Part shown: positions 1 through 64,000 of the stretch, in pieces
How the letters are laid out: every line of letters begins with the position of its first letter
How positions within the stretch are numbered: the stretch's first letter is position 1
Assembly: GCA_002839705.1 (NCBI GenBank)
Contig: PGYO01000001.1
Coordinates: 434,001 to 498,000, forward strand
Length of the DNA: 64,000 nucleotides
DNA from: Methanobacteriales archaeon HGW-Methanobacteriales-1
GTDB lineage: Archaea > Methanobacteriota > Methanobacteria > Methanobacteriales > Methanobacteriaceae
Direction of reading: 5' to 3'
Made by a program: the position numbers and the translations under genes
The notes under the pieces: generated by a model
What the model saw: the letters and a program-made list of their open reading frames with translations, nothing else
What the model was told of the DNA's origin: nothing
Database searches by the model: none

Positions 1-153
1 ATCATGAAATGATTAATTACTTTTTTTAACAATTGTTATATTAATATAAATAAAAAAAAATATGATTTAATAATATATAATAATAATAATAATAATAATA
101 ATCCTTCAACTGTAACAAGTGTAAAATTAGAAAAAGTATCTATAAAGGAGGTA

Positions 154-335
154 TGTAAACAGTTTACAAACAGTTTACACCTGCACTTAACATATATCTT
201 TGGAGATTTACACTTGAAATATAACTTAAAACTATTAAAAATTGATACAATAGGGTACTTGTATCAAATAAAATCTTACTAATTCTCTGTAAACAAAATG
301 TAAACATAAAATATGTTGTAAACAATTTGTAAACA
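154..335. repeat. Iteron-like TGTAAACA repeats
   Basis: The octamer TGTAAACA occurs at 154-161, 288-295, 299-306, 317-324 and 328-335. The first copy is part of the perfect palindrome TGTAAACAGTTTACA (154-168), and a further AGTTTACA half-site follows. The last four copies form two pairs, each with an 11-base step, about one helical turn. The perfect inverted repeat TTGATACA/TGTATCAA (242-249 and 260-267) lies between the clusters. No gene is visible in 1-335. This could be an operator field or a replication iteron region of the mobile element; the sequence does not decide between them. Confidence 0.5.
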
Positions 336-980
336 TTAAACACAGATACCCAACTCCTTAGCAACATCCACAGGATCCACATTAAAATTCTTAATCTTAG
401 ATTTCATCACATTAAAATCAATATCTTCTACAGATTCCCAATTCCGTTTACCATAAATCAATCTATGATTCTCAAAATCATTCTTGACAGTCTTAACCGC
501 ACTAAGTAATTCTTTATCATAATCTATTTCAATTTCATGAATTTTATTATTCTCAACAACAGGATATTTATCATCAAAATAATCCCTAACTTCTTTAATA
601 TTTATTCTAGCTTTATTTGCTGAAATAATATCTAAAATAATAACGTCTTCTAAATCATGAGGCGTAATTATAGTATCAGAACTAGTTTTATTATCACAGT
701 ATCTTTCAACTGCTTCAATAACACTAAAAAAAGGAGTTTCAGCTTTATCAGGAATATCAATCCCAATATCTATTCCTTCTTTCAACTGCTTTTCTTCCAG
801 ATCAAGTAAATGTCTTTGTTTTTTAATCTCATCTAACCTGATGCTCACTAAAGCAGGATCTTTTTTAGAAAGAATATCCAAGGCAAATTCTAATAGTTCC
901 CTACCTGTTTTTTCAGAGGATTCATATAATTTAAAATAATAATCATCCAATCTTCCACTAACCATCCCATTAGAAACCAT
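336..980 (-). CDS. Hypothetical element protein
   Basis: This 214-residue acidic protein is not one I recognise. Residues about 45-72 look like a charged helix or short coiled coil, and no membrane segment or zinc motif is visible. The ATG at 980 is preceded by GGAG about nine bases upstream, which supports the start. It is the last gene of the minus-strand element operon in view, separated from the previous gene by 90 bases that hold one copy of the GGTTGCCGCCTT element (1047-1059). Confidence 0.6.
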   Translation of the reverse strand: MVSNGMVSGRLDDYYFKLYESSEKTGRELLEFALDILSKKDPALVSIRLDEIKKQRHLLDLEEKQLKEGIDIGIDIPDKAETPFFSVIEAVERYCDNKTSSDTIITPHDLEDVIILDIISANKARINIKEVRDYFDDKYPVVENNKIHEIEIDYDKELLSAVKTVKNDFENHRLIYGKRNWESVEDIDFNVMKSKIKNFNVDPVDVAKELGICV

Positions 981-1046
981 TATTTACCAGCTCCTAAAAC
1001 AGGATTTCAAAATTAAAATTCTAATAATTTGATGTTTTTTCATGAA

Positions 1047-1059
1047 GGTTGCCGCCTTT
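1047..1059 (+). repeat. GGTTGCCGCCTT element, copy 1
   Basis: Exact copy of the GC-rich 12-mer GGTTGCCGCCTT followed by T. It lies in the leader of the 336-980 gene. On the transcribed (minus) strand it reads AAGGCGGCAACC. Other copies are at 5743, 8711 and 9131, all in the same orientation. Confidence 0.6.
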
Positions 1060-1070
1060 ATATTTAAATT

Positions 1071-1358
1071 TTATTTGTTGCTCACAATATATAAATTAAC
1101 ATAGTGACCATATTTATTCTTAATCCTACCATCAATTATAAACTCTTTATTTTGGGTTAAAATAGCTGTAATCAGTTGTCTACTAGGTTGTAACCTCCCG
1201 GGGAATTTATAAGTTTTAGAAAGTTCCTTAACTAGTTCTTCAATACTCACTGCTTTACCATTTTGTAATATATACCAAATAATGGCTTTTCGTAATTGCT
1301 TCTTCTTAGTAATTCCTTCAAAAGGTTTTTCATATTTATACAGCCTAAATTCCCCCAA
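1071..1358 (-). CDS. Small winged-helix-like protein
   Basis: This 95-residue protein is basic in its first half. Residues about 20-65 resemble a winged helix: a helix ending in WYILQNG, then SIEELVKELSKTY, then a putative recognition helix. This is inference from pattern. The only workable start is TTG at 1358, because the nearby ATG is out of frame; no good ribosome site is seen, so the start is uncertain. It sits 13 bases after the small membrane protein gene in the same operon and may be a local transcription regulator. Confidence 0.5.
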   Translation of the reverse strand: MGEFRLYKYEKPFEGITKKKQLRKAIIWYILQNGKAVSIEELVKELSKTYKFPGRLQPSRQLITAILTQNKEFIIDGRIKNKYGHYVNLYIVSNK

Positions 1359-1371
1359 ATTTAGATAACAT

Positions 1372-1614
1372 TTACTTCCACATTAATATCCCAACTATAC
1401 TACTGATGAAATAAGCTATCCAAACAACAGCCATATAGTATTCTTTTCTTTTAATAGCAAAATAAAGGAATACTGGGTTGCTAATGGCCCATATATAGAA
1501 TGCTAATGGTGATTTCATAGCACTTTGTATATATGCTCCACTTAATCCCATCAGTACAGCTGCTATTTCTAAGAGTTTCAATGAATCAATTTTATAAGTT
1601 TTTAATTTATTCAT
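1372..1614 (-). CDS. Small membrane protein, 80 aa
   Basis: The protein has about three hydrophobic segments (LLEIAAVLMGLSGAYI, LAFYIWAISNPVFLYFAI and MAVVWIAYFISSIVGILMW) and little else. The ATG at 1614 overlaps the stop of the JAMM gene in the ATGA manner, with AGGA upstream; an alternative ATG lies at 1629. The three-helix shape recalls half of a PnuC-like fold, but there are no diagnostic residues, so the function is unknown. Confidence 0.55.
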   Translation of the reverse strand: MNKLKTYKIDSLKLLEIAAVLMGLSGAYIQSAMKSPLAFYIWAISNPVFLYFAIKRKEYYMAVVWIAYFISSIVGILMWK

Positions 1615-2105
1615 AAAATTTTCCTGCATGTAAATCTATCTCCATTTTTATAGACTTGGATACTTAATTCAAATTCATTATCTGGAATGCCTCCAACGAT
1701 TAGAAGAATAGGCTCTGGACAATTAACGCATTCATCATTGGCTATTCTAATCATTTCATTATCATCTACAAAGCTAGGTTTTGAAGAATTATTTGGATGG
1801 AAATGCCAGTCACCGATATAACGCTTCCCTTGTTTATATTCATAATCCATAATTTCTTGTATGCCTTCTATCCCTCTATAAAATCCATGCGTACTATGTT
1901 CTGAGTCTTTGGGTGGTCCAGTCATTCTATTGATAATGGCTGTAGAATTATCAACTGAGTAATTCCCTAAGAGTATCCCTCCAGTTTCTAGGATACCCGC
2001 TTTATTGCATTCATACCTAATGGCCTGGAGAACATAATCCATAATTTCAACTGAAAAAACCTCATCAAAACTTCTATAAATTAAATTAACTGATTGAGCT
2101 TCCAT
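1611..2105 (-). CDS. JAMM/Mov34-type metalloprotease-like protein
   Basis: This 164-residue protein is a complete single-domain JAB/MPN protein. The JAMM residues are all visible: Glu40 in the stretch ETGGILLG, then His101-Phe-His103-Pro104, Ser111 and Asp114. In the family these bind zinc and cleave isopeptide bonds of ubiquitin-like proteins or act in sulfur-carrier processing; here the substrate is unknown. No E1, E2 or ubiquitin-like gene is next to it. A good ribosome site (AAAGGGG) precedes the ATG. It follows a 56-residue zinc-ribbon gene by 13 bases. In prokaryotic mobile elements JAB proteases are known in antiphage (CBASS type II) and phage-encoded contexts. Confidence 0.85.
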   Translation of the reverse strand: MEAQSVNLIYRSFDEVFSVEIMDYVLQAIRYECNKAGILETGGILLGNYSVDNSTAIINRMTGPPKDSEHSTHGFYRGIEGIQEIMDYEYKQGKRYIGDWHFHPNNSSKPSFVDDNEMIRIANDECVNCPEPILLIVGGIPDNEFELSIQVYKNGDRFTCRKIL

Positions 2106-2118
2106 AAAATGTCCCCTT

Positions 2119-2289
2119 TCATTTGAACTTCAACCTGACCTGTTTTTCATCAGCTGGTTTTTCTATGAATACGTAGAGTTTCCCACAATCTCCACATTTA
2201 TAATATCCATATTTTTTCATACCAAAAGGCCGTAAAACTCCATTACAAAGTTCCTGAGTTTCTGGGTCTTTATTCTTGCAGCGTTTCAT
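2119..2289 (-). CDS. Zinc-ribbon microprotein, 56 aa
   Basis: The protein begins MKRCKNKD and has Cys4, Cys15, Cys32 and Cys35 (CGDCG), a plausible four-cysteine zinc ribbon. The ATG overlaps the last base of the preceding stop codon (TAATG), which indicates translational coupling. The JAMM gene starts 13 bases after its end, so the two are likely made together. Confidence 0.65.
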   Translation of the reverse strand: MKRCKNKDPETQELCNGVLRPFGMKKYGYYKCGDCGKLYVFIEKPADEKQVRLKFK

Positions 2290-2843
2290 TAGATCACCCC
2301 TAATTCTTTGAGCATAGCTTTAAGGAATAATTCCACTTTCAACCCATCGACTGTGAAAACTAGTAACCAGTCCCTAATATTTTTACATTTGAAATCAACG
2401 GCTATAACATTTGAATTAGGATATTTTTTCTCAATATATTCCTGGAAGTAATCATTAATTTCTTCTGCTGCCAGGCTACAATTTTCTGTTATATAAAAAG
2501 TCATGAATAGGGTGGTTTTAGGATCTTCTGACTTTTCAAAACTTATTAAATAAACCGTTGAATCTTCTTTTAAATGTGGATAAAACTTTTTTAAAACATT
2601 TAATGCATCTTCAGATGATTCAGTATCAGTATCATGCATTAAAACAACGTCTGGAATATGACCTAATACTCTAATCATTGAATTAGAGCATATGGCATTA
2701 ACTTCCATTTGAGGTGTTTTAATCCTGTATTCTTTCCCTATTTCATATCCCTTTAATCTAATAGTTGAAAATTCATTATTAGCTAGCTTAGAATAATGTT
2801 TGTTGAATTTTACAATAGGAAGGCCCTTACAATCATCTCTCAT
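2289..2843 (-). CDS. Hypothetical protein with ASCH-like opening
   Basis: This 184-residue protein starts at the ATG at 2843, preceded by GAGG at a good distance; a longer frame to 2909 overlaps the upstream gene and is unlikely. The first 60 residues (FNKHYSKL, then FSTIRLKGYEIGKEYRI) resemble the N terminus of ASCH-like RNA-binding domains. The remainder, with DVVLMHDTD and a C-terminal helical part, is not recognised. The ASCH link is a weak pattern match. Confidence 0.6.
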   Translation of the reverse strand: MRDDCKGLPIVKFNKHYSKLANNEFSTIRLKGYEIGKEYRIKTPQMEVNAICSNSMIRVLGHIPDVVLMHDTDTESSEDALNVLKKFYPHLKEDSTVYLISFEKSEDPKTTLFMTFYITENCSLAAEEINDYFQEYIEKKYPNSNVIAVDFKCKNIRDWLLVFTVDGLKVELFLKAMLKELGVI

Positions 2844-2847
2844 GTTA

Positions 2848-3324
2848 TCACAGCCTCGGAGATTGTGGAGTATAGTAACAGTCATCTTCTGCACTCCAAT
2901 AAGCACCATATTCTATTAAATCGTAGGAGATTTTTCCAGTTTCATCATCCTCATATTTTTCAAATATAGGGTCACAATTAGGATTATGGCATTGATAGGA
3001 TGGACTGTAATAATCTGCTCTTAAAATAGTAACTGTGGGGATTAATTTCCCCAGATAAGTTACTGATCCACAATTAGGACATGGCCGAGTATCAATTTTA
3101 TTAGATACATTTGTACCTACAAAAAGGTGCATATCTCCACAGGTAAGATTTCCATCATCATCTATTACTTCCAAACGGCCATTCTGAGCCAGTTTATTAT
3201 AACAAGCATTGCATAGATCTACTGTTTTCCCCGTTTTTATCTGCTCTACTTCATTAAAATTCTTTGGAGATAATTTTGCATCACATTCAAAGCATTTAAT
3301 ATCTAAATCACTTAATTTAATCAT
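2848..3324 (-). CDS. Multi-zinc-finger protein
   Basis: This 158-residue protein carries two cysteine pairs near the N terminus (CFEC at 11-14 and CNAC at 38-41) and further pairs in CPNCG and CHNPNC in the second half, so it probably binds two zinc ions. The C-terminal part is acidic and rich in tyrosine. Its ATG overlaps the stop of the upstream 59-residue gene as ATGA. The function is unknown; nucleic acid or protein contact is likely from the zinc ribbons. Confidence 0.65.
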   Translation of the reverse strand: MIKLSDLDIKCFECDAKLSPKNFNEVEQIKTGKTVDLCNACYNKLAQNGRLEVIDDDGNLTCGDMHLFVGTNVSNKIDTRPCPNCGSVTYLGKLIPTVTILRADYYSPSYQCHNPNCDPIFEKYEDDETGKISYDLIEYGAYWSAEDDCYYTPQSPRL

Positions 3325-3500
3325 CCTATCACCCGATCTCTGATATTATGAACATATAATTTCATTTGAATCAAAGTCCATGAGGTAATATAATATTTGA
3401 ACCAGAGTCCAATCCCATAAGTAATATTTTCTTTATCCATGATGTCAGATGCACATTCCAGATGATATTCTAGTAATTCCAGATTTCTTCTACGGCTCAT
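3321..3500 (-). CDS. Small hypothetical protein, 59 aa
   Basis: The protein begins MSRRRNLELLEYHLEC and ends VIG. GAGGGG lies five to ten bases before the ATG at 3500, and the stop overlaps the next start (ATGA). It has a helical, aromatic-rich middle and no recognised motif. It is a real gene by ribosome site and coupling. Confidence 0.6.
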   Translation of the reverse strand: MSRRRNLELLEYHLECASDIMDKENITYGIGLWFKYYITSWTLIQMKLYVHNIRDRVIG

Positions 3501-3512
3501 GATTTCCCCTCT

Positions 3513-3692
3513 TTAGAATGCATAATATCCTTTATCATGAATAAGACAAACCACATTTTTCTTATACTTGCAAATGACATCTTTAAACAAGTCTTTTAAT
3601 TCTGATTCTGGCATGTTTGTTTCAATTGTCCCACAGGTTTCAGATCCATCTAAGAGTAAAAATCTTTTCACTTCAACAAAATCATTAATCAT
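3513..3692 (-). CDS. Small hypothetical protein, 59 aa
   Basis: The ATG at 3692 overlaps the stop of the upstream gene as ATGA, giving a product starting MINDFVEVKRFLL. A longer reading to 3722 would lie inside the upstream gene. One internal cysteine pair is far apart and not diagnostic. Not recognised. Confidence 0.55.
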   Translation of the reverse strand: MINDFVEVKRFLLLDGSETCGTIETNMPESELKDLFKDVICKYKKNVVCLIHDKGYYAF

Positions 3693-4123
3693 GATTTCAC
3701 TTCCACGATATCGGTTTTGCAAACCTTTTGAACTACCTCTTCGCAGCCAGTAACTACTTCTTTGAATAATTTAACCTGTTTAACAATGATTGGTTTTCCA
3801 CAGAAAGGGCAGAAATCAATATCTCTATACCTGAAATCTACAGATTCATGATCAAATTCTTCTGGAAATGCTTGTAAAATATTTAATTTACATGAATCTT
3901 CCTCAGTTTCATGATCATAATGACTATGGAAAATTATGAATGGCATTCCCATCTGATCTGGATCAGTTCCTAATTCTTTTTCCATAGGTTCACAGCAATA
4001 TTGAATATCATCTTTTAATAGATTCCAGCTCCAGGACTTATTTTTAAAAACCGTTTTACTATATGGCACAAAACAGGTATCTGCTGGTGCCGGGTTATCA
4101 TCTACCATTTTAAATTCAGGCAT
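3689..4123 (-). CDS. Hypothetical protein with CPFCG zinc knuckle
   Basis: This 144-residue product starts at the ATG at 4123, eight bases after GGGGGG; a TTG further upstream is less likely. It contains CC at about 43-44, a His/Asp-rich stretch (FHSHYDHETEED) and a C-terminal CPFCGKPI knuckle, typical of small phage and plasmid proteins. Its role is not known. It sits in the middle of the operon. Confidence 0.6.
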   Translation of the reverse strand: MPEFKMVDDNPAPADTCFVPYSKTVFKNKSWSWNLLKDDIQYCCEPMEKELGTDPDQMGMPFIIFHSHYDHETEEDSCKLNILQAFPEEFDHESVDFRYRDIDFCPFCGKPIIVKQVKLFKEVVTGCEEVVQKVCKTDIVEVKS

Positions 4124-4124
4124 A

Positions 4125-4460
4125 TTATTTCCCCCCAAATTTCGTATTCAAATTATCCAGTGCATCATGGGGTATCATGGGATTGTAATAGATCATATCA
4201 TAGTCTTTTGCTGGTATTCGTGGTATTTGGAGTTCTGAATAAATATTGATTAATGTAGTATCGGCAAGGATTACTTTATCCTGGATATATGCTTCATAAG
4301 GGATTGTTTGATGGTTTAATCGCCTCATGATGCTTTGCATTATATTATTTGTTTCATTACCATCCTTGGAGATTATTAAAACATGTTCCTTTTTATTCAC
4401 AATTTTTAGAATGGTTTTTGTCATTCCATGAATGCCAGCTACTGCTTCTAATTTACTCAT
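4125..4460 (-). CDS. Hypothetical protein, 111 aa
   Basis: The ATG at 4460 overlaps the methylase-like stop as ATGA. Residues about 15-75 alternate strands and helices (HVLIISKDGNETNNI, then KVILADTTLINIY), suggesting a small alpha/beta protein without a P-loop. No family recognised. Confidence 0.55.
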   Translation of the reverse strand: MSKLEAVAGIHGMTKTILKIVNKKEHVLIISKDGNETNNIMQSIMRRLNHQTIPYEAYIQDKVILADTTLINIYSELQIPRIPAKDYDMIYYNPMIPHDALDNLNTKFGGK

Positions 4461-5185
4461 TTTCCCACCACTGCAGCTGAAAAATCCATTAAAGTAACTG
4501 GTTTAGTTTCCTCTTTAATAATCCCTGTTGAGTTTTTCAGTTGTTTTAATTCTTTAGAATTGAATTTCCTAATATGTGGAATGCCACTATTAACATGGAG
4601 TACTTCATTAACTTTCCAAGCATCAAAATATTCTAATGTTAATGTGTTACCCCAAATCACATCTGCTTGTAGGCCATGTACTAAGAAATTACAAATAGTC
4701 ATTTTAGCACAGGTCATGTCGATGTCCTGGGCAACATAATAGTTTCCTAAGTTTTTCACGTGGAAACTCATTAGGCATCGCCCACTTCCACAGCTGGGAT
4801 CATTGATCAATAATCCTTTATTCTTCGTGCCTGTATTCATGGCTGTCATGAGATCACAGATAGTTGCTGGTGTGAAGAATTGTCCTGCTCCTTGTCTTCC
4901 TGATTTGGAACTAATCTCTGCTTCATAGTAGATACCAAAGAAATCAAACCAATCAGTATCAGTGATGCATTTCTGGTCCATGACTTTGATGAACTCCAGA
5001 TACATTAACCAGAAGACTTGCATCTCTGCTTCATTATAGGATTTTTCCCAGGTCACAGTTTTATCAATAGAAAAACTAGCAATAGCATAATCCAGGAAAT
5101 CATCAAACACTAAGGCTGCACCATATCGTGGTGTAAGTCTTTGCATTAGATTATGAAATTCTTTAAATTCATTGGGAGCATCCAT
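4457..5185 (-). CDS. N6-adenine methylase-like protein lacking NPPY
   Basis: This 242-residue protein resembles the N6_Mtase domain of type I modification subunits as found in phages and plasmids. The stretch GQFFTPATICDLM (motif X) is followed by NDPSCGSGRCLMSFH (AdoMet motif I) and a QDID motif II. The position where the catalytic NPP(Y/F) motif is expected, after WGNTLTLEYFDAW, has no such motif and the chain ends soon after. It may therefore bind AdoMet without methylating DNA. The ATG at 5185 follows GGAGGG at seven bases; longer readings to 5281 are displaced by the upstream HTH gene. Confidence 0.7.
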   Translation of the reverse strand: MDAPNEFKEFHNLMQRLTPRYGAALVFDDFLDYAIASFSIDKTVTWEKSYNEAEMQVFWLMYLEFIKVMDQKCITDTDWFDFFGIYYEAEISSKSGRQGAGQFFTPATICDLMTAMNTGTKNKGLLINDPSCGSGRCLMSFHVKNLGNYYVAQDIDMTCAKMTICNFLVHGLQADVIWGNTLTLEYFDAWKVNEVLHVNSGIPHIRKFNSKELKQLKNSTGIIKEETKPVTLMDFSAAVVGK

Positions 5186-5348
5186 TTTGCTCCCTCCTTT
5201 CATTGTATTCCTTAATTCTATTGTAGCAAGTATTTCGTGATGCTCCAGTTTCATTAGAAAATGTCTTATAACTGGTCCCATCTCTTTCTTTTCTTTTGGC
5301 CATGGATGCGACTTGATCTTCTGATAAAATAACGTGTCTTTTACTCAT
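5169..5348 (-). CDS. Small HTH protein, 59 aa
   Basis: The sequence SNETGASRNTCYNRIKEY near residues 31-48 fits a helix-turn-helix recognition unit. The ATG at 5348 overlaps the upstream stop (ATGA), and the 3' end overlaps the methylase-like start by 17 bases. It is probably a local DNA-binding protein. Confidence 0.6.
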   Translation of the reverse strand: MSKRHVILSEDQVASMAKRKERDGTSYKTFSNETGASRNTCYNRIKEYNERREQNGCSQ

Positions 5349-5641
5349 AAGATCACGCTACCTGCTACAGTTACAACCCGGATTTGGCCATTCTCTGGTC
5401 GGTTATTTTCCCAACGTTCTACTCTCATGAGCTTTTTATATGCATTCCGAGTGTTGAGGTCTATACGGTACATTCCTCGTGAACCTGTTTTTCTCCAGAG
5501 TTTCAGGATTTGAATATCTTCTGGTCGTAAACGTTCACTTCTGCGAATACATTCAATATCATGATCCAATTGATCCAGCAGCTGAATGAATTGAGGACCT
5601 TGAATATTAGCATTAAAATTAATTTCAACAAGATTAATCAT
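5345..5641 (-). CDS. Hypothetical protein, 98 aa
   Basis: The middle of the protein (ERLRPEDIQILKLWRKTGSRGMYRIDLNTRNAYKKLMRVERW) is strongly basic and helical, suggesting nucleic-acid contact. The ATG at 5641 overlaps the stop of the 40-residue gene as ATGA. Not recognised. Confidence 0.55.
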   Translation of the reverse strand: MINLVEINFNANIQGPQFIQLLDQLDHDIECIRRSERLRPEDIQILKLWRKTGSRGMYRIDLNTRNAYKKLMRVERWENNRPENGQIRVVTVAGSVIL

Positions 5642-5760
5642 TTGCTCAGCTCCATATCTTTAGCCCAAGCTGTGAGATTATCTAATGCTTCAATTCCTTC
5701 TTTTCGTATTTTCTCAACTTCAGATTCCTTTTTAGTCTTTTTGGTTGCCGCCTTTGACAT
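5638..5760 (-). CDS. Microprotein, 40 aa
   Basis: The product starts MSKAATKKTKKESEVEKIR and is lysine-rich and helical. AGGTGA precedes the ATG at 5760 at a normal distance, and the stop overlaps the next ATG. Codons 2-6 contain the second GGTTGCCGCCTT element in reverse, so coding and element overlap. Confidence 0.55.
   Translation of the reverse strand: MSKAATKKTKKESEVEKIRKEGIEALDNLTAWAKDMELSK
5743..5757 (+). repeat. GGTTGCCGCCTT element, copy 2
   Basis: Exact 12-mer extended to GGTTGCCGCCTTTGA. It lies inside the first codons of the 40-residue gene. The bases beyond it (TTTTCACCTG) are shared with copy 3, so these two copies are related over about 30 bases. Confidence 0.6.
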
Positions 5761-5764
5761 GTTT

Positions 5765-6043
5765 TCACCTGTATTTGATGTGTTTTAAAAAAATAAAATA
5801 AAATATTAAATAAAAGATGGTTGCCCAGATGTGTTTGCAGATAAACGTCCCATACTCCTTTTTCCATCGGTTATGGTGGTCATCACAATCACACCTGTAG
5901 ATTTCATCAAGAACACTAACCATATAGTCATTAGTTCCCTGGACTTTGAAGATTAATAGATCATCACTTTTAAAGTCAAGAGATACTTTTTTCTTAATGA
6001 ATAACTCCCATCCTTTAATAAATCTATTAAATATCCGATTCAC
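5765..6043 (-). CDS. SWIM-type zinc microprotein
   Basis: This 92-residue protein contains CDC followed by 17 residues and CKH, that is CxC-Xn-CxH, the signature of the SWIM zinc finger, at about residues 51-73. SWIM domains bind DNA or proteins in helicases and transposases; here it stands nearly alone. The C-terminal 20 residues are hydrophobic (IWATIFYLIFYFIFL). The start is GTG at 6043 with GAGG about 12 bases upstream. Confidence 0.65.
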   Translation of the reverse strand: MNRIFNRFIKGWELFIKKKVSLDFKSDDLLIFKVQGTNDYMVSVLDEIYRCDCDDHHNRWKKEYGTFICKHIWATIFYLIFYFIFLKHIKYR

Positions 6044-6113
6044 CTGTTACTTCCTCATTTTTCCATTCAAAGACTAATTTGGCTTGATAAGGGTTTAGGT
6101 TTCTAAATGACAT
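6027..6113 (-). CDS. Possible 28-aa microprotein
   Basis: A short frame from the ATG at 6113, three bases after the previous stop, with GGATGG upstream, gives a product starting MSFRNLNPYQAKLVFEW. It overlaps the SWIM start by 17 bases. It may instead be a leader peptide that couples translation. Only the ribosome site and the packing support it. Confidence 0.3.
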   Translation of the reverse strand: MSFRNLNPYQAKLVFEWKNEEVTGESDI

Positions 6114-6115
6114 TT

Positions 6116-6721
6116 TTATCCATCCAATTTGCTTATTATTTTATCATAATCTGCTTGGGTCATCCTATCCATCCCAAATAGTTCTTCTACTTTAGCTTTG
6201 AAATTCTCTAAAGTCATGTCAATACCATCAGAGCGTATTAATCCAGCAATATAATCCATGTCTTTATCTTTGAATCTACTAACATCGAATTCTACTATAT
6301 TAGCCTGGCCTTCATCAGTATCAAATTTTTTAAGTCCTATTTTGTAGGTGTGGTATTTTCCTTTCCCTTTTTTTACTTTAACTTTCCCAGTGTATTCTAA
6401 TTTGATTGCATCCCCGGGTTTGAGATTTTTTAGCCTGGATTTGAGGAATTTATTTTCAGTCACACTGTAAATCAAGTAAGGATTTTCTTTATCTGCTTTT
6501 TCTGATTCATCTTTAACTAGGATAAGTAAACCATAGAATGGATCTCCATCAGAATCCATGAATTCTCTTTTTTCTACAAAAATTCCTTTAAGAACTTCAT
6601 TCATGTCTGGTTTCCAGAATTCATCAATCACATAACTTGTTTGTGGAACCTCTAAATCTCCTTCATTCATTTTTAAGAAGTTCTCTAATCTTTCTTCAAA
6701 TCCAGTTAATTCCGCTTCCAT
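6116..6721 (-). CDS. Putative OB-fold, SSB-like protein
   Basis: The 201-residue product from the ATG at 6721 has a beta-rich centre (LKGIFVEKREF, then YGLLILVKDE, then LKPGDAIKLEYTGKVKVKKGKGKYHTYKIGLKK) that resembles OB-fold single-strand-binding proteins of phages. A C-terminal helical tail follows. The inference rests on pattern and on its neighbours, a YhaM-like nuclease and nucleic-acid-binding proteins. An in-frame GTG at 6730 overlaps the upstream gene. Confidence 0.5.
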   Translation of the reverse strand: MEAELTGFEERLENFLKMNEGDLEVPQTSYVIDEFWKPDMNEVLKGIFVEKREFMDSDGDPFYGLLILVKDESEKADKENPYLIYSVTENKFLKSRLKNLKPGDAIKLEYTGKVKVKKGKGKYHTYKIGLKKFDTDEGQANIVEFDVSRFKDKDMDYIAGLIRSDGIDMTLENFKAKVEELFGMDRMTQADYDKIISKLDG

Positions 6722-6726
6722 CTTAA

Positions 6727-6945
6727 TCACCCAGTCAGTTGCCCTAATTCATCTAAAACTTTCTTTTGAGCTTCAAGCACTGCTCGAACCCTATTTTTAC
6801 CAACAGATTTACTTTTTGGAATTTTGGCATCAATCAAAATAATTAATGTTTCCATATCTAAACCTGCATCGAGCATCGTTTGCATTCCATTTCTTATTGC
6901 TTCCATATCTTCTGCTAATTTCATTGCTACAGTCTTTTCTTCCAT
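6727..6945 (-). CDS. Hypothetical helical protein, 72 aa
   Basis: This all-helical acidic protein reads AEDMEAIRNGMQTMLDAGLDMETLIILIDAKIP, with no recognised motif. It is separated from the upstream HD gene by 64 bases and abuts the OB-fold gene. It could be an accessory protein to the SSB-like product; this is inference from location only. Confidence 0.55.
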   Translation of the reverse strand: MEEKTVAMKLAEDMEAIRNGMQTMLDAGLDMETLIILIDAKIPKSKSVGKNRVRAVLEAQKKVLDELGQLTG

Positions 6946-7009
6946 TTTTACACCTTTTTATTATTAAATTTCAATTTTAAGATGATCTTAAAATAAAATA
7001 AAAAATTAA

Positions 7010-7951
7010 TTATTGTTCCTGAAGTTTTCCCTTGGCTCTGGAGTCCAATAGGTCTGCATAATGCAATACAATAGCTTCAGGAGTATTGGGATTTACAACA
7101 GATCCCCAGCCATTAGTTACATCTCCATGATGTGAAAGGATTAAGTGCATTAGAGCATCTTTGTGTTCCTGTGGGAATGGTTCTCCATTCATAGCATGGT
7201 ATCGTAAAAAAAGATCTTCTAGGAGTTTACTTGATAAATAGAGGTGGCCGAATGTTTCTCCTTCAGGTGTCATCGTGACCATGGTCTTATCAAGAGTATA
7301 AGTCTTGATTTTACCCATGTCATGGAGTAAAGCACCAGTAGAAAGCAAATCTTTATTCAGGTCTTTGTAACAGTGATTCATAGTATTGCAGATTTTCATG
7401 ACATTTACACTGTGTTCTAAGTTACCAGAATTGTAATTGTGATGATGTCTCATTGCAGCTGGTGATGTAGTGAAATTTTCCCAGTATTCAGATTCCATGA
7501 AACAGCAAACTAAGTTTTTAAAGACTTCATCCTTCATGAAACTGACCTGGTCCTTAACGTATTTGATGTTTAAGTTTCTATTGGTCTGTGCTTCAGGCTG
7601 GTAATCCTCAATATTAAAGTTTTTAGTCTTCTGGATTTTCATTACAACCATATTGAATTTACCAGAATTTTCTGGGAATTCTTCAATTTTTCCACTGATT
7701 TTATGGACAATTCCAAGCTCTATTTTTCCAAATAGTTCCTGAATTTCTAGGTTTGCACCTTCTTTGGTATCATTGAAGGATCCAAATTTCCGAGCAACCA
7801 TAGTCCCAGTCTTATCTCCAAGGGTCATTTCAATATATTTCTTACCGTTTTTGGAGACTCTTATTTCCTTATCCATGATGACAAAGCAGTTATGTACACT
7901 AATTTGTTTTCTGAGGTCTTTGATGAAGATCTTTTTATCATCTTCCATCAT
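7010..7951 (-). CDS. YhaM-like OB-HD 3'-5' exoribonuclease
   Basis: This 313-residue protein has an N-terminal OB-like domain (about residues 10-115, with KNGKKYIEMTLGDKTG) and a C-terminal HD domain. The HD residues are visible in HHHNYNSGNLEHSV, LLHDMGK, LSHHGD and LHYADLLDSRAKG. This is the layout and length of YhaM/CBF1 exoribonucleases, metal-dependent enzymes that degrade RNA or single-stranded DNA from the 3' end. It starts at ATG 7951, which overlaps the preceding stop (TAATG). An element-encoded nuclease next to an SSB-like gene suggests a replication or RNA-turnover module. Confidence 0.85.
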   Translation of the reverse strand: MMEDDKKIFIKDLRKQISVHNCFVIMDKEIRVSKNGKKYIEMTLGDKTGTMVARKFGSFNDTKEGANLEIQELFGKIELGIVHKISGKIEEFPENSGKFNMVVMKIQKTKNFNIEDYQPEAQTNRNLNIKYVKDQVSFMKDEVFKNLVCCFMESEYWENFTTSPAAMRHHHNYNSGNLEHSVNVMKICNTMNHCYKDLNKDLLSTGALLHDMGKIKTYTLDKTMVTMTPEGETFGHLYLSSKLLEDLFLRYHAMNGEPFPQEHKDALMHLILSHHGDVTNGWGSVVNPNTPEAIVLHYADLLDSRAKGKLQEQ

Positions 7952-8136
7952 TAGGCCCCCTGGGAAATCAGGTAGTAGTGTGGTCCTTCACTAGTTGCTA
8001 GTGCTGCAGCTCCTATCAAAATTAGTGATAGGATTATAGCTAGGACAAGGACTTCACGGCTCAAATAAACTGGGATTGCTGGTTTTTTATGTAAAGTCCT
8101 TGATGTTGAAAAATAGTATGAAATGAGTTTTAGCAT
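7951..8136 (-). CDS. Single-pass membrane protein, 61 aa
   Basis: One clear membrane segment (VLVLAIILSLILIGAAALA, about residues 29-47) follows a basic N terminus. The gene overlaps the histone-fold gene by seven bases and shares one base with the nuclease gene, so the three are translated together. Function unknown. Confidence 0.6.
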   Translation of the reverse strand: MLKLISYYFSTSRTLHKKPAIPVYLSREVLVLAIILSLILIGAAALATSEGPHYYLISQGA

Positions 8137-8681
8137 GATACCACACCCCTAACTGTTAGGATGTTTTCATCAATTTTGAGTATTGGTGTGTATCCTACTA
8201 TCCCATAGCTTCTTTGGATTGTGCTAATGAGTTCTTTGAGGCTGATTTGTGCGAATGTTTTGACTGTGGAGGGTCTGGTATTATGGTCAAGGTATGCTGT
8301 GAATGCTAATGCTCCAGATAAATCTGCCTGTGGATCATAATAGATACTAGCAGTCATCTTTTGTGTTCCACCAAATCTAATGACTTTTAATTCCATTAAT
8401 TTGATGTCACCATCGTTGTCCTGTTTTGCTGGATTCAGTAGTTCAATGGCGTGATCCATATCTTGTGGTCGGATGGTTCTGCGGCCATTTTCATTAGCGA
8501 TTCTACTGGCCAGGTCACTGATTTCGTGTGCTTCCTGGTTGATTTTATTTTCAAAAAAAGTTTGCAGGATTTCAGCTGAGTATCTACTAATTTTAGTAGC
8601 ATGGCCTGGTCCTACATTTACGTGTTCTTTTAGCGTTTTCACAACGTGTGAAAATGCTATTTTTACATTTTCGGGTTTCAT
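8130..8681 (-). CDS. Histone-fold protein with novel C-terminal domain
   Basis: This 183-residue protein carries a histone fold at about residues 30-84. The end of the fold, NGRRTIRPQDMDHAIELL, matches the pattern of archaeal histones (GRKTIKAEDIELAVRRF in HMfB), and the long central helix precedes it. Archaeal histones are about 67 residues; this one has a further 100 residues of mixed beta/alpha sequence that I do not recognise. It is the first gene of the minus-strand operon and so may both package element DNA and control the operon. The start at 8681 is the only good ATG, in a context with AGGT upstream. Confidence 0.7.
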   Translation of the reverse strand: MKPENVKIAFSHVVKTLKEHVNVGPGHATKISRYSAEILQTFFENKINQEAHEISDLASRIANENGRRTIRPQDMDHAIELLNPAKQDNDGDIKLMELKVIRFGGTQKMTASIYYDPQADLSGALAFTAYLDHNTRPSTVKTFAQISLKELISTIQRSYGIVGYTPILKIDENILTVRGVVSC

Positions 8682-8710
8682 GTTTTTACCTATTTTAAGT
8701 TATTTCAAAG

Positions 8711-8725
8711 GTTGCCGTCTTTGAG
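8711..8725 (+). repeat. GGTTGCCGCCTT element, copy 3
   Basis: Reads GGTTGCCGTCTTTGA, one mismatch to the 12-mer. It lies in the predicted 5' leader of the histone-fold operon, 30 bases before the ATG. The adjoining TTTTTCACCTGTTG matches the surroundings of copy 2. Confidence 0.55.
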
Positions 8726-8763
8726 TCAGGTTTTTCACCTGTTGTTTTATTCTATGAACTTTG

Positions 8764-8775
8764 GTATATATAAAG
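8764..8775 (-). promoter_or_regulatory. TATA box of histone-fold operon
   Basis: On the minus strand this reads CTTTATATATAC. A start site about 25 bases downstream would give a leader of roughly 60 bases before the ATG at 8681, containing element copy 3. Confidence 0.5.
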
Positions 8776-8826
8776 ATTGCTATATTTATATAAATGTATA
8801 TTGTGACCAATAATAATATATAACAA

Positions 8827-8834
8827 TATATAAA
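8827..8834 (+). promoter_or_regulatory. TATA box of RHH gene
   Basis: TATATAAA on the plus strand. A start site near 8855 is followed by a perfect AAGGAGGTGAT ribosome site at 8865-8875 and the putative start at 8879. The two divergent promoters lie within 70 bases, so one regulator could control both. Confidence 0.5.
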
Positions 8835-8878
8835 TACATAATAATAACAAAAAAGAGATATAACAAGGAGGTGATAAT

Positions 8879-9064
8879 ATTTCTACAATCACCACAACGG
8901 AAGATATTATGACCGAAACAATCGTACAACTTCATATAAGAGTAGACAAAACCATAAGAGATAACGTAAAAATAATGGCCATCAGAAGAGGAATGACACA
9001 AAATGACCTCTTACTCGAATACGTAGAAACTGGTCTCAAAAAAGACGAAAAGTTTCTGAAATAA
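8879..9064 (+). CDS. Ribbon-helix-helix protein, probable AUU start
   Basis: The 61-residue frame contains a ribbon-helix-helix pattern: strand TIVQLHIRVD, then helices KTIRDNVKIMAIRRG and TQNDLLLEYVETGL. The frame is open from an ATT at 8879 that sits five bases after GGAGGTGAT. The first in-frame ATG (8909) is about 34 bases past that site and would leave a 51-residue protein. I therefore favour an AUU start, with ATG as the alternative. Facing the histone-fold operon, it is the likely repressor of the element. Confidence 0.65.
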   Translation: MSTITTTEDIMTETIVQLHIRVDKTIRDNVKIMAIRRGMTQNDLLLEYVETGLKKDEKFLK

Positions 9065-9130
9065 ACACATTAATTCTATTTTTGCCTCTAATCAAAAGGA
9101 TAGTTCACAATATCAAAACTATCCATATTC

Positions 9131-9145
9131 GGTTGCCGCCTTCGA
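9131..9145 (+). repeat. GGTTGCCGCCTT element, copy 4
   Basis: Reads GGTTGCCGCCTTCGA, an exact 12-mer, 66 bases downstream of the ribbon-helix-helix gene and outside any gene. The surrounding stretch 9065-9454 otherwise holds repeat A and the promoter of the restriction operon. Confidence 0.6.
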
Positions 9146-9222
9146 TTATAAACTCTTTTTTACAAATAACTACAATACTTTCCTGTAGTTAACAAATATC
9201 TATTATCCTCAGTATTATTTAA

Positions 9223-9300
9223 GAGCCTGACCCAAGGGGGGAGGCGTAAACTGGGAAGTTATATTTAAGGTTAATTGTTTTCAAGTGTAAAATTATTTTT
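9223..9300. repeat. Dispersed repeat A (pair with 63525)
   Basis: About 75 bases that align with 63525-63596: GAGCCTGACC..GGGGGGAGGC..TAAACTGGGAAGTT then TTTTCAAGTGTAAAATTA. The match is imperfect but runs throughout, with one five-base gap. Both copies lie beside accessory genes. It may be a small mobile repeat, a remnant of an insertion sequence or a structured RNA. Confidence 0.55.
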
Positions 9301-9416
9301 GTTAAACTCTAGTTTCAAAGTGTTCTTTAAGTTTTCATCTTTTTAGGGACTATTTTTTAGAATTATCTTTTAGGAAATCCATTTGTCCCGAAAAACTTTT
9401 ATATTAATTATAGTAA

Positions 9417-9454
9417 ATATACTGTATATGTAAAGTATATATGGAGTATATATA
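9417..9454. promoter_or_regulatory. Operator region of restriction operon
   Basis: A perfect palindrome ATATACTGTATAT (9417-9429) is followed by two direct repeats AGTATATAT at 9434 and 9445, the last ending at the ATG. GGAG (9443-9446) is the ribosome site. The TATA-like TTTTATATTAATT lies at about 9398-9410. This layout suits autoregulation by the ribbon-helix-helix protein encoded first. Confidence 0.55.
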
Positions 9455-9682
9455 ATGCATAATGAAGCTGATAAAAAAAATTCTTCTCACTCAACAGTGA
9501 CTTTACCTCGGGAAATGGCAGAAGAATATGAAAAGATTATAAAAGCAAATGAATCTTTAGGATTTGGATCATTTAGAGAATTCGTTAAAGACGCAGTAAG
9601 AACCAGTATTGCGAAATATCAAGAAATAGAACTTAAAAATCATGAACTAAGAAATAAAAGAGATAATGGGGCCAATAAATGA
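9455..9682 (+). CDS. RHH regulator of restriction operon
   Basis: This 75-residue protein carries a ribbon-helix-helix pattern: strand STVTLPREM, helix AEEYEKIIKANESLG, then SFREFVKDAVRTSIAKYQEIEL. Its stop overlaps the next ATG (ATGA), so it is made together with the nuclease-methylase. It takes the place of the controller (C) protein that times expression in many type II systems, and the repeats in front of its gene are likely binding sites. That role is inferred. Confidence 0.7.
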   Translation: MHNEADKKNSSHSTVTLPREMAEEYEKIIKANESLGFGSFREFVKDAVRTSIAKYQEIELKNHELRNKRDNGANK

Positions 9683-11589
9683 CAAATGAAAAAGTCACTG
9701 ATATTTTCATAGCTACTCTTTTAAAAGAATCTGGAATTAAGTATATTCCTAATGATGGAATCACTAAAGAAGTAAAAGAAGCTTTAAAAACTGCATCTAA
9801 AAATCAAACAGGAAAACAAGGTTTTCCAGAATTCACAGCACAATCTGAAGAATTTATACTAGTTATTGAAGATAAAGCAGATCTTAATAAACACGCTTCA
9901 TTTGAAAATAAAGAAAAAACTATTTTATCAAATGATCCAAAATCAGTCAAAAATTTTGCCATGAATGGAGCAGTACATTATGCTCAAAAAATAGTGGATC
10001 AAACTAATTTTAAAAAAGTATTTGCCTTTGGTTGTAGTGGAGATGAAAAACACCATAAAATAAGACCAATCTTTGTTGATGCGAAGGAATATAAAATTTT
10101 ACCAGAAGTGGAAAACTTTGAAAATTTCACCCAAGAAAACATTATGAATTATTATAATGAACAAGTCCTTGGTAAAATGCCTGAAGAAGAAAAAGAGATA
10201 ATGACTCTTTGTGAAAAATCAAAAGACCTTCATGAATTTTTAAGAAACTATGGACAATTAGGTGAAACAGAAAAACCACTAGTAGTCTCAGCTATTTTAT
10301 TAGCATTAAATGATAGTGAAAATGAAAATTTATTAGATAATCTTAAAGGGCGAGAAACAAAAACCGATGGGGAATGGATATTTGAGGCACTTGGAATAAG
10401 TTTAAAAAATTCAGAAGTGCCTTTTGAAAAAACTGAAGTTATCTTAAATCAATTTACAATAATCAAAGATAGAAGATACTTAAATGAAATTGATAACAGA
10501 TTGGGAAAAACTCCTTTAAAATACTTCTCTGAATTCATTAAAGACAACATATCTGATAAAATTAATTCTTATAACTCACCAGCAGATGTTTTAGGCAAAT
10601 TTTATGGTGAATTTATGAAATATAGTGGGGGTGATGGCCAAACATTAGGTATTGTATTAACTCCACAACATATAACTGAATTATTCTGCGATTTACTTGA
10701 ATTAAACCAAGATGATGTGATTTTCGATCCATGCTGTGGTACCGGAGGGTTTTTACTAGCTGGAATGCACAAAATGATTGAAAGTGCAAATAATGATGAA
10801 AAAAAGATCAATAATATAAAAAAGAATCAAATTTATGGTATTGAAGTTCGTGAAGAGATGTTTTCCATCGCAACTACTAATATGATATTACGTGGTGATG
10901 GTAAAAGTAATCTGAGAAGAGAAGATTTCTTAAAAATTGATCCTAAAGAATTACAAAAAGATAAATATACCGTAGGATTAATGAATCCACCTTACAGTCA
11001 AAAAAATAATAAAGAAACTGCTCACCTATCTGAGCTGCATTTTATTGAACATTTACTTGATTCATTAAATAATAATGCTCGTTGTGCGGTAATTGTTCCA
11101 CAATCTACAATGATTGGACAATATAATGAAGATAAACAAGTCAAAAAGAATATTCTGAAAAAGCACACATTAGAAGGAGTTATTACTCTCAACTCCGAAA
11201 CTTTTTACAAAGTTGGTGTTAATCCATGTATTGCTATATTCACAGCCCATAATCCCCACCAAAAAGAAAAAAGATGTAAATTTGTTAATTTTAAGGATGA
11301 TGGGTTTATTACCCGCAAACATATAGGGCTTGTTAAAACAGAACGTGTAAAAGAAAAAAAAGAGCATTTGTTGAAATGTTGGCAGGATAAAAAAGATGCT
11401 GAAACAAAATTCATGGTTAAAACACAAATAGAAGCTGACGATGAATGGTTACACTCTTTTTATTACTTCAATGATGAATTACCAAATCATGAAGACTTTG
11501 AAAAATCAATAGCAGAATATCTAACATTTGAATTTGACATGGTAATGAAAGGTAAAGAATATTTATTTTTAAATGAGGAGTCTTTATGA
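9679..11589 (+). CDS. BcgI-like fused nuclease-methyltransferase
   Basis: This 636-residue protein fuses a PD-(D/E)XK-like nuclease segment (PEF, then FILVIEDKADL, about residues 48-70) to an N6-adenine methyltransferase with LTPQHITELF (motif X), FDPCCGTGGFL (AdoMet motif, about 349) and NPPY (catalytic, about 435). Length and layout fit the A subunit of type IIB/IIG systems such as BcgI, which cut on both sides of their site when joined to a specificity subunit. The gene overlaps both neighbours by four bases, so the three form an operon. All key motifs are present and it appears active. Confidence 0.85.
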   Translation: MTNEKVTDIFIATLLKESGIKYIPNDGITKEVKEALKTASKNQTGKQGFPEFTAQSEEFILVIEDKADLNKHASFENKEKTILSNDPKSVKNFAMNGAVHYAQKIVDQTNFKKVFAFGCSGDEKHHKIRPIFVDAKEYKILPEVENFENFTQENIMNYYNEQVLGKMPEEEKEIMTLCEKSKDLHEFLRNYGQLGETEKPLVVSAILLALNDSENENLLDNLKGRETKTDGEWIFEALGISLKNSEVPFEKTEVILNQFTIIKDRRYLNEIDNRLGKTPLKYFSEFIKDNISDKINSYNSPADVLGKFYGEFMKYSGGDGQTLGIVLTPQHITELFCDLLELNQDDVIFDPCCGTGGFLLAGMHKMIESANNDEKKINNIKKNQIYGIEVREEMFSIATTNMILRGDGKSNLRREDFLKIDPKELQKDKYTVGLMNPPYSQKNNKETAHLSELHFIEHLLDSLNNNARCAVIVPQSTMIGQYNEDKQVKKNILKKHTLEGVITLNSETFYKVGVNPCIAIFTAHNPHQKEKRCKFVNFKDDGFITRKHIGLVKTERVKEKKEHLLKCWQDKKDAETKFMVKTQIEADDEWLHSFYYFNDELPNHEDFEKSIAEYLTFEFDMVMKGKEYLFLNEESL

Positions 11590-12692
11590 TTAATAAAGAT
11601 TTTTCGGATTTAAAATGGAAAGAATTTTCTTTCGATGAAATCTTTGATATTAAGAATGGTTTTTATAATAAAAAACCTGAAATGTCTAATTCAGAAAGAA
11701 TTCCATTTTTGGGCGCAACATCAAATAATAACGGAATAACCGGTTTTTCTTCTTTAGAAAGAATTGAAAAATCTTCTAAAACTGGGCATGGTAAAAATCA
11801 CCCATTAGAAAAAAAGATTTTTGATGGTAACTGTATAGCTGTGACAAATAATGGTTCAGTAGGATATGCATATTATCAAAAAAATAAATTCACATGTAGT
11901 CATGATATTAATCCACTTTATTTAAAAAATCATACTCTTAACAGATATATCGCATTTTTTTTAATTGCACTCATTGAAAAACAGAAAATTTGTTTTGAGT
12001 ATAGTCGAAAATGGCGACCTGAAAGGATGAAAAAATCTAAAATTATTATACCTGTGACAAAAAAAGGTATTCCAGATTGGAATTTCATGGAAGAATACAC
12101 AAGATCAAAAGAGAGAATTTTACTTAAAAAATATGTATCTCATTTAATGAAAGAGCTTAATAGAATTAATACTGAATTTGAAATTACAGATATATCATCC
12201 ATAAAGTGGGGTGAATTTTTTATTTCAGATATTAGTGAAATCGAGTCTGGAAGAGATATCTATGGGCCTGAAAGAATCAAAGGCAACATTCCATATATTT
12301 CTGCCAAATCTAAAGATAATGGTATTGGTCATTTTGTAGGTAATGAAAATAATACTTTGGAAAATAATTGCATATCAGTTAACCGAAATGGATCTGTTGG
12401 TTATGCTTTTTATCATCCATATAAAGCACTATATTCCAATGATTGTCGGAAAATACGTCTAAACAAAAATAAGCATGTTTCACTTTTTATTGCTAATCAG
12501 ATCACTTCTCAAAGAGGTAAATATGGTTATGGGTATAAAATGGGCACTGGAAGACTAAAAAGGCAAAAAATCATGCTTCCAGTAGATGATAACGATAATC
12601 CTGATTGGGATTTCATGGAATATTATATTAAACAAATAGAATATAAAAAAATTAATAAGTATTTGGATTATATTGAAGACAGAATTAATTAA
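11586..12692 (+). CDS. BcgI-like specificity subunit
   Basis: This 368-residue protein is built from two related halves. LKWKEFSFDEIFDIKNG near residue 9 is repeated as IKWGEFFISDISEIESG near 208, and PDWNFMEEY is repeated as PDWDFMEYY at the ends. Each half holds a target-recognition domain and a helix. This is the architecture of the S subunit of type I and BcgI-like systems, with two half-sites read in one DNA sequence. It overlaps the A subunit gene by four bases. Confidence 0.85.
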   Translation: MINKDFSDLKWKEFSFDEIFDIKNGFYNKKPEMSNSERIPFLGATSNNNGITGFSSLERIEKSSKTGHGKNHPLEKKIFDGNCIAVTNNGSVGYAYYQKNKFTCSHDINPLYLKNHTLNRYIAFFLIALIEKQKICFEYSRKWRPERMKKSKIIIPVTKKGIPDWNFMEEYTRSKERILLKKYVSHLMKELNRINTEFEITDISSIKWGEFFISDISEIESGRDIYGPERIKGNIPYISAKSKDNGIGHFVGNENNTLENNCISVNRNGSVGYAFYHPYKALYSNDCRKIRLNKNKHVSLFIANQITSQRGKYGYGYKMGTGRLKRQKIMLPVDDNDNPDWDFMEYYIKQIEYKKINKYLDYIEDRIN

Positions 12693-12760
12693 TTATTTTA
12701 GTCTAAATTTTCTTTTTCTGATAAAAATTAATAAATAAAACTCAGAATAAATATAAAACC

Positions 12761-12824
12761 TGATTACCTTCCAGAAACCTTGTCTCCTTTTGGTTTCTAT
12801 AACCAAATATTTGGGAGGTAATCA
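12761..12824. other. Nested stem-loop after restriction operon
   Basis: TGATTACCTTCC (12761-12772) pairs with GGGAGGTAATCA (12813-12824), 12 pairs with one G-U. Inside, AGAAACC (12773) pairs with GGTTTCT (12792), with a 12-base loop TTGTCTCCTTTT. It lies 69 bases after the specificity gene. It could be a 3' UTR structure, a terminator-like hairpin or a small RNA; no T-run follows closely. Confidence 0.55.
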
Positions 12825-12881
12825 ACTATTATCATAATTAAATCATATTAAAATAAAAATAATTAATTATAAAATAATTTA

Positions 12882-13064
12882 ATGAAATTACCAGGACATC
12901 TACCTAAAAAAATTAGTATTTCATTATTTATTTTAGTTGTAATCCTACTCTTTTTACTCATCTCACATAGAATAGACTTACCCTACAGTTTAAACCTGAT
13001 AGCACTACCCATAATAATAATTATACTACTAATTTTAATGGTTTTAATCGCAAAAGAAGAATAA
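12882..13064 (+). CDS. Two-pass membrane microprotein, 60 aa
   Basis: Two hydrophobic helices (SISLFILVVILLFLLIS and IALPIIIIILLILMVLIA) are joined by a short polar turn HRIDLPYSLN. It has no ribosome site and no recognised family. A degraded copy of this gene lies at 14055-14209, which shows that it is a duplicated unit of this region. Confidence 0.5.
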   Translation: MKLPGHLPKKISISLFILVVILLFLLISHRIDLPYSLNLIALPIIIIILLILMVLIAKEE

Positions 13065-13386
13065 ATATATACTTTTTTTGGTTCGTAGTTAAATAATTAT
13101 ATCTTAAATATTACTTATTATCATAATAGGATAGGGATTAAAAAAAAATATTTTTAGAGTTGAGAATATGTTTCTCTGAAGCTCCTCTAATTTTAAATTT
13201 TAAATTTGATCCCTTATAACATAAATCCTTAAACCACGAGCAGATTTGTGTGAATAAGTGATTTTAGGGAAGAAAAAATCATGGGTACCTCCTGAATCTT
13301 TTAACCTTCCCTAAACCCACAATAGTTATTTTAAATGTTCTTTTAATAGGTTTAAAAAAAAATATTTGAACTAATGAAAATATCAT
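13065..13386. other. Intergenic with long stem-loop
   Basis: TTTAGGGAAG (13263-13272) pairs perfectly with CTTCCCTAAA (13306-13315) around a 33-base loop that contains GGGTACCTCCTGAATC. CCTCC in the loop is complementary to ribosome-binding sequences. A TATA-like TTATAACATAAA lies at about 13215-13226. Nothing else is seen in this stretch, apart from an 18-base piece at 13331 resembling the end of the Orc1/Cdc6-like gene. Confidence 0.45.
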
Positions 13387-13968
13387 TTAACTAAAACTTA
13401 TTGATAATTCGTTTAAATTATTTATTGCATTTTCTATATTTTTAATTAAAGTTTTATCAATCGATTTAAGATTATCATAATTAATAGAGTTATTTAAATT
13501 AATTGTTACATAATTATCTCTCATTTTTAAATGATCATTTATGTATTCTAAGTTAGAAATTAATTTAATCAATTCTTTATAAGTATCACCTAAAATCTTC
13601 TTATCAATTAAAATTTTTATATTATCCCATAAATCTGTTTTAATCATTGGTAATGGATGTTTTATTGATTTTGAACCATTTTCAAAGTTTTCTATCTCAT
13701 CTTTCAAATCCTGAAGAATTTTGTTTAACCTATATTCATTATATTCTAATTCTGAAATGATTGATAATTCTAATTCTTTATTCTTTTTTTTAATTCTAAA
13801 GGATTCTAAAGATAGTGATATTACTGCAGTTAATGAAGAACCCATAAGAACCGCAATAGCATTAGAAATTCCTGATGTATTATTATTCAAAGCTAGAATA
13901 ATGAAAGTTATTAGTAACAAAATGAAGAAAGATGAGAAAAATATTATATATTTATTCAATGTATTCAT
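13387..13968 (-). CDS. Membrane-anchored coiled-coil protein
   Basis: This 193-residue protein has two N-terminal membrane helices (YIIFFSSFFILLLITFIILAL and ISNAIAVLMGSSLTAVISLSL), then a long charged helix (RIKKKNKELELSIISELEYNEYRLNKILQDLKDEIENF) and a helical C terminus. It has no catalytic motif. It stands alone between two recombination scars, so it is probably cargo, perhaps defence-related by its company. Function unknown. Confidence 0.55.
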   Translation of the reverse strand: MNTLNKYIIFFSSFFILLLITFIILALNNNTSGISNAIAVLMGSSLTAVISLSLESFRIKKKNKELELSIISELEYNEYRLNKILQDLKDEIENFENGSKSIKHPLPMIKTDLWDNIKILIDKKILGDTYKELIKLISNLEYINDHLKMRDNYVTINLNNSINYDNLKSIDKTLIKNIENAINNLNELSISFS

Positions 13969-14015
13969 AAATTATTATTATAATTTAATTATTAATATAT
14001 TTTTTAATTTATTGT

Positions 14016-14055
14016 AAATGTTCTTTTAGTATCTGATTAGATCCTAGTTTTTCTA
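14016..14055 (-). pseudogene. Fragment of Orc1/Cdc6-like gene 3' end
   Basis: This stretch matches the 3' end of the Orc1/Cdc6-like gene at 17440-17479 in 36 of about 40 bases, in the same orientation, and runs directly into the degenerate membrane-protein copy. It is a scar of recombination rather than a gene. Confidence 0.65.
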
Positions 14056-14209
14056 AAAAAATTAGTATAATTATTATTTTATAAGTAATCCTACTCTTTT
14101 TACCATCTCACACAGAATAGACTTACCCTACAGTTTAAACCTAATAGCACTACCCATAATAACATTTATGCTGCTATTTTTAATGGTTTTAATCGCAGAA
14201 GAAGAATAA
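14055..14209 (+). pseudogene. Degraded copy of 60-aa membrane protein
   Basis: About 150 bases align with 12908-13065 with few changes, including the shared stretches AGAATAGACTTACCCTACAG and TTTTAATGGTTTTAATCGCA. The first codons are missing, replaced by the Orc1/Cdc6-like fragment, and the frame is shifted near the start. It is a non-functional duplicate. Confidence 0.75.
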
Positions 14210-14228
14210 ATAATTCAAATATTTAATA

Positions 14229-15581
14229 TTATGGATTATAATTTAAATTATCCTCATTAATGACTTCTGAAGTATTAATCATAATATGCTCTGCTAACAT
14301 ACGTATTAATGGAATTTCTTGTACTAATTCTTCTTCATGATTAGTTAATGGGATGTAAATCCCTTTTTTTTCTTCGTTGAATAATAAATCTCCTTCTTTA
14401 CTATGAATTAGTGCATTGCGAACATTATGAACTCTTTCAGATAATGAATTAATCTCAATAGTTTCTTTATCTTCCCTAATTTTCTTTGCATGTGCAAATC
14501 TCACACCCTTAGATTTTAGATAATTATAGTAATTTCCATCATATTCGATTAAATCAGTTTTTAAGTCATTTAAATCGATTAGTTGTTCAATTACTAATTT
14601 TGTAGCATTTTTTTCGTTAAATTTCCACTCTCTAGAAGTTTTTATTACATTTTCTATAGATTTTTGATTTTTATACGAAAAACTTGGATGAGTTAAAATA
14701 TCCCTTACAATTTTTATTATATCCTCATTTGATACTTCATAATGAAAATTCTCGATAATCTGATAGAATGATAAATATTGCAAAACTGGATTCTGGGAAG
14801 AAATAGCCTGTTGATAATAATAAAATAATTTTTCATTATAAATTCTAAGTGGAGCAGAAATAGTTATAGATTCGAAAAACCTAGGGGGAGTATTCATTTT
14901 TTGTCGGAATTCCATAAGTGAAATATCTTTATCATAACCAAGTGAAAAAAGAAAAGAATTATTAAGAGTTTTAAAAGTAGATAAATCGATTTTTTGTTTT
15001 GATGAAATTTTTATAGTTATTATTCCTTTGAACATCTCTTTTAAAATTGACTTGAGAGTTAAGAAAATATCTCTTTCATTACCCGATTTCAATTTAAATT
15101 GTTTGTTGGTTAAAAGTGATGCTTCTGAATACGTATCTAGCTCCATATGAACAAATATAAACCTTGAATCACGTTTAAAAACTTGAGATTTGTGGGTTCT
15201 TGCTAAAAAAAAGGATGATACTTCATTATCTTTAAATAATTTGTAGAAACAAGATAAAATATATTCAATGCTGGGATATGAAATTTCATATTGGATATTA
15301 TTTTCTTTATCTTTTGCTGAAATGAAGTTATCAAAATCAAGAAAATCATTGGGTTTAATTAATAATTGCTCAAAGTAATTATTATTATAAATAAATGTAT
15401 CATTATATTCACATTTTTTTAAATAGTTTACTTCATCATTGATATCAAAATTTTTAATATGAACATTAACCTCAGGATCAACATCTAAATCAGAATTTCT
15501 AAATGTGAAATAATTTTTTTCTGTTTTTAAGTTTAATAGTTTGATAAAATTTTCTTCTAGGAATTTATCATCAATATCCAT
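14229..15581 (-). CDS. Large HEPN-type protein
   Basis: The first 350 residues of this 450-residue protein are not recognised and contain no P-loop. Near the C terminus the sequence ERVHNVRNALIHSKEGD (Arg388, His393) is the RNxxxH pattern of HEPN domains, RNases found in toxin and antiphage systems, and helices follow on both sides. It lies between the recombination scar and the ImmA-type pair, transcribed away from the latter. A defence role is likely from motif and place, but not proven. Confidence 0.6.
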   Translation of the reverse strand: MDIDDKFLEENFIKLLNLKTEKNYFTFRNSDLDVDPEVNVHIKNFDINDEVNYLKKCEYNDTFIYNNNYFEQLLIKPNDFLDFDNFISAKDKENNIQYEISYPSIEYILSCFYKLFKDNEVSSFFLARTHKSQVFKRDSRFIFVHMELDTYSEASLLTNKQFKLKSGNERDIFLTLKSILKEMFKGIITIKISSKQKIDLSTFKTLNNSFLFSLGYDKDISLMEFRQKMNTPPRFFESITISAPLRIYNEKLFYYYQQAISSQNPVLQYLSFYQIIENFHYEVSNEDIIKIVRDILTHPSFSYKNQKSIENVIKTSREWKFNEKNATKLVIEQLIDLNDLKTDLIEYDGNYYNYLKSKGVRFAHAKKIREDKETIEINSLSERVHNVRNALIHSKEGDLLFNEEKKGIYIPLTNHEEELVQEIPLIRMLAEHIMINTSEVINEDNLNYNP

Positions 15582-15689
15582 TTCCAGAACCCCATATTAA
15601 TTTAATAAAAAATATATACTCCTATTTGTAAAACATATTATTAATAATGACGAATTAAACTTTATCAAATTAAATCCTAGGATGTGTAA

Positions 15690-16889
15690 ATGATGAGCTC
15701 AGCAAAACTAAAAGCAAATAATGATTGGTTAGTCTGGGCTAGGGAAACCGCTTACTATGATATTGATAAAATCGCGGAAAAAATGAAAGTTGATTCGAAT
15801 CAAATTGAAGAATGGGAATCTACAGGTAAGATAGAATATACAAATTTAGTTAAGTTGGCTAAACATTATAAACGGCCTCCAATGATATTCTTTAATTTGA
15901 ATAAACCTAAGAATATTAAACAAATTAATGATTTTAGGTCAATGGGAAGTAAAAAAGTTGAGATTACTCCTGAAATTAGTTTTGAACTCAGAAATGCTGA
16001 AGTTAGACGTAAGAGATTATTAAATTTCGAAGAGGAATCCAAAGATTATTCAATTCCTGAATTTGAACTTTCTAATTTAGATAATAATTCTTCTAGTGAA
16101 CTTGCATATGATATTAGAGATAGAATAGGAATGAAATCTGCTAATATGAAAAGAAGAGATTTAGATTATTGGATTAAACAAATAGAAAGTTTGGGTATAT
16201 TAATTTTTCAGTTTTATGGTTTTGAACCAAAGGAAATTAGAGGGTATGCAATATATCATGATAAACTTCCTATAATTGGAATTAATAGTCGAGAATATGA
16301 GAATGGTAAAAAATTCACTTTATTCCACGAATTAGCCCATATAATACAAAAAAATGAAGGATTGAGTAACTTCAATGAATATTTCTTAAAAAATAAAGAG
16401 GAAATCTATTGTAATAATCTTGCAGCTGAAATATTAGTTCCTTCAAATATTTTAACAAATCTGATAGTATCCCGAGAAAATCAAAATACTGATCAAAGAA
16501 ATATAGAATTCTTTTCTAAACATTTTAGAGTTAGTAAAGAAGTTATAATTAGAAGATTATTAACTCTGAAATTTATTTCTAAATCTGAATATAAAAATAA
16601 TCAAAATACTTGGGATTCTTATATTGGGAAGAAAGATAAAACTAACAAAAAAACCTCCACAAAAACTGAAAAGAAACCTAAAGATAATGAATTACCTATT
16701 GACCATTCTGTATCTTACAAACGGAAGGCAACTAATATTTTAAATAGAAATGGGATTTTCTATACTGAATCAATGATTCGGGCATATGATGATAACTTGA
16801 TATCTATTGATGATTTAGTTGAAAATTTAGGAGTTCCTATAGAAGTAATTGATCAAATTAGAAATCGGTTAAATGAGGAGGAGTCCTAA
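15690..16889 (+). CDS. XRE-ImmA/IrrE regulator (antitoxin-like)
   Basis: This 399-residue protein opens with a helix-turn-helix of XRE type (about residues 14-62), then an IrrE/ImmA metallopeptidase domain with the zinc motif HELAH at 213-217, then a lysine-rich linker and a further 55-residue helical domain. GGATGTG precedes the start; a second ATG at 15693 is equally possible. The family includes repressor proteases and HigA-like antitoxins. It is followed at once by a DUF4411 gene, a pairing seen in many toxin-antitoxin-like loci, so it probably controls that protein. Confidence 0.8.
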   Translation: MMSSAKLKANNDWLVWARETAYYDIDKIAEKMKVDSNQIEEWESTGKIEYTNLVKLAKHYKRPPMIFFNLNKPKNIKQINDFRSMGSKKVEITPEISFELRNAEVRRKRLLNFEEESKDYSIPEFELSNLDNNSSSELAYDIRDRIGMKSANMKRRDLDYWIKQIESLGILIFQFYGFEPKEIRGYAIYHDKLPIIGINSREYENGKKFTLFHELAHIIQKNEGLSNFNEYFLKNKEEIYCNNLAAEILVPSNILTNLIVSRENQNTDQRNIEFFSKHFRVSKEVIIRRLLTLKFISKSEYKNNQNTWDSYIGKKDKTNKKTSTKTEKKPKDNELPIDHSVSYKRKATNILNRNGIFYTESMIRAYDDNLISIDDLVENLGVPIEVIDQIRNRLNEEES

Positions 16890-17432
16890 TTGAACTGGAA
16901 ATATGTTGTTGATTCTTCTGTTATTTTAAGAAGGACCAAGCATGATATCTATGAGCATGAGTCTTTTCCTATTCATTGGGATAATTTTGATAAATTAATC
17001 CAAGAAGGAATTATAATTTCAGTTCCCCTTGTTAAAGATGAAATAAACAATCATCCTAAACGTAAATTACTAGATTGGCCTAAATTAAATGATCTAATAT
17101 TCCAAAATCTTGATGATAATGTAGTTAATGCTTCAAATATTCTTTCTTCAAGGTTTGAAGAGTGGTATGAATTTAATAAAGAGGAAGATAAGCCTTGGGC
17201 AGATCCTCAGTTAATTGCATTTGCAATGGCTTACAATATTGCTCTGGTTACTCAAGAAGGTTGGAATCCTAATGCAACTGAAGAACATAATTATAAAATT
17301 CCAACTATATGCTCTAAATTAGGAGCTTATTGTAGAATTAATAATAAAGAATCAGAAGATGTTGACCAAACCACACCATTTCAATGTATTGATTTTTTTG
17401 AACTAATAAAAAGAGAAGAATTGTATAAATAA
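16890..17432 (+). CDS. DUF4411 PIN-like protein (toxin-like)
   Basis: This 180-residue protein has the PIN-fold acidic pattern: VVDSSV at residues 6-11, DEINNH in the middle and ADPQLIAFA later, followed by strand ALVTQEG. DUF4411 proteins are regarded as PIN-like RNase toxins beside ImmA/IrrE-type antitoxins. The start is TTG at 16890, directly after the previous stop, with GAGGAG seven bases upstream. Confidence 0.8.
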   Translation: MNWKYVVDSSVILRRTKHDIYEHESFPIHWDNFDKLIQEGIIISVPLVKDEINNHPKRKLLDWPKLNDLIFQNLDDNVVNASNILSSRFEEWYEFNKEEDKPWADPQLIAFAMAYNIALVTQEGWNPNATEEHNYKIPTICSKLGAYCRINNKESEDVDQTTPFQCIDFFELIKREELYK

Positions 17433-17433
17433 A

Positions 17434-18261
17434 TTAATTTAAATGATCTTTTAATATCTGATTAGATCCTGTTTTTTCTGCTTTTTCTCCTATTTCAGTT
17501 AATAGTTTTAATCCATGTCGGACGTCACCTATTTCATATGCTCGTGTGGTAACTGCTTGTATAATCTCTTCATTGATAACATCCTTATAAAAACCCATTC
17601 TGCAGCGTTCGTTTAGTATGCTGAACATTTCTTCTCGAGTGTAGGATGGGAATTGTATTTCGATGGGATAAAAAACAGTTGCTACATTGGGATCTATAAT
17701 CATTTTTGTAAGGTGTGAAGTTATAGTAAATACTGTGACTTTGGCTCCAGGGTAGGTTTCATGAGCACGGAGCAAAGTATAAAGTGTTCTGTTAAGGTCT
17801 TTACTTGTTTTAATAAAATCAAAATCATCCAGGGCCACGATGAGTATCTTATTTTCTTTTATAATGTAATCCATGACTTTAGAGTAAATTGAGAATGTTG
17901 ATAATCCTCCAATAGATACTTTTTGGCCAAATATTTTTTCATGGATCTTAATGAAAACTTTGTATTCTGTGGTATAGCTTTGGCAGTTGACATGAACGCA
18001 TACAATATTGTTATAGTGTTCTTCTATTAATTCAAAGAATTTACTCACTGTTGTTGTTTTACCAGATGCACATGGACCTACCAGCATCATGTTTTGTGGT
18101 TTATGTTTTCTTTTGAGTTCTCGAGTATGCACGGCCATCTTTTTTAGTTGATGATCACGGAATTTATAGTTTTCAGGCATATATTCAATCGTGAATACTT
18201 CTTTATCCCTGAAAATAGTCCCCTCTTCGTTAATAATATCTAGTAAAGTTTTAGCTTTCAT
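17434..18261 (-). CDS. Short Orc1/Cdc6-like AAA+ ATPase
   Basis: This 275-residue protein has a Walker A motif GPCASGKT (62-69), Walker B ILIVALDDFDF (139-149) and the lid region of Cdc6-type ATPases. Chromosomal Orc1/Cdc6 proteins are about 380-400 residues and end in a winged helix that binds origin DNA; that domain is missing here. It may load a helicase for the element or act as a regulator. The ATG at 18261 is preferred over a TTG at 18291. The 3' end of this gene appears again, in part, at 14016. Confidence 0.75.
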   Translation of the reverse strand: MKAKTLLDIINEEGTIFRDKEVFTIEYMPENYKFRDHQLKKMAVHTRELKRKHKPQNMMLVGPCASGKTTTVSKFFELIEEHYNNIVCVHVNCQSYTTEYKVFIKIHEKIFGQKVSIGGLSTFSIYSKVMDYIIKENKILIVALDDFDFIKTSKDLNRTLYTLLRAHETYPGAKVTVFTITSHLTKMIIDPNVATVFYPIEIQFPSYTREEMFSILNERCRMGFYKDVINEEIIQAVTTRAYEIGDVRHGLKLLTEIGEKAEKTGSNQILKDHLN

Positions 18262-18339
18262 TATAATTACAACACCATTAGTTTTAATCAAACATTATGA
18301 TGCTTTGAATATAGGTATCGAGTGTAAGAGAGCATTTGA

Positions 18340-18447
18340 AAACTAATAAAAAATAAATATTCCAATCATAAATGGGGGGTTAATGGAAGACCGAGGGGGA
18401 GTCGATCTTCCAAAGAAAATGAATTTATCAAAAAGATAAAAACACAA
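18340..18447 (-). ncRNA. Small RNA candidate, copy 1
   Basis: On the minus strand a TATA box TTTATAAG (18469-18476) precedes a hairpin TTATC-loop-GATAA, then a nine-pair hairpin TGGAAGATC/GGTCTTCCA with loop GACTCCCCCTC, then a CCCCCC run and a T-rich end. The same order occurs at 33650-33752, with changed but still paired stem bases (GG/CC against AT/AT) and a conserved U-G pair that would be A-C on the other strand. That supports an RNA read on the minus strand. Ends are estimates. Confidence 0.5.
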
Positions 18448-18641
18448 ACTAAACGTCTAACAACATCACTTATAAAGATTCTCTTAATACCTAATTTTCT
18501 TTTAATACAAAGAATAGTAATTTTTAATCAAATATTATATTAATATATATGCTATAATACAAAAATTATTATTAAGAATTTTCTTAGTGAATAATTAAAA
18601 TTCAATGCAAATAGTAGTATATTCTAATATGGAGTAATCCT

Positions 18642-19529
18642 ATGGAAAACAATAAATTTGTATATCAATTAGAGAATAGAAATAATCCTGAATTTAAAGA
18701 ATTGAGGAAAAATAAGTCGTTTATTCGTAGTTTTTTTAGGAAAAAAAATATCTGTTTAGATTGTCATAACCCTCATTTAATTGAATATGAAATATGCCCT
18801 GATTGTGGAGCTCAAACCAGCGTAAAATATAATGATGAAGTTGAACGATTAATGAGATATTCAATCAATGAGTTAAAAGCAGGCCTTCCAATATCAAAAA
18901 AAACTCTAAAAAGAATTATAACTAGAGGGGCATTTAAACATGAAGTGAATCATTATCAAGTAGGAATATTGGCTGGTTATCAAAGAAATAATGAAGAAAC
19001 TTCAAATATTTATCCGATTTTTCCTGAAGATTTAACTAAATTACAACTTTTTGGGATCTATTTTTGGAGATTATTATATGAAAACTCTGGCGGATTAGGA
19101 AACTTTATCGGGATGACACCTGCATTAAAAGACAAAATTGTTGTTCCACAAGATAAAACTGCAAGAAAATATTTTAATCGGTCATATAACAAGTTTGTAG
19201 GCCATCATAAAATCAGTGATAAGGAATTGTTAATATTATCTCAAAAAAAGGATTATAAAAACGATTTATTTGAAAATATTGAAAATCTAAATGAAAAATA
19301 TGTAAGAAACCATGATTTTATTAAATTTAAACAAGATGTTTTAGAATGGAATTTATTTTTCACTAAGGGGAATGATGTTTTTGTTATTCCAGAAAAAAAA
19401 TCATTATTAGATATTAGAACAACTGATGATCTTAAAAAACTGCTATTAGTTGAAGCCATTTCCAAAAATTATAAAATAAAAAGATCCGCTAATGAATGGG
19501 ATGTAGATGATTTATTAAATGAAAATTAA
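18642..19529 (+). CDS. Zinc-ribbon protein of unknown function
   Basis: This 295-residue protein has CLDC and CPDC pairs (residues about 38-55) forming an N-terminal zinc ribbon. A large helical, lysine-rich part follows that I do not recognise, including a GGLGNFIGMTPALKDKIVVP segment. GGAG lies eight bases before the ATG. It is monocistronic between the small-RNA candidate and the integrase; it could be an element-encoded regulator. Confidence 0.6.
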   Translation: MENNKFVYQLENRNNPEFKELRKNKSFIRSFFRKKNICLDCHNPHLIEYEICPDCGAQTSVKYNDEVERLMRYSINELKAGLPISKKTLKRIITRGAFKHEVNHYQVGILAGYQRNNEETSNIYPIFPEDLTKLQLFGIYFWRLLYENSGGLGNFIGMTPALKDKIVVPQDKTARKYFNRSYNKFVGHHKISDKELLILSQKKDYKNDLFENIENLNEKYVRNHDFIKFKQDVLEWNLFFTKGNDVFVIPEKKSLLDIRTTDDLKKLLLVEAISKNYKIKRSANEWDVDDLLNEN

Positions 19530-19599
19530 TAAGTCGAAAAAGATATATTCTATTCTTATATCCTTCTCTAGGGTTATTCATATCACTGAGTCTTAAATT

Positions 19600-20790
19600 T
19601 CATTTTTCTTCTTTTTTCATATGTTTTATGAATCCTTCTGGGTCTGTTTTTGCGAATTCTAGTATTTTCTGGAATTGGTCTGCTATGTCGGCTTGGTTTT
19701 CTCTAATTTCTATATTTTCTTTAACGATTTCTTTAATTTGAGCGGGTGTACGATCTTTTATAATAACGTCTTTAATACTTAATTCCTTAACGAATAATGC
19801 ATAGTCTTCTTTAAGAACATGTGGTTTGGATTTATAATATGCTGCTTTTGATCCGGCTATTCTATGGCCTAGCATCCATTCAATGAATGTTTCTTCTAAT
19901 CGTTTTCCTTCTATTTTAACTCCGACTAGGGTTGTTGCAAATAGTTTTCTCATGGCATGTGGGTGGAAAAATACTCTGGTTTTTTTCATTGGCCAATTAT
20001 GTCGTTCATTGGTTCTTTGGAAAAGTTTTGATAGTCCCTGTTGAGTGTATTTGAATAATTGATAATATGGTTTTAGAGGTCCTCGACTTAAAAGATATTT
20101 AACTATTGCATCTGTGGCTTCTGGGCTGTTAAAACAGTAGTATTCATAGTTTACTTTTTCCCTAACGAATGTCCAGGTAGGGATTACATCATTTTGTTTC
20201 TTTAATTCCTGGAGTACATCGTTGATATCAGTACTGTTATGATAATCTTTTGTAGCATTAATGAAGTCTTGAATGTTTAAGCTTAGTAGTTCGTGGCTTC
20301 CTACTCCACTACTGGCCATATATAGGAATATTGCTTTATGTTTTAAATTACCGGTTCCATAGACGGCCTCTCTTACGTGTTGCATTGTTGGAATGTCGTC
20401 TTTGGTTTCGGTTATTGGAACTGTTAATGATTTTATTTTTGATGGTAATTCGATTTCATAATGACTATAGAAAGATTTCACATGATGCATCATTATATTT
20501 ATGGTGCTGGGTTCATATCCTTCTTTTAAAAATGTTTGGAAGTTCCTTAAACGTTTCCTAATTGTCCTATGACGCATACGTATTCTTTCTTCTTCCTCTT
20601 TTTCTGCTTCCAGTAACAATTCATTTAAGGATAGTTGGGTATAAGTAGTATAATGTGTTAGACTAAGTTTGTAAAGTTGGAGAGTTTTTGGTTTGAGGCC
20701 ACGATCTTCTTTTATTTCGTGGAAATATTCTTCGTCTTCCATAATGTGTATTTTGTTATTTCTGATATAAAAATATACATTTTCGTCCAA
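19600..20790 (-). CDS. Tyrosine recombinase (integrase)
   Basis: This 396-residue protein has an N-terminal SAM-like DNA-binding part (about residues 25-125) and a C-terminal catalytic domain with HPHAMRK (His-x-x-Arg), LGHRI and the tyrosine in KAAYYKSK. The first catalytic arginine is expected in a TGLRxxE-type sequence; here it reads SSGVGSHELLSL, with glycine. The start codon is TTG at 20790; an ATG at 20742 is possible, and a TATA box lies just upstream. It probably inserts the element and marks its right edge. No tRNA gene is seen next to it. Confidence 0.8.
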   Translation of the reverse strand: MDENVYFYIRNNKIHIMEDEEYFHEIKEDRGLKPKTLQLYKLSLTHYTTYTQLSLNELLLEAEKEEEERIRMRHRTIRKRLRNFQTFLKEGYEPSTINIMMHHVKSFYSHYEIELPSKIKSLTVPITETKDDIPTMQHVREAVYGTGNLKHKAIFLYMASSGVGSHELLSLNIQDFINATKDYHNSTDINDVLQELKKQNDVIPTWTFVREKVNYEYYCFNSPEATDAIVKYLLSRGPLKPYYQLFKYTQQGLSKLFQRTNERHNWPMKKTRVFFHPHAMRKLFATTLVGVKIEGKRLEETFIEWMLGHRIAGSKAAYYKSKPHVLKEDYALFVKELSIKDVIIKDRTPAQIKEIVKENIEIRENQADIADQFQKILEFAKTDPEGFIKHMKKEEK

Positions 20791-20884
20791 CTTAATAACA
20801 AAAGGTTATATATGTGGTTTGATGTATATTATATGAATTAAGTTTACAAATTAGTTATCAATTTCATTGGAGGAAAAAACTAAA

Positions 20885-21844
20885 ATGAAAAAAGTTAGTA
20901 CATGGAAGCTACAATTAAGAATGATTTTGGCTATGATGATTTTTGGCCTTATTATTTCTGTTTTAGTAACCATAGTTGGGGTTTTCTTAGGAATTACATA
21001 TCCTGCATTTTACGCTGGATTCTTTTTATTACTGATTCTAGGTCAGTATCTTGCCGGACCAAAACTGGTAGATTGGTCTATGAAGGTGCGTTATGTATCA
21101 CCTGAAGAAGCGCCTAATTTACATAGGATGATTGATGAGTTGGCTATGAATGCTGGAATACCTAAACCAAAAGTCGGAATTTCAGAATTTATGATTCCTA
21201 ACGCCTTTGCCTTCGGTAGAAGACAAAAAGACGGCCGTGTTTGTGTTACACAAGGCCTAATAAATAAGTTGAATGAAGGAGAACTTAAAGCAGTTTTAGG
21301 CCATGAAATAGCACATATTAAACACCGTGACATGATTGTCATGACTTTAATCAGTGCAGTACCAGTAATTGCTTATTGGATAGCTTTGAGCACTTTATTT
21401 AGTGGGGATAATGATAGTTATTCCTGGGTTATCGGCTTAGCTGGTCTGGCAGCTTATATAATAGGACAACTACTGGTTCTATTTGTTTCCCGTGTTCGAG
21501 AATACTATGCTGATCAGGAAAGTGTGGCCATTGGAAATGACCCTCATCAATTAGCCAGTGCATTATATAAATTGACTTATGAATCTGCCTCTGCCACGAA
21601 AGAACAAGTAAAAGAAGTTCAAGGATTCAAGGCCTTCTTTGTCAATGATGTATCTGATGCTGGAAACGAAATTCAAGAACTAAGTCAACTTGACTTGGAT
21701 ATGGATGGCCATATATCTCAGGATGAATTGGATAGGTTAAAATACGATAAAATAAACCTTAAAACTTCCAGCAAACTAATGGAATTACTTTCCACCCACC
21801 CAAATATGGTTAAAAGAGTTAAAAGATTGGCTGAAATGAGCTAA
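20885..21844 (+). CDS. htpX: HtpX-family M48 metalloprotease
   Basis: This 319-residue membrane protease has two N-terminal and two internal membrane helices, the zinc motif HEIAHIKH and the third zinc ligand in REYYADQESV. It degrades misfolded membrane proteins. Near the C terminus (about 270-281) it carries DLDMDGHISQDE, a perfect EF-hand loop, unusual for this family. GGAGG is 11 bases before the ATG at 20885; a TTG 18 bases earlier is less likely. Confidence 0.9.
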   Translation: MKKVSTWKLQLRMILAMMIFGLIISVLVTIVGVFLGITYPAFYAGFFLLLILGQYLAGPKLVDWSMKVRYVSPEEAPNLHRMIDELAMNAGIPKPKVGISEFMIPNAFAFGRRQKDGRVCVTQGLINKLNEGELKAVLGHEIAHIKHRDMIVMTLISAVPVIAYWIALSTLFSGDNDSYSWVIGLAGLAAYIIGQLLVLFVSRVREYYADQESVAIGNDPHQLASALYKLTYESASATKEQVKEVQGFKAFFVNDVSDAGNEIQELSQLDLDMDGHISQDELDRLKYDKINLKTSSKLMELLSTHPNMVKRVKRLAEMS

Positions 21845-21964
21845 TCTGTTTTTTATTTTTTCACAGTTCTTTTTTAAAATAAGTGTAAAATATGTTCTTA
21901 ATAGGCACTAATCCTACTTAAAAAACTTTTTTAATAAAAAATTAGATTTTAACAACTTTTTAGG

Positions 21965-22008
21965 GATAGTATTGTTGGGATGGTGACTCTGGGTTTTTCC
22001 CCACTATC
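21965..22008. terminator. Stem-loops between convergent genes
   Basis: GATAG pairs with CTATC (21965 and 22004), and TGGG pairs with CCCA inside, around a TTTTTC loop. It lies between the convergent ends of htpX and the HEPN gene and may serve as an end signal for either. The evidence is weak. Confidence 0.3.
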
Positions 22009-22043
22009 AGTGAATTAATACTAAAATTAATGATTAAAATTTT

Positions 22044-22493
22044 TTAAATTAATCTTAAATTAGATTTATCCTTCAATAAATCTTCAATACGTTTAACAAA
22101 GTCCTTAGCAGATTTCAGTTCGGATTCAACTTCTTTTTTAGTAGGTTCTGTTTGAAAGGAATACGGGCCTGCATGGCGGCTGCTTTTAATACGGTCAAAA
22201 AGAATTACCCAACGCTCTTCCAGAAATCCCTTCTGATAATAGGCATCTAAATATACTCCAATACAGTAATGGCTTTTTTCTCTTATTCCATCTCTAAATA
22301 AAACCGCACGAGCAGCATGGAAAAATATCAGATAAATAGAAAGCTGGGCCGAGCTATAGGCTCCACTATCTATAGTTTTCAGGGATTCATCCAGCCATTT
22401 ATAAGATTCTTTTATAGAAAGCTGGCTTTTTGCTTTAGAAGGTTCTACTTTCCTCAAGAGTCCTTTTTTAATACAATTGTCCAGATTATTCAA
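22044..22493 (-). CDS. HEPN-domain protein (MNT partner)
   Basis: This 149-residue helical protein has a Arg101-IKSS-Arg106-His107-AGPYSF segment, the HEPN active-site region of the PF05168 type. It overlaps the nucleotidyltransferase gene by eight bases. In MNT-HEPN pairs the HEPN protein is an RNase toxin that the nucleotidyltransferase inactivates by AMP transfer. Confidence 0.8.
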   Translation of the reverse strand: MNNLDNCIKKGLLRKVEPSKAKSQLSIKESYKWLDESLKTIDSGAYSSAQLSIYLIFFHAARAVLFRDGIREKSHYCIGVYLDAYYQKGFLEERWVILFDRIKSSRHAGPYSFQTEPTKKEVESELKSAKDFVKRIEDLLKDKSNLRLI

Positions 22494-23019
22494 TTAATTC
22501 ACCTTCTAATATCAAAGAACCTTCTTTTATAGAATTATAAAATGGAACATCATTTTTTTTAAGCAAATCCAGTTTTTCTCTGGTTAATATAAGTATGTTT
22601 AATTCGGAGGAGGTTCTCTCTTTTAAAATTTTATATAAATTATTTAAATTCTCTTCTGATGGATATTGATCTACTTTAATCCATATATCTAGATCACTAT
22701 CTTCTTTATTGGTACCAGAGGCCCAGCTACCATATAAACCGGCAGAAGTGACCCATTTTGGTGATATTTTATCCCATTTAATCTTTTCCAGGTTCAAAAT
22801 GATTTTTAGTGCTCTGGTGAATGATTGATTTTTTACATGATAGGTCCGTCCGGATCTCTCTAGAAGACCATCTTTTTTCATGGAATCTAAATAACGTGAT
22901 ACTAATCCTTTTGAAACATTAGTATCAGTGGAAATATCTTTAACCGTGAACTGGTATTTTTCTAGAATATTTTCCAGTATTCTAATACGTTCATCTGTCT
23001 TAAAAAGATAAGTAATCAT
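22486..23019 (-). CDS. wHTH-MNT nucleotidyltransferase antitoxin
   Basis: This 177-residue protein has a winged helix-turn-helix (about residues 10-62), then a minimal nucleotidyltransferase with GSWASGTNKEDSDLDI (Gly97-Ser98, Asp109 and Asp111 as metal ligands). It overlaps the HEPN gene. The added DNA-binding domain suggests autorepression, and three direct repeats lie just upstream of the ATG. Confidence 0.8.
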   Translation of the reverse strand: MITYLFKTDERIRILENILEKYQFTVKDISTDTNVSKGLVSRYLDSMKKDGLLERSGRTYHVKNQSFTRALKIILNLEKIKWDKISPKWVTSAGLYGSWASGTNKEDSDLDIWIKVDQYPSEENLNNLYKILKERTSSELNILILTREKLDLLKKNDVPFYNSIKEGSLILEGELIE

Positions 23020-23034
23020 ATCTAATATTATAAA

Positions 23035-23100
23035 GTTTACATACTATAAACTTATTGTTTACAATCCATAAACATTTTGTTTACAGATCATAAATTATGT
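23035..23100. promoter_or_regulatory. Operator: three 22-bp direct repeats
   Basis: GTTTACA starts at 23035, 23057 and 23079, a strict 22-base period (two helical turns). In the first two copies it is paired with an inverted ATAAAC, giving GTTTA-N7-TAAAC half-sites. It begins 15 bases before the nucleotidyltransferase start, and the winged helix of that protein is the likely ligand. Confidence 0.6.
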
Positions 23101-23101
23101 A

Positions 23102-23236
23102 TTAAAATTCCATTTTTATAATATCATCTATCATATCTATTCCCTTATCCATAAGATCATAAATAGATCTTCTCCATTTTCTTTTCCTTTTTGGAGCCCT
23201 TAATGGCCTTTTATTATTCTTGCTTAACCAACTATT
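23102..23236 (-). pseudogene. Possible gene fragment with basic stretch
   Basis: A frame open for about 44 codons with no ATG, GTG or TTG at its head reads RPLRAPKRKRKWRRSIYDL and then MDKGIDMIDDIIKMEF before a stop at 23102. The residue pattern looks like protein, so it may be the tail of a lost gene or a gene with an unusual start. No ribosome site is seen. Confidence 0.3.
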
Positions 23237-23290
23237 TTATTATTTTTAAATAGTAAATTATAATTAAAAATAAGAATATAATAATTATAC

Positions 23291-23926
23291 ATGAGAAAAA
23301 AATATCTAATAATTTTTTTGATTATTACTTTACTTTTTATACCCTTCGCATCGGCAGATGTTATTCAACCTGGGGAAAAGGCCATAAACTTTGATTATCA
23401 ATTGACCAATATCCAGGATTATCCAGATTATGTTTTTATTTTACATGGAATGCCTAACCCTACTGCGGAGATATTAAACTCTTCTGAATTTAGTTTTTAT
23501 AAATTAAGTACATGTTCTATTTATGCTATCAAGAAAACTGATTTTAATAAAATTAATATGAGTAAAATGAATGATACTGAAGTGGAAACTTTTTTAATGA
23601 ATGATTCTAGAGTAGCTCGCTCTAATCTAGAACTTGAAGGTCAATATGGGTCAGTTGGTATTGATAATCCATTGGAGAGTGCTCTGGTTTTGCTGCGTAT
23701 TAATTCCATTCAGGGCAACAACCTGGAAATTCAGAAAACTAAAATAGTTTATACTTATGATAGTGGTCCATCCGTAGAAAAAACATTCCAAAATCAAAAT
23801 CAGACACCAGAACCATCTACTCCTGGAAATCCTTTTACAAAATATATTTATTATATCATAGTACCTATTATTGCGGCCATAATTTTGATTTACATTATAG
23901 CCAAAAGAAAATCTAAGAAACAATAA
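23291..23926 (+). CDS. Secreted, C-terminally anchored protein
   Basis: This 211-residue protein has a signal peptide (KKYLIIFLIITLLFIPFASA) and a C-terminal membrane helix (IYYIIVPIIAAIILIYIIA) followed by a basic tail, so the 150 residues between face outside. The ectodomain is mostly beta by pattern, with several NxS/T sites. No family recognised. Confidence 0.65.
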   Translation: MRKKYLIIFLIITLLFIPFASADVIQPGEKAINFDYQLTNIQDYPDYVFILHGMPNPTAEILNSSEFSFYKLSTCSIYAIKKTDFNKINMSKMNDTEVETFLMNDSRVARSNLELEGQYGSVGIDNPLESALVLLRINSIQGNNLEIQKTKIVYTYDSGPSVEKTFQNQNQTPEPSTPGNPFTKYIYYIIVPIIAAIILIYIIAKRKSKKQ

Positions 23927-23962
23927 ATATTTTTTATTATTTAAATATAAAATTCAGATGCT

Positions 23963-24283
23963 ATGCTTATTCAAAGTCTTATAATCCCCTGGATTCTCAC
24001 CATATTAATTGAATTTATTATAATATGGATTTTTATTCGTAAAAACCCGGAAAAGCTCCTTTTTTACTCATTAATAATTAATTCCATTACTTTACCTCTG
24101 GCTACCTTTATTTATATCTATTTTTTTCATAATTTTTTATCGATGGAAATAGCAATTATTTTAGTGGAAACTTTTCTTTTAAAGATAATTCTGGAACTTA
24201 AATATGAAAAAGCAGTTTTAATATCTTTAATAGCCAATTTTATCAGTGCTCTTGTTGGAATATTGATTTATATCCTGTTTTAA
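23963..24283 (+). CDS. Membrane protein, 106 aa
   Basis: About four hydrophobic segments cover nearly the whole chain (SLIIPWILTILIEFIIIWIF at the start, LVGILIYILF at the end). It starts 36 bases after the secreted protein and is probably co-transcribed with it. Function unknown. Confidence 0.6.
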   Translation: MLIQSLIIPWILTILIEFIIIWIFIRKNPEKLLFYSLIINSITLPLATFIYIYFFHNFLSMEIAIILVETFLLKIILELKYEKAVLISLIANFISALVGILIYILF

Positions 24284-24413
24284 AGCCCATTAAAAAAAGC
24301 ATTCATTGATGTATTAATTGAGGATTAAATCTGATTAATAAGAATAAAACATTAATAAAAAGCTCATATTTCTAAAATAGTAATGAATAGAATAAAAATA
24401 AATAATTAAGGAC

Positions 24414-25034
24414 TTAGTAGTCCTTTACTACACCAACAATATAACTCCTAGGCACCCAGGTATTCAAAGGTGTTTTGGTTATAATGTAATTGCCTTCATA
24501 GATGGTTTCCACGTTTTTATTGTCACTCATTAAATAAACCCGACTTGCCTCGATTTTACCCACTCTTTTTACAATAAGGCCATATTTATCGTGTTTAGAA
24601 ATGACTATATCTCCCACTTTGAAGTTCTTTGTTTTAAGAACCATCAGGCTTTGGCCATCATTTAATGTGGGGTACATGGAATCTCCACTAACTACGGCGG
24701 GCATAGGAAGCTGGTTTTCTCCAAACTGAGACTTAATATTAACTGTAACTTGAGTATAATTGTATTTTTGACTAATAACTGTTACGCCTGAGGTAATAGT
24801 AGCAATAGTGCTGTTTGGACTTTTTATTTCATCAGAGAGATATTGGGCTATCTCTTTTTCCATAGAAGATGGTGCTTTGCTAAAAGGTAGGGTTGATGAT
24901 TCTACTGTAATGTCCGATCCATTGGTTTCTATATTAATGGTAACTGTACTGAAATTTTGAGTTAATAATATGGCCGATCCAGCCACTATTACTAATAATA
25001 TTATTCCAATAATGATCCCTGACTGTTTATTCAA
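24414..25034 (-). CDS. Signal-peptidase-like S24/S26 protease
   Basis: This 206-residue protein has one N-terminal membrane helix, an about 90-residue extracellular part, and then a peptidase domain with SGDSMYPTL (serine nucleophile) and GLIVKRVGKIEASRVYLMSDN, the boxes of signal peptidase I. Archaeal signal peptidases use His instead of Lys; here LIVKRV keeps Lys, as in bacterial-type and S24-like enzymes. The long region ahead of the catalytic domain is unusual. Confidence 0.75.
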   Translation of the reverse strand: MNKQSGIIIGIILLVIVAGSAILLTQNFSTVTINIETNGSDITVESSTLPFSKAPSSMEKEIAQYLSDEIKSPNSTIATITSGVTVISQKYNYTQVTVNIKSQFGENQLPMPAVVSGDSMYPTLNDGQSLMVLKTKNFKVGDIVISKHDKYGLIVKRVGKIEASRVYLMSDNKNVETIYEGNYIITKTPLNTWVPRSYIVGVVKDY

Positions 25035-25176
25035 TATTTCACCACCGAATTGTGTGAGTTATTATTTTGATTAATTTAACTATAAATTAATTATTATACT
25101 AATTTGATTTGCTTTATTATAAATTTCATTATCATTTATTTGATGATAATTAATTTAATGAATATAATATGATTAA

Positions 25177-25842
25177 TTATTTTTGAGCCAGTTTATCCAA
25201 TATAAAACGCGTAGATTTTAAATCAAGCTGGCCTGGTGCGGTAGTACATCCGGCTGATGCAAATGTAAATGGAGCTCCGAGTAGTGGCCCTACAACACGG
25301 GTGTATTTGCCCATTTCGCCCATGGAAATGGCCACTGTATCAGGATATTCAGATAAAACATTTAGAACAGTTATGGTATCACTTATATTTTGAGGAGTGA
25401 CTGCAAATTTGGATATATCTCCTATTTCCCTTTCTTGTTCAACCACTTGTAAAAGTTCCTTCAGGGAGGGAGTTTTTTCAAAATCATGGAAAGAAATTAT
25501 ACTGCAATGAGCGGATTCAGTGACCTGAGATCTGAGATCTTCGCGACAATTCAACTCAATATCCACATATTCGGCCTCTTTTGCTGAGGCCATGAGTATA
25601 TCTGTTCTCTCTTGCTCTGAACCTGAAAAAAAACCACCTTCAGTTGATATTCTATTGGTGGCGATAACTGGAAAGTCAATTTCTTTAATTAGATTAAGGG
25701 CCATTTTTGGTGTAGGGTTTTTAAGTGCATCAATTCTGATTTCTAATAAGTCTGCTCCAGAATCAATATACATTTCAGCAGATTTAAATGTTTCATCTAC
25801 TGTTTTTTCAAACACAGGCGCACATATTTTATGTTTTACCAC
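25177..25842 (-). CDS. aroD: 3-Dehydroquinate dehydratase, type I
   Basis: This 221-residue enzyme has EIRIDAL near the N terminus, FHDFEKTP (catalytic His) and KFAVTPQN (Schiff-base Lys), and ends with the MGEMGKYTRVVG and TTAPGQL motifs. It converts 3-dehydroquinate to 3-dehydroshikimate in the shikimate pathway. Methanogens make dehydroquinate by the 6-deoxy-5-ketofructose route and then use this enzyme. It stands alone; the structured segment at 26073-26130 lies 230 bases upstream. Confidence 0.93.
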   Translation of the reverse strand: MVKHKICAPVFEKTVDETFKSAEMYIDSGADLLEIRIDALKNPTPKMALNLIKEIDFPVIATNRISTEGGFFSGSEQERTDILMASAKEAEYVDIELNCREDLRSQVTESAHCSIISFHDFEKTPSLKELLQVVEQEREIGDISKFAVTPQNISDTITVLNVLSEYPDTVAISMGEMGKYTRVVGPLLGAPFTFASAGCTTAPGQLDLKSTRFILDKLAQK

Positions 25843-26072
25843 TTTTAACAGCTCTTTTATTTATTTAAAAATTATTTAATTATTTTTTCTTAAAGATTTA
25901 ATTGACTGTAAATAATAAATTATAATTAAACTTTTTTTAAAATAAATCTTTAAAAGAAATAATATAAACTTTATTGATAATATTAGTAATTAATATATTA
26001 AGTCTTTATGGAATATTGGTAATTATTTATTAAAATATCATTTATTAAAATATTTATCAAAATCAGTATTAG

Positions 26073-26130
26073 TTGCAGGCCCACCTGGTAGAACAAGGTT
26101 AAATTTTTAACCGCGTAAATGGACCTGCAA
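26073..26130 (-). ncRNA. Structured element 1 upstream of aroD
   Basis: TTGCAGG (26073-26079) pairs with CCTGCAA (26124-26130), and the next bases CCA/TGG extend it to 11 pairs if read on the minus strand, where the mismatch becomes U-G. Inside lies a second hairpin, GGTTAAA/TTTAACC (26097-26112). A TATA-like TTAATAAG sits about 25 bases before its 5' end on the minus strand. It is either a small RNA or an upstream part of the aroD transcript. Confidence 0.45.
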
Positions 26131-26149
26131 ATTAGTCTATGTTCTCCAG

Positions 26150-26207
26150 CCTTATTAATGTATCATGTGTTTTCCAACACATCTTATTTATCCAGTATTC
26201 AATAAGG
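26150..26207. ncRNA. Structured element 2, same intergenic
   Basis: CCTTATT (26150-26156) pairs with AATAAGG (26201-26207), and the inner hairpin ATGTGTT-TTCC-AACACAT (26165-26182) is perfect. Together with element 1 it makes a 135-base segment with four perfect stems between divergent genes. The strand cannot be decided. The rest of 25843-26326 is plain AT-rich DNA. Confidence 0.45.
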
Positions 26208-26326
26208 TGATTTTGAGCAAATTGTTACAAATTTGGGTATAATTTTGGGAAAACTATTAAATTAAGGCCCTATAATTTAGTATATAACACACGGAAATTA
26301 ATTTAATATTTTTGGGATGTGAAAAA

Positions 26327-26719
26327 ATGAATAAAAATGATATATTGTGGAAACCAATTATAATTGGTATAATAGTTGCTTTAGCCTTTTTCATCGTATC
26401 TTCTATGGTGTCTGGTTTAAATACTATTCTTGTGGTATTCTTGTTAGCCGGGATAATTGTTGGATTTATGGCCAGCACTAATTATGTGAAAGGTGCACTT
26501 AATGGTACTTTGACGGGAGTTATTGGTGGTATTTTATCCATAATAATACTTTTAATTTCTCTTATCATGCAGGGAGCTGGGGCCTACATATCCTTTTATA
26601 TAAATACATTACTGATTTATCTGATTATTCAGATAATATTGGCTGCTATTGGAGGAGCTATTGGTTCAGCCATTAAAGCAGAATCCTTGATAGAAAGGCC
26701 TGAAGAAGATTTAGAATAA
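26327..26719 (+). CDS. DUF5518-like membrane protein
   Basis: This 130-residue protein has four membrane helices with glycine-rich turns (LVVFLLAGIIVGFMA, LNGTLTGVIGGILSIIILL, IIQIILAAIGGAIGSAI). The pattern matches DUF5518 proteins, which are abundant in Methanobacteriales and of unknown function. The ATG at 26327 has GGATG upstream; a TTG at 26312 is unlikely. Confidence 0.7.
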   Translation: MNKNDILWKPIIIGIIVALAFFIVSSMVSGLNTILVVFLLAGIIVGFMASTNYVKGALNGTLTGVIGGILSIIILLISLIMQGAGAYISFYINTLLIYLIIQIILAAIGGAIGSAIKAESLIERPEEDLE

Positions 26720-26935
26720 ATAAATATCTTCTTTTTTTATTTCTAGTTTTTTTAGTTTTATAATTTTTTAGTTTTTATCCGATTTTTTTATAATATCTCT
26801 CTTTTTCAGTTTAAGTTAATCATTGTTCTAATGTACAGAATAAAAAATATATTATCTATTAAAAACAAAACCATAATAAAATTTATTTATCAATTAATTA
26901 ACTTAAGTTAATTCAAGAAATTTACAGGTGATCTA

Positions 26936-27664
26936 GTGAAAATAACTGCCATTGGTGCGGATATATCTAATAATGACACGTCTTGCAGTGGGAATCTTAT
27001 TAAAAGTCTGCAAGCTAATATTCCACATCTAATAGATTTAGGGGCTCAGAATGCTGCTTTAACTAATATTACTGGTGATGATGTAGTTATCAGTGCTTTT
27101 GTAGAAGATGATCTTTTAGAGAAAATTAATCGAGGCATTGTGGATATTTTAACCGAAAATTCAGAAGATTTAGGTGATGTTAATGGTATATCTCCTACTC
27201 CCGAAGGGGCTGGTGAAGGTATATCCTATGCTGAGGCCCATATACGTCAAGACAGGTTTCCAGATGCTCTGATTCTGGCCTTTGATACTTATGGTGGAGA
27301 ATCTTTCGTGGGAGCTGCTGCCAACTCGGCCATCAAAGCCGCACGTGGAATGGAAGGAGTTACTGATGTCAGTGATGAAATAGTGCCGGGGGTTAAAAAA
27401 ATACCGGGTGTAGGATATGTTTCAGATAAGACTGACGACCCGGTGGTTGTAGCCACATTAGAAGATTTGGAAAGTGTGGGTGTTGTAGCTGGGGCCATGG
27501 TAGGGGCTGCTCTAGGTAATAAAAATGTTTATTTAGTTAAAAGAGGGGCACCATCTTATGTAATTCCGGGAAGTGTTATATTGTCAGTTACCGCTTACAT
27601 GAACGGAAACATGATGGATTTAGCCGTTCCTTTTGAAGAGAGAACCCGAATTTTAAGAGTTTAG
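26936..27664 (+). CDS. Conserved protein of unknown function
   Basis: This 242-residue soluble protein has an N terminus MKITAIGADISNND, a central DALILAFDTYGGESFVGAAANSAIKAARGMEG and a C-terminal hydrophobic part AGAMVGAALGNKNVYLVKRGAPSYVIPGSVILSV. It looks like an ancient, well-folded alpha/beta protein, but I do not recognise the family. The start is GTG at 26936, seven bases after AGGTGA. It is alone ahead of sucD. Confidence 0.6.
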   Translation: MKITAIGADISNNDTSCSGNLIKSLQANIPHLIDLGAQNAALTNITGDDVVISAFVEDDLLEKINRGIVDILTENSEDLGDVNGISPTPEGAGEGISYAEAHIRQDRFPDALILAFDTYGGESFVGAAANSAIKAARGMEGVTDVSDEIVPGVKKIPGVGYVSDKTDDPVVVATLEDLESVGVVAGAMVGAALGNKNVYLVKRGAPSYVIPGSVILSVTAYMNGNMMDLAVPFEERTRILRV

Positions 27665-28019
27665 ATGTAACTTATATTCATTGTAATAAATTATTTCATT
27701 ATTTTTTCAAGAAATTAAATTTTCAGAAAGCTGTTGATGATAAGTTCATCCAAAATTAGCCGGGATTAAAATAAAAAACTAGCTCAAAAATAGTGAAATT
27801 TAATTATATAATGGCACATAATTATGGTAAATATATTTGAGATATATCTATATTGGAGAATATCTCTTGAGATTTAAATCTATTTTATTAGATTAAATCA
27901 ATTACAGCAAATATAATGAATAATTACTGAATAAAATCACATAAATTACAAATAATAAAATAACCATGCTCAGTTATTAATGGTTACCATTGCACTGATT
28001 TATAAAAAAGGGATGAAAC
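27665..28019. promoter_or_regulatory. Leader region of sucD with inverted repeats
   Basis: Two inverted repeats are visible: GAGATAT/ATATCTC (27839-27845 and 27860-27866, 14-base spacer) and TAACCAT/ATGGTTA (27961-27967 and 27980-27986). The first is a candidate operator. AAGGGATG just before 28020 is the ribosome site. Nothing else is recognised. Confidence 0.35.
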
Positions 28020-28880
28020 ATGATATTTTTAGATAAAGATACTAAATGTTTGGTACAAGGAATTACTGGTAAGCAGGGTTCTTTTCATGCAGAACAAATG
28101 CTAAATTACGGCACGAACATTGTAGCAGGTGTAACTCCAGGTCGTGGGGGCCAAAAATTCGGGCCTATAAATGTATATGATTCAATTGAAGAAGTAACTG
28201 AAGAAATGGATGTTAATGCTTCTATAATTTTTGTCCCAGCTCCATTTGCCAAAGATGCTGCTTTTGAATCCATTAAACATCTTGATTTAGTGGTAATTAT
28301 AACTGAACACATTCCCGTGCATGATTCCATGCAAATAATGGAATACGCCCGAAAAAAAGGAACCACTATCATAGGACCTAATACACCAGGAATTATATCT
28401 CCGGGAGTGGGAAAACTGGGAATTATGCCCACCCACATATTTAATGAAGGAAATGTAGGCATTGTATCCCGAAGCGGAACCCTGACCTATGAATTCGCCA
28501 GTCAAATCACTGGAGCAGGAATGGGCCAGAGTACATGTATTGGAATTGGTGGGGATCCAGTGGTAGGCCTAGATTTTTCCACAGTTCTTAAAAAATTTGA
28601 AGATGATCCTGATACAGATTACCTGGTCATGATTGGAGAAATTGGAGGAAATGCCGAGGAGAAGGCAGCTAAATATATTGAAAAGAATATTTCCAAGCCC
28701 GTTATGGCTTTTATCTCTGGAACCACCGCACCACCAGGTAAAAAAATGGGCCATGCTGGTGCTATTATTGAAGGTAACAGTGGAACTGCAGAAAGCAAAA
28801 TCAATGCCCTGGAATCTGCAGGAGTCCAAGTGGCCCGAAAGCCTTCTGAAATAATTAATATGATTAAAGAATTTAAATGA
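28020..28880 (+). CDS. sucD: Succinate-CoA ligase, alpha subunit
   Basis: This 286-residue enzyme has the N-terminal CoA-binding fold ([14 protein letters not shown], then GVTPGRGGQ), [10 protein letters not shown] and the active-site histidine in [18 protein letters not shown]. It makes succinyl-CoA with phosphorylation at that histidine. Methanogens use it in the incomplete reductive citric acid branch. The beta subunit gene is not next to it, as is common in Methanobacteriales. Confidence 0.95.
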
Positions 28881-29076
28881 TTTAGTTTAATCATATTCTA
28901 AATAATATTTTAACTTAAAAAATTATTTTAATTAATATTTATCCAATAATTGAATTTCAAAATCAAAATGGGGTAATTGATTTAATATAATTATTTCAAA
29001 ATCTTTAATTTAATTATCAAACTTCAAAAATTATTTTATTTTAAAAAATTTATAACGACCATTTTAAGTGATAAAT

Positions 29077-30288
29077 ATGGTAGATGAAAACGAAATTATT
29101 AATAAACTTACCCGTGGCGAAATTAAACTCCATGAAATAGAAAAATACACGCAATCAGTTCCTGAAGCTGTTGAAATCCGGCGTAAATTCATGGAAACAA
29201 TCTCTGCATCTTCACTGGACCATGTATCACACTTCTCGCTGGACATGGAAGAAGCCATGAAAAAGAATATAGAAAACCCTATAGGTGCTATTCAGATCCC
29301 TGTGGGAGTAGTAGGACCTCTAAAAGTCAATGGAGAACACGCTGAAGGAGAATTTTATGTTCCACTGGCCACCTCTGAAGGAGCACTACTTGCTTCTGTA
29401 AATAGAGGATGCTCCACTATAAGTCAATCTGGCGGAGCCAATGTTAGGATAATTGACGATAAAATGACCAGAGCCCCAGCTATAAAGGCAGAATCTGTTA
29501 TGGAGGCCATGGAAATAAAAAAATGGATTGAAAACCACTTCAGAGAACTTAAAGAAGCTGCTGAATCCACCACAAGTCACGGAAAACTATTAAAAATTGA
29601 CCCGGTGATTGTAGTAGGCCATTATTTGTACCCTAGATTCGTATACTCCACGGGAGACAGTATGGGTATGAATATGGTAACCATTGCCACCGAATCAGCA
29701 TTAAATTTATTATCTAAAGAGACCGGGGCCCATGTGATTGCCCTAAGTGGAAATGTCTGCGTAGATAAAAAACCAGCGGCTTTAAACTTGATTGAAGGCC
29801 GGGGAAAATCTCTGGTGGCCGAAGTAGTGGTTCCTAAAGAAATAGTGAATAAAAAACTTAAAACCACACCTGAAGCCATTGAAGAAGTGAATATGGCTAA
29901 AAACTTCATGGGATCGGCTATATCTGGAAGTATGGGATTCAATGCCCAGTATGCTAACATGATTGGAGCTATATTTTTAGCCACAGGTCAAGACGAGGCC
30001 CATATTGTGGAGGGCAGTCTGGGAATTACCACGGCTGAAGACAAAAATGGGGACCTTTACTTTTCAGTTACCTTACCCGATGTTCCCCTAGCCACTTTTG
30101 GTGGCGGAACTCGTCTGGAAACAGCTAAAGAGTGTCTGGAAATCATGGATGCCTATGGTGCTGGAAAAGTCCACAAGTTTGCTGAAATCGTGGCTGGAAT
30201 TGTTCTGGCCGGAGAATTGTCTTTAATGGGAGCTTTAGCTGCAGGACATTTGGCCCGGGCCCATAAGGATTTAGGGCGAGGAAAATAA
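29077..30288 (+). CDS. hmgA: HMG-CoA reductase, class I
   Basis: This 403-residue enzyme has ENPIGAIQIPVGVVGPL, VNRGCSTISQSGGANV (the preceding Glu is catalytic), STGDSMGMNMV, the catalytic lysine in CVDKKPAALNLIEGRGKS, the aspartate in TGQDEAH and the C-terminal histidine in AAGHLARAH. It reduces HMG-CoA to mevalonate with NADPH, the committed step to archaeal isoprenoid lipids. The ATG at 29077 is preferred to a GTG at 29068. Confidence 0.96.
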   Translation: MVDENEIINKLTRGEIKLHEIEKYTQSVPEAVEIRRKFMETISASSLDHVSHFSLDMEEAMKKNIENPIGAIQIPVGVVGPLKVNGEHAEGEFYVPLATSEGALLASVNRGCSTISQSGGANVRIIDDKMTRAPAIKAESVMEAMEIKKWIENHFRELKEAAESTTSHGKLLKIDPVIVVGHYLYPRFVYSTGDSMGMNMVTIATESALNLLSKETGAHVIALSGNVCVDKKPAALNLIEGRGKSLVAEVVVPKEIVNKKLKTTPEAIEEVNMAKNFMGSAISGSMGFNAQYANMIGAIFLATGQDEAHIVEGSLGITTAEDKNGDLYFSVTLPDVPLATFGGGTRLETAKECLEIMDAYGAGKVHKFAEIVAGIVLAGELSLMGALAAGHLARAHKDLGRGK

Positions 30289-30379
30289 ATCTTGATGAGA
30301 ATTTTCCTTAGAAATTACTTATCAAAAAAAACATAAAAACATTTTTTATTATATTTTTCATTCAAGGAGAACTTTTTAA

Positions 30380-30958
30380 ATGAACATAAGGGAATTTATA
30401 CACGAATACCTTCAAATGAGTCGATATGTGGCTTTAGGAACCTTAGATGGTATCCTGGCTGTTATGGGAGTGATTCTAACTGCCAGTGGAGTTATTTCCC
30501 TGGGTGGTGGTGAAGTTCAAAATTATCTCATAGGCCTAACTGGACTTAGTGGGGGTATTGCTCTGGCTATGTCCAATGCATTTGGATCATTTATTGGCGA
30601 ACGGGCCGAAGAAACACGAACTCTCAGAGAACTGGAACGTAAGATGGTCATGGATGAGGGTAAACTGGATGATACCATAATTCACAAGCAGGCCAAGCGC
30701 AGAATTTACATGAGTATGTTTACCCATGGATTTTCCAGTTTTATAGGTTCATTCGTACCAGTACTACCTTTTTTACTCATTGCAGATAGAATGACGGCCA
30801 CCGTGACAACTATTATCATGTGTTTTACGGCATTAATCATTCTAGGAGTTTATTTAGGTAGAGTTTCTAGAGAAAGTCTATTTAAAACAAGTGTAGAAAT
30901 AGTTATTATTGGTATTTTAATCAGTGCCGTGAGTTTTGTTATTGGTGGAAGCCACTGA
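30380..30958 (+). CDS. VIT1/CCC1-family transporter
   Basis: This 192-residue protein has five membrane helices, beginning with LGTLDGILAVMGVILTASGV, the signature DGxxxxxG of the VIT1/CCC1 iron and manganese transporters, and a cytosolic helical loop (residues about 70-105) where metal-binding Glu residues lie in these proteins. It corresponds to the archaeal TIGR00267 group. GGAG precedes the ATG. Confidence 0.8.
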   Translation: MNIREFIHEYLQMSRYVALGTLDGILAVMGVILTASGVISLGGGEVQNYLIGLTGLSGGIALAMSNAFGSFIGERAEETRTLRELERKMVMDEGKLDDTIIHKQAKRRIYMSMFTHGFSSFIGSFVPVLPFLLIADRMTATVTTIIMCFTALIILGVYLGRVSRESLFKTSVEIVIIGILISAVSFVIGGSH

Positions 30959-30999
30959 TAACTATTTTTTTTAAAATTAATAAAGGGAGATTAAATATT

Positions 31000-31839
31000 T
31001 TATTCTATCCCATAAACTTTTTTTATATTTTCTGAATGAATCTTAAAGGCATCTTCTTCAGTCATTATGCCTTTGTTAATAAATTCTTGGGTCCTTCTAG
31101 GAACTGTTTTTGGTCCTAAAACGGCACCCGGCCTGGTTAAATCATCCAGATAATCAGTTTCCATTAAAAAATAATTACTTTTTTTAATTCCCTTGGATAC
31201 CACATCTCTAGTAGAAATCAAAGAGGGAGTCAATCCAAAATTCTCCTTCTCATCAGTGTAAGGGCCTGAGAAATGTTTTATCAGTTTATATGGTTTCAGC
31301 CCAGCTTTTTTGGCCATTAAAGAGAACTCTTTGAATTGTTCTTCACTGGAGGTTTCCGTATGCAGTTGCACAGCACAGTCTGCTTCCTTAGCCAGTTCCA
31401 TGGCATAAATCATGATTTCATTCTGCAGATCCCATTCTTGCGAACTTACTTCATAATGGGGCCTTCCTATTTCTCCTATGGCTACGGCTTTTCCTTCCAT
31501 TACCAGTTTCTGAGCATGATCCAATCCTTCTTTAATTGTTTCTTCGGCAGCTTTTAAGTCTTTACCACTTTCTAGTAAACGGGAAAGTTCAGCAGGGTGC
31601 AACCCTACTACAGCATAGGCCTTCACCTCAGTATTGGCATTTATTTCATCCACATATTTTAATACCATTTCCATGGCCTTAGTGAAGTTAAATGGTTCTC
31701 CAAAAGTCCAGGAAGGTTTGTTGGGAATAATCATCCTTCGGCCTCCTGATCTGTGGAATTTTTCAGCAACTTTTAGAGGGCCTTCGCCATTGAAGGAGTC
31801 TACGTGAATGTGGTTATCGGTAATAGGAATATTTTCCAT
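31000..31839 (-). CDS. TatD-related metal-dependent hydrolase
   Basis: This 279-residue TIM-barrel protein has metal ligands in DNHIHVDS, GLHPAE, GEIGRPHYE, LHTETS and METDYLD. The layout fits the TatD-like archaeal group, putative DNases or amidohydrolases whose substrate is unknown. It is monocistronic and convergent with the VIT-family gene. Confidence 0.8.
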   Translation of the reverse strand: MENIPITDNHIHVDSFNGEGPLKVAEKFHRSGGRRMIIPNKPSWTFGEPFNFTKAMEMVLKYVDEINANTEVKAYAVVGLHPAELSRLLESGKDLKAAEETIKEGLDHAQKLVMEGKAVAIGEIGRPHYEVSSQEWDLQNEIMIYAMELAKEADCAVQLHTETSSEEQFKEFSLMAKKAGLKPYKLIKHFSGPYTDEKENFGLTPSLISTRDVVSKGIKKSNYFLMETDYLDDLTRPGAVLGPKTVPRRTQEFINKGIMTEEDAFKIHSENIKKVYGIE

Positions 31840-32098
31840 AATATTTCATCTCAAAATTTTGTATAATTTACTTAAATCAACTTAAAATATTATTTGATTT
31901 AGTTTATAGTTATATTTTACAATTTTTAAAACTAAAATTCTATTTTTGCGATTAAAATTAGAAGGATTAATAATTAATATTATTTTGTAAAATTCTATTA
32001 TTGGGATTGAAATTAGAAGGATTAATAATTAATTTATTCATAAAATATTGATCAAAAACTAAGAAAGTATAAAAAAAAGAAATTTAAGAATTTTTAAT

Positions 32099-32809
32099 CT
32101 AAAAAGAATGTTTATCTGGGGTTTCTTTGCTGCAGGGACTGATATTTTTAATAGAAGAATTTTCAGCAGAAACTTCTGCACTTATTCCCATTTTTTCTAA
32201 AACGGCCTTTGGATCTACTTTAGTTTTAAAACAGCCGTCTCTGGATAGAGGAACTCCTTGTGGTGAAAACTTGGAAAGCTTCATCATGGAAAGGTTCAAA
32301 TCCTGGTAACAGGCCACTCCCAGCACGGCTTTAAAGTTATTCTGTTCAATTATCTTTTTAAGGAAGGTGGAACCAGGTATAATGAATACTTTGTATCCTA
32401 CACCTTCAGCATTTTCCTTTAAAGTCCCAATAACACACTTTCTGCAGTTGGTACATACCAGTCCTGATGGTTCTAATGTGGCTTCGCAATTAGGACTTCT
32501 CAGACAGTGGGGGAGAATCAAAAGTTTTTCATCAGAGTTGGTAGACTTGAATCTTTTTTCATTAACTTTATTTCTAACTTCTACACCTATATGATCCACT
32601 ATTTTTTCATCGAGACCCATACTTTCCGAAAACTTTTTGAATGGACCGTAGAAAAGATCGATAGTTAAAAGTAAGACTTTGGGAAAGATTAATCTATCCT
32701 GTTTAATAAGTATTTTCCCTAAAATAAGGGTCGAAAAAAGCATGGCTAATATAATTATACCTGCTACAAATACCATTTGTCCAAATATTTGATAAAACTC
32801 GTTGAACAT
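32099..32809 (-). CDS. DUF116 membrane-anchored protein
   Basis: This 236-residue protein has an N-terminal membrane helix ([20 protein letters not shown]), then the DUF116 domain with [33 protein letters not shown] and GVACYQDL. The eight or so cysteines could hold a metal or iron-sulfur cluster. DUF116 proteins are widespread in methanogens and clostridia and their role is unknown. Confidence 0.8.
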
Positions 32810-33021
32810 AGAATCCCTGTTAATATGACATTTTTCTAATATAATAAGTCGTTAAAATAATTTAATTTTTAAGGTTAATTTAATATAATTTTATTATCAA
32901 AACAAAGCTAACATAGATATTATGATTTAGAATAGTATATTATTGTTAATTATTTTATATAAACTTGGTGTTTAAAAATAGTTTTATTATAAAATAAGTT
33001 AATTTATAAAATCAATTATTA

Positions 33022-33420
33022 TTAATATGTCTCATTAATGCTTTTTAGTACATTAAATGCTGTTTCTTTAACATGAGGATCAGCATCCATAACTGCAGGA
33101 GATATTAAATCAATTGATTCTGGTCCAGAAATTCGAGCCAAAGATTCTATGGCCGCACATCTAACTGCCCAGTCTTCATCATTTAAAAGATCTATAATCT
33201 TCTCTCTGGATTTCGTATCTCTTTTCTCTGCGATTTTACCTACTGATTGAACAGCTACTGCTCTAACTCCCCAAGAATCATCTTTTAGAACACTGAAAAG
33301 ATATTTTAAGCAGTTTTGGTTTCCAATTTGCCCTATTGCCTTTGCTGCTTCTTTTCTCATCTGTGGATTTTCTTCTTTTAAAATTGAAACCAGAGATTTT
33401 AAATCATTATCCAGTTTCAT
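33022..33420 (-). CDS. HEAT-repeat protein
   Basis: This 132-residue protein is built from about four HEAT repeats (each with a DD/NDE-WxVRxxAxxxLxxI pattern, for example DDSWGVRAVAVQSVGKI and DEDWAVRCAAIESLARI). Such repeats form a scaffold for protein contact. The ATG at 33420 is preferred; a GTG start at 33465 would add 15 residues. Confidence 0.7.
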   Translation of the reverse strand: MKLDNDLKSLVSILKEENPQMRKEAAKAIGQIGNQNCLKYLFSVLKDDSWGVRAVAVQSVGKIAEKRDTKSREKIIDLLNDEDWAVRCAAIESLARISGPESIDLISPAVMDADPHVKETAFNVLKSINETY

Positions 33421-33649
33421 AGTCTCTATTTGAAATCCCAAAACACCGGCCAAATTAATCACCAATTAATATGGATTGAACTAATATTTCCGTTAAATAA
33501 TTACTTAAATTGTATCTTAGAATATTATTGTGTGATTCCAACTTAATAAATATTTAGTTTTAAGGAATTGGAATAAAAATAGGATTCAATCAAAAAATAA
33601 ATCATTAATTACGAATATTGGATTATACTCCCGATTTCAGGCCATGCAA

Positions 33650-33752
33650 ATGAAAAAATAATATTTTAGACTATATTTATGATGAGGGGGGGTCATGAAA
33701 GACCTTATTAAATAAGATCTTCATGATGAATTTATCAATATGATAAAAACAA
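33650..33752 (-). ncRNA. Small RNA candidate, copy 2
   Basis: On the minus strand a TATA box TTTATAAG (33774-33781) precedes TTATC-loop-GATAA, then a 15-pair hairpin starting TCATGAAGATC and returning GGTCTTTCATGA, then CCCCCCC and a T-run. It aligns with copy 1 at 18340-18447 through promoter and RNA, with paired base changes in the stem. The rest of the 33421-33969 gap shows no other feature. Confidence 0.5.
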
Positions 33753-33969
33753 TTCTAACATCTAACATAATCCCTTATAAACATTGCCTTAATAACAAAC
33801 ATAATAATTCTTAATCATTGATTATTTCATACTTAAAACGGAAAATGGGGTATTTAAGTAATAATTTTAAAAAAAGATAAGCATTAATACAAAATGTCTT
33901 AAAATTTGTCTCAAAAATAAATATTTTATTTTGTTCATTCAGTTGCAATAAAAAGAGTTATAGTAAAAT

Positions 33970-34455
33970 TTAAAGAGTTTCTAACTTTAAATTTTCAACA
34001 TTTCCTTCAATTAATACTCCTTCTGCTGTGGAATTTAGTTTAACTCCGGAAAGAGTCTCGCAGGCACATAAAATGTCCTGTTCGGGGTGGGTGCCCGGTA
34101 CAATATTACAGTCCAGTCTTACATTACTTCCCACAGCTACTACCATTTTTAATCTTTTAGAAGTAGGGTGATTATCTGGTAAAACCACAATAGGGGATTC
34201 CATTTCCCTTAAAAGATAGGCCATACATTTAATACCTTTTTCTATCTCTGGACCTTCTCCAAAAGCAGATATAACTAGTAAATCTTCTTTTTCAAGAAAC
34301 ATTACTACTTCATCTTCATCGGGTGTGCCAATAAAGACCATTCTCGGATCACCAGATTTAACAATTCCCACGGTTCCGGATTCACCCATTAAAAATAAAA
34401 TTTCAGAAGTATCTATTCTGAGCACTCCACGTTGTCGGATTGGCATGATGGACAT
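33970..34455 (-). CDS. Conserved protein of unknown function
   Basis: This 161-residue protein has alternating strands (VLRIDTSEILFLMGESGTVGIV, RMVFIGTPDEDEVVMFL, DLLVISAFGEG, PIVVLPDNHP, KMVVAVGS) and looks like an alpha/beta fold. I do not recognise the family. Its start overlaps the upstream zinc-ribbon gene by 43 bases in another frame; a later start is possible but nothing marks it. Confidence 0.55.
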   Translation of the reverse strand: MSIMPIRQRGVLRIDTSEILFLMGESGTVGIVKSGDPRMVFIGTPDEDEVVMFLEKEDLLVISAFGEGPEIEKGIKCMAYLLREMESPIVVLPDNHPTSKRLKMVVAVGSNVRLDCNIVPGTHPEQDILCACETLSGVKLNSTAEGVLIEGNVENLKLETL

Positions 34456-34568
34456 ACTACTCTTTTACCTATACCTTTAAATTCATTTCCACAATCTAAA
34501 CACTTGCAACGTTTTGTTTTCAGTTTTTTCATTTTAATATCAGCCATGGGGCCGCCCACAGTACACAT
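34413..34568 (-). CDS. Zinc-ribbon microprotein, about 51 aa
   Basis: The sequence KRCKCLDCGNEFKG, then VVCPSCQSDNVE gives four cysteines in a classical zinc ribbon. GGTGAT stands just before the ATG at 34568; an internal ATG at 34547 would give 44 residues. It overlaps the downstream gene by 43 bases, so the two are translated in a coupled way. It probably binds nucleic acid. Confidence 0.65.
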   Translation of the reverse strand: MCTVGGPMADIKMKKLKTKRCKCLDCGNEFKGIGKRVVCPSCQSDNVECSE

Positions 34569-34840
34569 ATTATCACCATAACCATTTTTACATATAATAT
34601 TATTTATTTGTTTTTATCTTTATTTTTGGCCTAAATATGGGCCTTTAGTTAAATTAAAATAGAAACTTCTTTATTTTTCCATCTTAGCTATTAATTGCTT
34701 ATATAAATAAAATGTGAAATACTTATTACTAAAAAGACAGATAAATTAACATCATTTCAGCCTAAATATCAAAAATAATTATTAAAAAATTTGTATTAGT
34801 ATATATTTCGTTTATAACGACTTAAACCTAAGGTGAGCCC

Positions 34841-37024
34841 ATGAAAAATCTTATTTTTCCATTCACAGCCATTGTTGGTCAAGAAGAGATAAAAAAATCT
34901 TTAATCTTAAATGCTATAAATCCGGGAATTGGTGGGGTTTTAATAAAAGGAGATAAGGGTACGGGGAAAACTACCGCAGTTCGTGCCATAGCTGATCTTT
35001 TGCCTTTAATTCCCGTGGTTAAGGGATGCCCCTTTAATTGCGATCCCCATGATATGGATTCATCTTGTGAAATCTGCCGCTTGAAAAATCGTGAAATTGA
35101 AGAGAAAAAGATGAAAGTAGTCGAATTACCACTGGGGTCTACTGAAGATAGAGTGGTTGGTTCTATTGACATTAATAAAGCTTTAAAAGAGGGTATTAAG
35201 GCGCTGGAACCAGGTATTTTGGCTGAAGCTAATCGTAATATATTATACGTGGATGAAATTAACCTTCTAGATGATCATTTAGTAGATGTGCTTTTGGATG
35301 CAGCAGCTTATGGCATAAACTATGTGGAGCGAGAAGGAATATCACTTTCTCATCCTTCAAAATTCATGCTGGTAGGTACCATGAACCCTGCTGAAGGAGA
35401 GCTCCGGCCCCAATTAGCTGATAGAATTGGCCTACATATAATTGTCACTAGTATTCATGATATTAAGGACCGGGTGACTATCATGAGTCGCCGGGAACAA
35501 TTTGAAAAAGACCCTGAAGAATTTAAAAAGCTATTTGCTCACGAACAGAATGAATTACTGGATAAAATTGTCTCTGCACGGAAATTACTTCCTCAGGTCC
35601 AAATCGACAATGATTTAATGGAATTAATAGCTAGAATTTCACTAAAAGCTGGTGTTGATGGCCATAGGGCAGATATAGCTATTTTGAAAACTTCAAAGGC
35701 AATAGCAGCTTATAATAGTCGAGTTCAAGTCAATGAAGATGACTTAAAGGAGGCCATAACTCTGGTTTTAGGTGAGAGAATACCGGGTAAATCCCAGGAT
35801 CCAGATAAAGTCTGCAAACAAATGGATAAGGCCAAATCGGAAATGGAACGCGAAAAAGAAAAAGAGCGTGAACAACAGGAGAAAGAAAAAGAAGAAAATC
35901 ACCATCAAGATAATGCTAATCCAGATGAGGAAGGAGAAAAACAAACTCTTGATGGAAATGACTCTGAATCTGAAAGTGATGAATCAGCAAATCGTAAGTT
36001 AGATGAGATTGATCAAGATAAAGACCCGGAAAATAAGGAATCTAGTGGTGAAAATCAAAATCCTAAGCAATCTGATACTAATTCACAATTACCCCCCGAA
36101 AATCCAGAAGATACCTCCTCATCTCCAAATTCTTCTGGTGGTGATATCTCCCATGAGGAAGAGAAGGGTCAGAAATTATTCTCAGAAAATAAAAATGAGA
36201 GACATATTGAATCCATGGATGTGGGGATTGATATAAAAAAATTGCTTAAAGTTAAGGGCAAAAAAAAGGAGAGACTTTATGGTAAACGAGTGGAATCAAA
36301 AACAGAGAAGGGAAAATACGTAAGATCTCGTTTTTCATCTCAAAGGCCTAAAGATATAGCTATTGACGCTACTCTTCGCGCGGCGGCCATGAAATCTCAT
36401 GGTGAAATAACGGTGGAACCTCAAGATTTACGGGAAAAGGTTAGAAAACACGGAGCCAGGGCTTCTATTGCTCTGGTGGTAGATATAAGTGGATCAATGG
36501 TTTCTGAGAAAAAGGCCAATCGAGTGAAGAGTATTTTAAATCAAATAATTAAAGATGCCCAGCGCCATAAAGACAAGCTAAGTGTTATAGGATTTAAGGG
36601 CCGAGAAGCAGAAGTAATTATTCCTACTACTAAACGGGCCACTGCTTTTCAAAGTAAAGTTGATGAAATTAGGGTAGGTGGAACCACACCTCTGGCGGCT
36701 GGTTTAAAGAAAGGTATGGAGATATTAATCTCCGAAAAGAAAAATAAAGAATATGTTCCCCTGATGGTTGTCTTAACTGATGGAATGCCCAATGTGGGAA
36801 TCAAACACAGCCCCAGCAGAGATGCTCTGGATTTGGCGGAAAAACTCAATGAAAATCATATTCATACAGTGGTGGTAAACTTTGAGAGAATACTCCATCA
36901 TGGTCGTAATCTGAATATGGAGCTGGCTATTTATTCTGGTGGCCGTTACTATGATTTGGAGGATCTGCAAAATCCAGGCCAGATTATGAATAAGATTTTA
37001 GAATATGAGCGAAGTGTTTTTTAG
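34841..37024 (+). CDS. ChlI-ChlD-type chelatase ATPase
   Basis: This 727-residue protein fuses a AAA+ domain (Walker [10 protein letters not shown] at about 38-46, Walker [12 protein letters not shown] at about 140) to a VWA domain with the metal site DISGSMVS. Between them lies an acidic and lysine-rich linker of about 120 residues. This is the layout of magnesium/cobalt chelatase subunit I-D fusions, which drive metal insertion by a CobN/ChlH partner with ATP. In methanogens cobalt for corrinoids is the likely metal. GGTGAG precedes the ATG. No CobN is in view. Confidence 0.88.
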
Positions 37025-37206
37025 AGGTTGGTTATGGGTGGATTAAATTATTTACTTGGGAATTATAATTTTTTTAGATGTTGCTTATTGGTGGATTAAA
37101 TTATTTACTTGGGAATTATATAATTAATATCAATTATAATTCAAATTGGTTTTTTGATTTGTATTCATTATAAAGGATTAATAGAATTGATATATGAGGT
37201 GAGTTA

Positions 37207-37583
37207 ATGGTAAATAATGAAATGTATGCTTTGGCCCCTTGTAGTGGGATGAGTCCTTATGGTCTTATTACCCGGGCCGCCACCACAGATGCTGTCATTG
37301 AATGTGATGGTTTAATATCCATCTGCATGTGTGGAACATCTGCAGAAAGGGAAGGATTCCAGGAATTAATAACAAAATATCCTATTATTGCAGTAAATGG
37401 CTGTGAAAGTTCTTGTGTAGATAATATACTTGAACAGAAGGGAGTTAAACCTGCTAAAGTTATTAATACTCAGCATGAATAAGTTCAGAAAATTTAAAAC
37501 CAACAGATTCTATCAGACTTGATGAAGAAGGAGAAAAATGCGTTTTAACTATGAAAAAGAAACTTATAGGGCTAATAGATTAA
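37207..37583 (+). pseudogene. DGC zinc-binding protein, C-terminal frameshift
   Basis: The first frame (37207-37482, 91 residues) has LAPCSGMSPYGLITRAA and NGCESSCVDNILEQKGVKP, the cysteine pattern of putative zinc-binding DGC proteins. After its stop at 37480-37482, another frame reads ISSENLKPTDSIRLDEEGEK and then CVLTMKKKLIGLID to a stop at 37583. The second piece is clearly protein-like and would join the first if one A were added at about 37478-37480. It is either a sequencing error or a real one-base loss. The shorter form still keeps all cysteines and may function. Confidence 0.65.
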
Positions 37584-37720
37584 AATGAATGGCTATGGTT
37601 TAAATATCACATTTATTTATTCAGAATTTCTTGTAAAATTTTTAAATTTCATTTAATTTAAAATAAATTTAAATACTTAATATACTATAATATAACCTTT
37701 ACAATTATCACCGTGAAAAT

Positions 37721-38230
37721 ATGAAAGTAACTGTATACCATGCCGAGGAGTGCGATCGTAAGAAATGCACCACCTTTAAAATGGCCAAAAAAGGAAAGTT
37801 TAAAATAGTAAATCATCTTAATCAGTTACCTAGAGGTGCAATTGTACTGAATCCTTATTCTGAAAAAGCAGTCTCTCCTGAAGATAGGGCTGCTGTTAAT
37901 AAACGTGGAGTGGCTGGATTAGACTGCTCCTGGAAGAAGGTTCAAAAATCTGCTGCGATTTTTAAAACTTCTAAGTATCATAGATCGCTGCCATTTCTTG
38001 TTGCAGCAAATCCCACTAACTATGGTAAGCCCTGTATTCTTTCAACTGCAGAGGCAATTGCAGCAACCTTTTATATAGTGGGATTGAAAGATATAGCAGA
38101 AGATATAATGTCCCATTTTAAGTGGGGACCTCATTTTCTAATACTCAATAAAGAGTTACTAGAAGCATATTCCGAAGCTAAAACCAGCGAGGAAGTTATT
38201 AAAGCTCAAAACGAATTTATAGGAGGATAA
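37721..38230 (+). CDS. tsr3: Tsr3 rRNA aminocarboxypropyltransferase
   Basis: This 169-residue protein of the DUF367 family has [47 protein letters not shown] and [15 protein letters not shown], the motifs of the SPOUT-like enzyme. It adds an aminocarboxypropyl group from AdoMet to a modified uridine in small-subunit rRNA. The L40e gene follows after four bases, so they form one operon. Confidence 0.93.
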
Positions 38231-38234
38231 ATAT

Positions 38235-38381
38235 ATGGCTAGATTTGAAGAAGCAGAGAACAGAATATTCAATGTTAAAATTTGCCTTAAATGTAACGCT
38301 AGAAACCCACCAAGTGCTAAAGTGTGCCGGAAGTGTGGTTACAAAGGTCTAAGATACAAAGCTAAAGAATCAAGGGGTTAA
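38235..38381 (+). CDS. rpl40e: Ribosomal protein L40e
   Basis: This 48-residue protein begins [20 protein letters not shown] and continues [20 protein letters not shown], with four cysteines (17, 20, 31, 34) binding zinc. AGGAGG overlaps the end of tsr3 and is followed by the ATG. Such pairing of tsr3 with the L40e gene is common in archaea. Confidence 0.95.
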
Positions 38382-38471
38382 TCACACCCTTTAACTTTTT
38401 ATATTTAAATAATTTTATTTATCAAGTTTACGATTTAATGAAGTGTATATTAATTTTTTCAAGGTTTTATA

Positions 38472-39206
38472 ATGAAAGTTGAATCTTATTTTAAAGATAT
38501 TTTAAAGGAAAGAAAGATACATCTTACCCTTCTGGATCCTGAAGAACAAACTCCTGAAGAAGCATTGGCTATATCTAAAGCTGCTGTTTCTGGAGGGTCT
38601 GACGGTATTATGCTGGGAGGTTCTACCACAGACGCTGCTGAACTTGATGCCACGGCTAAAATACTTCAAGAAAATCTTGATGTTCCTATAGTGCTTTTTC
38701 CAGGAAATATAAGTGGTGTAAGTTCGTATGCTGATGCTATTTTCTTTATGAGTCTTTTAAATTCTAGCAATCCCTATTGGATTATCGGGGCACAGGCACT
38801 GGGAGCTCCCGTAATTAAAAAAATGGGCATTGAAACCATACCTATGGGATATCTGGTAATTGAACCAGGAGGAACTGTGGGATGGGTAGGAGATGCTAAA
38901 TTAATTCCACGCAAAAAAGCAGATTTGGCAGCAGCCTATGCCATGGCGGCTGAATATTTAGGTATGCGTCTCATTTATCTGGAAGCCGGTTCAGGTGCAG
39001 ACCAGCATGTAGATCCAAAAATGATCGGTATGGTCAAAAAAACCACTGATACGATGCTTATTGTTGGTGGAGGAATCCGCAGCGGTGATGAGGCCCATGT
39101 TGTTGCTTCAGCAGGTGCAGATATTATTGTTACTGGAACTGTGGTTGAAGACAGTGTCAATGTGGAAGAAAAGATCTTTGAGATTGTGGAAGGTATGAGA
39201 AGATAG
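38472..39206 (+). CDS. Geranylgeranylglyceryl phosphate synthase
   Basis: This 244-residue TIM-barrel enzyme has HLTLLDPEEQTPEE, GIMLGGST, YLEAGSGADQHV, VGGGIRSGDEA and GTVVED. It joins sn-glycerol-1-phosphate and geranylgeranyl diphosphate, the first ether-bond step in archaeal membrane lipids. It lies downstream of tsr3-L40e, 90 bases on. The family is the phosphoglycerol geranylgeranyltransferase group. Confidence 0.95.
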   Translation: MKVESYFKDILKERKIHLTLLDPEEQTPEEALAISKAAVSGGSDGIMLGGSTTDAAELDATAKILQENLDVPIVLFPGNISGVSSYADAIFFMSLLNSSNPYWIIGAQALGAPVIKKMGIETIPMGYLVIEPGGTVGWVGDAKLIPRKKADLAAAYAMAAEYLGMRLIYLEAGSGADQHVDPKMIGMVKKTTDTMLIVGGGIRSGDEAHVVASAGADIIVTGTVVEDSVNVEEKIFEIVEGMRR

Positions 39207-39642
39207 TTTCAAAACTTCTTTTATTTTAATTTTATTTACTTATTTTATTCAATCAAAAATAGAATGGTTTTATTTTCCAGTTTTGAATCGGAAAGAATAT
39301 GATTTTATTTTATTGCCTGGGGCATATTTGACTGCTGCTGAAGGTAAGTATACTCTGTAAGTTGTGTATTTGCTTCTTTTGCTTCTTTTGCTGGTTTTGA
39401 TGTATAGTTATGTTGTTTTTGATTTTTACTGTTCTTTTTTTATTTAATTAATAATAGTTAATCAAATATTGAGAAAAAATCATGATAATGGGGTGAAAAT
39501 TTTTATCCCGATTTTAAACCAATATAAATGAATTTTTATGGATAAAAACACAAATAATAATCATAAACTCCCAACTTTGATTGATAAAAATGAATAATTG
39601 TGCTTGAATTGTTTTTAATAGATCCCTTTTAATGGTGAACCC
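39207..39642. other. Intergenic, one hairpin
   Basis: AT-rich DNA without a convincing gene. One perfect-looking hairpin, GGGGTGAAAATTTTTATCCC (39490-39509), forms with G-U pairs on the plus strand. The bases after it (ATGAATTTTT, then GGATAAAAACAC) recall the small-RNA candidates at 18.4 and 33.7 kb, but the strand and stems differ. GGTGAACCC before 39643 is the ribosome site of polX. Confidence 0.35.
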
Positions 39643-41349
39643 ATGAAAAACGAAAAAGTGGCCCACATATTAGATAGAATAGCTGACTTCATGGAAATGA
39701 ATGACGATGTATTTCGCATGAAGGCCTATCGTAAGGCAGCCCACACGGTGGAAACTCTTTCTGATGATATTGTTGTAATGACCGAAGAAAACCGTCTGCA
39801 AGAGTTACCTGGTGTGGGAAAGGCCATAGCATCTAAAATTAAAGAAATTGTGGAAACCGGTTCTCTGGAATACTTTGAAAACCTTAAAAAAGAGTACCCG
39901 GTGGACTTTGATGCCATGATTGAAGTGGAAGGTCTGGGCCCTAAAACTATAAAACTACTCTATGATGAGCGGGGTGTGGAAAATCTGGATGATCTGGAGC
40001 GCCACGCCAAAAGACACCATGTGCGCCGAGTAAAGGGTATGGGGGATAAGAAGGAGAAAAAAATCCTGGAAAATATAGAACTGGCCCGTAAAAACTCAGG
40101 AAGAAAACTCCTGGGCCATATCATGCCCCTGGCTGAAGCTATAAAACACCAGATTGAAGTTTTAAAAGTTGTAGAATCTGTGGAAATTGCCGGTTCCATC
40201 AGGCGCCGCAAGGAAAGTGTGGGAGATATTGACTTACTGGTCATATCTGAAAATTCACAAGAAGTAATGGATTACTTCGTATCTTTACCTATTGTTGATG
40301 AAATTGTGGCTAAAGGGCCATTAAAATCTACGGTAGTACTTAAAGAAGGACTGGACTGTGATTTAAGAGTATTTGAAAGGGATATTTTTGGGGCGGCCAT
40401 GATGTACTTCACTGGGTCAAGGGAAATGAATATAGAACTTAGAAAAATAGCCATCTCTCAAAATATGAAACTCAGTGAATGGGGACTTTTTAAAGGAGAC
40501 GAAATAATCGCTGGTAAAACTGAAGAAGATGTTTTTCAATCATTGGGCCTACAATATATTCCTCCGGAGATGAGGGAGAATAGAGGAGAAATAGAAGCTG
40601 CTCGCGGGGGAAAAATACCTGAATTAATTGGATATTATGCTATTAAAGGAGATTTACAGGTTCATACTACTTGGAGTGATGGAAAAAATACTATTAAAGA
40701 AATGGTTCACCAGGCCCAGAAACTGGGATACGAATACCTGGCCATTACTGATCACCTAGGAACCCTTAGAACTGCCGAGGGAATGAATGAATCAGATATT
40801 CTAAAACAGATTCAAGAAATTGATTCTATTAACGATGAAATGAAAGATTTCACTCTATTAAAAGGCCTGGAAGCAGATATTGACTCTGAGGGAAATTTGA
40901 ATATTAGTGAAACTATTTTGGATAAGGTTGATGTGGTGGTGGCCAGTGTTCACTCTGATTTAAGGCAGGATTTCTTTGAAATGACGAATAGAATGATCAA
41001 AGCTATGGAAAATCCTTATGTGAATATTATTTCCCATCCTACCGGCCGAAAAATTCAAGAACACCGAGAATACGACTTAAATCTGGATAAAATCATGGAA
41101 AATGCCAGTGATACAGGAACTATTCTGGAGATTAATTCTCATCCTAACCGTCTGGATTTAAGAGATATTTACATAAAAAAAGCCATAGATATGGGATGTA
41201 AATTAGTTATTAATTCCGATGCTCACTCTTTAAGTGAAATGAAAAATATGCAACTGGGAATAGCCACTGCTCGGAGAGGATGGGCCAGAAAAGAGGATAT
41301 GGTAAACACCTTTGATTTAAAGAAACTTACTAAAATTTTAGGTAATTAA
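39643..41349 (+). CDS. polX: PolX family DNA polymerase with PHP domain
   Basis: This 568-residue protein has an N-terminal helix-hairpin-helix part, the Pol beta palm with AGSIRRRKESVGDIDLLV and the third acidic residue in LDCDLRVFE. The C-terminal PHP phosphoesterase (LQVHTTWSDGKN, ITDHLGTLRTAEGM, NSDAHSL) starts at about residue 335. It acts in base-excision and end repair; the PHP part gives 3' end processing. It is the full length for bacterial/archaeal PolX. Confidence 0.95.
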   Translation: MKNEKVAHILDRIADFMEMNDDVFRMKAYRKAAHTVETLSDDIVVMTEENRLQELPGVGKAIASKIKEIVETGSLEYFENLKKEYPVDFDAMIEVEGLGPKTIKLLYDERGVENLDDLERHAKRHHVRRVKGMGDKKEKKILENIELARKNSGRKLLGHIMPLAEAIKHQIEVLKVVESVEIAGSIRRRKESVGDIDLLVISENSQEVMDYFVSLPIVDEIVAKGPLKSTVVLKEGLDCDLRVFERDIFGAAMMYFTGSREMNIELRKIAISQNMKLSEWGLFKGDEIIAGKTEEDVFQSLGLQYIPPEMRENRGEIEAARGGKIPELIGYYAIKGDLQVHTTWSDGKNTIKEMVHQAQKLGYEYLAITDHLGTLRTAEGMNESDILKQIQEIDSINDEMKDFTLLKGLEADIDSEGNLNISETILDKVDVVVASVHSDLRQDFFEMTNRMIKAMENPYVNIISHPTGRKIQEHREYDLNLDKIMENASDTGTILEINSHPNRLDLRDIYIKKAIDMGCKLVINSDAHSLSEMKNMQLGIATARRGWARKEDMVNTFDLKKLTKILGN

Positions 41350-41385
41350 TGGGTTCAATTTCATTTTTTATTTATTATATTAAAA

Positions 41386-41640
41386 CTATTTTTTCATTAT
41401 TCTACCTCTTAATGCGGGTAAAGAGGTATGTAAAACAATTAAAATTACTAAAGGAACAAAGAACCAGACATGTAAATTAAAGGACAGGCTTTTATTAAGC
41501 AGGCCCAGGGTTATAAATTCCATGCTACGGTGATAATTGATTCCCAGGCCACTAATGATTACTATTATTATTACCGCATAAAGAAGGTAAGCCGTATATT
41601 TTTTTAATTTTTTGTAATCTTGTTTGTTTAGTGGGGCCAT
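41386..41640 (-). CDS. Small membrane haem-like partner protein
   Basis: This 84-residue protein has two membrane helices (YLLYAVIIIVIISGLGI and LHVWFFVPLVILIVLHTSL) and histidines in NYHRSMEF, NLHVW and VLHTS, typical haem ligands. It lies 25 bases after the molybdopterin oxidoreductase gene, with the same strand, and may supply its electrons as in MsrP-MsrQ. It is shorter than MsrQ. The ATG at 41640 is preferred to the TTG at 41658. Confidence 0.6.
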   Translation of the reverse strand: MAPLNKQDYKKLKKYTAYLLYAVIIIVIISGLGINYHRSMEFITLGLLNKSLSFNLHVWFFVPLVILIVLHTSLPALRGRIMKK

Positions 41641-41683
41641 ATAACCATCTTTTATCAAATTTATAAAACCTTAAACTCATAAT

Positions 41684-42346
41684 TTAAGCAGAAAAACTTT
41701 CATTTAAATTACCAGTATTAGAATAACCTCTACTTTCCCAGTATCCAGTGTAGTTAGTGTTATTGGAAATTTCTATTTTAGTGATCCACTTAACCCACTT
41801 ATAACCCCATTTACTCTCGGCCACTAATTGGAAGGGGAATCCTCGCTCAGGGGGGATGGTCACATTATTCATTTTATAAGCCATTAAAATATGGTTGTTA
41901 TTCAGATAATCCAGGGGAAAAGAAGTGGAATAACCATCTGCTGCATAAAATATAACTGTTTTACCATCAGGTGTTGGTTTGGTTTCATTTATGAGTTCGC
42001 TAACCAGAATACCTCTCCATAATATGGTAACGGACCAGCCCTCCACACAGTTAAGTGTAACTACTTTTTGATAGTTTTTATGGCTAATAACTTCTTTGTA
42101 AGTATAATTTTTCGGGTTTTGAACTCTTCCAGTTATTTGCAGAGTATAATTATCAATATTCACCTTTTGAGGGCCTTTAATAGAATTTTCACGAAAATCA
42201 TTGATAGCAGAGAGCTTTTGGCCCTTATAGTCTTTGACCTGGACTGAATCCAGGGTGCTGACTTCTGGATTTAAAAAAGCATTTAAGGTGAAGAATGATA
42301 TTAATCCAATTAATAATAAAATAGAGATTACAGCTGGTTTATACAT
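41684..42346 (-). CDS. Molybdopterin oxidoreductase, sulfite-oxidase fold
   Basis: This 220-residue protein has an N-terminal membrane helix, then the SUOX-type molybdopterin domain with the molybdenum ligand in VTLNCVEGWSV and the motifs FYAADGYSTSFPLDYLN and PPERGFPFQLVAESKWGYKWVKWI. It acts outside the cell membrane. With the haem-like gene it may form a small reductase resembling MsrPQ; the substrate is not known. Confidence 0.85.
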   Translation of the reverse strand: MYKPAVISILLLIGLISFFTLNAFLNPEVSTLDSVQVKDYKGQKLSAINDFRENSIKGPQKVNIDNYTLQITGRVQNPKNYTYKEVISHKNYQKVVTLNCVEGWSVTILWRGILVSELINETKPTPDGKTVIFYAADGYSTSFPLDYLNNNHILMAYKMNNVTIPPERGFPFQLVAESKWGYKWVKWITKIEISNNTNYTGYWESRGYSNTGNLNESFSA

Positions 42347-42628
42347 AAAATCCTCGCATAATTTTAAATATATTTAAATTAATTTTTATGTAGTTATGAA
42401 TAATTATTTAGCTCTTACTAAATTTAGATTTTTCGATTTTTGTCTTAATTAAGCAATATTTTTAATTAATTTCTGATTTTTAATGAAATTTATAATGAAA
42501 ATATAATGGAGTAATTATTATATTATATTATTTCAGAATCTTAACTTAGAATCTAAACACAAATTAAATAAGAATGTGAACCAATATAATAAATATCAGA
42601 CTTTATTAATTGATTGGGAGTTGATTTC

Positions 42629-43438
42629 ATGGTTACCAGTGAAGAAATTAGAAGAAAATTGGAAGAGAAAAAAAGAGCTAAAATGGAAGGTTCTACCCCT
42701 ACCAGATCACCTGGCCAAGCTCCGACTCCTAAGTCGGCTGGTTCACCACCTAAATCTCCGGGTTCTGGTCTGCCACGACCAAAAGCACCTCCAGTGAGAA
42801 AAGTTGAAGTCCCAGAACCTGTAGCAGAACCGATGGTGGATGCTCCTGAAGTAGAAGCAGAAGAGCCTTCTACGGTAGAAGAAGTAGTAAAACACTGCCC
42901 TAATTGTGATGTGGATTATTCCAATGACACTAATTTCTGCCCAGATTGTGGATCTAAATTAGAAGATGTGGTAGAAGAAGTAGTGGAAGATATTCCTGAG
43001 GAAGAAGTGATAGAAGAAGTCCCTCCAGAGGAGACCCCGGAAGAACCAGAAATGGTAGTAGTACGGCCCGAAGACATTCCTTTAAATACAGCCACTTTTG
43101 CTGATGACATTGTAGTAGTAACCTCTAATTTTGTTCCTGGATTTAAGGCCGTAGAAACCTTAGGGTTTGTATATGGTCTAACTGTAAGAAGTCGAGGTGT
43201 CGGTGGCCAAATAGGAGCTGGAATTAGATCCATGTTTGGTGGGGAAATAAAAGAATATGTTCAAATGATGGAACAAAGCCGTAATCAGGCCCTGGAGCGT
43301 ATGATTGAACATGCCCGTAGTATGGGAGCCAATGCAATTATCAGCAGTCGATTTGATTCAGATCAGATTTCTGATATAATGCAAGAGATTTTGGCCTATG
43401 GTACGGCGGTTATTATTGAGGAAGAAGATTCCCAATAA
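42629..43438 (+). CDS. Zinc-ribbon protein with YbjQ domain
   Basis: This 269-residue protein starts with a basic helix, then a proline-rich disordered part, a zinc ribbon (CPNCDVDYSNDTNFCPDCG, about residues 93-111), an acidic linker, and a C-terminal YbjQ/UPF0145 domain (VVVTSNFVPGFKAVETLGFVYG, then MIEHARSMGANAIIS). YbjQ domains are thought to bind heavy metals or form pentamers. The ATG at 42629 follows GGGAG; a TTG at 42614 is unlikely. Confidence 0.75.
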   Translation: MVTSEEIRRKLEEKKRAKMEGSTPTRSPGQAPTPKSAGSPPKSPGSGLPRPKAPPVRKVEVPEPVAEPMVDAPEVEAEEPSTVEEVVKHCPNCDVDYSNDTNFCPDCGSKLEDVVEEVVEDIPEEEVIEEVPPEETPEEPEMVVVRPEDIPLNTATFADDIVVVTSNFVPGFKAVETLGFVYGLTVRSRGVGGQIGAGIRSMFGGEIKEYVQMMEQSRNQALERMIEHARSMGANAIISSRFDSDQISDIMQEILAYGTAVIIEEEDSQ

Positions 43439-43539
43439 TTATTTTTTTATTTTTTAATCTAATATTTTTTAATTCTTATTTTTTTTAATTATTTTTCAAC
43501 GGTTTTTTTTCAAAATTTTTTTATATAAATTATATCTTA

Positions 43540-43660
43540 GTAAGTTAGTAACTTAATAAGTTTATAACTGGTTAACTACATAATTGAATAAGTAAATAAC
43601 TTTATAACTAATTAACTACATAACTGAATAAGTTAATAACTACCTAAGTGTACAACTTAT
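43540..43660. repeat. Centromere-like repeats upstream of ParA
   Basis: The block contains two units of TAACTACATAAYTGAATAAGT 40 bases apart (43573 and 43613), TTAGTAAGTTAGTAACTTAATAAGT at the left and further AACTTATTAA. Read on the minus strand its ACTTATTCA-type core matches the array on the other side of the cassette. It covers the parA leader, so it may be operator and centromere together. Confidence 0.6.
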
Positions 43661-43678
43661 TAAAAAGGAGAAATCATT

Positions 43679-44452
43679 ATGGCTGAAATAATTGCAGTTT
43701 TAAATCAAAAAGGAGGAAGTGGAAAAACCACTACCGCCGTTAACTTAGCTACTGCCCTGTCAAAAAAGGGTAAAAAAATAGCGTTAGTAGATTTTGACCC
43801 TCAAGGTAATGCAACAACTTATCTGGGATTGATGAAGCGAGAAATGAAAAATACCATGAGGGATGTAATTCATGAAAAAATTGACATCACCGAGGCAATC
43901 CGCAACACGACTTATGATAACCTGGATTTAATCCCCTCCAACATAAAACTTTCCGGAATTGAAGGTTATCTTAATGCTCAAACTTCACCTATTTCTGTAT
44001 TAAACAGTAAGCTGAAAAAAATTAAAGATAACTATGATTATGTCTTTATTGATGCACCTCCAACTCTAAATATTATAGCTACCAATGTGCTCACTGCAGC
44101 AAATAGTGTTATTATTCCTATCCAAGCAGATCCCTTTGCATTAGAGGGAATGGTGGATTTACTGGAAGTCATTGATATTATAGAAGATGAACTTAATAGC
44201 CCCACAGAAATTAAAGGAGTACTCATTACTAAATTTAGAGCTAATACTAAACTTGGTAGGGAAGTTAAAGCAGAAGTGGAGAAATATTTCCCAAATGAAC
44301 TATATGCGACTGCCATTCCAGATAATATTAAAGTTTCTGAAGCTCCCGGATACAATAAACCGGTGATTGTTTATGATCCGGATTGTGCTGGTAGTAAAGC
44401 CTATATTAAATTAGCCGATGAATTTTTAGAGAGGGAGAAAAATGAGCAATAA
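43679..44452 (+). CDS. parA: ParA-type partition ATPase
   Basis: This 257-residue ATPase has the deviant Walker A motif KGGSGKTT, VDFDPQGNATTYLG and DYVFIDAPPTLN. It is a Soj/ParA-family protein that moves DNA using a centromere-binding partner. GGAG precedes the ATG. The next gene overlaps by 11 bases, and repeat arrays flank both. It looks complete and may segregate a chromosome locus or a former plasmid. Confidence 0.92.
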   Translation: MAEIIAVLNQKGGSGKTTTAVNLATALSKKGKKIALVDFDPQGNATTYLGLMKREMKNTMRDVIHEKIDITEAIRNTTYDNLDLIPSNIKLSGIEGYLNAQTSPISVLNSKLKKIKDNYDYVFIDAPPTLNIIATNVLTAANSVIIPIQADPFALEGMVDLLEVIDIIEDELNSPTEIKGVLITKFRANTKLGREVKAEVEKYFPNELYATAIPDNIKVSEAPGYNKPVIVYDPDCAGSKAYIKLADEFLEREKNEQ

Positions 44453-44753
44453 AGGAGGCTTTGGTGCAGATATGGGATCTATGCTAGAGCGTAGAGAGAA
44501 AAAACAATCGTCTAAATCAAAAAGCACATCTGATGAAGTTAATGCCTTATTAATTGAAGAAATACGTGATAACATTAAAGGCCAGCCACGAATTTCATTC
44601 TGGGATTTAGACTCTAAAATTACTTTAAATTATCTTAAGGAAACCACACCTAAATTTAGTATAAGTAAAGAAATATCTAATGTGTTACATGACTATCTTG
44701 AAAAAGAGTATCCTCAAATTTGGGCCGAAGTAAAAGAACTAAAAAATAAGTAA
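44442..44753 (+). CDS. ParB-role small partner protein
   Basis: This 103-residue protein has a basic, disordered first third (SMLERREKKQSSKSKSTSD) and a helical remainder ending ISKEISNVLHDYLEKEYPQIW. It is not a ParB by sequence. Overlap with parA and the nearby repeats suggest the centromere-binding or adaptor role, possibly with a ribbon-helix-helix-like fold; this is inference. Confidence 0.6.
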   Translation: MSNKGGFGADMGSMLERREKKQSSKSKSTSDEVNALLIEEIRDNIKGQPRISFWDLDSKITLNYLKETTPKFSISKEISNVLHDYLEKEYPQIWAEVKELKNK

Positions 44754-44839
44754 ATAACTCTCGGCAGTTATTCACTTAATAATATTATTTTTCAAACTAT
44801 TTTTTAACAATATATAAATTTTAATTTTTATTAGTGATT

Positions 44840-45022
44840 AAATACATAACTTATTCAGTTATTAAGTTAGTAAGTTAGTAAGTTGCGTACTTATTAAATA
44901 CATAACTTATTCAGTTATTAAGTTAGTAAGTTAGTAAGTTGCGTACTTATTAAATACATAACTTATTCAGTTATTAAGTTAGTAAGTTGCGTACTTATTA
45001 AATACATAACTTATTCAGTTTA
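44840..45022. repeat. Centromere-like direct repeats downstream
   Basis: Units begin AAATACATAACTTATTCAG at 44840, 44896, 44952 and 45000, with steps of 56, 56 and 48 bases; the last step lacks one 8-base AGTTAGTA sub-repeat, and the last unit is partial. Each holds the near-palindrome AACTTATTCAGTTATTAAGTT. The stretch 44754-45141 has no gene. This is a strong candidate parS/centromere. Confidence 0.75.
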
Positions 45023-45141
45023 TTAATTGCCCCCACAATATTATTTTCAAGTTTTTCATTAAATTGTACATGAAAACTATTTATATGTAATCTAACTTAT
45101 TATATACATTAAAATGTTTATAATTACCATTAGGTGCCATC

Positions 45142-46197
45142 ATGCTGGAAACATTACTGGAACTAGCTCTGGGAAAAAGGGCAGAAATACTGAACAAACT
45201 GGATGAATTCTATGCTACTGGTCCAGATACCAGTAAATCATGGGTTGATTATTCATTCAGTGAAACTAAAAAAGACATTACTCTCTCGGCAGGAGATGGG
45301 AGTATTAATAAAAAAAAGTTTCTAAGCTTTGTTTTTTATGCCATCAGTGCTGAGACTCTAATTTACAAGGATAAACTGGAAAAAATCGAAAATTCCACCG
45401 TGGATATCATGCCCCATCATGGATTTGTGGAAGATCGTCTAAGAAATTACATGAGTTTATATGAGTTAAAAAATGCTTTAAAATCATTTGAAGAATATGA
45501 TCTGGACTATTATTTATTTGACGGATCTATAATGGGAAATCTAATAAGGCCTCTTCCAATGGATCGTGAACTCTCCACAAAAATTAAAGAAGATATAAAA
45601 TCCCACTATCTATCTTTTCTGGATGCAGAACTCCATTTAAAACAGGTTGAAGTATCAGCCTCTAAATTTGAGGACCATATAACCGAAAAATTTGGCAATA
45701 AAACAGAGGCTATGATATATTTAGAGACCCTAGAAAATCTACTTATCATAAGTAGATTACTTAAACACGGCAGAAAAATTGTGGGCATATCCAAAACTTC
45801 CACCAGTAATGATTACTTTGGCCTGGATATTCCGGACATGGCATTATTTGATAGGAATCATGGAAAGCAAGGCTTTTCTAAACCTAGAACTCAAAAAGTT
45901 TCTAAAACAGTGAAACATGATTTCCCGGTGGAAAATAAGTTCTTCCGGAGTCTCACCTTTACCACATTTTACGCCCGTTTGGAGGATAATAAAAACCTCC
46001 TTAAATTCGAGCTACCATATGAAGCAGATGAAGAGGAGATAATTGAATTACTTAATATTATAAAATCAAATTGTACGGAAGGTTATCCTTATCTACTAAA
46101 AAAGGCCCATAATGATGTGGTTATAAAGAAAATTGACATGAGTCGACTTTTAAGAATGATGGGATTTATTGAAAAAGATGGGAGGGAAATGTTATGA
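45142..46197 (+). CDS. nurA: NurA 5'-3' nuclease
   Basis: This 351-residue protein has the NurA acidic residues in LSAGDGSINKKKF (near 51) and YYLFDGSIMGNLI (near 125), and RLLRMMGFIEKDGREM at the end. NurA with HerA resects DNA ends for recombination. It overlaps herA by four bases and is the first gene of nurA-herA-mre11-rad50. Confidence 0.9.
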   Translation: MLETLLELALGKRAEILNKLDEFYATGPDTSKSWVDYSFSETKKDITLSAGDGSINKKKFLSFVFYAISAETLIYKDKLEKIENSTVDIMPHHGFVEDRLRNYMSLYELKNALKSFEEYDLDYYLFDGSIMGNLIRPLPMDRELSTKIKEDIKSHYLSFLDAELHLKQVEVSASKFEDHITEKFGNKTEAMIYLETLENLLIISRLLKHGRKIVGISKTSTSNDYFGLDIPDMALFDRNHGKQGFSKPRTQKVSKTVKHDFPVENKFFRSLTFTTFYARLEDNKNLLKFELPYEADEEEIIELLNIIKSNCTEGYPYLLKKAHNDVVIKKIDMSRLLRMMGFIEKDGREML

Positions 46198-47726
46198 GTG
46201 AAATCATTGGCCGATGCATTGGAGAAACTTCTCTAGTTGAAGTTAGTTTTATATCCAAGGAAATGCCCCAGGTAGGAGAATACGTCTCCTTAAAATACGA
46301 TGAAAAAAATGTTTTAGGAATGATAGAATCACTGGTAAGAGGCAGTGTATCTATTAACGACGAAATATTTGATCCTAAAACTATTGAAAAGATAAAAAAA
46401 ATCGAAGGGGACGACCATTACATCCGGGGATCAGTTAGAATATTAGGGGATATTTCAGACAACCTTAAAATTCCCCGCACTCCCGCCCCTCCTGGAACAG
46501 AAATAATTCCCGCCTCCCAGGATGATTTACAAAAAATATTCCAAAAGGAGAACAGCCTTTCTCTGGGAACCTTAATTAGTCAGGAAAATGTGGAAGTAAA
46601 GATTGATTTGGAGAAGATGTTCTCCCGACACCTGGCTATACTGGCCATGACTGGGGCTGGGAAATCTAATACTGTAGCAGTTGTTGTGGATGGGATGCTT
46701 CAGTACAATGGATGTGTAGTAATTTTTGATATGCACTCAGAATATGATATTAACTTCAATAATGGTGAATCAAAAGTCATAAATCCTCAAATAAATCCTT
46801 TATACATGTCATTTTCTGAAATGAAACGACTGGCCCGTATTAGTAGTAGTGCTTATTTACAGGAACGTTATTTCTTTGAAAGCTATAAAATGGCTGCTAA
46901 TGAAGTTAGAAATGGTGATTCTAAGAATAAAGGATTTATTACTATTATGAAGGAATATTTGGAGGGATGGGAAACTGGAAGAATGTCTTTCCGAGGCCAA
47001 GATGTGGAAGGTACTAAACAAATAATTGATGTTATAAATAAAATTGGTGATCTGGAACGGCGATACAGTTCTATAATTAGTTCCAATGCAGGAAATATTT
47101 TGAGTAAATTAGAATTAGGTAAAGCTAATATTATTGACTTAGGTTCGGTAGATGAGCAGGCTGCTGAGGTCATAGTAAGCCATATATTGAGAAATGCTCT
47201 TCAAAATAATAAAAAGTGGTTGAGAAACCGAGATGACGAAAATTTCCCATTATCCCACCCTGTTTTTTTTGTTCTGGAGGAAGCACATATACTGGCTCCT
47301 AAAAGCAGACCAACAGAATCTAAATTATGGATAAGCAGAATTGCCAGGGAAGGGCGTAAATTTGGATTGGGACTGTGTCTGGTCTCTCAAAGCCCTAAAT
47401 CAATTGACCCGGATTCACTATCTCAGGCCAATAACATGATTATTTTAAGATTGGTTGAACCACAAGATCAAAGGCATGTTCAATCGGCCAGTGAGAGTTT
47501 AAGTGAGGACTTGGTAAAACAACTACCCTCCCTGAATATTGGAGAAGCTATTGTTTTAGGATTAATGACTAAAATTCCAGCATTGGTTAAAATACATGAA
47601 CATAAAAACAAGGAATTTGGCCAGGATTTAGCAGTAATTGACATGTGGAAAAAAACCACTGAAGATACTAAAAAGAAATATGAAGATGAAAAAGAGGATA
47701 TCATGAATCTGGGAGGGGATTATTAG
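46194..47726 (+). CDS. herA: HerA DNA translocase
   Basis: This 510-residue protein has a HAS-barrel at the N terminus, Walker A MTGAGKSNT (about 160) and Walker B VFFVLEEAHIL (about 360), with the arginine-finger region RIAREGRKFGLGLCLVSQSP. It is the hexameric ATPase that pumps DNA into NurA. It abuts mre11. Confidence 0.95.
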   Translation: MSEIIGRCIGETSLVEVSFISKEMPQVGEYVSLKYDEKNVLGMIESLVRGSVSINDEIFDPKTIEKIKKIEGDDHYIRGSVRILGDISDNLKIPRTPAPPGTEIIPASQDDLQKIFQKENSLSLGTLISQENVEVKIDLEKMFSRHLAILAMTGAGKSNTVAVVVDGMLQYNGCVVIFDMHSEYDINFNNGESKVINPQINPLYMSFSEMKRLARISSSAYLQERYFFESYKMAANEVRNGDSKNKGFITIMKEYLEGWETGRMSFRGQDVEGTKQIIDVINKIGDLERRYSSIISSNAGNILSKLELGKANIIDLGSVDEQAAEVIVSHILRNALQNNKKWLRNRDDENFPLSHPVFFVLEEAHILAPKSRPTESKLWISRIAREGRKFGLGLCLVSQSPKSIDPDSLSQANNMIILRLVEPQDQRHVQSASESLSEDLVKQLPSLNIGEAIVLGLMTKIPALVKIHEHKNKEFGQDLAVIDMWKKTTEDTKKKYEDEKEDIMNLGGDY

Positions 47727-48869
47727 ATGAAATTTGCACACTTAGCAGATACTCACCTTGGTTATAGGCAATATGGACTTTTTGAGCGGGAAATGGATTT
47801 TTACAACGTTTTTAACCATATCATTGATAAATTAATTGAAGAAAGACCAGATTTTGTTATCCACTCTGGTGATCTTTTTGAATTTTCCCGACCACCTACC
47901 AACGCCCTTCTAAATGTTCAAAAAGGAATATTGGCTCTGAAAGATGCAGGAATTCCAGTTTATGCCATTGCCGGTAATCACGATATTATAATGCGTAAAA
48001 ATGCCCTACCTCCCCATGTTCTCTTTAAAGAAATGGGCTTAAAAATTATTAGTCCTAATAAACCCTTTTTCGTGGAGGGTGATGTTTTTATTGGAGGAAC
48101 ACCCTATGTTTCCAAACACCAGGCCACCTATCTCACTGAAAGCCTTAAAAACTTAGAACTAATGTCTAAAGATTATAATAAAAGGATCCTGGTTTTGCAT
48201 CAGGGTATTGACAAGTATTTGCCCTTTGAATATGAATTAGAACTGGCCAATATTCCAGAATCATTTAATTACTATGCTTTAGGCCATATCCATGCTAGAA
48301 TCACTGATGATTTTGGACAAGGTAAACTGGCTTATCCGGGCTCTACTGAAATATGGAAGATTGATGAGCTGGGAAATTACCAGAAAAATGGTAAAGGATT
48401 TTATATGGTGGATATGGATGGAGATATTCCGGAAATAGAATCCATAAATATGGAAATGTCTCGAGAGTTTCTGAGAGAGAATATTGATTTTCCGGAACTT
48501 GATGGCGAGATAGAAAAAATAAAAAATCATATTTCGACCTTTTCCAATAAGCCCTTACTGAGTTTAACTGTGGAAGGTGGTAACTTTAACCGATCTGAGG
48601 TTTATGACAAACTCAATCAGGTATTCTCAGATATATGTCTCAGTTTAAGACCAAATTTCAAATCACAATCATTAATTGACGCTGAAGAGATTTTAAAAGA
48701 TGGTAGTGCTCTTAATCCCCACAAATTAATCATTGGACGATTAAAAGAATTTGAAAATCAAAAAATAACGGACCTAGCATTATCTCTATTTAATGAAATG
48801 TCTAATGGAAATACGGAAAACGCAGAAGAGATAAGCAAAAAATTCTATGAGGAGTTCTATGATAATTAA
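47727..48869 (+). CDS. mre11: Mre11 nuclease
   Basis: This 380-residue protein has all five phosphoesterase motifs: HLADTHLG, SGDLFEF, GNHD, LHQG and GHIH. It processes DNA double-strand ends with Rad50. It starts directly after the herA stop and overlaps rad50. Confidence 0.95.
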   Translation: MKFAHLADTHLGYRQYGLFEREMDFYNVFNHIIDKLIEERPDFVIHSGDLFEFSRPPTNALLNVQKGILALKDAGIPVYAIAGNHDIIMRKNALPPHVLFKEMGLKIISPNKPFFVEGDVFIGGTPYVSKHQATYLTESLKNLELMSKDYNKRILVLHQGIDKYLPFEYELELANIPESFNYYALGHIHARITDDFGQGKLAYPGSTEIWKIDELGNYQKNGKGFYMVDMDGDIPEIESINMEMSREFLRENIDFPELDGEIEKIKNHISTFSNKPLLSLTVEGGNFNRSEVYDKLNQVFSDICLSLRPNFKSQSLIDAEEILKDGSALNPHKLIIGRLKEFENQKITDLALSLFNEMSNGNTENAEEISKKFYEEFYDN

Positions 48870-51567
48870 TTCCCTGGCACTGGAAAACTTCAAATCCTAC
48901 TCTAAAATGAACCTGGATTTCAACAGTGGAATATCTATTATAATGGGTCAAAATGGGGCAGGTAAATCAACCATCCTGGAAGCGGTTAGTTTTGCTCTCT
49001 TTAAACAGTACTCTGGTCGCAGTATTCAGCATTTAGTTAGATCTGAACAGACCAAAATGAAGGTGCAACTGGACTTTGTAGTAAATGCTCGAACTTACCG
49101 GGTACTGCGTGAGCGTGGAAAAAGCACTTCTAAAGCAGAATTAAGAATAAAAGAAGGTGAGGCCTTCCATAGTTTAGCTACCGGTGATAAGCAAGTCAGC
49201 TATGAGATACAGAATTTGCTGGAGATGGATGGAGATTTATTCTTAAATGCGGTGTATGTGAGGCAGGGAGAAATAGCAGATCTCATTGACAAAACCCAAT
49301 CTGAAAAGAAACAACTAATTGGGAAATTATTAGGAATAGATTCTTTGGAAAAATCCTGGAAAAATATGCTTCCCCTTATAAAAGATTATGAAAGCCAGAA
49401 AGAACGATGTAAGGGTCGAATTGAAGGTATGGGTGAGCTGAAAAAGGACTTAGAAAAAGAAACAGAGAAAAAAACTCTCCTGGATGATAAGATTAAAAAT
49501 ACACAATCTAAAAAAGAGCAAATACTCATTGAAATGGAAGCCATTAAAAGAGATAAAGATGAGATGGACACCCGCAAAATCCGATTCAAAGAAATGGATT
49601 CTCTGATTAAATTTAAAAGAGAATCTCTGGTTAAGGCCCACCAAAGTGAAAAAGAGCTTTTAGATGAGCTGAAAAATATTGGGGAAAAAGAAGAGAGAAT
49701 AAAAGAAATTGAACCGGAACTTCCAGGAATAAAAGATTTAGAATCTCTTAAGACATCAATATCTCTTTTAGATACTTTAAATATCAAAAGAAAAGAAATT
49801 GAATCTCGTATATCTAATATTAATAAATTTCAAAGTATATTATCTGAAAATGAGCCATTTTTTGAAGAATACAATGATATTCAGAAGAAAATCAATGAAA
49901 TTAACCTTCAAATGGAACCTTTCTCTGGTATAAAAGGATCCATGACCCAATTGAAAATAAATCAAAAACAAATTCAAGATAAATCCAAAAAAATCACCCA
50001 CGAAATTGGCAAAAGATTCATTACTGCTAATGATATACTGGGCACAGATTTTACAGAGTGGGAATTACTTAATAATCATTTAACCAGGGTCAAATCTGCA
50101 GCTGAAATTAAATTGGAATCATTAACCACTCAGATTAATGAGAAGACTGGTGAAATTTCCAGTCTGGAAAGTTTAAACAAAAGCATGCAAAAGCCATTAG
50201 ATGAGTTAAAAACTGTGGAAGGCCAGTGTCCAGTATGTAAATCAGAAATTGATGTTTCTAAAAAGAATGAACTGGTGGAAGGATATCTTAGTGATATAGA
50301 ATCTAACACAAACTCTATTAAAAATATTCAATCTATTTTAAAAGAGCTCAATGTGGAAAAAACGGATTTAAATACTAAATATTTACAAATTACTTCCATA
50401 AATACTGATATTTTAAAGGAAAGGGTGGAATCTTTAGCTGATACGTCAGGTGAACTAGAAAATATAGTTTCACAAATGGAAGATTTACAGGGAAAAGTTA
50501 CTCTGCTGGATGAGATTGAAGCCAACCTAAACTCTAAAAAAGGCCGTCTTGAAGAAATTAAGGCCAATTATGAACGCTACATCAAGGTACAAGGGTCACT
50601 GGAATCAGCAGGAAATCTTGATGAACTGAATAAAGAAATGAAAGAGCTTTTAAATCAAATAAATCTTAAAGAAGAGGAAATTAATAATCTTACCACCAAA
50701 CTTGGCCTTTCTACAGTGGACATTGAATTAATAGACACTGAAATATCTCGCTTAAAAAAGCTCAATGATGAATACCAGCAAATACGGGGAATAGTTTCTA
50801 AAAAGGAATCAGTTGTGGAAAAAATCCAAAAATTTGGTGCAGAAATTCTTAAAATTACTGAGGAGCAAGAAAAGGCCCAGCAAGAACTTGAAGGTACAGC
50901 CTATGATGAGGAGATTCATGAAAACTTGATTAATTCATTTAATGATAAAAATATTGAGTTTCAAGATACTAATGGTCAGGAAAAAGAATACAGTGGGGAA
51001 CTTAAAGGGGTTCTGGAGAATATTAATCGAATTGGGGGTGAGTTGGGATTATATGGTAAATACCAGGCTGAACTTTCGTCTTTAGATGACTTCTTAAAAT
51101 TACTCAATTTATTCCGGGATTTATATGGTAAAGATGGTATTCAAAAGGAATTAAGGAATATGTCACGGCCTTTAATTGAACAAAATACTCGCGAATTCTT
51201 TGAAAAATTCAATTTTGAATATTCAGACATCACATTGGATGAAGACTATAACATAGATGTGTACGGGCCAGTGGGTAAGACCACTCTGGACATGATAAGT
51301 GGTGGAGAACGAATAGCCGTTGCATTAGCTTTAAGGTTAGGGATTACCAAGGCACTTTCTGGTGGCACTCTTGAGCTTATAATGTTGGATGAACCTACCA
51401 TACATTTAGATACTTATCGTAGGTCGGAACTAATTGATATTTTAAAGCGAATGTCCATTATTCCCCAGATGATAATTGTAACTCATGATGTGGATCTGGA
51501 AGAGGCCGCGGAAAATATCATTAAAGTGGAGAAAGTAGAGGGAATTTCCCGGGTAATGGTGGAATAG
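48859..51567 (+). CDS. rad50: Rad50 SMC-like ATPase
   Basis: This 902-residue protein has Walker A GQNGAGKST, two long coiled coils meeting at the zinc hook CPVC (about residue 455), the signature ISGGERIAVALALRL and Walker B LIMLDEPTIHLD. The ATG at 48859 has GAGGAG four bases upstream; an earlier in-frame ATG at 48847 is inside mre11. It tethers DNA ends for Mre11. Confidence 0.95.
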   Translation: MIINSLALENFKSYSKMNLDFNSGISIIMGQNGAGKSTILEAVSFALFKQYSGRSIQHLVRSEQTKMKVQLDFVVNARTYRVLRERGKSTSKAELRIKEGEAFHSLATGDKQVSYEIQNLLEMDGDLFLNAVYVRQGEIADLIDKTQSEKKQLIGKLLGIDSLEKSWKNMLPLIKDYESQKERCKGRIEGMGELKKDLEKETEKKTLLDDKIKNTQSKKEQILIEMEAIKRDKDEMDTRKIRFKEMDSLIKFKRESLVKAHQSEKELLDELKNIGEKEERIKEIEPELPGIKDLESLKTSISLLDTLNIKRKEIESRISNINKFQSILSENEPFFEEYNDIQKKINEINLQMEPFSGIKGSMTQLKINQKQIQDKSKKITHEIGKRFITANDILGTDFTEWELLNNHLTRVKSAAEIKLESLTTQINEKTGEISSLESLNKSMQKPLDELKTVEGQCPVCKSEIDVSKKNELVEGYLSDIESNTNSIKNIQSILKELNVEKTDLNTKYLQITSINTDILKERVESLADTSGELENIVSQMEDLQGKVTLLDEIEANLNSKKGRLEEIKANYERYIKVQGSLESAGNLDELNKEMKELLNQINLKEEEINNLTTKLGLSTVDIELIDTEISRLKKLNDEYQQIRGIVSKKESVVEKIQKFGAEILKITEEQEKAQQELEGTAYDEEIHENLINSFNDKNIEFQDTNGQEKEYSGELKGVLENINRIGGELGLYGKYQAELSSLDDFLKLLNLFRDLYGKDGIQKELRNMSRPLIEQNTREFFEKFNFEYSDITLDEDYNIDVYGPVGKTTLDMISGGERIAVALALRLGITKALSGGTLELIMLDEPTIHLDTYRRSELIDILKRMSIIPQMIIVTHDVDLEEAAENIIKVEKVEGISRVMVE

Positions 51568-52083
51568 TGAATAAGTCCATTAGGGGTGTGATGTGAGTTG
51601 GAATTTACTCAATTTCAATTTCCACCATATTTTTTTATTTTTATAAATATTTATTTTAAAAAAATCAATAAAAAGACTATAAATTAAAAAATACCTCTTA
51701 ATAAGCCTTAATTAAAAATAAGTAATTTAAGATTATATAAGATGTTTTTAATTGATATTTAAATCTATTTTTGTTGATTAATGCCTTAAACTTCCTTCTT
51801 TGTAAAGGCCATACTTTAACTATTTTAGAATAAGCTTTAATTAAGGTTATTATAGTAAATTATATCTCATTTAATGTTCTACTCTTCAAAATAGGCAACC
51901 ATATCTCTTATCCACATTGAGCTATATCAATCTCTTTTAAGATGTTTTTAAATCCTATAAAAGCCTCTAAAACAGCCTTATTTTTATTTTCTGACCAAAG
52001 CCTTTATAAGCGATGCTGACTAAAGTTCATTTTTCCAAGATGGGTCTTATGAGTTCAAGACACTTGGAAATGGAGGCGATAAA
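51568..52083. promoter_or_regulatory. Promoter and 5' hairpin of secreted protein
   Basis: The TATA box TTTATAAG (52003-52010) predicts transcription start near 52032. Exactly there begins a hairpin, TTTCCAAG (52032-52039) with CTTGGAAA (52063-52070) and inner GTCTT/AAGAC, which ends two bases before the GGAGG ribosome site (52072-52076). The earlier part is AT-rich with no recognised gene. This mRNA appears to start with a hairpin. Confidence 0.5.
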
Positions 52084-52536
52084 ATTACGCGAAACAAAGT
52101 TTTTGCCGTGCTTTTTGCACTAAGTATAGTTGCAGGAATATTACCTGCATCATTTGCAGACAATAATCAAGAAAAGACTAAATTTAAATTAAATGAATCT
52201 AATACTCACGTTAAAGTTGATAAGGCCGTAGAAGTAAATGGGGCCTATAAATATAAGAAATATTCTTATAAGAAATCATCCAGTGGATATCGTTACAGTA
52301 AAATTGGAGACTGCTGGGCCATGAGTAAATACCTTTACAAGAAATTAACTAAAAAAGGTACTAAAACTCGAATTATACAGTACAAAACCAAAATGTCATC
52401 CCGGCACCGGTCCATTCAATTATATAAAAAAGGAAAATGGGTAGATTATAATTACAAGGCCCATGGTATTAATAAAATATATAGTGCCACTTCCAGTAAG
52501 CCCTGTATGAAAGTAATTGCCACTTCTAAAGTATGA
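52084..52536 (+). CDS. Secreted transglutaminase-like protein, AUU start
   Basis: A frame open from ATT at 52084, seven bases after GGAGG, gives a perfect signal peptide, TRNKVFAVLFALSIVAGILP followed by ASFA-D. The first GTG (52108) would leave out the basic N-terminal residues. The 125-residue mature part carries Cys in GDCWAMS, His in SSRHRSIQ and Asp in WVDYNY, a Cys-His-Asp order like transglutaminase-fold cysteine peptidases. Such enzymes cut pseudomurein in related archaea (pseudomurein endoisopeptidases), so cell-wall turnover is a guess. Confidence 0.65.
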   Translation: MTRNKVFAVLFALSIVAGILPASFADNNQEKTKFKLNESNTHVKVDKAVEVNGAYKYKKYSYKKSSSGYRYSKIGDCWAMSKYLYKKLTKKGTKTRIIQYKTKMSSRHRSIQLYKKGKWVDYNYKAHGINKIYSATSSKPCMKVIATSKV

Positions 52537-53054
52537 ATACATACTTTTTAAAGAGAAAGTAAATTTATTCTTTCTCTATTTTCTATTTATTTTATAAATG
52601 AATTTTATAGAAATTAAAACTTGATTCGTTATTTTATTTTTAATTAAATTTTAACAAGGTTCTATTCTTATTCCAATTCATGGAAACTAAAATATTATAT
52701 TATAAGAATTAAATGGTTAATTAGTTTTTTTTAGTGATTTTTTTTTAGTTTATTCCTACTGGTGAGTTTTTTTAGTGATTTTTTTTTAGTTTATTCCTAC
52801 TGGTGAGTTTTTTTAAATTCTCTGCTCTAATTTTTCAGCATTTAAAGACAATATATTTTTAAATAAGTCCCTATAGGCATTATAGTAATCATATAGTAAT
52901 ATATATTAACTTATCACATCAAAAATAAGCTATAAGTTTAATTTAAAAACGAATACATTTTTAATAATTTGAATTATAACGTTCTAAACTTTAATAAAAT
53001 TGCTTGATTTGAGTGAAAGTATAATTTCAATGATAATTATGATAAGGGGATATC
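52537..53054. repeat. Tandem 42-bp duplication, otherwise empty
   Basis: A unit of about 42 bases (GTTTTTTTAGTGATTTTT, then TTAGTTTATTCCTACTGGTGA) occurs twice in a row at 52724 and 52766. The remainder is AT-rich spacer with the promoter of the MFS gene; AAGGGG precedes the ATG at 53055. Confidence 0.55.
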
Positions 53055-54599
53055 ATGGCCGATAACGATCAGTATAAGTGGGGAGTAGTATTAGTTGCCT
53101 GTTTGGCAATTTTTATCATAGTTTTAGACACATCTGCAATGAATGTGGCGATAACAACATTGGTAGTAGAATTAAATACAACTTTATCTGAAATCCAGGG
53201 TATTATAGCATTATATGCTTTAATTATTGCTTCTTTCATGTTACTGGGGAGCAAACTCCAGGATATCATGGGAAGAAAAAAGACATTTTTGATAGGATTA
53301 GGTATTTATGTTATTGGAACAATTATTGCCACTTTAAGTACTTCTGCAACCATGCTTCTGATAGGATGGGCGATTTTCGAAGGTATTGGTGCCGCTTTGA
53401 TTTTTCCGGCCACTACTACCCTTGTGGGATCCAGCTATGAAGGCAAAGATAAAATAACAGCTTTTAGTATTTGGGGCGGAGTAGCTGCCATGGGGGCAGC
53501 TATAGGTCCTATTATTGGTGGAGTATTTACCACATATTTAACCTGGAGATTAGTATTTGGATCAGAAATCTTAATTGTAGTTATAATATTCTTGTTCAGG
53601 CATTACCTATCTGAATCAACACCCACCCTCCAATGGAAAGATTTGGACATTTTAGGAGCAGTACTTTCTATAATATCTTTAGTATTGATTGTTACGGGCA
53701 TATTATTCCTCAGCGACCCCATGAACTGGGGAAATGTCGCCGTGTTGTTAATTTCAGGCTTAATTCTCTTTGCAGTCTTTTTATTATGGCAGAGAAGGAG
53801 AATTAATAAAAATTCACAACCACTAATTGATATATCCCTTCTAAAGAATCGTCTATTTGGTTTAGGTACTATTAACTCAGTTATACAACAAATACCACTA
53901 GCAGGATTTCTTTTTATTATACCGGTATTCCTCCAGCAAGTCATTAAACTAAATGCTTTCAACACCGGATTTGCTCTTTTACCAGCATCAATTACTATTC
54001 TAGTGGTGGCCATAGTAGGTGCCCGACTATCAACCATTATAGACTCTAAATACGTAGTTATGATTGGTTTTCTTGTATCAGCAGCAGGAATGATAATACT
54101 GGCCCCGGTATTTAATGTAAATACTCAAATACCAGATATCATTCCGGGATCAATAGTCTTTGGTGTAGGAATAGGCCTTCTAATGTCACAGTTAACTAAT
54201 TTGGCCATGTCTGCTGCCAGAGCTGATCAAGAAACTGATGCTTCGGGTTTATTCAACTCTTTTAAGAATTTAGGTTATTCTATTGGGACCGCGTTAATAG
54301 GTGTTTTCCTTATTGTGGGGATGTTTTGGGGAATTAGTGCTGGAATAGCATCTACGGGACAAGCTGGAAACCTTACCAATGAGGAAATACAAAGCAGTGT
54401 CGTCTTCAGCTACTTTGAAAAGATGCAAACCGGTGCACCTCCTGAGGTATCGCCACAATTACAACCATATACTACGGAGATTATTAATTCATCCATTAGT
54501 TCTGCAATGAAACAGTCGTTCTATGCTATGGCATTAATCATGATCTTAGGATTTATAACCAGTATTTTCATTCCAAAAAGAGAAGAACCTAATCCCTAG
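53055..54599 (+). CDS. MFS drug exporter, 14-helix type
   Basis: This 514-residue membrane protein has the DHA2 (EmrB/QacA) motif D1 LDTSAMNVAI in helix 1, GSKLQDIMGRKK as motif A and a proline-glycine motif in GPIIGGVFTTYLTWR. Fourteen helices are visible. It is likely a proton-driven exporter of unknown substrate. Confidence 0.9.
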   Translation: MADNDQYKWGVVLVACLAIFIIVLDTSAMNVAITTLVVELNTTLSEIQGIIALYALIIASFMLLGSKLQDIMGRKKTFLIGLGIYVIGTIIATLSTSATMLLIGWAIFEGIGAALIFPATTTLVGSSYEGKDKITAFSIWGGVAAMGAAIGPIIGGVFTTYLTWRLVFGSEILIVVIIFLFRHYLSESTPTLQWKDLDILGAVLSIISLVLIVTGILFLSDPMNWGNVAVLLISGLILFAVFLLWQRRRINKNSQPLIDISLLKNRLFGLGTINSVIQQIPLAGFLFIIPVFLQQVIKLNAFNTGFALLPASITILVVAIVGARLSTIIDSKYVVMIGFLVSAAGMIILAPVFNVNTQIPDIIPGSIVFGVGIGLLMSQLTNLAMSAARADQETDASGLFNSFKNLGYSIGTALIGVFLIVGMFWGISAGIASTGQAGNLTNEEIQSSVVFSYFEKMQTGAPPEVSPQLQPYTTEIINSSISSAMKQSFYAMALIMILGFITSIFIPKREEPNP

Positions 54600-54798
54600 T
54601 TTGGATAAATATATTTAATCTACTAGGGGCCATAATAATTTAGTATAATATTGAATAATAAATCCAATTGAATATAAACTTCAAATTTAGTAATTATGAA
54701 ATAGATAAATCCAATTGAATATAAAATTCAAATAATTGTTAAAAAATAATATTAAAATAATTATAATGATAATTAATAAATTTCAGGGGAGAAATTAG
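54600..54798. repeat. Direct repeat of 21 bases
   Basis: ATAAATCCAATTGAATATAA recurs at 54658 and 54705 in the leader of the YbjQ gene, 47 bases apart. Meaning unknown. Confidence 0.45.
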
Positions 54799-55125
54799 AT
54801 GCTAATTATAACTACACCAAACATTGAAGGGAAAGAAATAACTGAATATCATGGATTAGTAACCGGGGACTCTCTTTTGGGAGCAAACCTCTATAAAGAT
54901 ATGTTTTCAGGAGTCAGAGATGTGGTAGGCGGAAGAACCTCTAAATATGAGGAAGAGCTTTCCAATGCCAGACACATGGCTCTAAATATTGTGCAAGAAA
55001 AAGCAGAGAAAATGGGTGCCAATGCTGTGGTGGGAATTCGGGTGACTTATCATAACCTGGGGGGAACCATGGGAAATACTATAATGGTAACTATATCTGG
55101 AACTGCAGTTTCATTTAAGGAATAA
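54799..55125 (+). CDS. YbjQ/UPF0145 family protein
   Basis: This 108-residue protein is a single YbjQ domain: [25 protein letters not shown], then [26 protein letters not shown]. It forms pentamers in known structures and has been called a heavy-metal-binding fold without firm function. GGGGAG precedes the ATG. A membrane-linked paralogue follows. Confidence 0.85.
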
Positions 55126-55161
55126 TTTATCCTATTAACTTAATTCTTGAGGTGAATCTTT

Positions 55162-56001
55162 TTGCTTGCTTCTGAGAGAAATTTTTTCGTAGAAAAACGT
55201 TGGGCATTAGTGGCCATAGGCCTGGGAGTTGCCGTAGGTTTTCTTTCCGCCCTAATATGTGTTAGATGGCATTTAATTATTTTTGGATTTAATATAATGT
55301 ATATTATTTCTCCATTAATGGCCGGATTTGTGGAGACCATTATAGCCCGTAAAAAATACGGTAAAAGTACTGGAGCTATCAGTGCTCTTTTAACATTCCT
55401 TTTAATCAATATTTATGGCTGGTTTGTTTATCCTCGTATAGCAAAAGAACCAGTCACACTTAGTTTAATTACTGTACTTGCCATATTACTTACCATACAA
55501 GCAGCATTCCCTATATTAATCAATCATATCCTTTTCGTAGTTGTTTTAGGTACTGTCAGGAAGATTATTGAATTTTTAGTCTTTGTTCCTTCAAAAATCA
55601 CCAGAAAACCTCCTGAAGTTAAGGTATTGGATGATAATGAACCCTCTTCTGATGAGATTTTTCTGGATGAACTAAACATACCTTTATTGTCGGTTGCTCC
55701 GGCAGATGGAGGAAAGATAAAAAAATATATGGGTTTAGTTGGTGGAGAAGCTGTAGCTCAAGAAAATGGACCTGAAGATGTGGTTTCAAAGATCACCAAG
55801 GTAATTGAACCTATGCAACTTGAGGATATTGATTTAAGTGAGGCTAGAAAATTGGCCATATCCCGAATGCTTGAAGAAGCTGAATCACTGGGCGCCAATA
55901 CAGTTGTTGAAGTTTTAATTGACTATGTTTCTATGGGTGGAATACAAGGAACTGCATTCATTGTAACTGCCACTGGAACAGCGGTTTTATGTGATAAATG
56001 A
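55162..56001 (+). CDS. Membrane protein with C-terminal YbjQ domain
   Basis: This 279-residue protein has four membrane helices in the first 150 residues and a cytosolic YbjQ domain at the end (KKYMGLVGGEAVAQENG, then RMLEEAESLGANTVVEV). The start is TTG at 55162 with GAGGTGA six bases upstream. It is 36 bases after the single-domain YbjQ gene, so the two may assemble together. Confidence 0.8.
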   Translation: MLASERNFFVEKRWALVAIGLGVAVGFLSALICVRWHLIIFGFNIMYIISPLMAGFVETIIARKKYGKSTGAISALLTFLLINIYGWFVYPRIAKEPVTLSLITVLAILLTIQAAFPILINHILFVVVLGTVRKIIEFLVFVPSKITRKPPEVKVLDDNEPSSDEIFLDELNIPLLSVAPADGGKIKKYMGLVGGEAVAQENGPEDVVSKITKVIEPMQLEDIDLSEARKLAISRMLEEAESLGANTVVEVLIDYVSMGGIQGTAFIVTATGTAVLCDK

Positions 56002-56075
56002 GTAATTAATTGCTAAGTCATTCAAAAATTTATTAATATTTTTAAATTTTTTTTAAAAATAGAATATAAAGAAAA

Positions 56076-56258
56076 TTAGTATTTATTTTTATTCCTACTT
56101 CTAAATATTAAAAAGGCCACAATGGCCAAAATTATTAAAATTATTACTATAAAAGCTATTATTCCAAAGATTCCTATAAATCCTAATTTTCCCAGGAAGC
56201 CCAGTTTTCCTAAACCCCCTAATTTTAATCCTCCAATTTTTAGTGCTGTAATAAACAT
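56076..56258 (-). CDS. Glycine-rich single-pass peptide, 60 aa
   Basis: The N-terminal 30 residues repeat Gly-Leu/Lys-Leu-Gly units (GGLKLGGLGKLGFLGKLGF), followed by a membrane helix (IIAFIVIILIILAIVAFLIF) and a basic tail RSRNKNKY. AGGTGAT precedes the ATG. The amphipathic repeat recalls membrane-active peptides. Its function is unknown. Confidence 0.6.
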   Translation of the reverse strand: MFITALKIGGLKLGGLGKLGFLGKLGFIGIFGIIAFIVIILIILAIVAFLIFRSRNKNKY

Positions 56259-56312
56259 TTAATCACCTCTTTTTATAAATATGAATTTTAATTAATTTAA
56301 TACCTCATTATT

Positions 56313-56792
56313 TTAGAACTCACAGTGCTCATCCACTTCATCATTCAAAAGGCCCTTTATGGATGCGGCAATACAAGATGCACTCCAACCAATAACTCCC
56401 TTACTGAGTTCTTCTAATTCTGGAGGAACATTTTCCATACCATAGGGTCGGATAAGCAGTGCGGGTTTTTCCATTTCCTGGGCCAGATTTAATACAGTCA
56501 TTATTAGATTTTTATAGGTGGGATACAGTCCGGAGAGGACAATTACCAGGTCAGCATCAGTAATCTGGCTTTTAAGTGCTTTTTTTAACTCATCAATATC
56601 TACACATCCAGAAAGACTATTATCTGAATGGTTTTCATAGTTAAAATCATGAGCATCTTCCAACCGTCCAGTAAATCGCTGGTATTCTTCATCAGTTTCC
56701 GCTACTTGAGTAATGAACAGATGATAATCTCTTTGATCCATTTCTTCTTCAAACATAATGATTTCTCGCACTGTTTCATTCTTTTTTGACAT
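56313..56792 (-). CDS. MTH538/TIR-like protein (DUF1863)
   Basis: This 159-residue protein has YHLFITQVAETDEEYQRF near the N terminus, DADLVIVLSGLYPTYKNLIMTVLNLAQEMEKP in the middle and VIGWSASCIAASIKGLL at the end. This is the flavodoxin-like, TIR-related MTH538/DUF1863 fold. Relatives sense or cleave nucleotides in defence systems such as Thoeris. No ribosome site is seen; a TATA box lies just upstream, and an ATG at 56756 may be the real start. Confidence 0.7.
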   Translation of the reverse strand: MSKKNETVREIIMFEEEMDQRDYHLFITQVAETDEEYQRFTGRLEDAHDFNYENHSDNSLSGCVDIDELKKALKSQITDADLVIVLSGLYPTYKNLIMTVLNLAQEMEKPALLIRPYGMENVPPELEELSKGVIGWSASCIAASIKGLLNDEVDEHCEF

Positions 56793-57064
56793 ACATATTT
56801 ATATAAAAGTTAATACTAATTTATTTCTATGAAAGTAATAAATAGTATCAAAGTATGTGTTAAATTGTTGATTATAATAATATTAATGAAAGTATATTGT
56901 AAAGATTTTGATTACAAAAAAAGATCATCGATGTAGGATTAAGTAAAAAATAAATAATTATAAAATTTTTTTATTTTCCAGGCAACATACATTTATAATT
57001 TGCTAAGTATCCACTTAGTAATTAATTTTAACTTATTTTTATTCTATTCTATTATAAAAAAATT

Positions 57065-57955
57065 TCAGGACATCCATGCAGGAGTCCCATATTCAAAATC
57101 TTCTTTCCATATACTTTCTAATGTGTCGTTTGGTAATCTTCTTTTTGCTATATTGCAGAAAGCCTCTACAATTGAGGCAGATCCGGATTCTTTCCCTTCT
57201 ATTTCTTTTATCCAGAAAGCAGGTTTGTATCTAACTACATTACTTAATATAAACAGTCCTACAAATATAATTGCAAATGTTTTGTAAATACCACAATTAA
57301 GAGGATCTATCATATATTTACCTGCTACAGTACCTTTTTCAATTTGCAAACAAGATGTTTCTTCATTACCAATCCGATTACAACTAGACTTTTCACCGTA
57401 GTGACGTTGGTATATTCCAGACAAATCAGGTATCCTTTTTAATACATCTTTGAAAGTCAAATCAATCCCTTTGCTAGGAATAGTTTCATCAATACTTTCA
57501 CATAAATACGGAAATACTCCATCATTTGTAATAGCATACTCCTTTTCAATTTCCCACTTAGATGAATCGTTTGAATAATCTTGAAGCTCTTTTTGTGTAT
57601 CAGAATCTCCTACTGTATTTGCACGTGTACTGAGCCCATGATAATTTAGATCTGATAATCTTTTATCAGTATTAGCTAAAATAACTGATTTAACAAGTGC
57701 ATGAGCACCATAAAATTGTAGTAATGGTTGAGTAGCCAGTCCCACTTTTTCAGCAGCAATATAATATTCATCCGCTTGCTGAATACAAGATGCTATTTCA
57801 AATGATCTTTCAGAAATTTCACGAGAATCATGATGTATTTGTATTCTTTGAGATTCTGTTTTCATAGATAGTAGGTTTTCAACATTTTTCTGACTCTTTA
57901 AGTATCTAAGTTGATTCCAAATTTCACTTTGTGGAGTTTCGGTCCAAAAAAACAT
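57065..57955 (-). CDS. YaaC-like protein
   Basis: This 296-residue protein resembles the YaaC family: W.QLRYLKSQKNVENLL at the start, EYYIAAEKVGLATQPLLQFYGAHALVKSVI, and a conserved C-terminal part. GGGAGG precedes the ATG. YaaC-like proteins occur in variable islands and their action is unknown. Confidence 0.6.
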   Translation of the reverse strand: MFFWTETPQSEIWNQLRYLKSQKNVENLLSMKTESQRIQIHHDSREISERSFEIASCIQQADEYYIAAEKVGLATQPLLQFYGAHALVKSVILANTDKRLSDLNYHGLSTRANTVGDSDTQKELQDYSNDSSKWEIEKEYAITNDGVFPYLCESIDETIPSKGIDLTFKDVLKRIPDLSGIYQRHYGEKSSCNRIGNEETSCLQIEKGTVAGKYMIDPLNCGIYKTFAIIFVGLFILSNVVRYKPAFWIKEIEGKESGSASIVEAFCNIAKRRLPNDTLESIWKEDFEYGTPAWMS

Positions 57956-57984
57956 TTTTTACCTCCCAATGATCTTTTATAATT

Positions 57985-59112
57985 TTATTTCCTTTTCTTT
58001 TCCATAATATACAATAGAGTTTTTGTTTGTTCCCAATTAATAGATTCAAAGAAATAATCCCTCGAAATTTCTTTTTTTAGTGAATTCAAGTATGTATCTA
58101 ACCATTTGTTATAATTCCAGACAGTATTAGAAAAAAGACTTCTTATTTTAAATTTTACATCAATTTTCAATTTTATCTCAAATACTTGAAATCTTAAGAT
58201 ATCTAGCCATTCATTTTCACTTATGAATTCCAGATCTAAACCTAAATAATATTTTTGGAAATATTCTGGCAAGACTGTATTGTACCCATCAAAAATGATA
58301 TCAAAGTTTAAAACGATATGATTCGATTCTAAAACAATTCCATGAGGGTCATGTCTTTTGATGCTTGTTCCAGCCGGTAAAACTAAATGAAGTCTGCGAT
58401 ATAAAGCACCTGTTTTATCATATCTTAAAAATAATGTTTCTTCTCCTTTAGATTCAAAAAAAACTCCTGCCTCTTTTTCTTCTTCTAAAGAATCTTTAAA
58501 AGCTTCTCTTTGATCCATAGGTTTAGAAAATAAATTTAAAAAACGATTATCTAATAGGACATCTGGAATATCTTCTCTTTCGTATATTTTTAAATCTTTA
58601 AAATCATTGATATTAAAAAAATGGTGTAACGTAGAGGACAACCTATGGAAAATGAAATATTCAAATGACTCTTCAATTATCTCTTTAGCACTCGTTGCAT
58701 ATTCTTCTATTTCATGTGGACTGAAAATATATCTTAAAGGAGCATCATCCCATATTTCTTTGAGTGATTTGTCCTCTTCAAAAGCAGATTTTAAATTATT
58801 TACTAATTCATTGGATAAACCATAATTGTCGACGTTTATTAATTTATTTTCTTTGGAATCGTACACTATAAATCCTTTTAATGTGATGGTTCTATTAAAT
58901 TTTTTAAAATTATTATAAATTAGCACTATTGCTGAGCTTATAACAATTATAGTACCTATGAAAAACATTATTGTGTTAAATTCATTTAAATTAGAAAAAG
59001 AGCTAGCAATTAGATTTAATCCAAATGATATAAAAATTGCAGTTAGTATAATCTCAAGTAATAAATCTCTATTCAGGACATTCTGTTTAATAATCTCATT
59101 ATTTTCTGACAT
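57985..59112 (-). CDS. Membrane protein with large cytosolic part
   Basis: This 375-residue protein has two N-terminal membrane helices (LLLEIILTAIFISFGLNLI and NTIMFFIGTIIVISSAIVLIY) and a 300-residue soluble part that I do not recognise. It is followed by the YaaC-like gene after 29 bases, so they are likely one operon. The ATG at 59112 is preferred to a TTG at 59121. Confidence 0.6.
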   Translation of the reverse strand: MSENNEIIKQNVLNRDLLLEIILTAIFISFGLNLIASSFSNLNEFNTIMFFIGTIIVISSAIVLIYNNFKKFNRTITLKGFIVYDSKENKLINVDNYGLSNELVNNLKSAFEEDKSLKEIWDDAPLRYIFSPHEIEEYATSAKEIIEESFEYFIFHRLSSTLHHFFNINDFKDLKIYEREDIPDVLLDNRFLNLFSKPMDQREAFKDSLEEEKEAGVFFESKGEETLFLRYDKTGALYRRLHLVLPAGTSIKRHDPHGIVLESNHIVLNFDIIFDGYNTVLPEYFQKYYLGLDLEFISENEWLDILRFQVFEIKLKIDVKFKIRSLFSNTVWNYNKWLDTYLNSLKKEISRDYFFESINWEQTKTLLYIMEKKRK

Positions 59113-59251
59113 ATTAACCAATCAATTGATTTGAGTCAAGTAATAGTAATATTTTTTCATGGATAATTAACTTACTTGGATTTTATAAAAAATGATAGTT
59201 TTTAGTAAAGAGTAAATTAAATATTAATGTAAATCCAATAAGATTTTTGTA

Positions 59252-59855
59252 TTATTGGATTGAGCGCCCTATGAAAACTCCAACAGCTCCCCCAATCGCT
59301 CCAATTACTACTCCTTTTAAAAAACGATTGATTAATGCAGGTAAAACTAATTCGGAAGGTAAAGGTAATCCCATTGCAGGTAATGTGTATGTAATAACTA
59401 AAAATCCTGGCTATTAATGATGAAAATCCTAATATTAACGCTCCAAGGAATGAACCTATAGCATATCCATTTTTTTTAAATGTGATACCTGTTATTAATG
59501 GTGCAATTAAAAATAACCAACTGTCGTTCAGCCAAGTGCCTATAAAAAGACAGAAACCAAGAATAAAAATATTTTCAAGTGTTTTTCCCGAATTTGGATT
59601 CGTATTATTTTTTCTAACATTAGATTTGTAGTTAGTATCATATTGAGGATACATATTACTGTAATAGTTAGCATTGCTTGAAAAATTTTTAGGTTCTTTT
59701 TTTGTTTCTGAATTGAGATATGGTTTATTAATATTTTCCAAATAAATGTAGTACTTTAATTTGCCTCCACATTTGCAAACATCAAAGTCTTTAGGAGATT
59801 CACCATTTCGTAGTTCATAAATACCTTCGCATTCTTTGCAGTACAAATAAGGCAT
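59252..59855 (-). pseudogene. Frameshifted zinc-ribbon membrane protein
   Basis: The frame from ATG 59855 gives a zinc ribbon (CKECEG, then CKCGG), a polar linker and membrane helices. At about 59410 the downstream sequence continues in a different frame as [20 protein letters not shown] and then [19 protein letters not shown] to a stop at 59252, while the annotated frame becomes non-protein-like. One extra base at AGCCAGGATTTTTAG explains it. A ribosome site GGGGAGG precedes the ATG. It is either a real mutation or a sequence error. Confidence 0.7.
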
Positions 59856-59932
59856 AATGCCCTCCCCTTATCAAAAATTAATTAAATCTTTTTAAGTACG
59901 ATTTATTCATATATAACATTTAAAATAAAGAA

Positions 59933-61222
59933 TTATAAGAACCAGTCTGGTTTTTCATTTAACCAAGAGGGATTATTTAATCCTTTGGCATCACATAGTT
60001 TTTGGATAACATCTTTAGGTAATTTTGGTAAATTTACTACAAAATCTTGAGATAGATCATACCCAATTTTAGTTTTTGTTTCGGTATTTACTATTACTGG
60101 TTCATATTTGCCTTTATGATGAATCAAGGAATTTCTAATGGTAATTAATTCTTTTAAAGCATTATATGGATATTCAGTTTCATCATAGTCATTGCCCTTG
60201 CCCTTGCCCATTGCATTAAAAAGAGCCTCAATTTTACCTAAATTTGTTTTATCTCTGACTATTCTATTCCATCCTTGACCGTTCCAACCATTAGGGAAAT
60301 ATTCATATCCAAAACCATTAACAAATGATTCAACACACGCTATCCCTAGAATCACTGCGATAGCTCTTTGTTGATATATTGCATCTTGATTTTGAATTAA
60401 TTCAGAATTATCTTTGCAGCTATTTACTATATCTTCAGCTTTTAAAGAATGATCATTACTTCCCCAAAAAAACATGGCTTCAGCAAAAATCTTTGTTTGC
60501 ATTTCACCATCTTTAACCGTAAATTTTTCAAAATGAGATAGTGACGGTGGTTCAACCTCAGATACCTTAGAAAAGTCTGCATTAGCTTTCTTCGAAAGAT
60601 GAATATCCCAAAGTTGTTGAATTATAGTCTCCCTTATACTTTTTAATTCTTTGTAAAAATCTTCTACTATAACCTTAAAATCAGCATGCCCAATCTCGCC
60701 TGGTTTAATAATATTATTCCTAATTTCTTGAAGTTTTAAAGCCATTTCATTAATAGGAATTAAATCTATCTCTGAAGAAACCCACTCCCCATAATGTTCA
60801 TCAGGAATAGGTACAAGCTCAGCAATTTTCCATTGCCAAAATCTCCCTTCATCATAAACCTGGAAATAATCTGAAAAGCCGAGTATTGGATCCCACACAT
60901 CTAATGGATTAGAAAGAAATTCAGCGCTGTATTCTGAAATTGGGCCCTCAGCAACAAGATCCGTTTCATCAACAGCCACTGGAGTGATATCACTTACCAT
61001 ACTTCTTAATAACCTAGAAGAATCTAAAAAAACATTATGAACTATCGGACCAGATACAACAACTTTTTTATTAGCTAATGCATCATCTAATGCTTCTTCA
61101 GTCATTAAATCGAAATTAAAAGTCCAAATTTCATCCCTTTCTGCATACTCTCTACAATCTAAATATTCTATGATTACCGATCGAATCCACCAATCAGGTA
61201 AATCTAAGCTATTAAAGTCCAT
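59933..61222 (-). CDS. Large HEPN-type protein
   Basis: Most of this 429-residue protein is not recognised. Near the C terminus ITIRNSLIHHKGKYE (Arg363, His368) is an RNxxxH HEPN motif in a helical setting. The leader holds an 11-pair hairpin (TTCGTGAAATG/CATTTCATGAA on the minus strand). HEPN proteins are often RNases in antiphage systems. Confidence 0.55.
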   Translation of the reverse strand: MDFNSLDLPDWWIRSVIIEYLDCREYAERDEIWTFNFDLMTEEALDDALANKKVVVSGPIVHNVFLDSSRLLRSMVSDITPVAVDETDLVAEGPISEYSAEFLSNPLDVWDPILGFSDYFQVYDEGRFWQWKIAELVPIPDEHYGEWVSSEIDLIPINEMALKLQEIRNNIIKPGEIGHADFKVIVEDFYKELKSIRETIIQQLWDIHLSKKANADFSKVSEVEPPSLSHFEKFTVKDGEMQTKIFAEAMFFWGSNDHSLKAEDIVNSCKDNSELIQNQDAIYQQRAIAVILGIACVESFVNGFGYEYFPNGWNGQGWNRIVRDKTNLGKIEALFNAMGKGKGNDYDETEYPYNALKELITIRNSLIHHKGKYEPVIVNTETKTKIGYDLSQDFVVNLPKLPKDVIQKLCDAKGLNNPSWLNEKPDWFL

Positions 61223-61437
61223 TGATTATCCTCCACTAACATTAAATTATTCACTTAATTCATGAAATGGGGTATTAATAAAATCATTTCACGAAATAAC
61301 TTTTTATTCATCAAGGGCCAACCAACTCAATTTTGACTTTCACGGTTCAAAACAAGTTATTTGTCTATTTAATATCCATTGAAATAAAACTCCAGATAGT
61401 CTGTTAAATTTAGGTAATCATAAAGCAAAAACAATTC

Positions 61438-62826
61438 CTAAAATCCTAAATGGCATTCTTGAAAATTATCCATAATCCATAAGAAATTAATATCTTCTTC
61501 TGTTTTGTCTTTCTTTTTTCTTTCCTCATCAATATAATTAGCTTCTCCTAATAATTTCAAATATGTATTTGAAAATTTAATCAATACGTTGGTTGCCGAA
61601 TTTGCAAAATGATAAGGCTCTAAAAAGTAGGTTTCAGGCAAAAGTTTATGTTTAAAAATTCCCCATTGGGTAAATGAGTCATATTTTTGATTTTTGTCAC
61701 CACATACACGTATATATCTTTCAGTTAGTTCATCAATTTTTAGAATAGTATACCTTGTTTTATCTTCATTTGTAAAAAAAGACTTTCCAAGCATTTCTTT
61801 ATGAATAATTACTTCTCTTAACCTATATAATAACAATATGAAGTCATTATATTCTATTAAATGATTTCTTAACTCCTGATTTTCAGTTCTAATAGCATTT
61901 AAGAAATTTCTACCTGCTTTTGGATTGAAAGAAATACTTGAGGGATAATTATCTCCTTCAAATTCTAAATTATATTGGTTTTTTGTTATTATTGCTAAAT
62001 TATCAAAAATACCAGTTACAAGAGAGATATAATAATTAAAATAATACATTATATTAATTTGAGTGTTATTATTTGTACCTTTATAGTATTGTATGCCCAT
62101 TTCATCAATACTTTTTAAAACATAATTAAATCTATTAGCAAATGAACTATAAAAATCATCATCAATATGAACATTAAAAAAAGGTACTTTATTCCTAAAA
62201 GAATACCAATACCACTGCCATTCACTTATACTAACTTGTCCGGTAGTATATTTTTCATTTATTTTAAAAAATAAATCAATTATTTCACGAGCTTCATCTA
62301 TATTGACAATGTTAAATTGCTGCACGTCCACGTATTTGTAGTCTTTATTTAGCATTTTTTCAAATGCTAATCTATTTTTAAGTAATATTTTATCATCGGT
62401 TATTAAAAAATTGGTAATAAAATTATCATTTATGTTTACAAGTTCATTAAAGTCAATTAATAAATAAATGGCTCTTTTTTGCTTAAAATCTAACTTTTCA
62501 ACCCCAAAAAACCGTTTACAATCCATTTCTATAAATTCATGCGGAAATGTCCACTGTCCATAACGCAATCCCCATTCAATACGATCAAAATCTTTATCTA
62601 TTTCAAATTTAAAAACATCTAATTTGTCTAAGTTATCATGTGATGTATCACATTTTGACCTGAAAAATTCGATATATTTGGCTAAAGAACTATCTATAAG
62701 TGCAGCATTAGCCCATATTAAAATTTTTTGGGCATTAATATTTTCATTATCTAATAAATAATTGAAAAATTGGGAATCAATGAATATTCTTACTTTCTTT
62801 CCTTGTAATAATGCACGACTATCCAT
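61438..62826 (-). CDS. PIN-like plus HEPN-like protein
   Basis: The N-terminal part of this 462-residue protein has VRIFIDSQFFNYLLDN and FLITDDKILLKNR, placed as in PIN RNases. After a long helical middle, YRLREVIIHKEML (Arg337, His342) fits an RxxxxH HEPN motif. This two-RNase layout is inferred from motifs only. It lies behind the second HEPN-type gene in the same island. Confidence 0.5.
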   Translation of the reverse strand: MDSRALLQGKKVRIFIDSQFFNYLLDNENINAQKILIWANAALIDSSLAKYIEFFRSKCDTSHDNLDKLDVFKFEIDKDFDRIEWGLRYGQWTFPHEFIEMDCKRFFGVEKLDFKQKRAIYLLIDFNELVNINDNFITNFLITDDKILLKNRLAFEKMLNKDYKYVDVQQFNIVNIDEAREIIDLFFKINEKYTTGQVSISEWQWYWYSFRNKVPFFNVHIDDDFYSSFANRFNYVLKSIDEMGIQYYKGTNNNTQINIMYYFNYYISLVTGIFDNLAIITKNQYNLEFEGDNYPSSISFNPKAGRNFLNAIRTENQELRNHLIEYNDFILLLYRLREVIIHKEMLGKSFFTNEDKTRYTILKIDELTERYIRVCGDKNQKYDSFTQWGIFKHKLLPETYFLEPYHFANSATNVLIKFSNTYLKLLGEANYIDEERKKKDKTEEDINFLWIMDNFQECHLGF

Positions 62827-63139
62827 AAAATCACTTTTTATGAGACTAATTTTATATTTAATTTTTTGATTTATGATTATTAATATTAATCATTCACTAA
62901 TAAATACTGAGTATATCCTATTCTTGAATATAATTCTGTATTAGTATTTATTAAAAAAATAAAATCAAATGTGTTTAAATAATTGTTTATGGTCTTAAAA
63001 TGAATAATATTTGTTTTAATTAATTTTTATGGTTTGGATTGATTATTGTTTAAAGGAGTTATTTTAAGGGAGGCTTTTTTTTTAAATTGTTACCTAATTT
63101 ATATAATTATTAAGAGATATAGGATATTTAGTGATTATA
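62827..63139. other. Intergenic without recognised feature
   Basis: Very AT-rich spacer between the PIN-HEPN-like gene and a plus-strand gene. A GGGAGGC followed by nine T is at about 63069-63084. Nothing else stands out. Confidence 0.4.
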
Positions 63140-63502
63140 ATGGATAAAAAAATTATTTTGGGTGTAATTATTGTAATTTTATTGTTAGGAGTTTCTTTTG
63201 CTGTTTATTCGTTTTCAAATAACGATAATAATCAAAATACTACTAATAAAACTAACATTGCTAAAATAAATAACACTACTAAAGTTAATAATACAACAAA
63301 TAATGAAGTAAAAACTAATGCAACAAAATCAACTAAAAAATATTATTGTCCTCAATGCGATGCTTATCATCCCAAACCTATAAAACAATATCACAGGTAC
63401 GGTAATTGCCCAATATGTGGAAAATATGTAGATACTCAAACAACCAGCCATACACACGATTCTAGTCCTGGTTATGAAGAGGAACCAAGAGAAGACACTT
63501 AA
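63140..63502 (+). CDS. Membrane-anchored zinc-ribbon protein
   Basis: This 120-residue protein has an N-terminal membrane helix (IILGVIIVILLLGVSFAVYSF), an Asn/Thr-rich extracellular part with many NTT sites, then a zinc ribbon with CPQC and CPIC. It is exposed outside the cell and probably heavily glycosylated. The ATG at 63140 is chosen over a GTG at 63131. Confidence 0.6.
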   Translation: MDKKIILGVIIVILLLGVSFAVYSFSNNDNNQNTTNKTNIAKINNTTKVNNTTNNEVKTNATKSTKKYYCPQCDAYHPKPIKQYHRYGNCPICGKYVDTQTTSHTHDSSPGYEEEPREDT

Positions 63503-63524
63503 TATTCTATTATTTTTTTTATTT

Positions 63525-63596
63525 AGGGCCTGATCAATGGGGGAAGCTTAAACTAGGAAGTTAAATTTAATGGTTTTCAAGTTTAAAATTAATATT
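63525..63596. repeat. Dispersed repeat B (pair with 9223)
   Basis: GGGCCTGATCAATGGGGGAA, then TAAACTAGGAAGTT and TTTTCAAGTTTAAAATTA aligns with repeat A at 9223-9300. It is 22 bases after the membrane-anchored protein gene, in a 280-base gap with no gene. Confidence 0.55.
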
Positions 63597-63783
63597 CTAA
63601 TAATTTCATTAGGATCTTCTCTAAAATGAGTAATAAAAAGATATTTTGATGCATATTCTCTAGCTTTTAGCTTCATTCAACAACCTCTTAAAAAATAAAT
63701 ACATTATATTTGATATTTTTTCTAAACTTACACGGCTTCATCGAATGAAATCTTAGCGGAAAATAAAAATATGCTAAAAAGAA

Positions 63784-64000
63784 TTATTCTGCAGTTTCTT
63801 CTAATTTTTCCAGTTTAGGGGCTATAGCACCAAAGTCATTTTCATATTCTTCAACCTTTACTACTAACCAATTTGCTAATTCTTTAGCCGCTAAGGGAGA
63901 CAATATCAATTCAGCTTGAAGTTCTCGGACCATATTTAATGTCTTTGGTAATATTATAGCATCTTTTTCCAAAGGTTCTTCAGAACAAAGCATTATTCTA
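63784..64000 (-). CDS. DUF3467-like protein, cut by window edge
   Basis: The 69 visible residues end with RELQAELILSPLAAKELANWLVVKVEEYENDFGAI, the pattern of DUF3467, where the family is about 100 residues. The frame stays open to the end of the window, so the N terminus is probably missing rather than starting at the ATG at 63993. Function unknown. Confidence 0.55.
   Translation of the reverse strand, partial: RIMLCSEEPLEKDAIILPKTLNMVRELQAELILSPLAAKELANWLVVKVEEYENDFGAIAPKLEKLEETAE

What the first reader, a model, noticed from the sequence alone, without database searches (positions are those of the whole stretch)
8130..8681. Element-encoded histone-fold protein with an extra 100-residue domain
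Residues about 30-84 match the archaeal histone pattern, ending in GRRTIRPQDMDHAIELL. The other 100 residues are unlike any histone tail I know. It leads the element operon and faces a ribbon-helix-helix gene, so it could package element DNA, silence it or recruit the nuclease encoded two genes later.
Basis: partly seen in the sequence, partly recalled or inferred. Interest (0 to 1): 0.75.

Follow-up and report, generated by a model that had tools for sequence, protein, structure and literature searches.

The report
Viral histone with unknown extra domain
A virus integrated in the chromosome of a methane-producing archaeon carries its own unusual histone, fused to a domain of unknown kind, which makes it possible to test whether viruses of archaea manipulate chromatin.

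Summary
The minus-strand ORF 8681->8130 (183 aa) has a whole histone domain (residues about 6-84) plus a ~100-residue C-terminal domain that matched nothing in the searches made. The histone part outscores 10,000 shuffles. It keeps the published signature (RRTI in loop 2, R67-D74 clamp, Lys at both DNA anchors), a long alpha3, an alpha2 four residues longer, an expanded loop 1, and a dimer-dimer interface changed at two of four positions. By published criteria it should bind DNA but polymerise poorly.

The 'element' is a 56.4-kb psiM2-like head-tailed provirus, delimited by empty sites in two congeneric genomes. The gene heads a tight leftward cluster, divergent from an Arc-like ORF. Its nearest relative found is a divergent host histone present in 4 of 151 genomes, suggesting virus-host gene exchange. 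The C-terminal fold is unresolved. No independent copy of the whole protein was found: the one IMG/VR match is identical DNA. Two other IMG/VR viral contigs carry canonical histones.

Best reading: a viral chromatin protein making discrete, non-spreading histone-DNA units. Nuclease recruitment has no support; silencing is undecided. New variant of a known kind.

The parts
8130..8681 (-). Provirus histone-fold protein, 183 aa (P0001)
8430..8666 (-). Histone domain, residues about 6-84; helices 10-21, 33-64, 72-82 in the AF2 model
8133..8429 (-). C-terminal domain, residues 85-183, no relative found; low-confidence order strand-strand-strand-helix-strand-strand
7951..8136 (-). 61-aa ORF overlapping the end of the histone gene by 7 bases, with a hydrophobic stretch (read by eye)
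7010..7951 (-). HD-domain, YhaM-like exoribonuclease homologue
8909..9064 (+). 51-aa Arc-like ORF, divergent
8710..8724 (+). 15-bp repeat GGTTGCCGTCTTTGA, 28 bases between it and the start codon of the histone gene
19600..20790 (-). Provirus integrase, 27% identical to the psiM2 integrase
20792..20801 (.). Attachment core TTAATAACAA at the right end; the left copy is at G000:C1:398400-398409, outside the window
1..20801 (.). Part of the 56,392-bp provirus (G000:C1:398400-454791) that lies in the window, with the right attachment core

Best explanation
A psiM2-like head-tailed provirus of a Methanobacteriaceae archaeon encodes a divergent histone fused to a ~100-residue extra domain. The protein most likely homodimerises through the histone fold and binds DNA with the usual loop surface, but does not stack into long hypernucleosomes, because the dimer-dimer face is altered and carries the extra domain. 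As first gene of the leftward cluster it would be made early and form discrete, non-spreading histone-DNA units on viral (or host) DNA, keeping viral promoters or the replication region out of host hypernucleosomes, with the C-terminal domain giving specificity or a partner. Shown here: provirus setting, histone homology, gene position, retained DNA-contact and changed interface residues by alignment. Inferred: homodimer, DNA binding, lack of polymerisation, early timing, target. Unknown: the job of the C-terminal domain.
For: Histone homology. Residues mapped on host histone L005, numbered as HMfB: R10->K15, R19->K30, R52/K53/T54->R67/R68/T69, V55->I70, D59->D74 kept or conservative; H49->E64 and L62->H77 changed, L46->I61 conservative. 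PMC6136690 (passages) names L46/H49/D59/L62 as the tetramer interface, R10/R19 as DNA anchors and R52-D59 as the fold salt bridge, and proposes bending or interference with multimerisation for histones that lack the interface. Alpha2 longer by four residues than in host histones, which I take to favour self-pairing. First of three end-to-end overlapping ORFs, divergent from an Arc-like ORF. Provirus limits.
Against: No biochemistry. The histone domain is neutral (pI 6.97, net charge 0) where host canonical histones have pI about 9.1, which weakens the DNA-binding inference; the divergent host histone is also acidic (pI 6.1). Both anchor arginines are lysines. The AF2 model is weak (mean pLDDT 55) and its alignment contained host histones. 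Only monomers were modelled. No independent homologue of the whole protein was found, so constraint cannot be measured. Early timing is assumed from position.
Confidence: 0.42

Rival explanations
1. A histone-fold regulator rather than a chromatin protein: a TAF- or NF-Y-like dimer whose C-terminal domain reads specific sites, such as the 15-bp repeats upstream of its own and other genes of the region, and represses or activates the leftward genes.
For: Neutral histone domain; NF-Y chains rank high in the fold search (rank 1 is NF-YB/NF-YC); a 15-bp asymmetric repeat lies just upstream of the gene, with five exact copies in the genome, all in this region; position opposite an Arc-like ORF.
Against: Nothing links the repeat to this protein; the Arc-like ORF or another protein could read it. 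Fold scores do not separate NF-Y from histones.
Confidence: 0.25
2. A virion or packaging chromatin protein: it coats the viral genome for storage in the head, as histones of Marseilleviridae do.
For: Viral histones that package virion DNA are known (PMC11390915 introduction, passages); two other viral contigs carry canonical histones next to head or tail genes.
Against: The gene is far from the structural module and heads a cluster with a nuclease-like gene; changed stacking interface; neutral charge.
Confidence: 0.12
3. One reading: the histone domain brings the HD exoribonuclease-like protein to nucleic acid.
For: Overlapping ORFs suggest coupled translation.
Against: The downstream protein resembles an exoribonuclease. 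Relatives of it occur in 18 phage records; I did not examine their neighbours, but no relative of P0001 was found in that collection.
Confidence: 0.06
4. A captured host histone gene under little constraint, on its way to decay.
For: No independent copy of the whole protein was found; strong divergence from canonical histones.
Against: Intact frame with signature residues kept, in an overlapping cluster.
Confidence: 0.1

Closest known systems
Divergent 93-aa chromosomal histone of the host genus (L002 and orthologues)
   Same: 38% identical over residues 6-81; same loop-1 expansion region and basic positions K15, K30
   Different: No C-terminal domain; R52-T54 pair lost (K, N, I instead of R, K, T); alpha2 of ordinary length; encoded on the chromosome outside the provirus
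Nucleosomal archaeal histones (HMfB type; host L003-L005)
   Same: Three-helix order, RKTV-type loop, R-D clamp, long alpha3
   Different: Interface positions 49 and 62 changed, alpha2 four residues longer, loop 1 expanded, neutral charge, extra domain
'Phage histones' of Schwab et al. 2024 (PMC11390915; sections 6, 9, 11 and passages read)
   Same: Encoded by tailed viruses; [quoted passage not shown]
   Different: Those have a truncated alpha3, lack the RxTxxxD motif and have a helical tetramerising C-terminus; here alpha3 is about 11 residues in the model, the motif is present, and the C-terminal prediction is mostly strands at low confidence
Coiled-coil and Methanococcales histones (PMC11390915 section 9)
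   Same: Archaeal histones with an added C-terminal element
   Different: Their C-terminal element is a long helix (coiled-coil type) or a tetramerisation domain; no such helix directly after alpha3 is predicted here
psiM2 and psiM100 (Leisingerviridae)
   Same: TerL 40% and 39% identical over 86% of the query, integrase 27% identical to psiM2's, endolysin at one end and integrase beside the attachment core at the other
   Different: psiM2, psiM100, PhiF3 and vir323 show no PF00808 match; this provirus is larger

Membership tests
Archaeal nucleosomal histone | Three-helix histone fold | tested here: met
   Profile and shuffle test; AF2 helices 10-21, 33-64, 72-82 at moderate to low confidence; the 50 Foldseek rows shown are entries of histone-fold proteins, best E=0.016; VIA Z up to 7.5
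Archaeal nucleosomal histone | RKTV loop-2 motif and R-D clamp seven residues apart (PMC13260811 section 10) | tested here: met
   RRTI at 67-70; R67 and D74
Archaeal nucleosomal histone | Anchor arginines R10 and R19 / RV motif in loop 1 | tested here: inconclusive
   Lysines K15 and K30-I31 at the aligned positions
Archaeal nucleosomal histone | Dimer-dimer interface L46, H49, D59, L62 (PMC6136690 passages) | tested here: not met
   I61, E64, D74, H77: two of four changed in character
Archaeal nucleosomal histone | Small residue (G16) in loop 1 | tested here: inconclusive
   V21 in the alignment, but loop 1 has an insertion that makes the column uncertain
Archaeal nucleosomal histone | Binds DNA and forms hypernucleosomes | not testable with these tools
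   Needs biochemistry
Phage histones (alpha3 family, Schwab 2024) | Alpha3 helix truncated to 3-4 residues | tested here: not met
   Alpha3 72-82 in the model, block pLDDT about 78
Phage histones (alpha3 family, Schwab 2024) | No RxTxxxD-type motif | tested here: not met
   R67-x-T69-xxxx-D74 present
Phage histones (alpha3 family, Schwab 2024) | Helical C-terminal tetramerisation domain | tested here: inconclusive
   Mostly strands plus one helix predicted, at pLDDT below 50
psiM2-like head-tailed provirus | Terminase, head, tail, lysis and integrase genes with delimited insertion | tested here: met
   TerL, major head, tape measure, minor tail and endolysin PHROG matches; portal only at Pfam E=0.0068, under cut-off; integrase; empty sites
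psiM2-like head-tailed provirus | Virus family demarcation (Leisingerviridae) | not tested
   No genome-wide taxonomic comparison was run

The most novel reading that the evidence does not exclude
An archaeal virus took a host histone variant, lost its ability to polymerise, lengthened its dimerisation helix so that it pairs only with itself, and fused it to a new domain, making an early viral factor that opposes host hypernucleosomes on viral DNA: an archaeal, histone-based counter-silencing system, and one instance of a wider habit of tailed viruses of methanogens to carry histone genes.
Probability: 0.25. Interest if true: 0.85.

Novelty: new variant of a known kind. Interest (0 to 1): 0.6.

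Why it matters
Archaeal chromatin is built of histone polymers, yet how viruses of such archaea cope with it is little studied (my judgement; the searches turned up no report of histone genes in tailed viruses of methanogens, in an open-licence library only). A viral histone that keeps DNA-contact positions but has an altered stacking face gives a direct handle: one purified protein can show whether viruses cap, displace or reprogram hypernucleosomes. Its nearest relative being a host histone of narrow distribution gives a concrete candidate case of histone exchange between virus and host.

Tried and rejected
Relatives of the whole protein: phages (none of 50,697 records), plasmids (only a weak stretch in seven RepA genes, E=0.2, rejected), genome contigs (none confirmed of 70 stretches), 151 genomes of the phylum (full length only in its own genome; the short host histone also in two others), IMG/VR (only the identical contig). 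These IMG/VR and genome-contig scans start from short peptide patterns and reach close relatives only.

C-terminal domain: no relative in Pfam, PHROGs or PDB sequences nor among 3,032 stop-to-stop frames of the loci held then. Fold search with its low-confidence model listed GFP and NUDIX chains at E>=0.2, disregarded. The viral structure library gave no E<=0.001; the list mixes eukaryotic-virus histones with unrelated proteins. A weak PHROG match of residues 5-64 (phrog_30419, E=0.035, function unknown) was not followed.

Routes that led nowhere: the 204-aa neighbour as a way to syntenic loci (two partial weak matches besides itself); the HD gene in IMG/VR (same contig only); the portal protein in phages (no match); attachment repeats sought in the wrong range, then solved with the empty sites of G134 and G135; a sigma-70-type promoter scan, not apt for an archaeon.

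Canonical histone L004 in phages: no match; L002 there: none. PF00808 in viral records: I listed 86 records but could search only 50, which I chose as nearest by TerL plus long contigs. 3 of 50 match, but these three (L010, L024, L025) were included because they were known to carry histones; the other 47, many of them fragments, had none. P0001 matched 1 of 50, the identical contig. So viral histones look rare in this sample.

Considered and rejected: counting the IMG/VR contig as a second observation, because it has no mismatch over the 14,932 bases compared.

Changes made on re-checking: the first, ill-formed version of this report said that the phage relatives of the HD gene were not seen next to a histone; I had not looked, and the statement is withdrawn. 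It also called the flanks of L024 and L025 head and tail genes on my reading of the ORFs alone; one search then tested ten of them.

Full report
What is there. Window 8681->8130 on the minus strand encodes a 183-residue protein. Residues 6-84 are a histone domain, residues 85-183 a separate stretch. Pfam gives Histone E=2.4e-5 and CBFD_NFYB_HMF E=3.3e-4, both a shade under gathering; in the genome scan the second is over the cut-off. As a control I built profiles that leave this protein out: four divergent host histones score it 30.8 bits, against 9.1 for the best of 10,000 shuffles; five canonical histones give 11.9 against 8.7. So similarity to the divergent host histone is clear and similarity to canonical histones alone is marginal. 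AlphaFold2 with an eight-sequence alignment (which included host histones, a bias) gives helices 10-21, 33-64 and 72-82; the best block of ten residues has mean pLDDT 90, the chain only 55. The 50 Foldseek rows shown and the 50 VIA rows shown are entries of histone-fold proteins, aligned to residues 1 to about 90 at modest scores (best E=0.016; best Z=7.5).

Residue reading. Mapped onto host histone L005, whose numbering I take as that of HMfB from memory: R10->K15, R19->K30, R52/K53/T54->R67/R68/T69, V55->I70, D59->D74, L46->I61, H49->E64, L62->H77, G16->V21 (uncertain, loop insertion). PMC13260811 section 10 (read) gives the RKTV loop, the RV loop and the R-D clamp as the histone signature. 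PMC6136690 (passages) gives L46/H49/D59/L62 as the tetramer interface, R10/R19 as anchors and R52-D59 as the salt bridge, and suggests that histones with changed interfaces bend DNA or interfere with multimerisation. By these criteria the viral protein keeps the clamp and the DNA loop (Lys for Arg at the anchors) and has two of four interface positions changed. From the loop-1 Ser to the loop-2 Gly it has 34 residues where canonical host histones have 30, and loop 1 is expanded (my count). The domain is neutral (pI 6.97), unlike host canonical histones (pI 9.1-9.2), though the divergent host histone is also acidic (pI 6.1); this weakens the DNA-binding inference.

C-terminal domain. No relative in Pfam, PHROGs, PDB sequences or the loci held. 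Two AF2 runs, within the chain and alone from one sequence (mean pLDDT 47), give the same order, three strands, a helix, two strands, at a confidence too low to name a fold; Foldseek finds nothing convincing.

The element. The genome left of the window holds the structural genes of a head-tailed virus: terminase large subunit (40% to psiM2 over 86% of the query), major head protein, tape measure, minor tail protein and endolysin match known families; the portal match is weak. The integrase at 19600-20790 is 27% identical to psiM2's. Two genomes of the same genus, G134 and G135, lack the insertion: their DNA passes from the equivalent of C1:398415 to that of window 20792-20807, and a 10-bp core TTAATAACAA is shared by both junctions and both empty sites. 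The provirus is thus 56,392 bp, C1:398400-454791, with the histone gene well inside. IMG/VR holds the same virus as a 47,021-base contig, identical over the 14,932 bases compared, so probably the same assembly and not a second observation.

Neighbourhood. The histone gene, a 61-aa ORF and an HD exoribonuclease-like gene overlap end to end, which suggests one operon. Divergent from it is a 51-aa Arc-like ORF. By eye a TATA-like stretch lies at 8765-8774 on the minus strand. Between it and the start codon is a 15-bp asymmetric motif; the 2.57-Mb genome holds five places with at most one mismatch, all exact, on the same strand, within 9.3 kb of this region, while the reversed control pattern gives one. 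This resembles mycobacteriophage stoperators (PMC9283540, passages), but nothing ties the motif to this protein.

Origin. The closest relative found is a 93-aa chromosomal histone, L002, 38% identical over residues 6-81, present in 4 of 151 genomes: the window's own, two more of its genus and one of another genus. Two carriers are named Methanobacteriaceae MAGs. Matches are found in both directions (E=8.3e-6; 8.2e-7), and L002 scores higher against P0001 (45.8 bits) than against the one canonical histone compared, L004 (32.0 bits). The direction of transfer was not tested with a tree.

Other viral histones. A scan of IMG/VR with host canonical histones found two contigs, L024 (47.7 kb) and L025 (6.2 kb), each with a 69-70-aa canonical histone (69% and 68% identical to L004) on the strand opposite to its flanking genes; a second scan found the same two. 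Of ten neighbouring ORFs tested against PHROGs, the L025 set includes major head, head maturation protease, head morphogenesis, neck and minor tail matches (5 of 6 matched), while the L024 set gave one neck-protein match (E=2.1e-4) and one family of unknown function (2 of 4 matched). No canonical histone was found in 50,697 phage records.

Known kinds. Schwab et al. 2024 (PMC11390915; sections 6, 9, 11 and passages read) describe 17 prokaryotic histone categories, among them 'phage histones' with truncated alpha3, no RxTxxxD motif and a helical C-terminus. The present protein fails the first two of these, so it is not filed there, although it too is a two-part histone of a tailed virus. Borg elements carry histones (PMC12660748, passages) and some large phages an H1-like protein (PMC12619734, passages).

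Verdict. A real, intact, virus-encoded divergent histone with an unclassified extra domain. The mechanism offered, discrete non-polymerising histone units from the head of a viral gene cluster, follows from residue changes and position; no step of it has been tested in the laboratory.

Noticed in passing
window 5743-5757, 8710-8724, 9131-9145; L013 13851-13865 and 13947-13961; weaker copy at window 1047-1061: A 15-bp asymmetric motif GGTTGCCGYCTTYGA, five exact copies, all on the + strand and all within 9.3 kb of the provirus; no other place in the genome with at most one mismatch. Stoperator-like or 5'-leader element.
   Followed up: partly
L024 5001-5210 (+); L025 4962-5174 (+): Canonical archaeal histones in two IMG/VR viral contigs, on the strand opposite to flanking genes, like cargo genes.
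   Followed up: partly
L002 1474-1755 (-) (G000:C3): A divergent 93-aa chromosomal histone with an expanded loop 1 that has lost the R-x-T loop motif; found in 4 of 151 genomes.
   Followed up: partly
window 1611-2105 (-): Provirus gene for a JAB-type isopeptidase (Pfam Prok-JAB E=5.6e-11), with under-cut-off matches to CBASS Cap3 and an anti-phage cap2_3 model.
   Followed up: no
window 15690-17432 (+): IrrE/ImmA-type peptidase gene followed by a DUF4411/PIN-type gene, possibly a toxin-antitoxin pair.
   Followed up: no
window 9455-12692 (+): A 75-aa ORF, an N6-adenine methylase and a type I specificity-subunit gene; no restriction subunit was noticed in the ORFs listed nearby.
   Followed up: no
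window 17434-18291 (-): Cdc6-like AAA+ ATPase gene inside the provirus.
   Followed up: no
window 8631-8659: A 13-bp imperfect inverted repeat (TAGCGTTTTCACA/TGTGAAAATGCTA) inside the first codons of the histone gene.
   Followed up: no

What the first reader, a model, noticed from the sequence alone, without database searches (positions are those of the whole stretch)
52072..52536. Second AUU start: a secreted protein whose signal peptide needs it
Only with the ATT at 52084 does the protein gain the basic residues (TRNK) of a normal signal peptide, and that codon lies seven bases after GGAGG. Two such cases in 64 kb suggest that AUU starts are used and overlooked in this lineage.
Basis: partly seen in the sequence, partly recalled or inferred. 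Interest (0 to 1): 0.62.

Follow-up and report, generated by a model that had tools for sequence, protein, structure and literature searches.

The report
Conserved AUU-start element for archaeal wall proteins
A small secreted cell-wall protein of a methane-producing archaeon very probably starts at the unusual codon AUU, and the same leader signal (often a hairpin, then a ribosome-binding site, AUU and a fixed short tail) begins a whole set of secreted cell-wall proteins across this order of archaea, which suggests a shared, deliberately weak translation start.

Summary
ATT 52084 lies seven bases after GGAGG (52072-52076). The frame has no ATG/GTG/TTG between the upstream stop (TAA 52021) and GTG 52108. 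The window is from a Methanobacteriaceae archaeon. Orthologues in the same genus, another genus and another family keep ATT at this position. The surrounding letters form a nearly invariant element, GGAGGCG(G/A)TANA-ATT-NNGCGA. It heads many secreted proteins: six genes in this genome, and 75 sites in 120 archaeal genomes against 4 for the reversed pattern. With the start codon left free, 79 of 108 sites in Methanobacteria carry ATT and none ATG; requiring GCGA gives 53 of 53. The genes encode transglutaminase-like, pseudomurein-binding and glycosidase-like wall proteins. Codons 2 and 3 are conserved at nucleotide level, with rare codons. Many leaders place a hairpin of variable sequence directly before the Shine-Dalgarno site (0 of 2000 permutations reach the observed pairing). 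One rare relative has ATG exactly at the ATT, as expected of a start codon. The likely mechanism, inferred, is a deliberately inefficient and perhaps regulated start. The likely 'first case' in this window (ATT 8879) is not conserved, so AUU use is concentrated in this element and not general.

The parts
52003..52010 (+). TATA-box-like sequence TTTATAAG; predicted transcript start about 25 bases downstream (inferred)
   Evidence: sequence; conserved in three congeners and in L005
52032..52039 (+). 5' arm of the leader hairpin, TTTCCAAG
   Evidence: the upstream-arm pairing test over 43 leaders gives 0 of 2000 permutations as good
52063..52070 (+). 3' arm of the leader hairpin, CTTGGAAA, ending one base before the Shine-Dalgarno GGAGG
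52072..52083 (+). Extended Shine-Dalgarno block GGAGGCGATAAA; order-wide consensus GGAGGCGGTAAA
52084..52086 (+). ATT (AUU) start codon
   Evidence: same codon in all close orthologues; 79 of 108 free-codon sites ATT, none ATG; 53 of 53
52087..52092 (+). Conserved tail ACGCGA (codons 2-3; consensus NNG-CGA)
   Evidence: codon 2 ends in G and codon 3 is CGA, against the codon usage of the same genes
52084..52536 (+). Gene for a secreted 150-residue protein: signal peptide, Tyr/Lys-rich linker, transglutaminase-like C-terminal domain (GDCW, HR, GKWVDY)
52108..52110 (+). GTG, the start that a gene caller limited to ATG/GTG/TTG would choose; judged an internal Val codon
   Evidence: no Shine-Dalgarno before it, basic residues lost

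Best explanation
The gene is translated from AUU at 52084. The initiator Met-tRNA is placed there by a strong Shine-Dalgarno site with ideal spacing. The AUU is part of a conserved leader element: often a 5' hairpin of variable sequence, then GGAGGCG(R)UANA, AUU and NNGCGA. This element heads a set of secreted pseudomurein wall proteins (transglutaminase-like, pseudomurein-binding, glycosidase-like, and adhesin-like ones in some genera) across Methanobacteriales. The weak start codon is kept on purpose: an AUU in a strong ribosome-binding context sets a low or adjustable rate of initiation for enzymes that could damage the wall. Shown by comparison: the position of the start, the conservation, the gene set, and the leader hairpin. 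Inferred: that AUU lowers output, and that the level responds to a signal such as initiation-factor fidelity (aIF1/aIF2) or an RNA-binding regulator of the hairpin. My odds: AUU is the start 0.93; shared selected element 0.95; throttle 0.55; aIF1-type sensing 0.25.
For: Orthologues keep ATT. Own genome 7 matches against 0 control, six opening secreted proteins. 75 against 4 in 120 genomes. Codon left free: 79 of 108 ATT, 0 ATG, 1 GTG, 2 ATA, 1 ATC; with GCGA required 53 of 53 ATT. The own genome has no GGAGGNGNTANAATG. ATT makes up only 36% of Ile codons in the bodies of these genes; at codon 2 AAG is 28 of 29 Lys codons against 29% in the bodies, and at codon 3 CGA is 37 of 50 Arg codons against 7%. 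All 66 distinct sites are followed by a hydrophobic stretch, with K/R among residues 2-9; 24 have no ATG/GTG/TTG between the upstream stop and codon 12. Natural ATG (L254) and ATC (L251, L253, L255) versions sit at the same position. Hairpin next to the SD: 13.1 against 10.7 +/- 0.4, 0 of 2000 permutations. Gene set: Transglut_core, PMBR, a weak GHL10. Precedents: IF3 represses the non-standard starts of infC and sigR (PMC5472188); aIF1 disfavours non-AUG starts in archaea (PMC6237735).
Against: There is no protein or ribosome-profiling evidence here. The GTG at codon 9 is also kept in the close orthologues, though not in paralogues. The hairpin is weak or absent in perhaps a third to a half of leaders (for example own C6, C11 and C19). 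Many sites are paralogues, so they are not independent. No regulator was identified, and the effect on output is untested. Some relatives have ATG starts (L015, L254) or an in-frame ATG a few codons on (L026, L027, L086), so the weak start is not essential everywhere.
Confidence: 0.75

Rival explanations
1. The protein starts at GTG 52108, as standard gene callers would have it; the upstream conservation is only a leader element.
For: GTG is a standard start and is kept at codon 9 in the orthologues.
Against: No Shine-Dalgarno before it; the signal peptide loses every basic residue; paralogues with the same element have no standard start near there (24 of 66 sites none up to codon 12). The conserved SD would stand 31 bases from the GTG.
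Confidence: 0.04
2. Translation starts at the ATG that overlaps the SD (52070, or 52040) and reaches the gene by a frameshift.
For: ATGGAGG is present at about half of the sites (32 of 66).
Against: The ATG is replaced by TTG, TCG, ACG, AAG and others at the rest; that frame closes after a short run in the window; no slippery sequence or SD for it was seen.
Confidence: 0.02
3. AUU is the start but not a throttle: the element is a fossil shared by duplicated genes, kept because it works well enough.
For: The genes share signal-peptide modules and many are paralogues; AUU with a strong SD may be efficient in these archaea.
Against: One base change would give AUG, yet only one clear in-place case turned up among many sites, over three or four families, while the proteins diverged to about 25-60% identity.
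Confidence: 0.25
4. The element is mainly a binding site (RNA-binding protein or small RNA) that covers SD and start; AUU is part of the recognised sequence rather than a weak start.
For: Letters from -12 to +9 are nearly fixed, including the C that weakens the SD match and the GCGA tail; hairpin next to it; the stretch has no Rfam match.
Against: ATC, ATA and ATG versions exist, so the third letter of the start is not absolutely required; no partner known.
Confidence: 0.3

Closest known systems
infC (IF3) AUU/AUC start in bacteria
   Same: A conserved AUU start kept for its weakness and read by the initiation machinery (PMC5472188)
   Different: One gene with self-control of an initiation factor; here a multi-gene set of wall proteins in archaea, which lack IF3, with a fixed flanking sequence and often a hairpin
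sigR GTC start in Streptomyces (IF3-repressed)
   Same: Non-standard start behind an extended, conserved SD in a gene that must be kept low (PMC5472188)
   Different: One gene, bacterial, different codon; no shared element across a gene set
aIF1-dependent start selection in archaea
   Same: The factor that would disfavour an AUU start (PMC6237735)
   Different: Biochemistry of the factor; no natural AUU-start gene set seen in the passages read
PeiW/PeiP pseudomurein endoisopeptidases
   Same: C-H-D cysteine peptidases with pseudomurein-binding repeats (PMC2989375); PeiW catalytic domain is the top, though insignificant, structure match to the window protein
   Different: PeiW and PeiP are prophage proteins; the window protein is small, secreted and without pseudomurein-binding repeats, and no viral contig held the element

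Membership tests
Conserved hairpin-SD-AUU element (defined here) | GGAGG(C/T)G(N)TANA directly followed by ATT and NNGCGA | tested here: met
   window 52072-52092
Conserved hairpin-SD-AUU element (defined here) | hairpin ending 0-3 bases before the SD | tested here: met
   8-pair stem 52032-52039 / 52063-52070
Non-AUG start used for translational control (infC/sigR kind) | non-standard start codon conserved across species against mutation to AUG | tested here: met
Non-AUG start used for translational control (infC/sigR kind) | output rises or control is lost when the codon is made AUG; dependence on an initiation factor | not testable with these tools
   needs a reporter experiment
Transglutaminase-like superfamily (PF01841) | significant profile match of the window protein itself | tested here: not met
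   no match at 0.01 for the window protein; 8 of 21 aligned relatives match, best 2.5e-8
Transglutaminase-like superfamily (PF01841) | ordered Cys, His and Asp/Glu motif | tested here: inconclusive
   GDC77W and H108 invariant among 21 relatives, acidic residue after GKW variable; structure model of moderate quality, PeiW 8jx4 top but E 0.81
Pseudomurein endoisopeptidase (PeiW/PeiP) | pseudomurein-binding repeats plus catalytic C-H-D domain | tested here: not met
   no PMBR in the window protein; other element-bearing genes have PMBR and Transglut_core

The most novel reading that the evidence does not exclude
Methanobacteriales control a wall-protein regulon at translation with a common mRNA element in which AUU itself is the control point: a hairpin-SD-AUU-GCGA initiation element, sensed through initiation fidelity or a dedicated RNA-binding factor, the first multi-gene non-AUG regulon in archaea.
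Probability: 0.4. Interest if true: 0.88.

Novelty: new variant of a known kind. Interest (0 to 1): 0.74.

Why it matters
Single genes with AUU or similar starts are known in bacteria. A conserved AUU start shared by a whole gene set, in archaea, with its own flanking signature, was not found in the papers searched. It would mean that the wall-active secreted proteins of an entire archaeal order have wrong or missing starts in annotation, since gene callers generally try only ATG, GTG and TTG (my knowledge; not checked against public annotation here). It also makes a question testable: whether archaea use start-codon fidelity to regulate genes.

Tried and rejected
Upstream ATG with frameshift: rejected, the ATG is not conserved. 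Start at ACG 52087: rejected, it is AAG in L005 and TCG, AGT and others elsewhere. A special initiator tRNA: 30 of 36 tRNA matches were handed to ARAGORN; only ordinary CAT tRNAs and one tRNA-Ile GAT were seen, and a few matches were not typed. 16S anti-SD check: no 16S gene found in this assembly. Rfam: nothing above chance. Viral origin: 0 viral contigs hold the strict element. PDB by sequence profile: nothing. The AUU at window 8879 as a second case: not supported by its orthologue.

Full report
What is there. GGAGG stands at 52072-52076 and ATT at 52084, seven bases apart. The frame is open from the TAA at 52021 to the TGA at 52534. Between that TAA and GTG 52108 there is no ATG, GTG or TTG. 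The product from ATT is a 150-residue protein with a normal signal peptide (TRNK, a hydrophobic core, ASFA).

The genome is that of a Methanobacteriaceae archaeon. This follows from the nearest named relative, L032, a Methanobacteriaceae MAG. The window is contig 1, 434001-498000, of a 2.57 Mb assembly.

Orthologues. Two congeners, a member of another genus (56-61% identical) and eight genomes of a second family all have ATT at exactly this position. The context AATGGAGGCGATA(A/G)AATTA(C/A)GCGA is almost unchanged. In L005 an in-frame TAG stands only five codons upstream, so the start must lie at or after AAT GGA GGC GAT AGA ATT, and ATT is the first near-cognate codon. ACG, the other candidate, is AAG there.

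An element, not a single gene. The pattern GGAGGNGNTANAATT occurs 7 times in the own genome and its reverse 0 times. Six of the seven open secreted proteins. In 120 archaeal genomes GGAGGNGNTANAATTNNNMGA has 75 matches in 27 genomes, all in the window's order (families f1-f3), against 4 for the reversed pattern.

To avoid circularity the start codon was left free. GGAGGCGNTANA-NNN-NNGCGA gave 53 matches, all ATT. GGAGGCGRTANA-NNN gave 108 matches in Methanobacteria: ATT 79, ATA 2, ATC 1, GTG 1, ATG 0, the rest scattered and near the background. The own genome has no GGAGGNGNTANAATG at all.

A covariance model built from 14 leaders found further members; 39 of 85 genomes have a match, with a few weak ones outside the order. 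The 25 additional loci read included three with ATC at the same place, one of them in this genome (L253), and one with ATG at the same place (L254, GGAGGCAGTATA-ATG-AAGCGACAT). A few weak ones were clearly not genes (L238, L256, L259). An ATG exactly where ATT usually stands is what a start codon should show. One more gene in this genome has ATA there (L186).

The deepest branch (L014) has GGAGGAAGTTAT-ATT-AAGCGA.

Selection acts on nucleotides. In the bodies of these genes ATT is 36% of Ile codons, AAG 29% of Lys, CGA 7% of Arg. At codon 2, AAG is 28 of 29 Lys; at codon 3, CGA is 37 of 50 Arg. The base after GGAGG is C at 93% of sites, although U would extend the usual Shine-Dalgarno match (general knowledge; the 16S gene is missing from this assembly).

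Leader hairpin. Many leaders can form a stem of 6-11 pairs whose 3' arm ends 0-3 bases before GGAGG. The sequences differ between genes while pairing is kept: GTCTAA/TTAGAC, ATCCAGA/TCTGGAT, GTTCAA/TTGAAC, ATCCTAGCAC/GTGCTAGGAT. Exchanging upstream regions among 43 representative leaders never reached the observed pairing (13.1 against 10.7 +/- 0.4, 0 of 2000). In the window the arms are 52032-52039 and 52063-52070. A TATA-like box at 52003-52010 would put the transcript start just before the hairpin (inferred). Not every leader has one: 32 of 55 passed the stem threshold, and that selection is itself on pairing, so the permutation test is the evidence.

The genes. Element-bearing proteins match Transglut_core and pseudomurein-binding repeats, with a sub-threshold match to a glycosyl hydrolase-like family, so they are wall-directed proteins. 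All 66 distinct sites are followed by a hydrophobic stretch, with at least one K or R among residues 2-9. The window protein is too short and divergent for a Pfam match, but aligns with relatives that do match, with GDCW and His invariant. Its model is of moderate quality (pLDDT 63.6, the C-terminal domain mostly above 80). The PeiW catalytic domain is the top structural match without significance (E 0.81). A transglutaminase/peptidase-like wall enzyme is therefore likely but not proven.

How it probably works. The SD places the initiator on AUU, a weak start. In bacteria such starts are held down by IF3 (infC, sigR; PMC5472188). In archaea aIF1 disfavours non-AUG starts (PMC6237735). Wall-cutting or wall-binding secreted proteins are plausible things to keep low. 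AUG is one mutation away and is nearly absent, which argues for selection against it. The hairpin and GCGA tail suggest that more than the codon is recognised; which factor does so is unknown. The step from conservation to throttle is inference.

AUU starts are indeed used here, but as a family trait of one element. The probable first case in the window, ATT 8879, is not conserved in its 83% identical orthologue, and the conserved part begins at a downstream ATG.

Limits. All evidence is comparative. Many sites are paralogues. The GTG at codon 9 is also kept in close orthologues. In some relatives an ATG follows within a few codons (L026, L027, L086), and there the start could have moved. The literature search covers open-licence papers only.

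Noticed in passing
   Followed up: yes
L253 (own genome C11:23564-23616): An ATC version of the same element (GGAGGAGATAAA-ATC-TCGCGAAAAATG), kept in G002 (L251) and G010 (L255), with an ATG at codon 5.
   Followed up: partly
L186 (own genome C14, about 31769): GGAGGCGATACA followed by ATA at the start position of a secreted protein (IIKKGTIIALLVLSLF); the same site is present in a congener.
   Followed up: partly
L086, L087, L026, L027: In other genera of the family a related leader, GAGGTG...ATT..., is followed by an in-frame ATG two or three codons later; the start may have shifted from ATT to ATG there.
   Followed up: no
L099, L232-L234, L237: In some genera the element heads large secreted, adhesin-like proteins, with a similar upstream stretch TTTTGGTTTATTAT before the SD in place of the usual hairpin.
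   Followed up: no
window 52725-52811: A T-rich stretch of about 43 bases (...TTTTTTTAGTTTATTCCTACTGGTGAG) is present twice in tandem between this gene and the downstream transporter gene.
   Followed up: no
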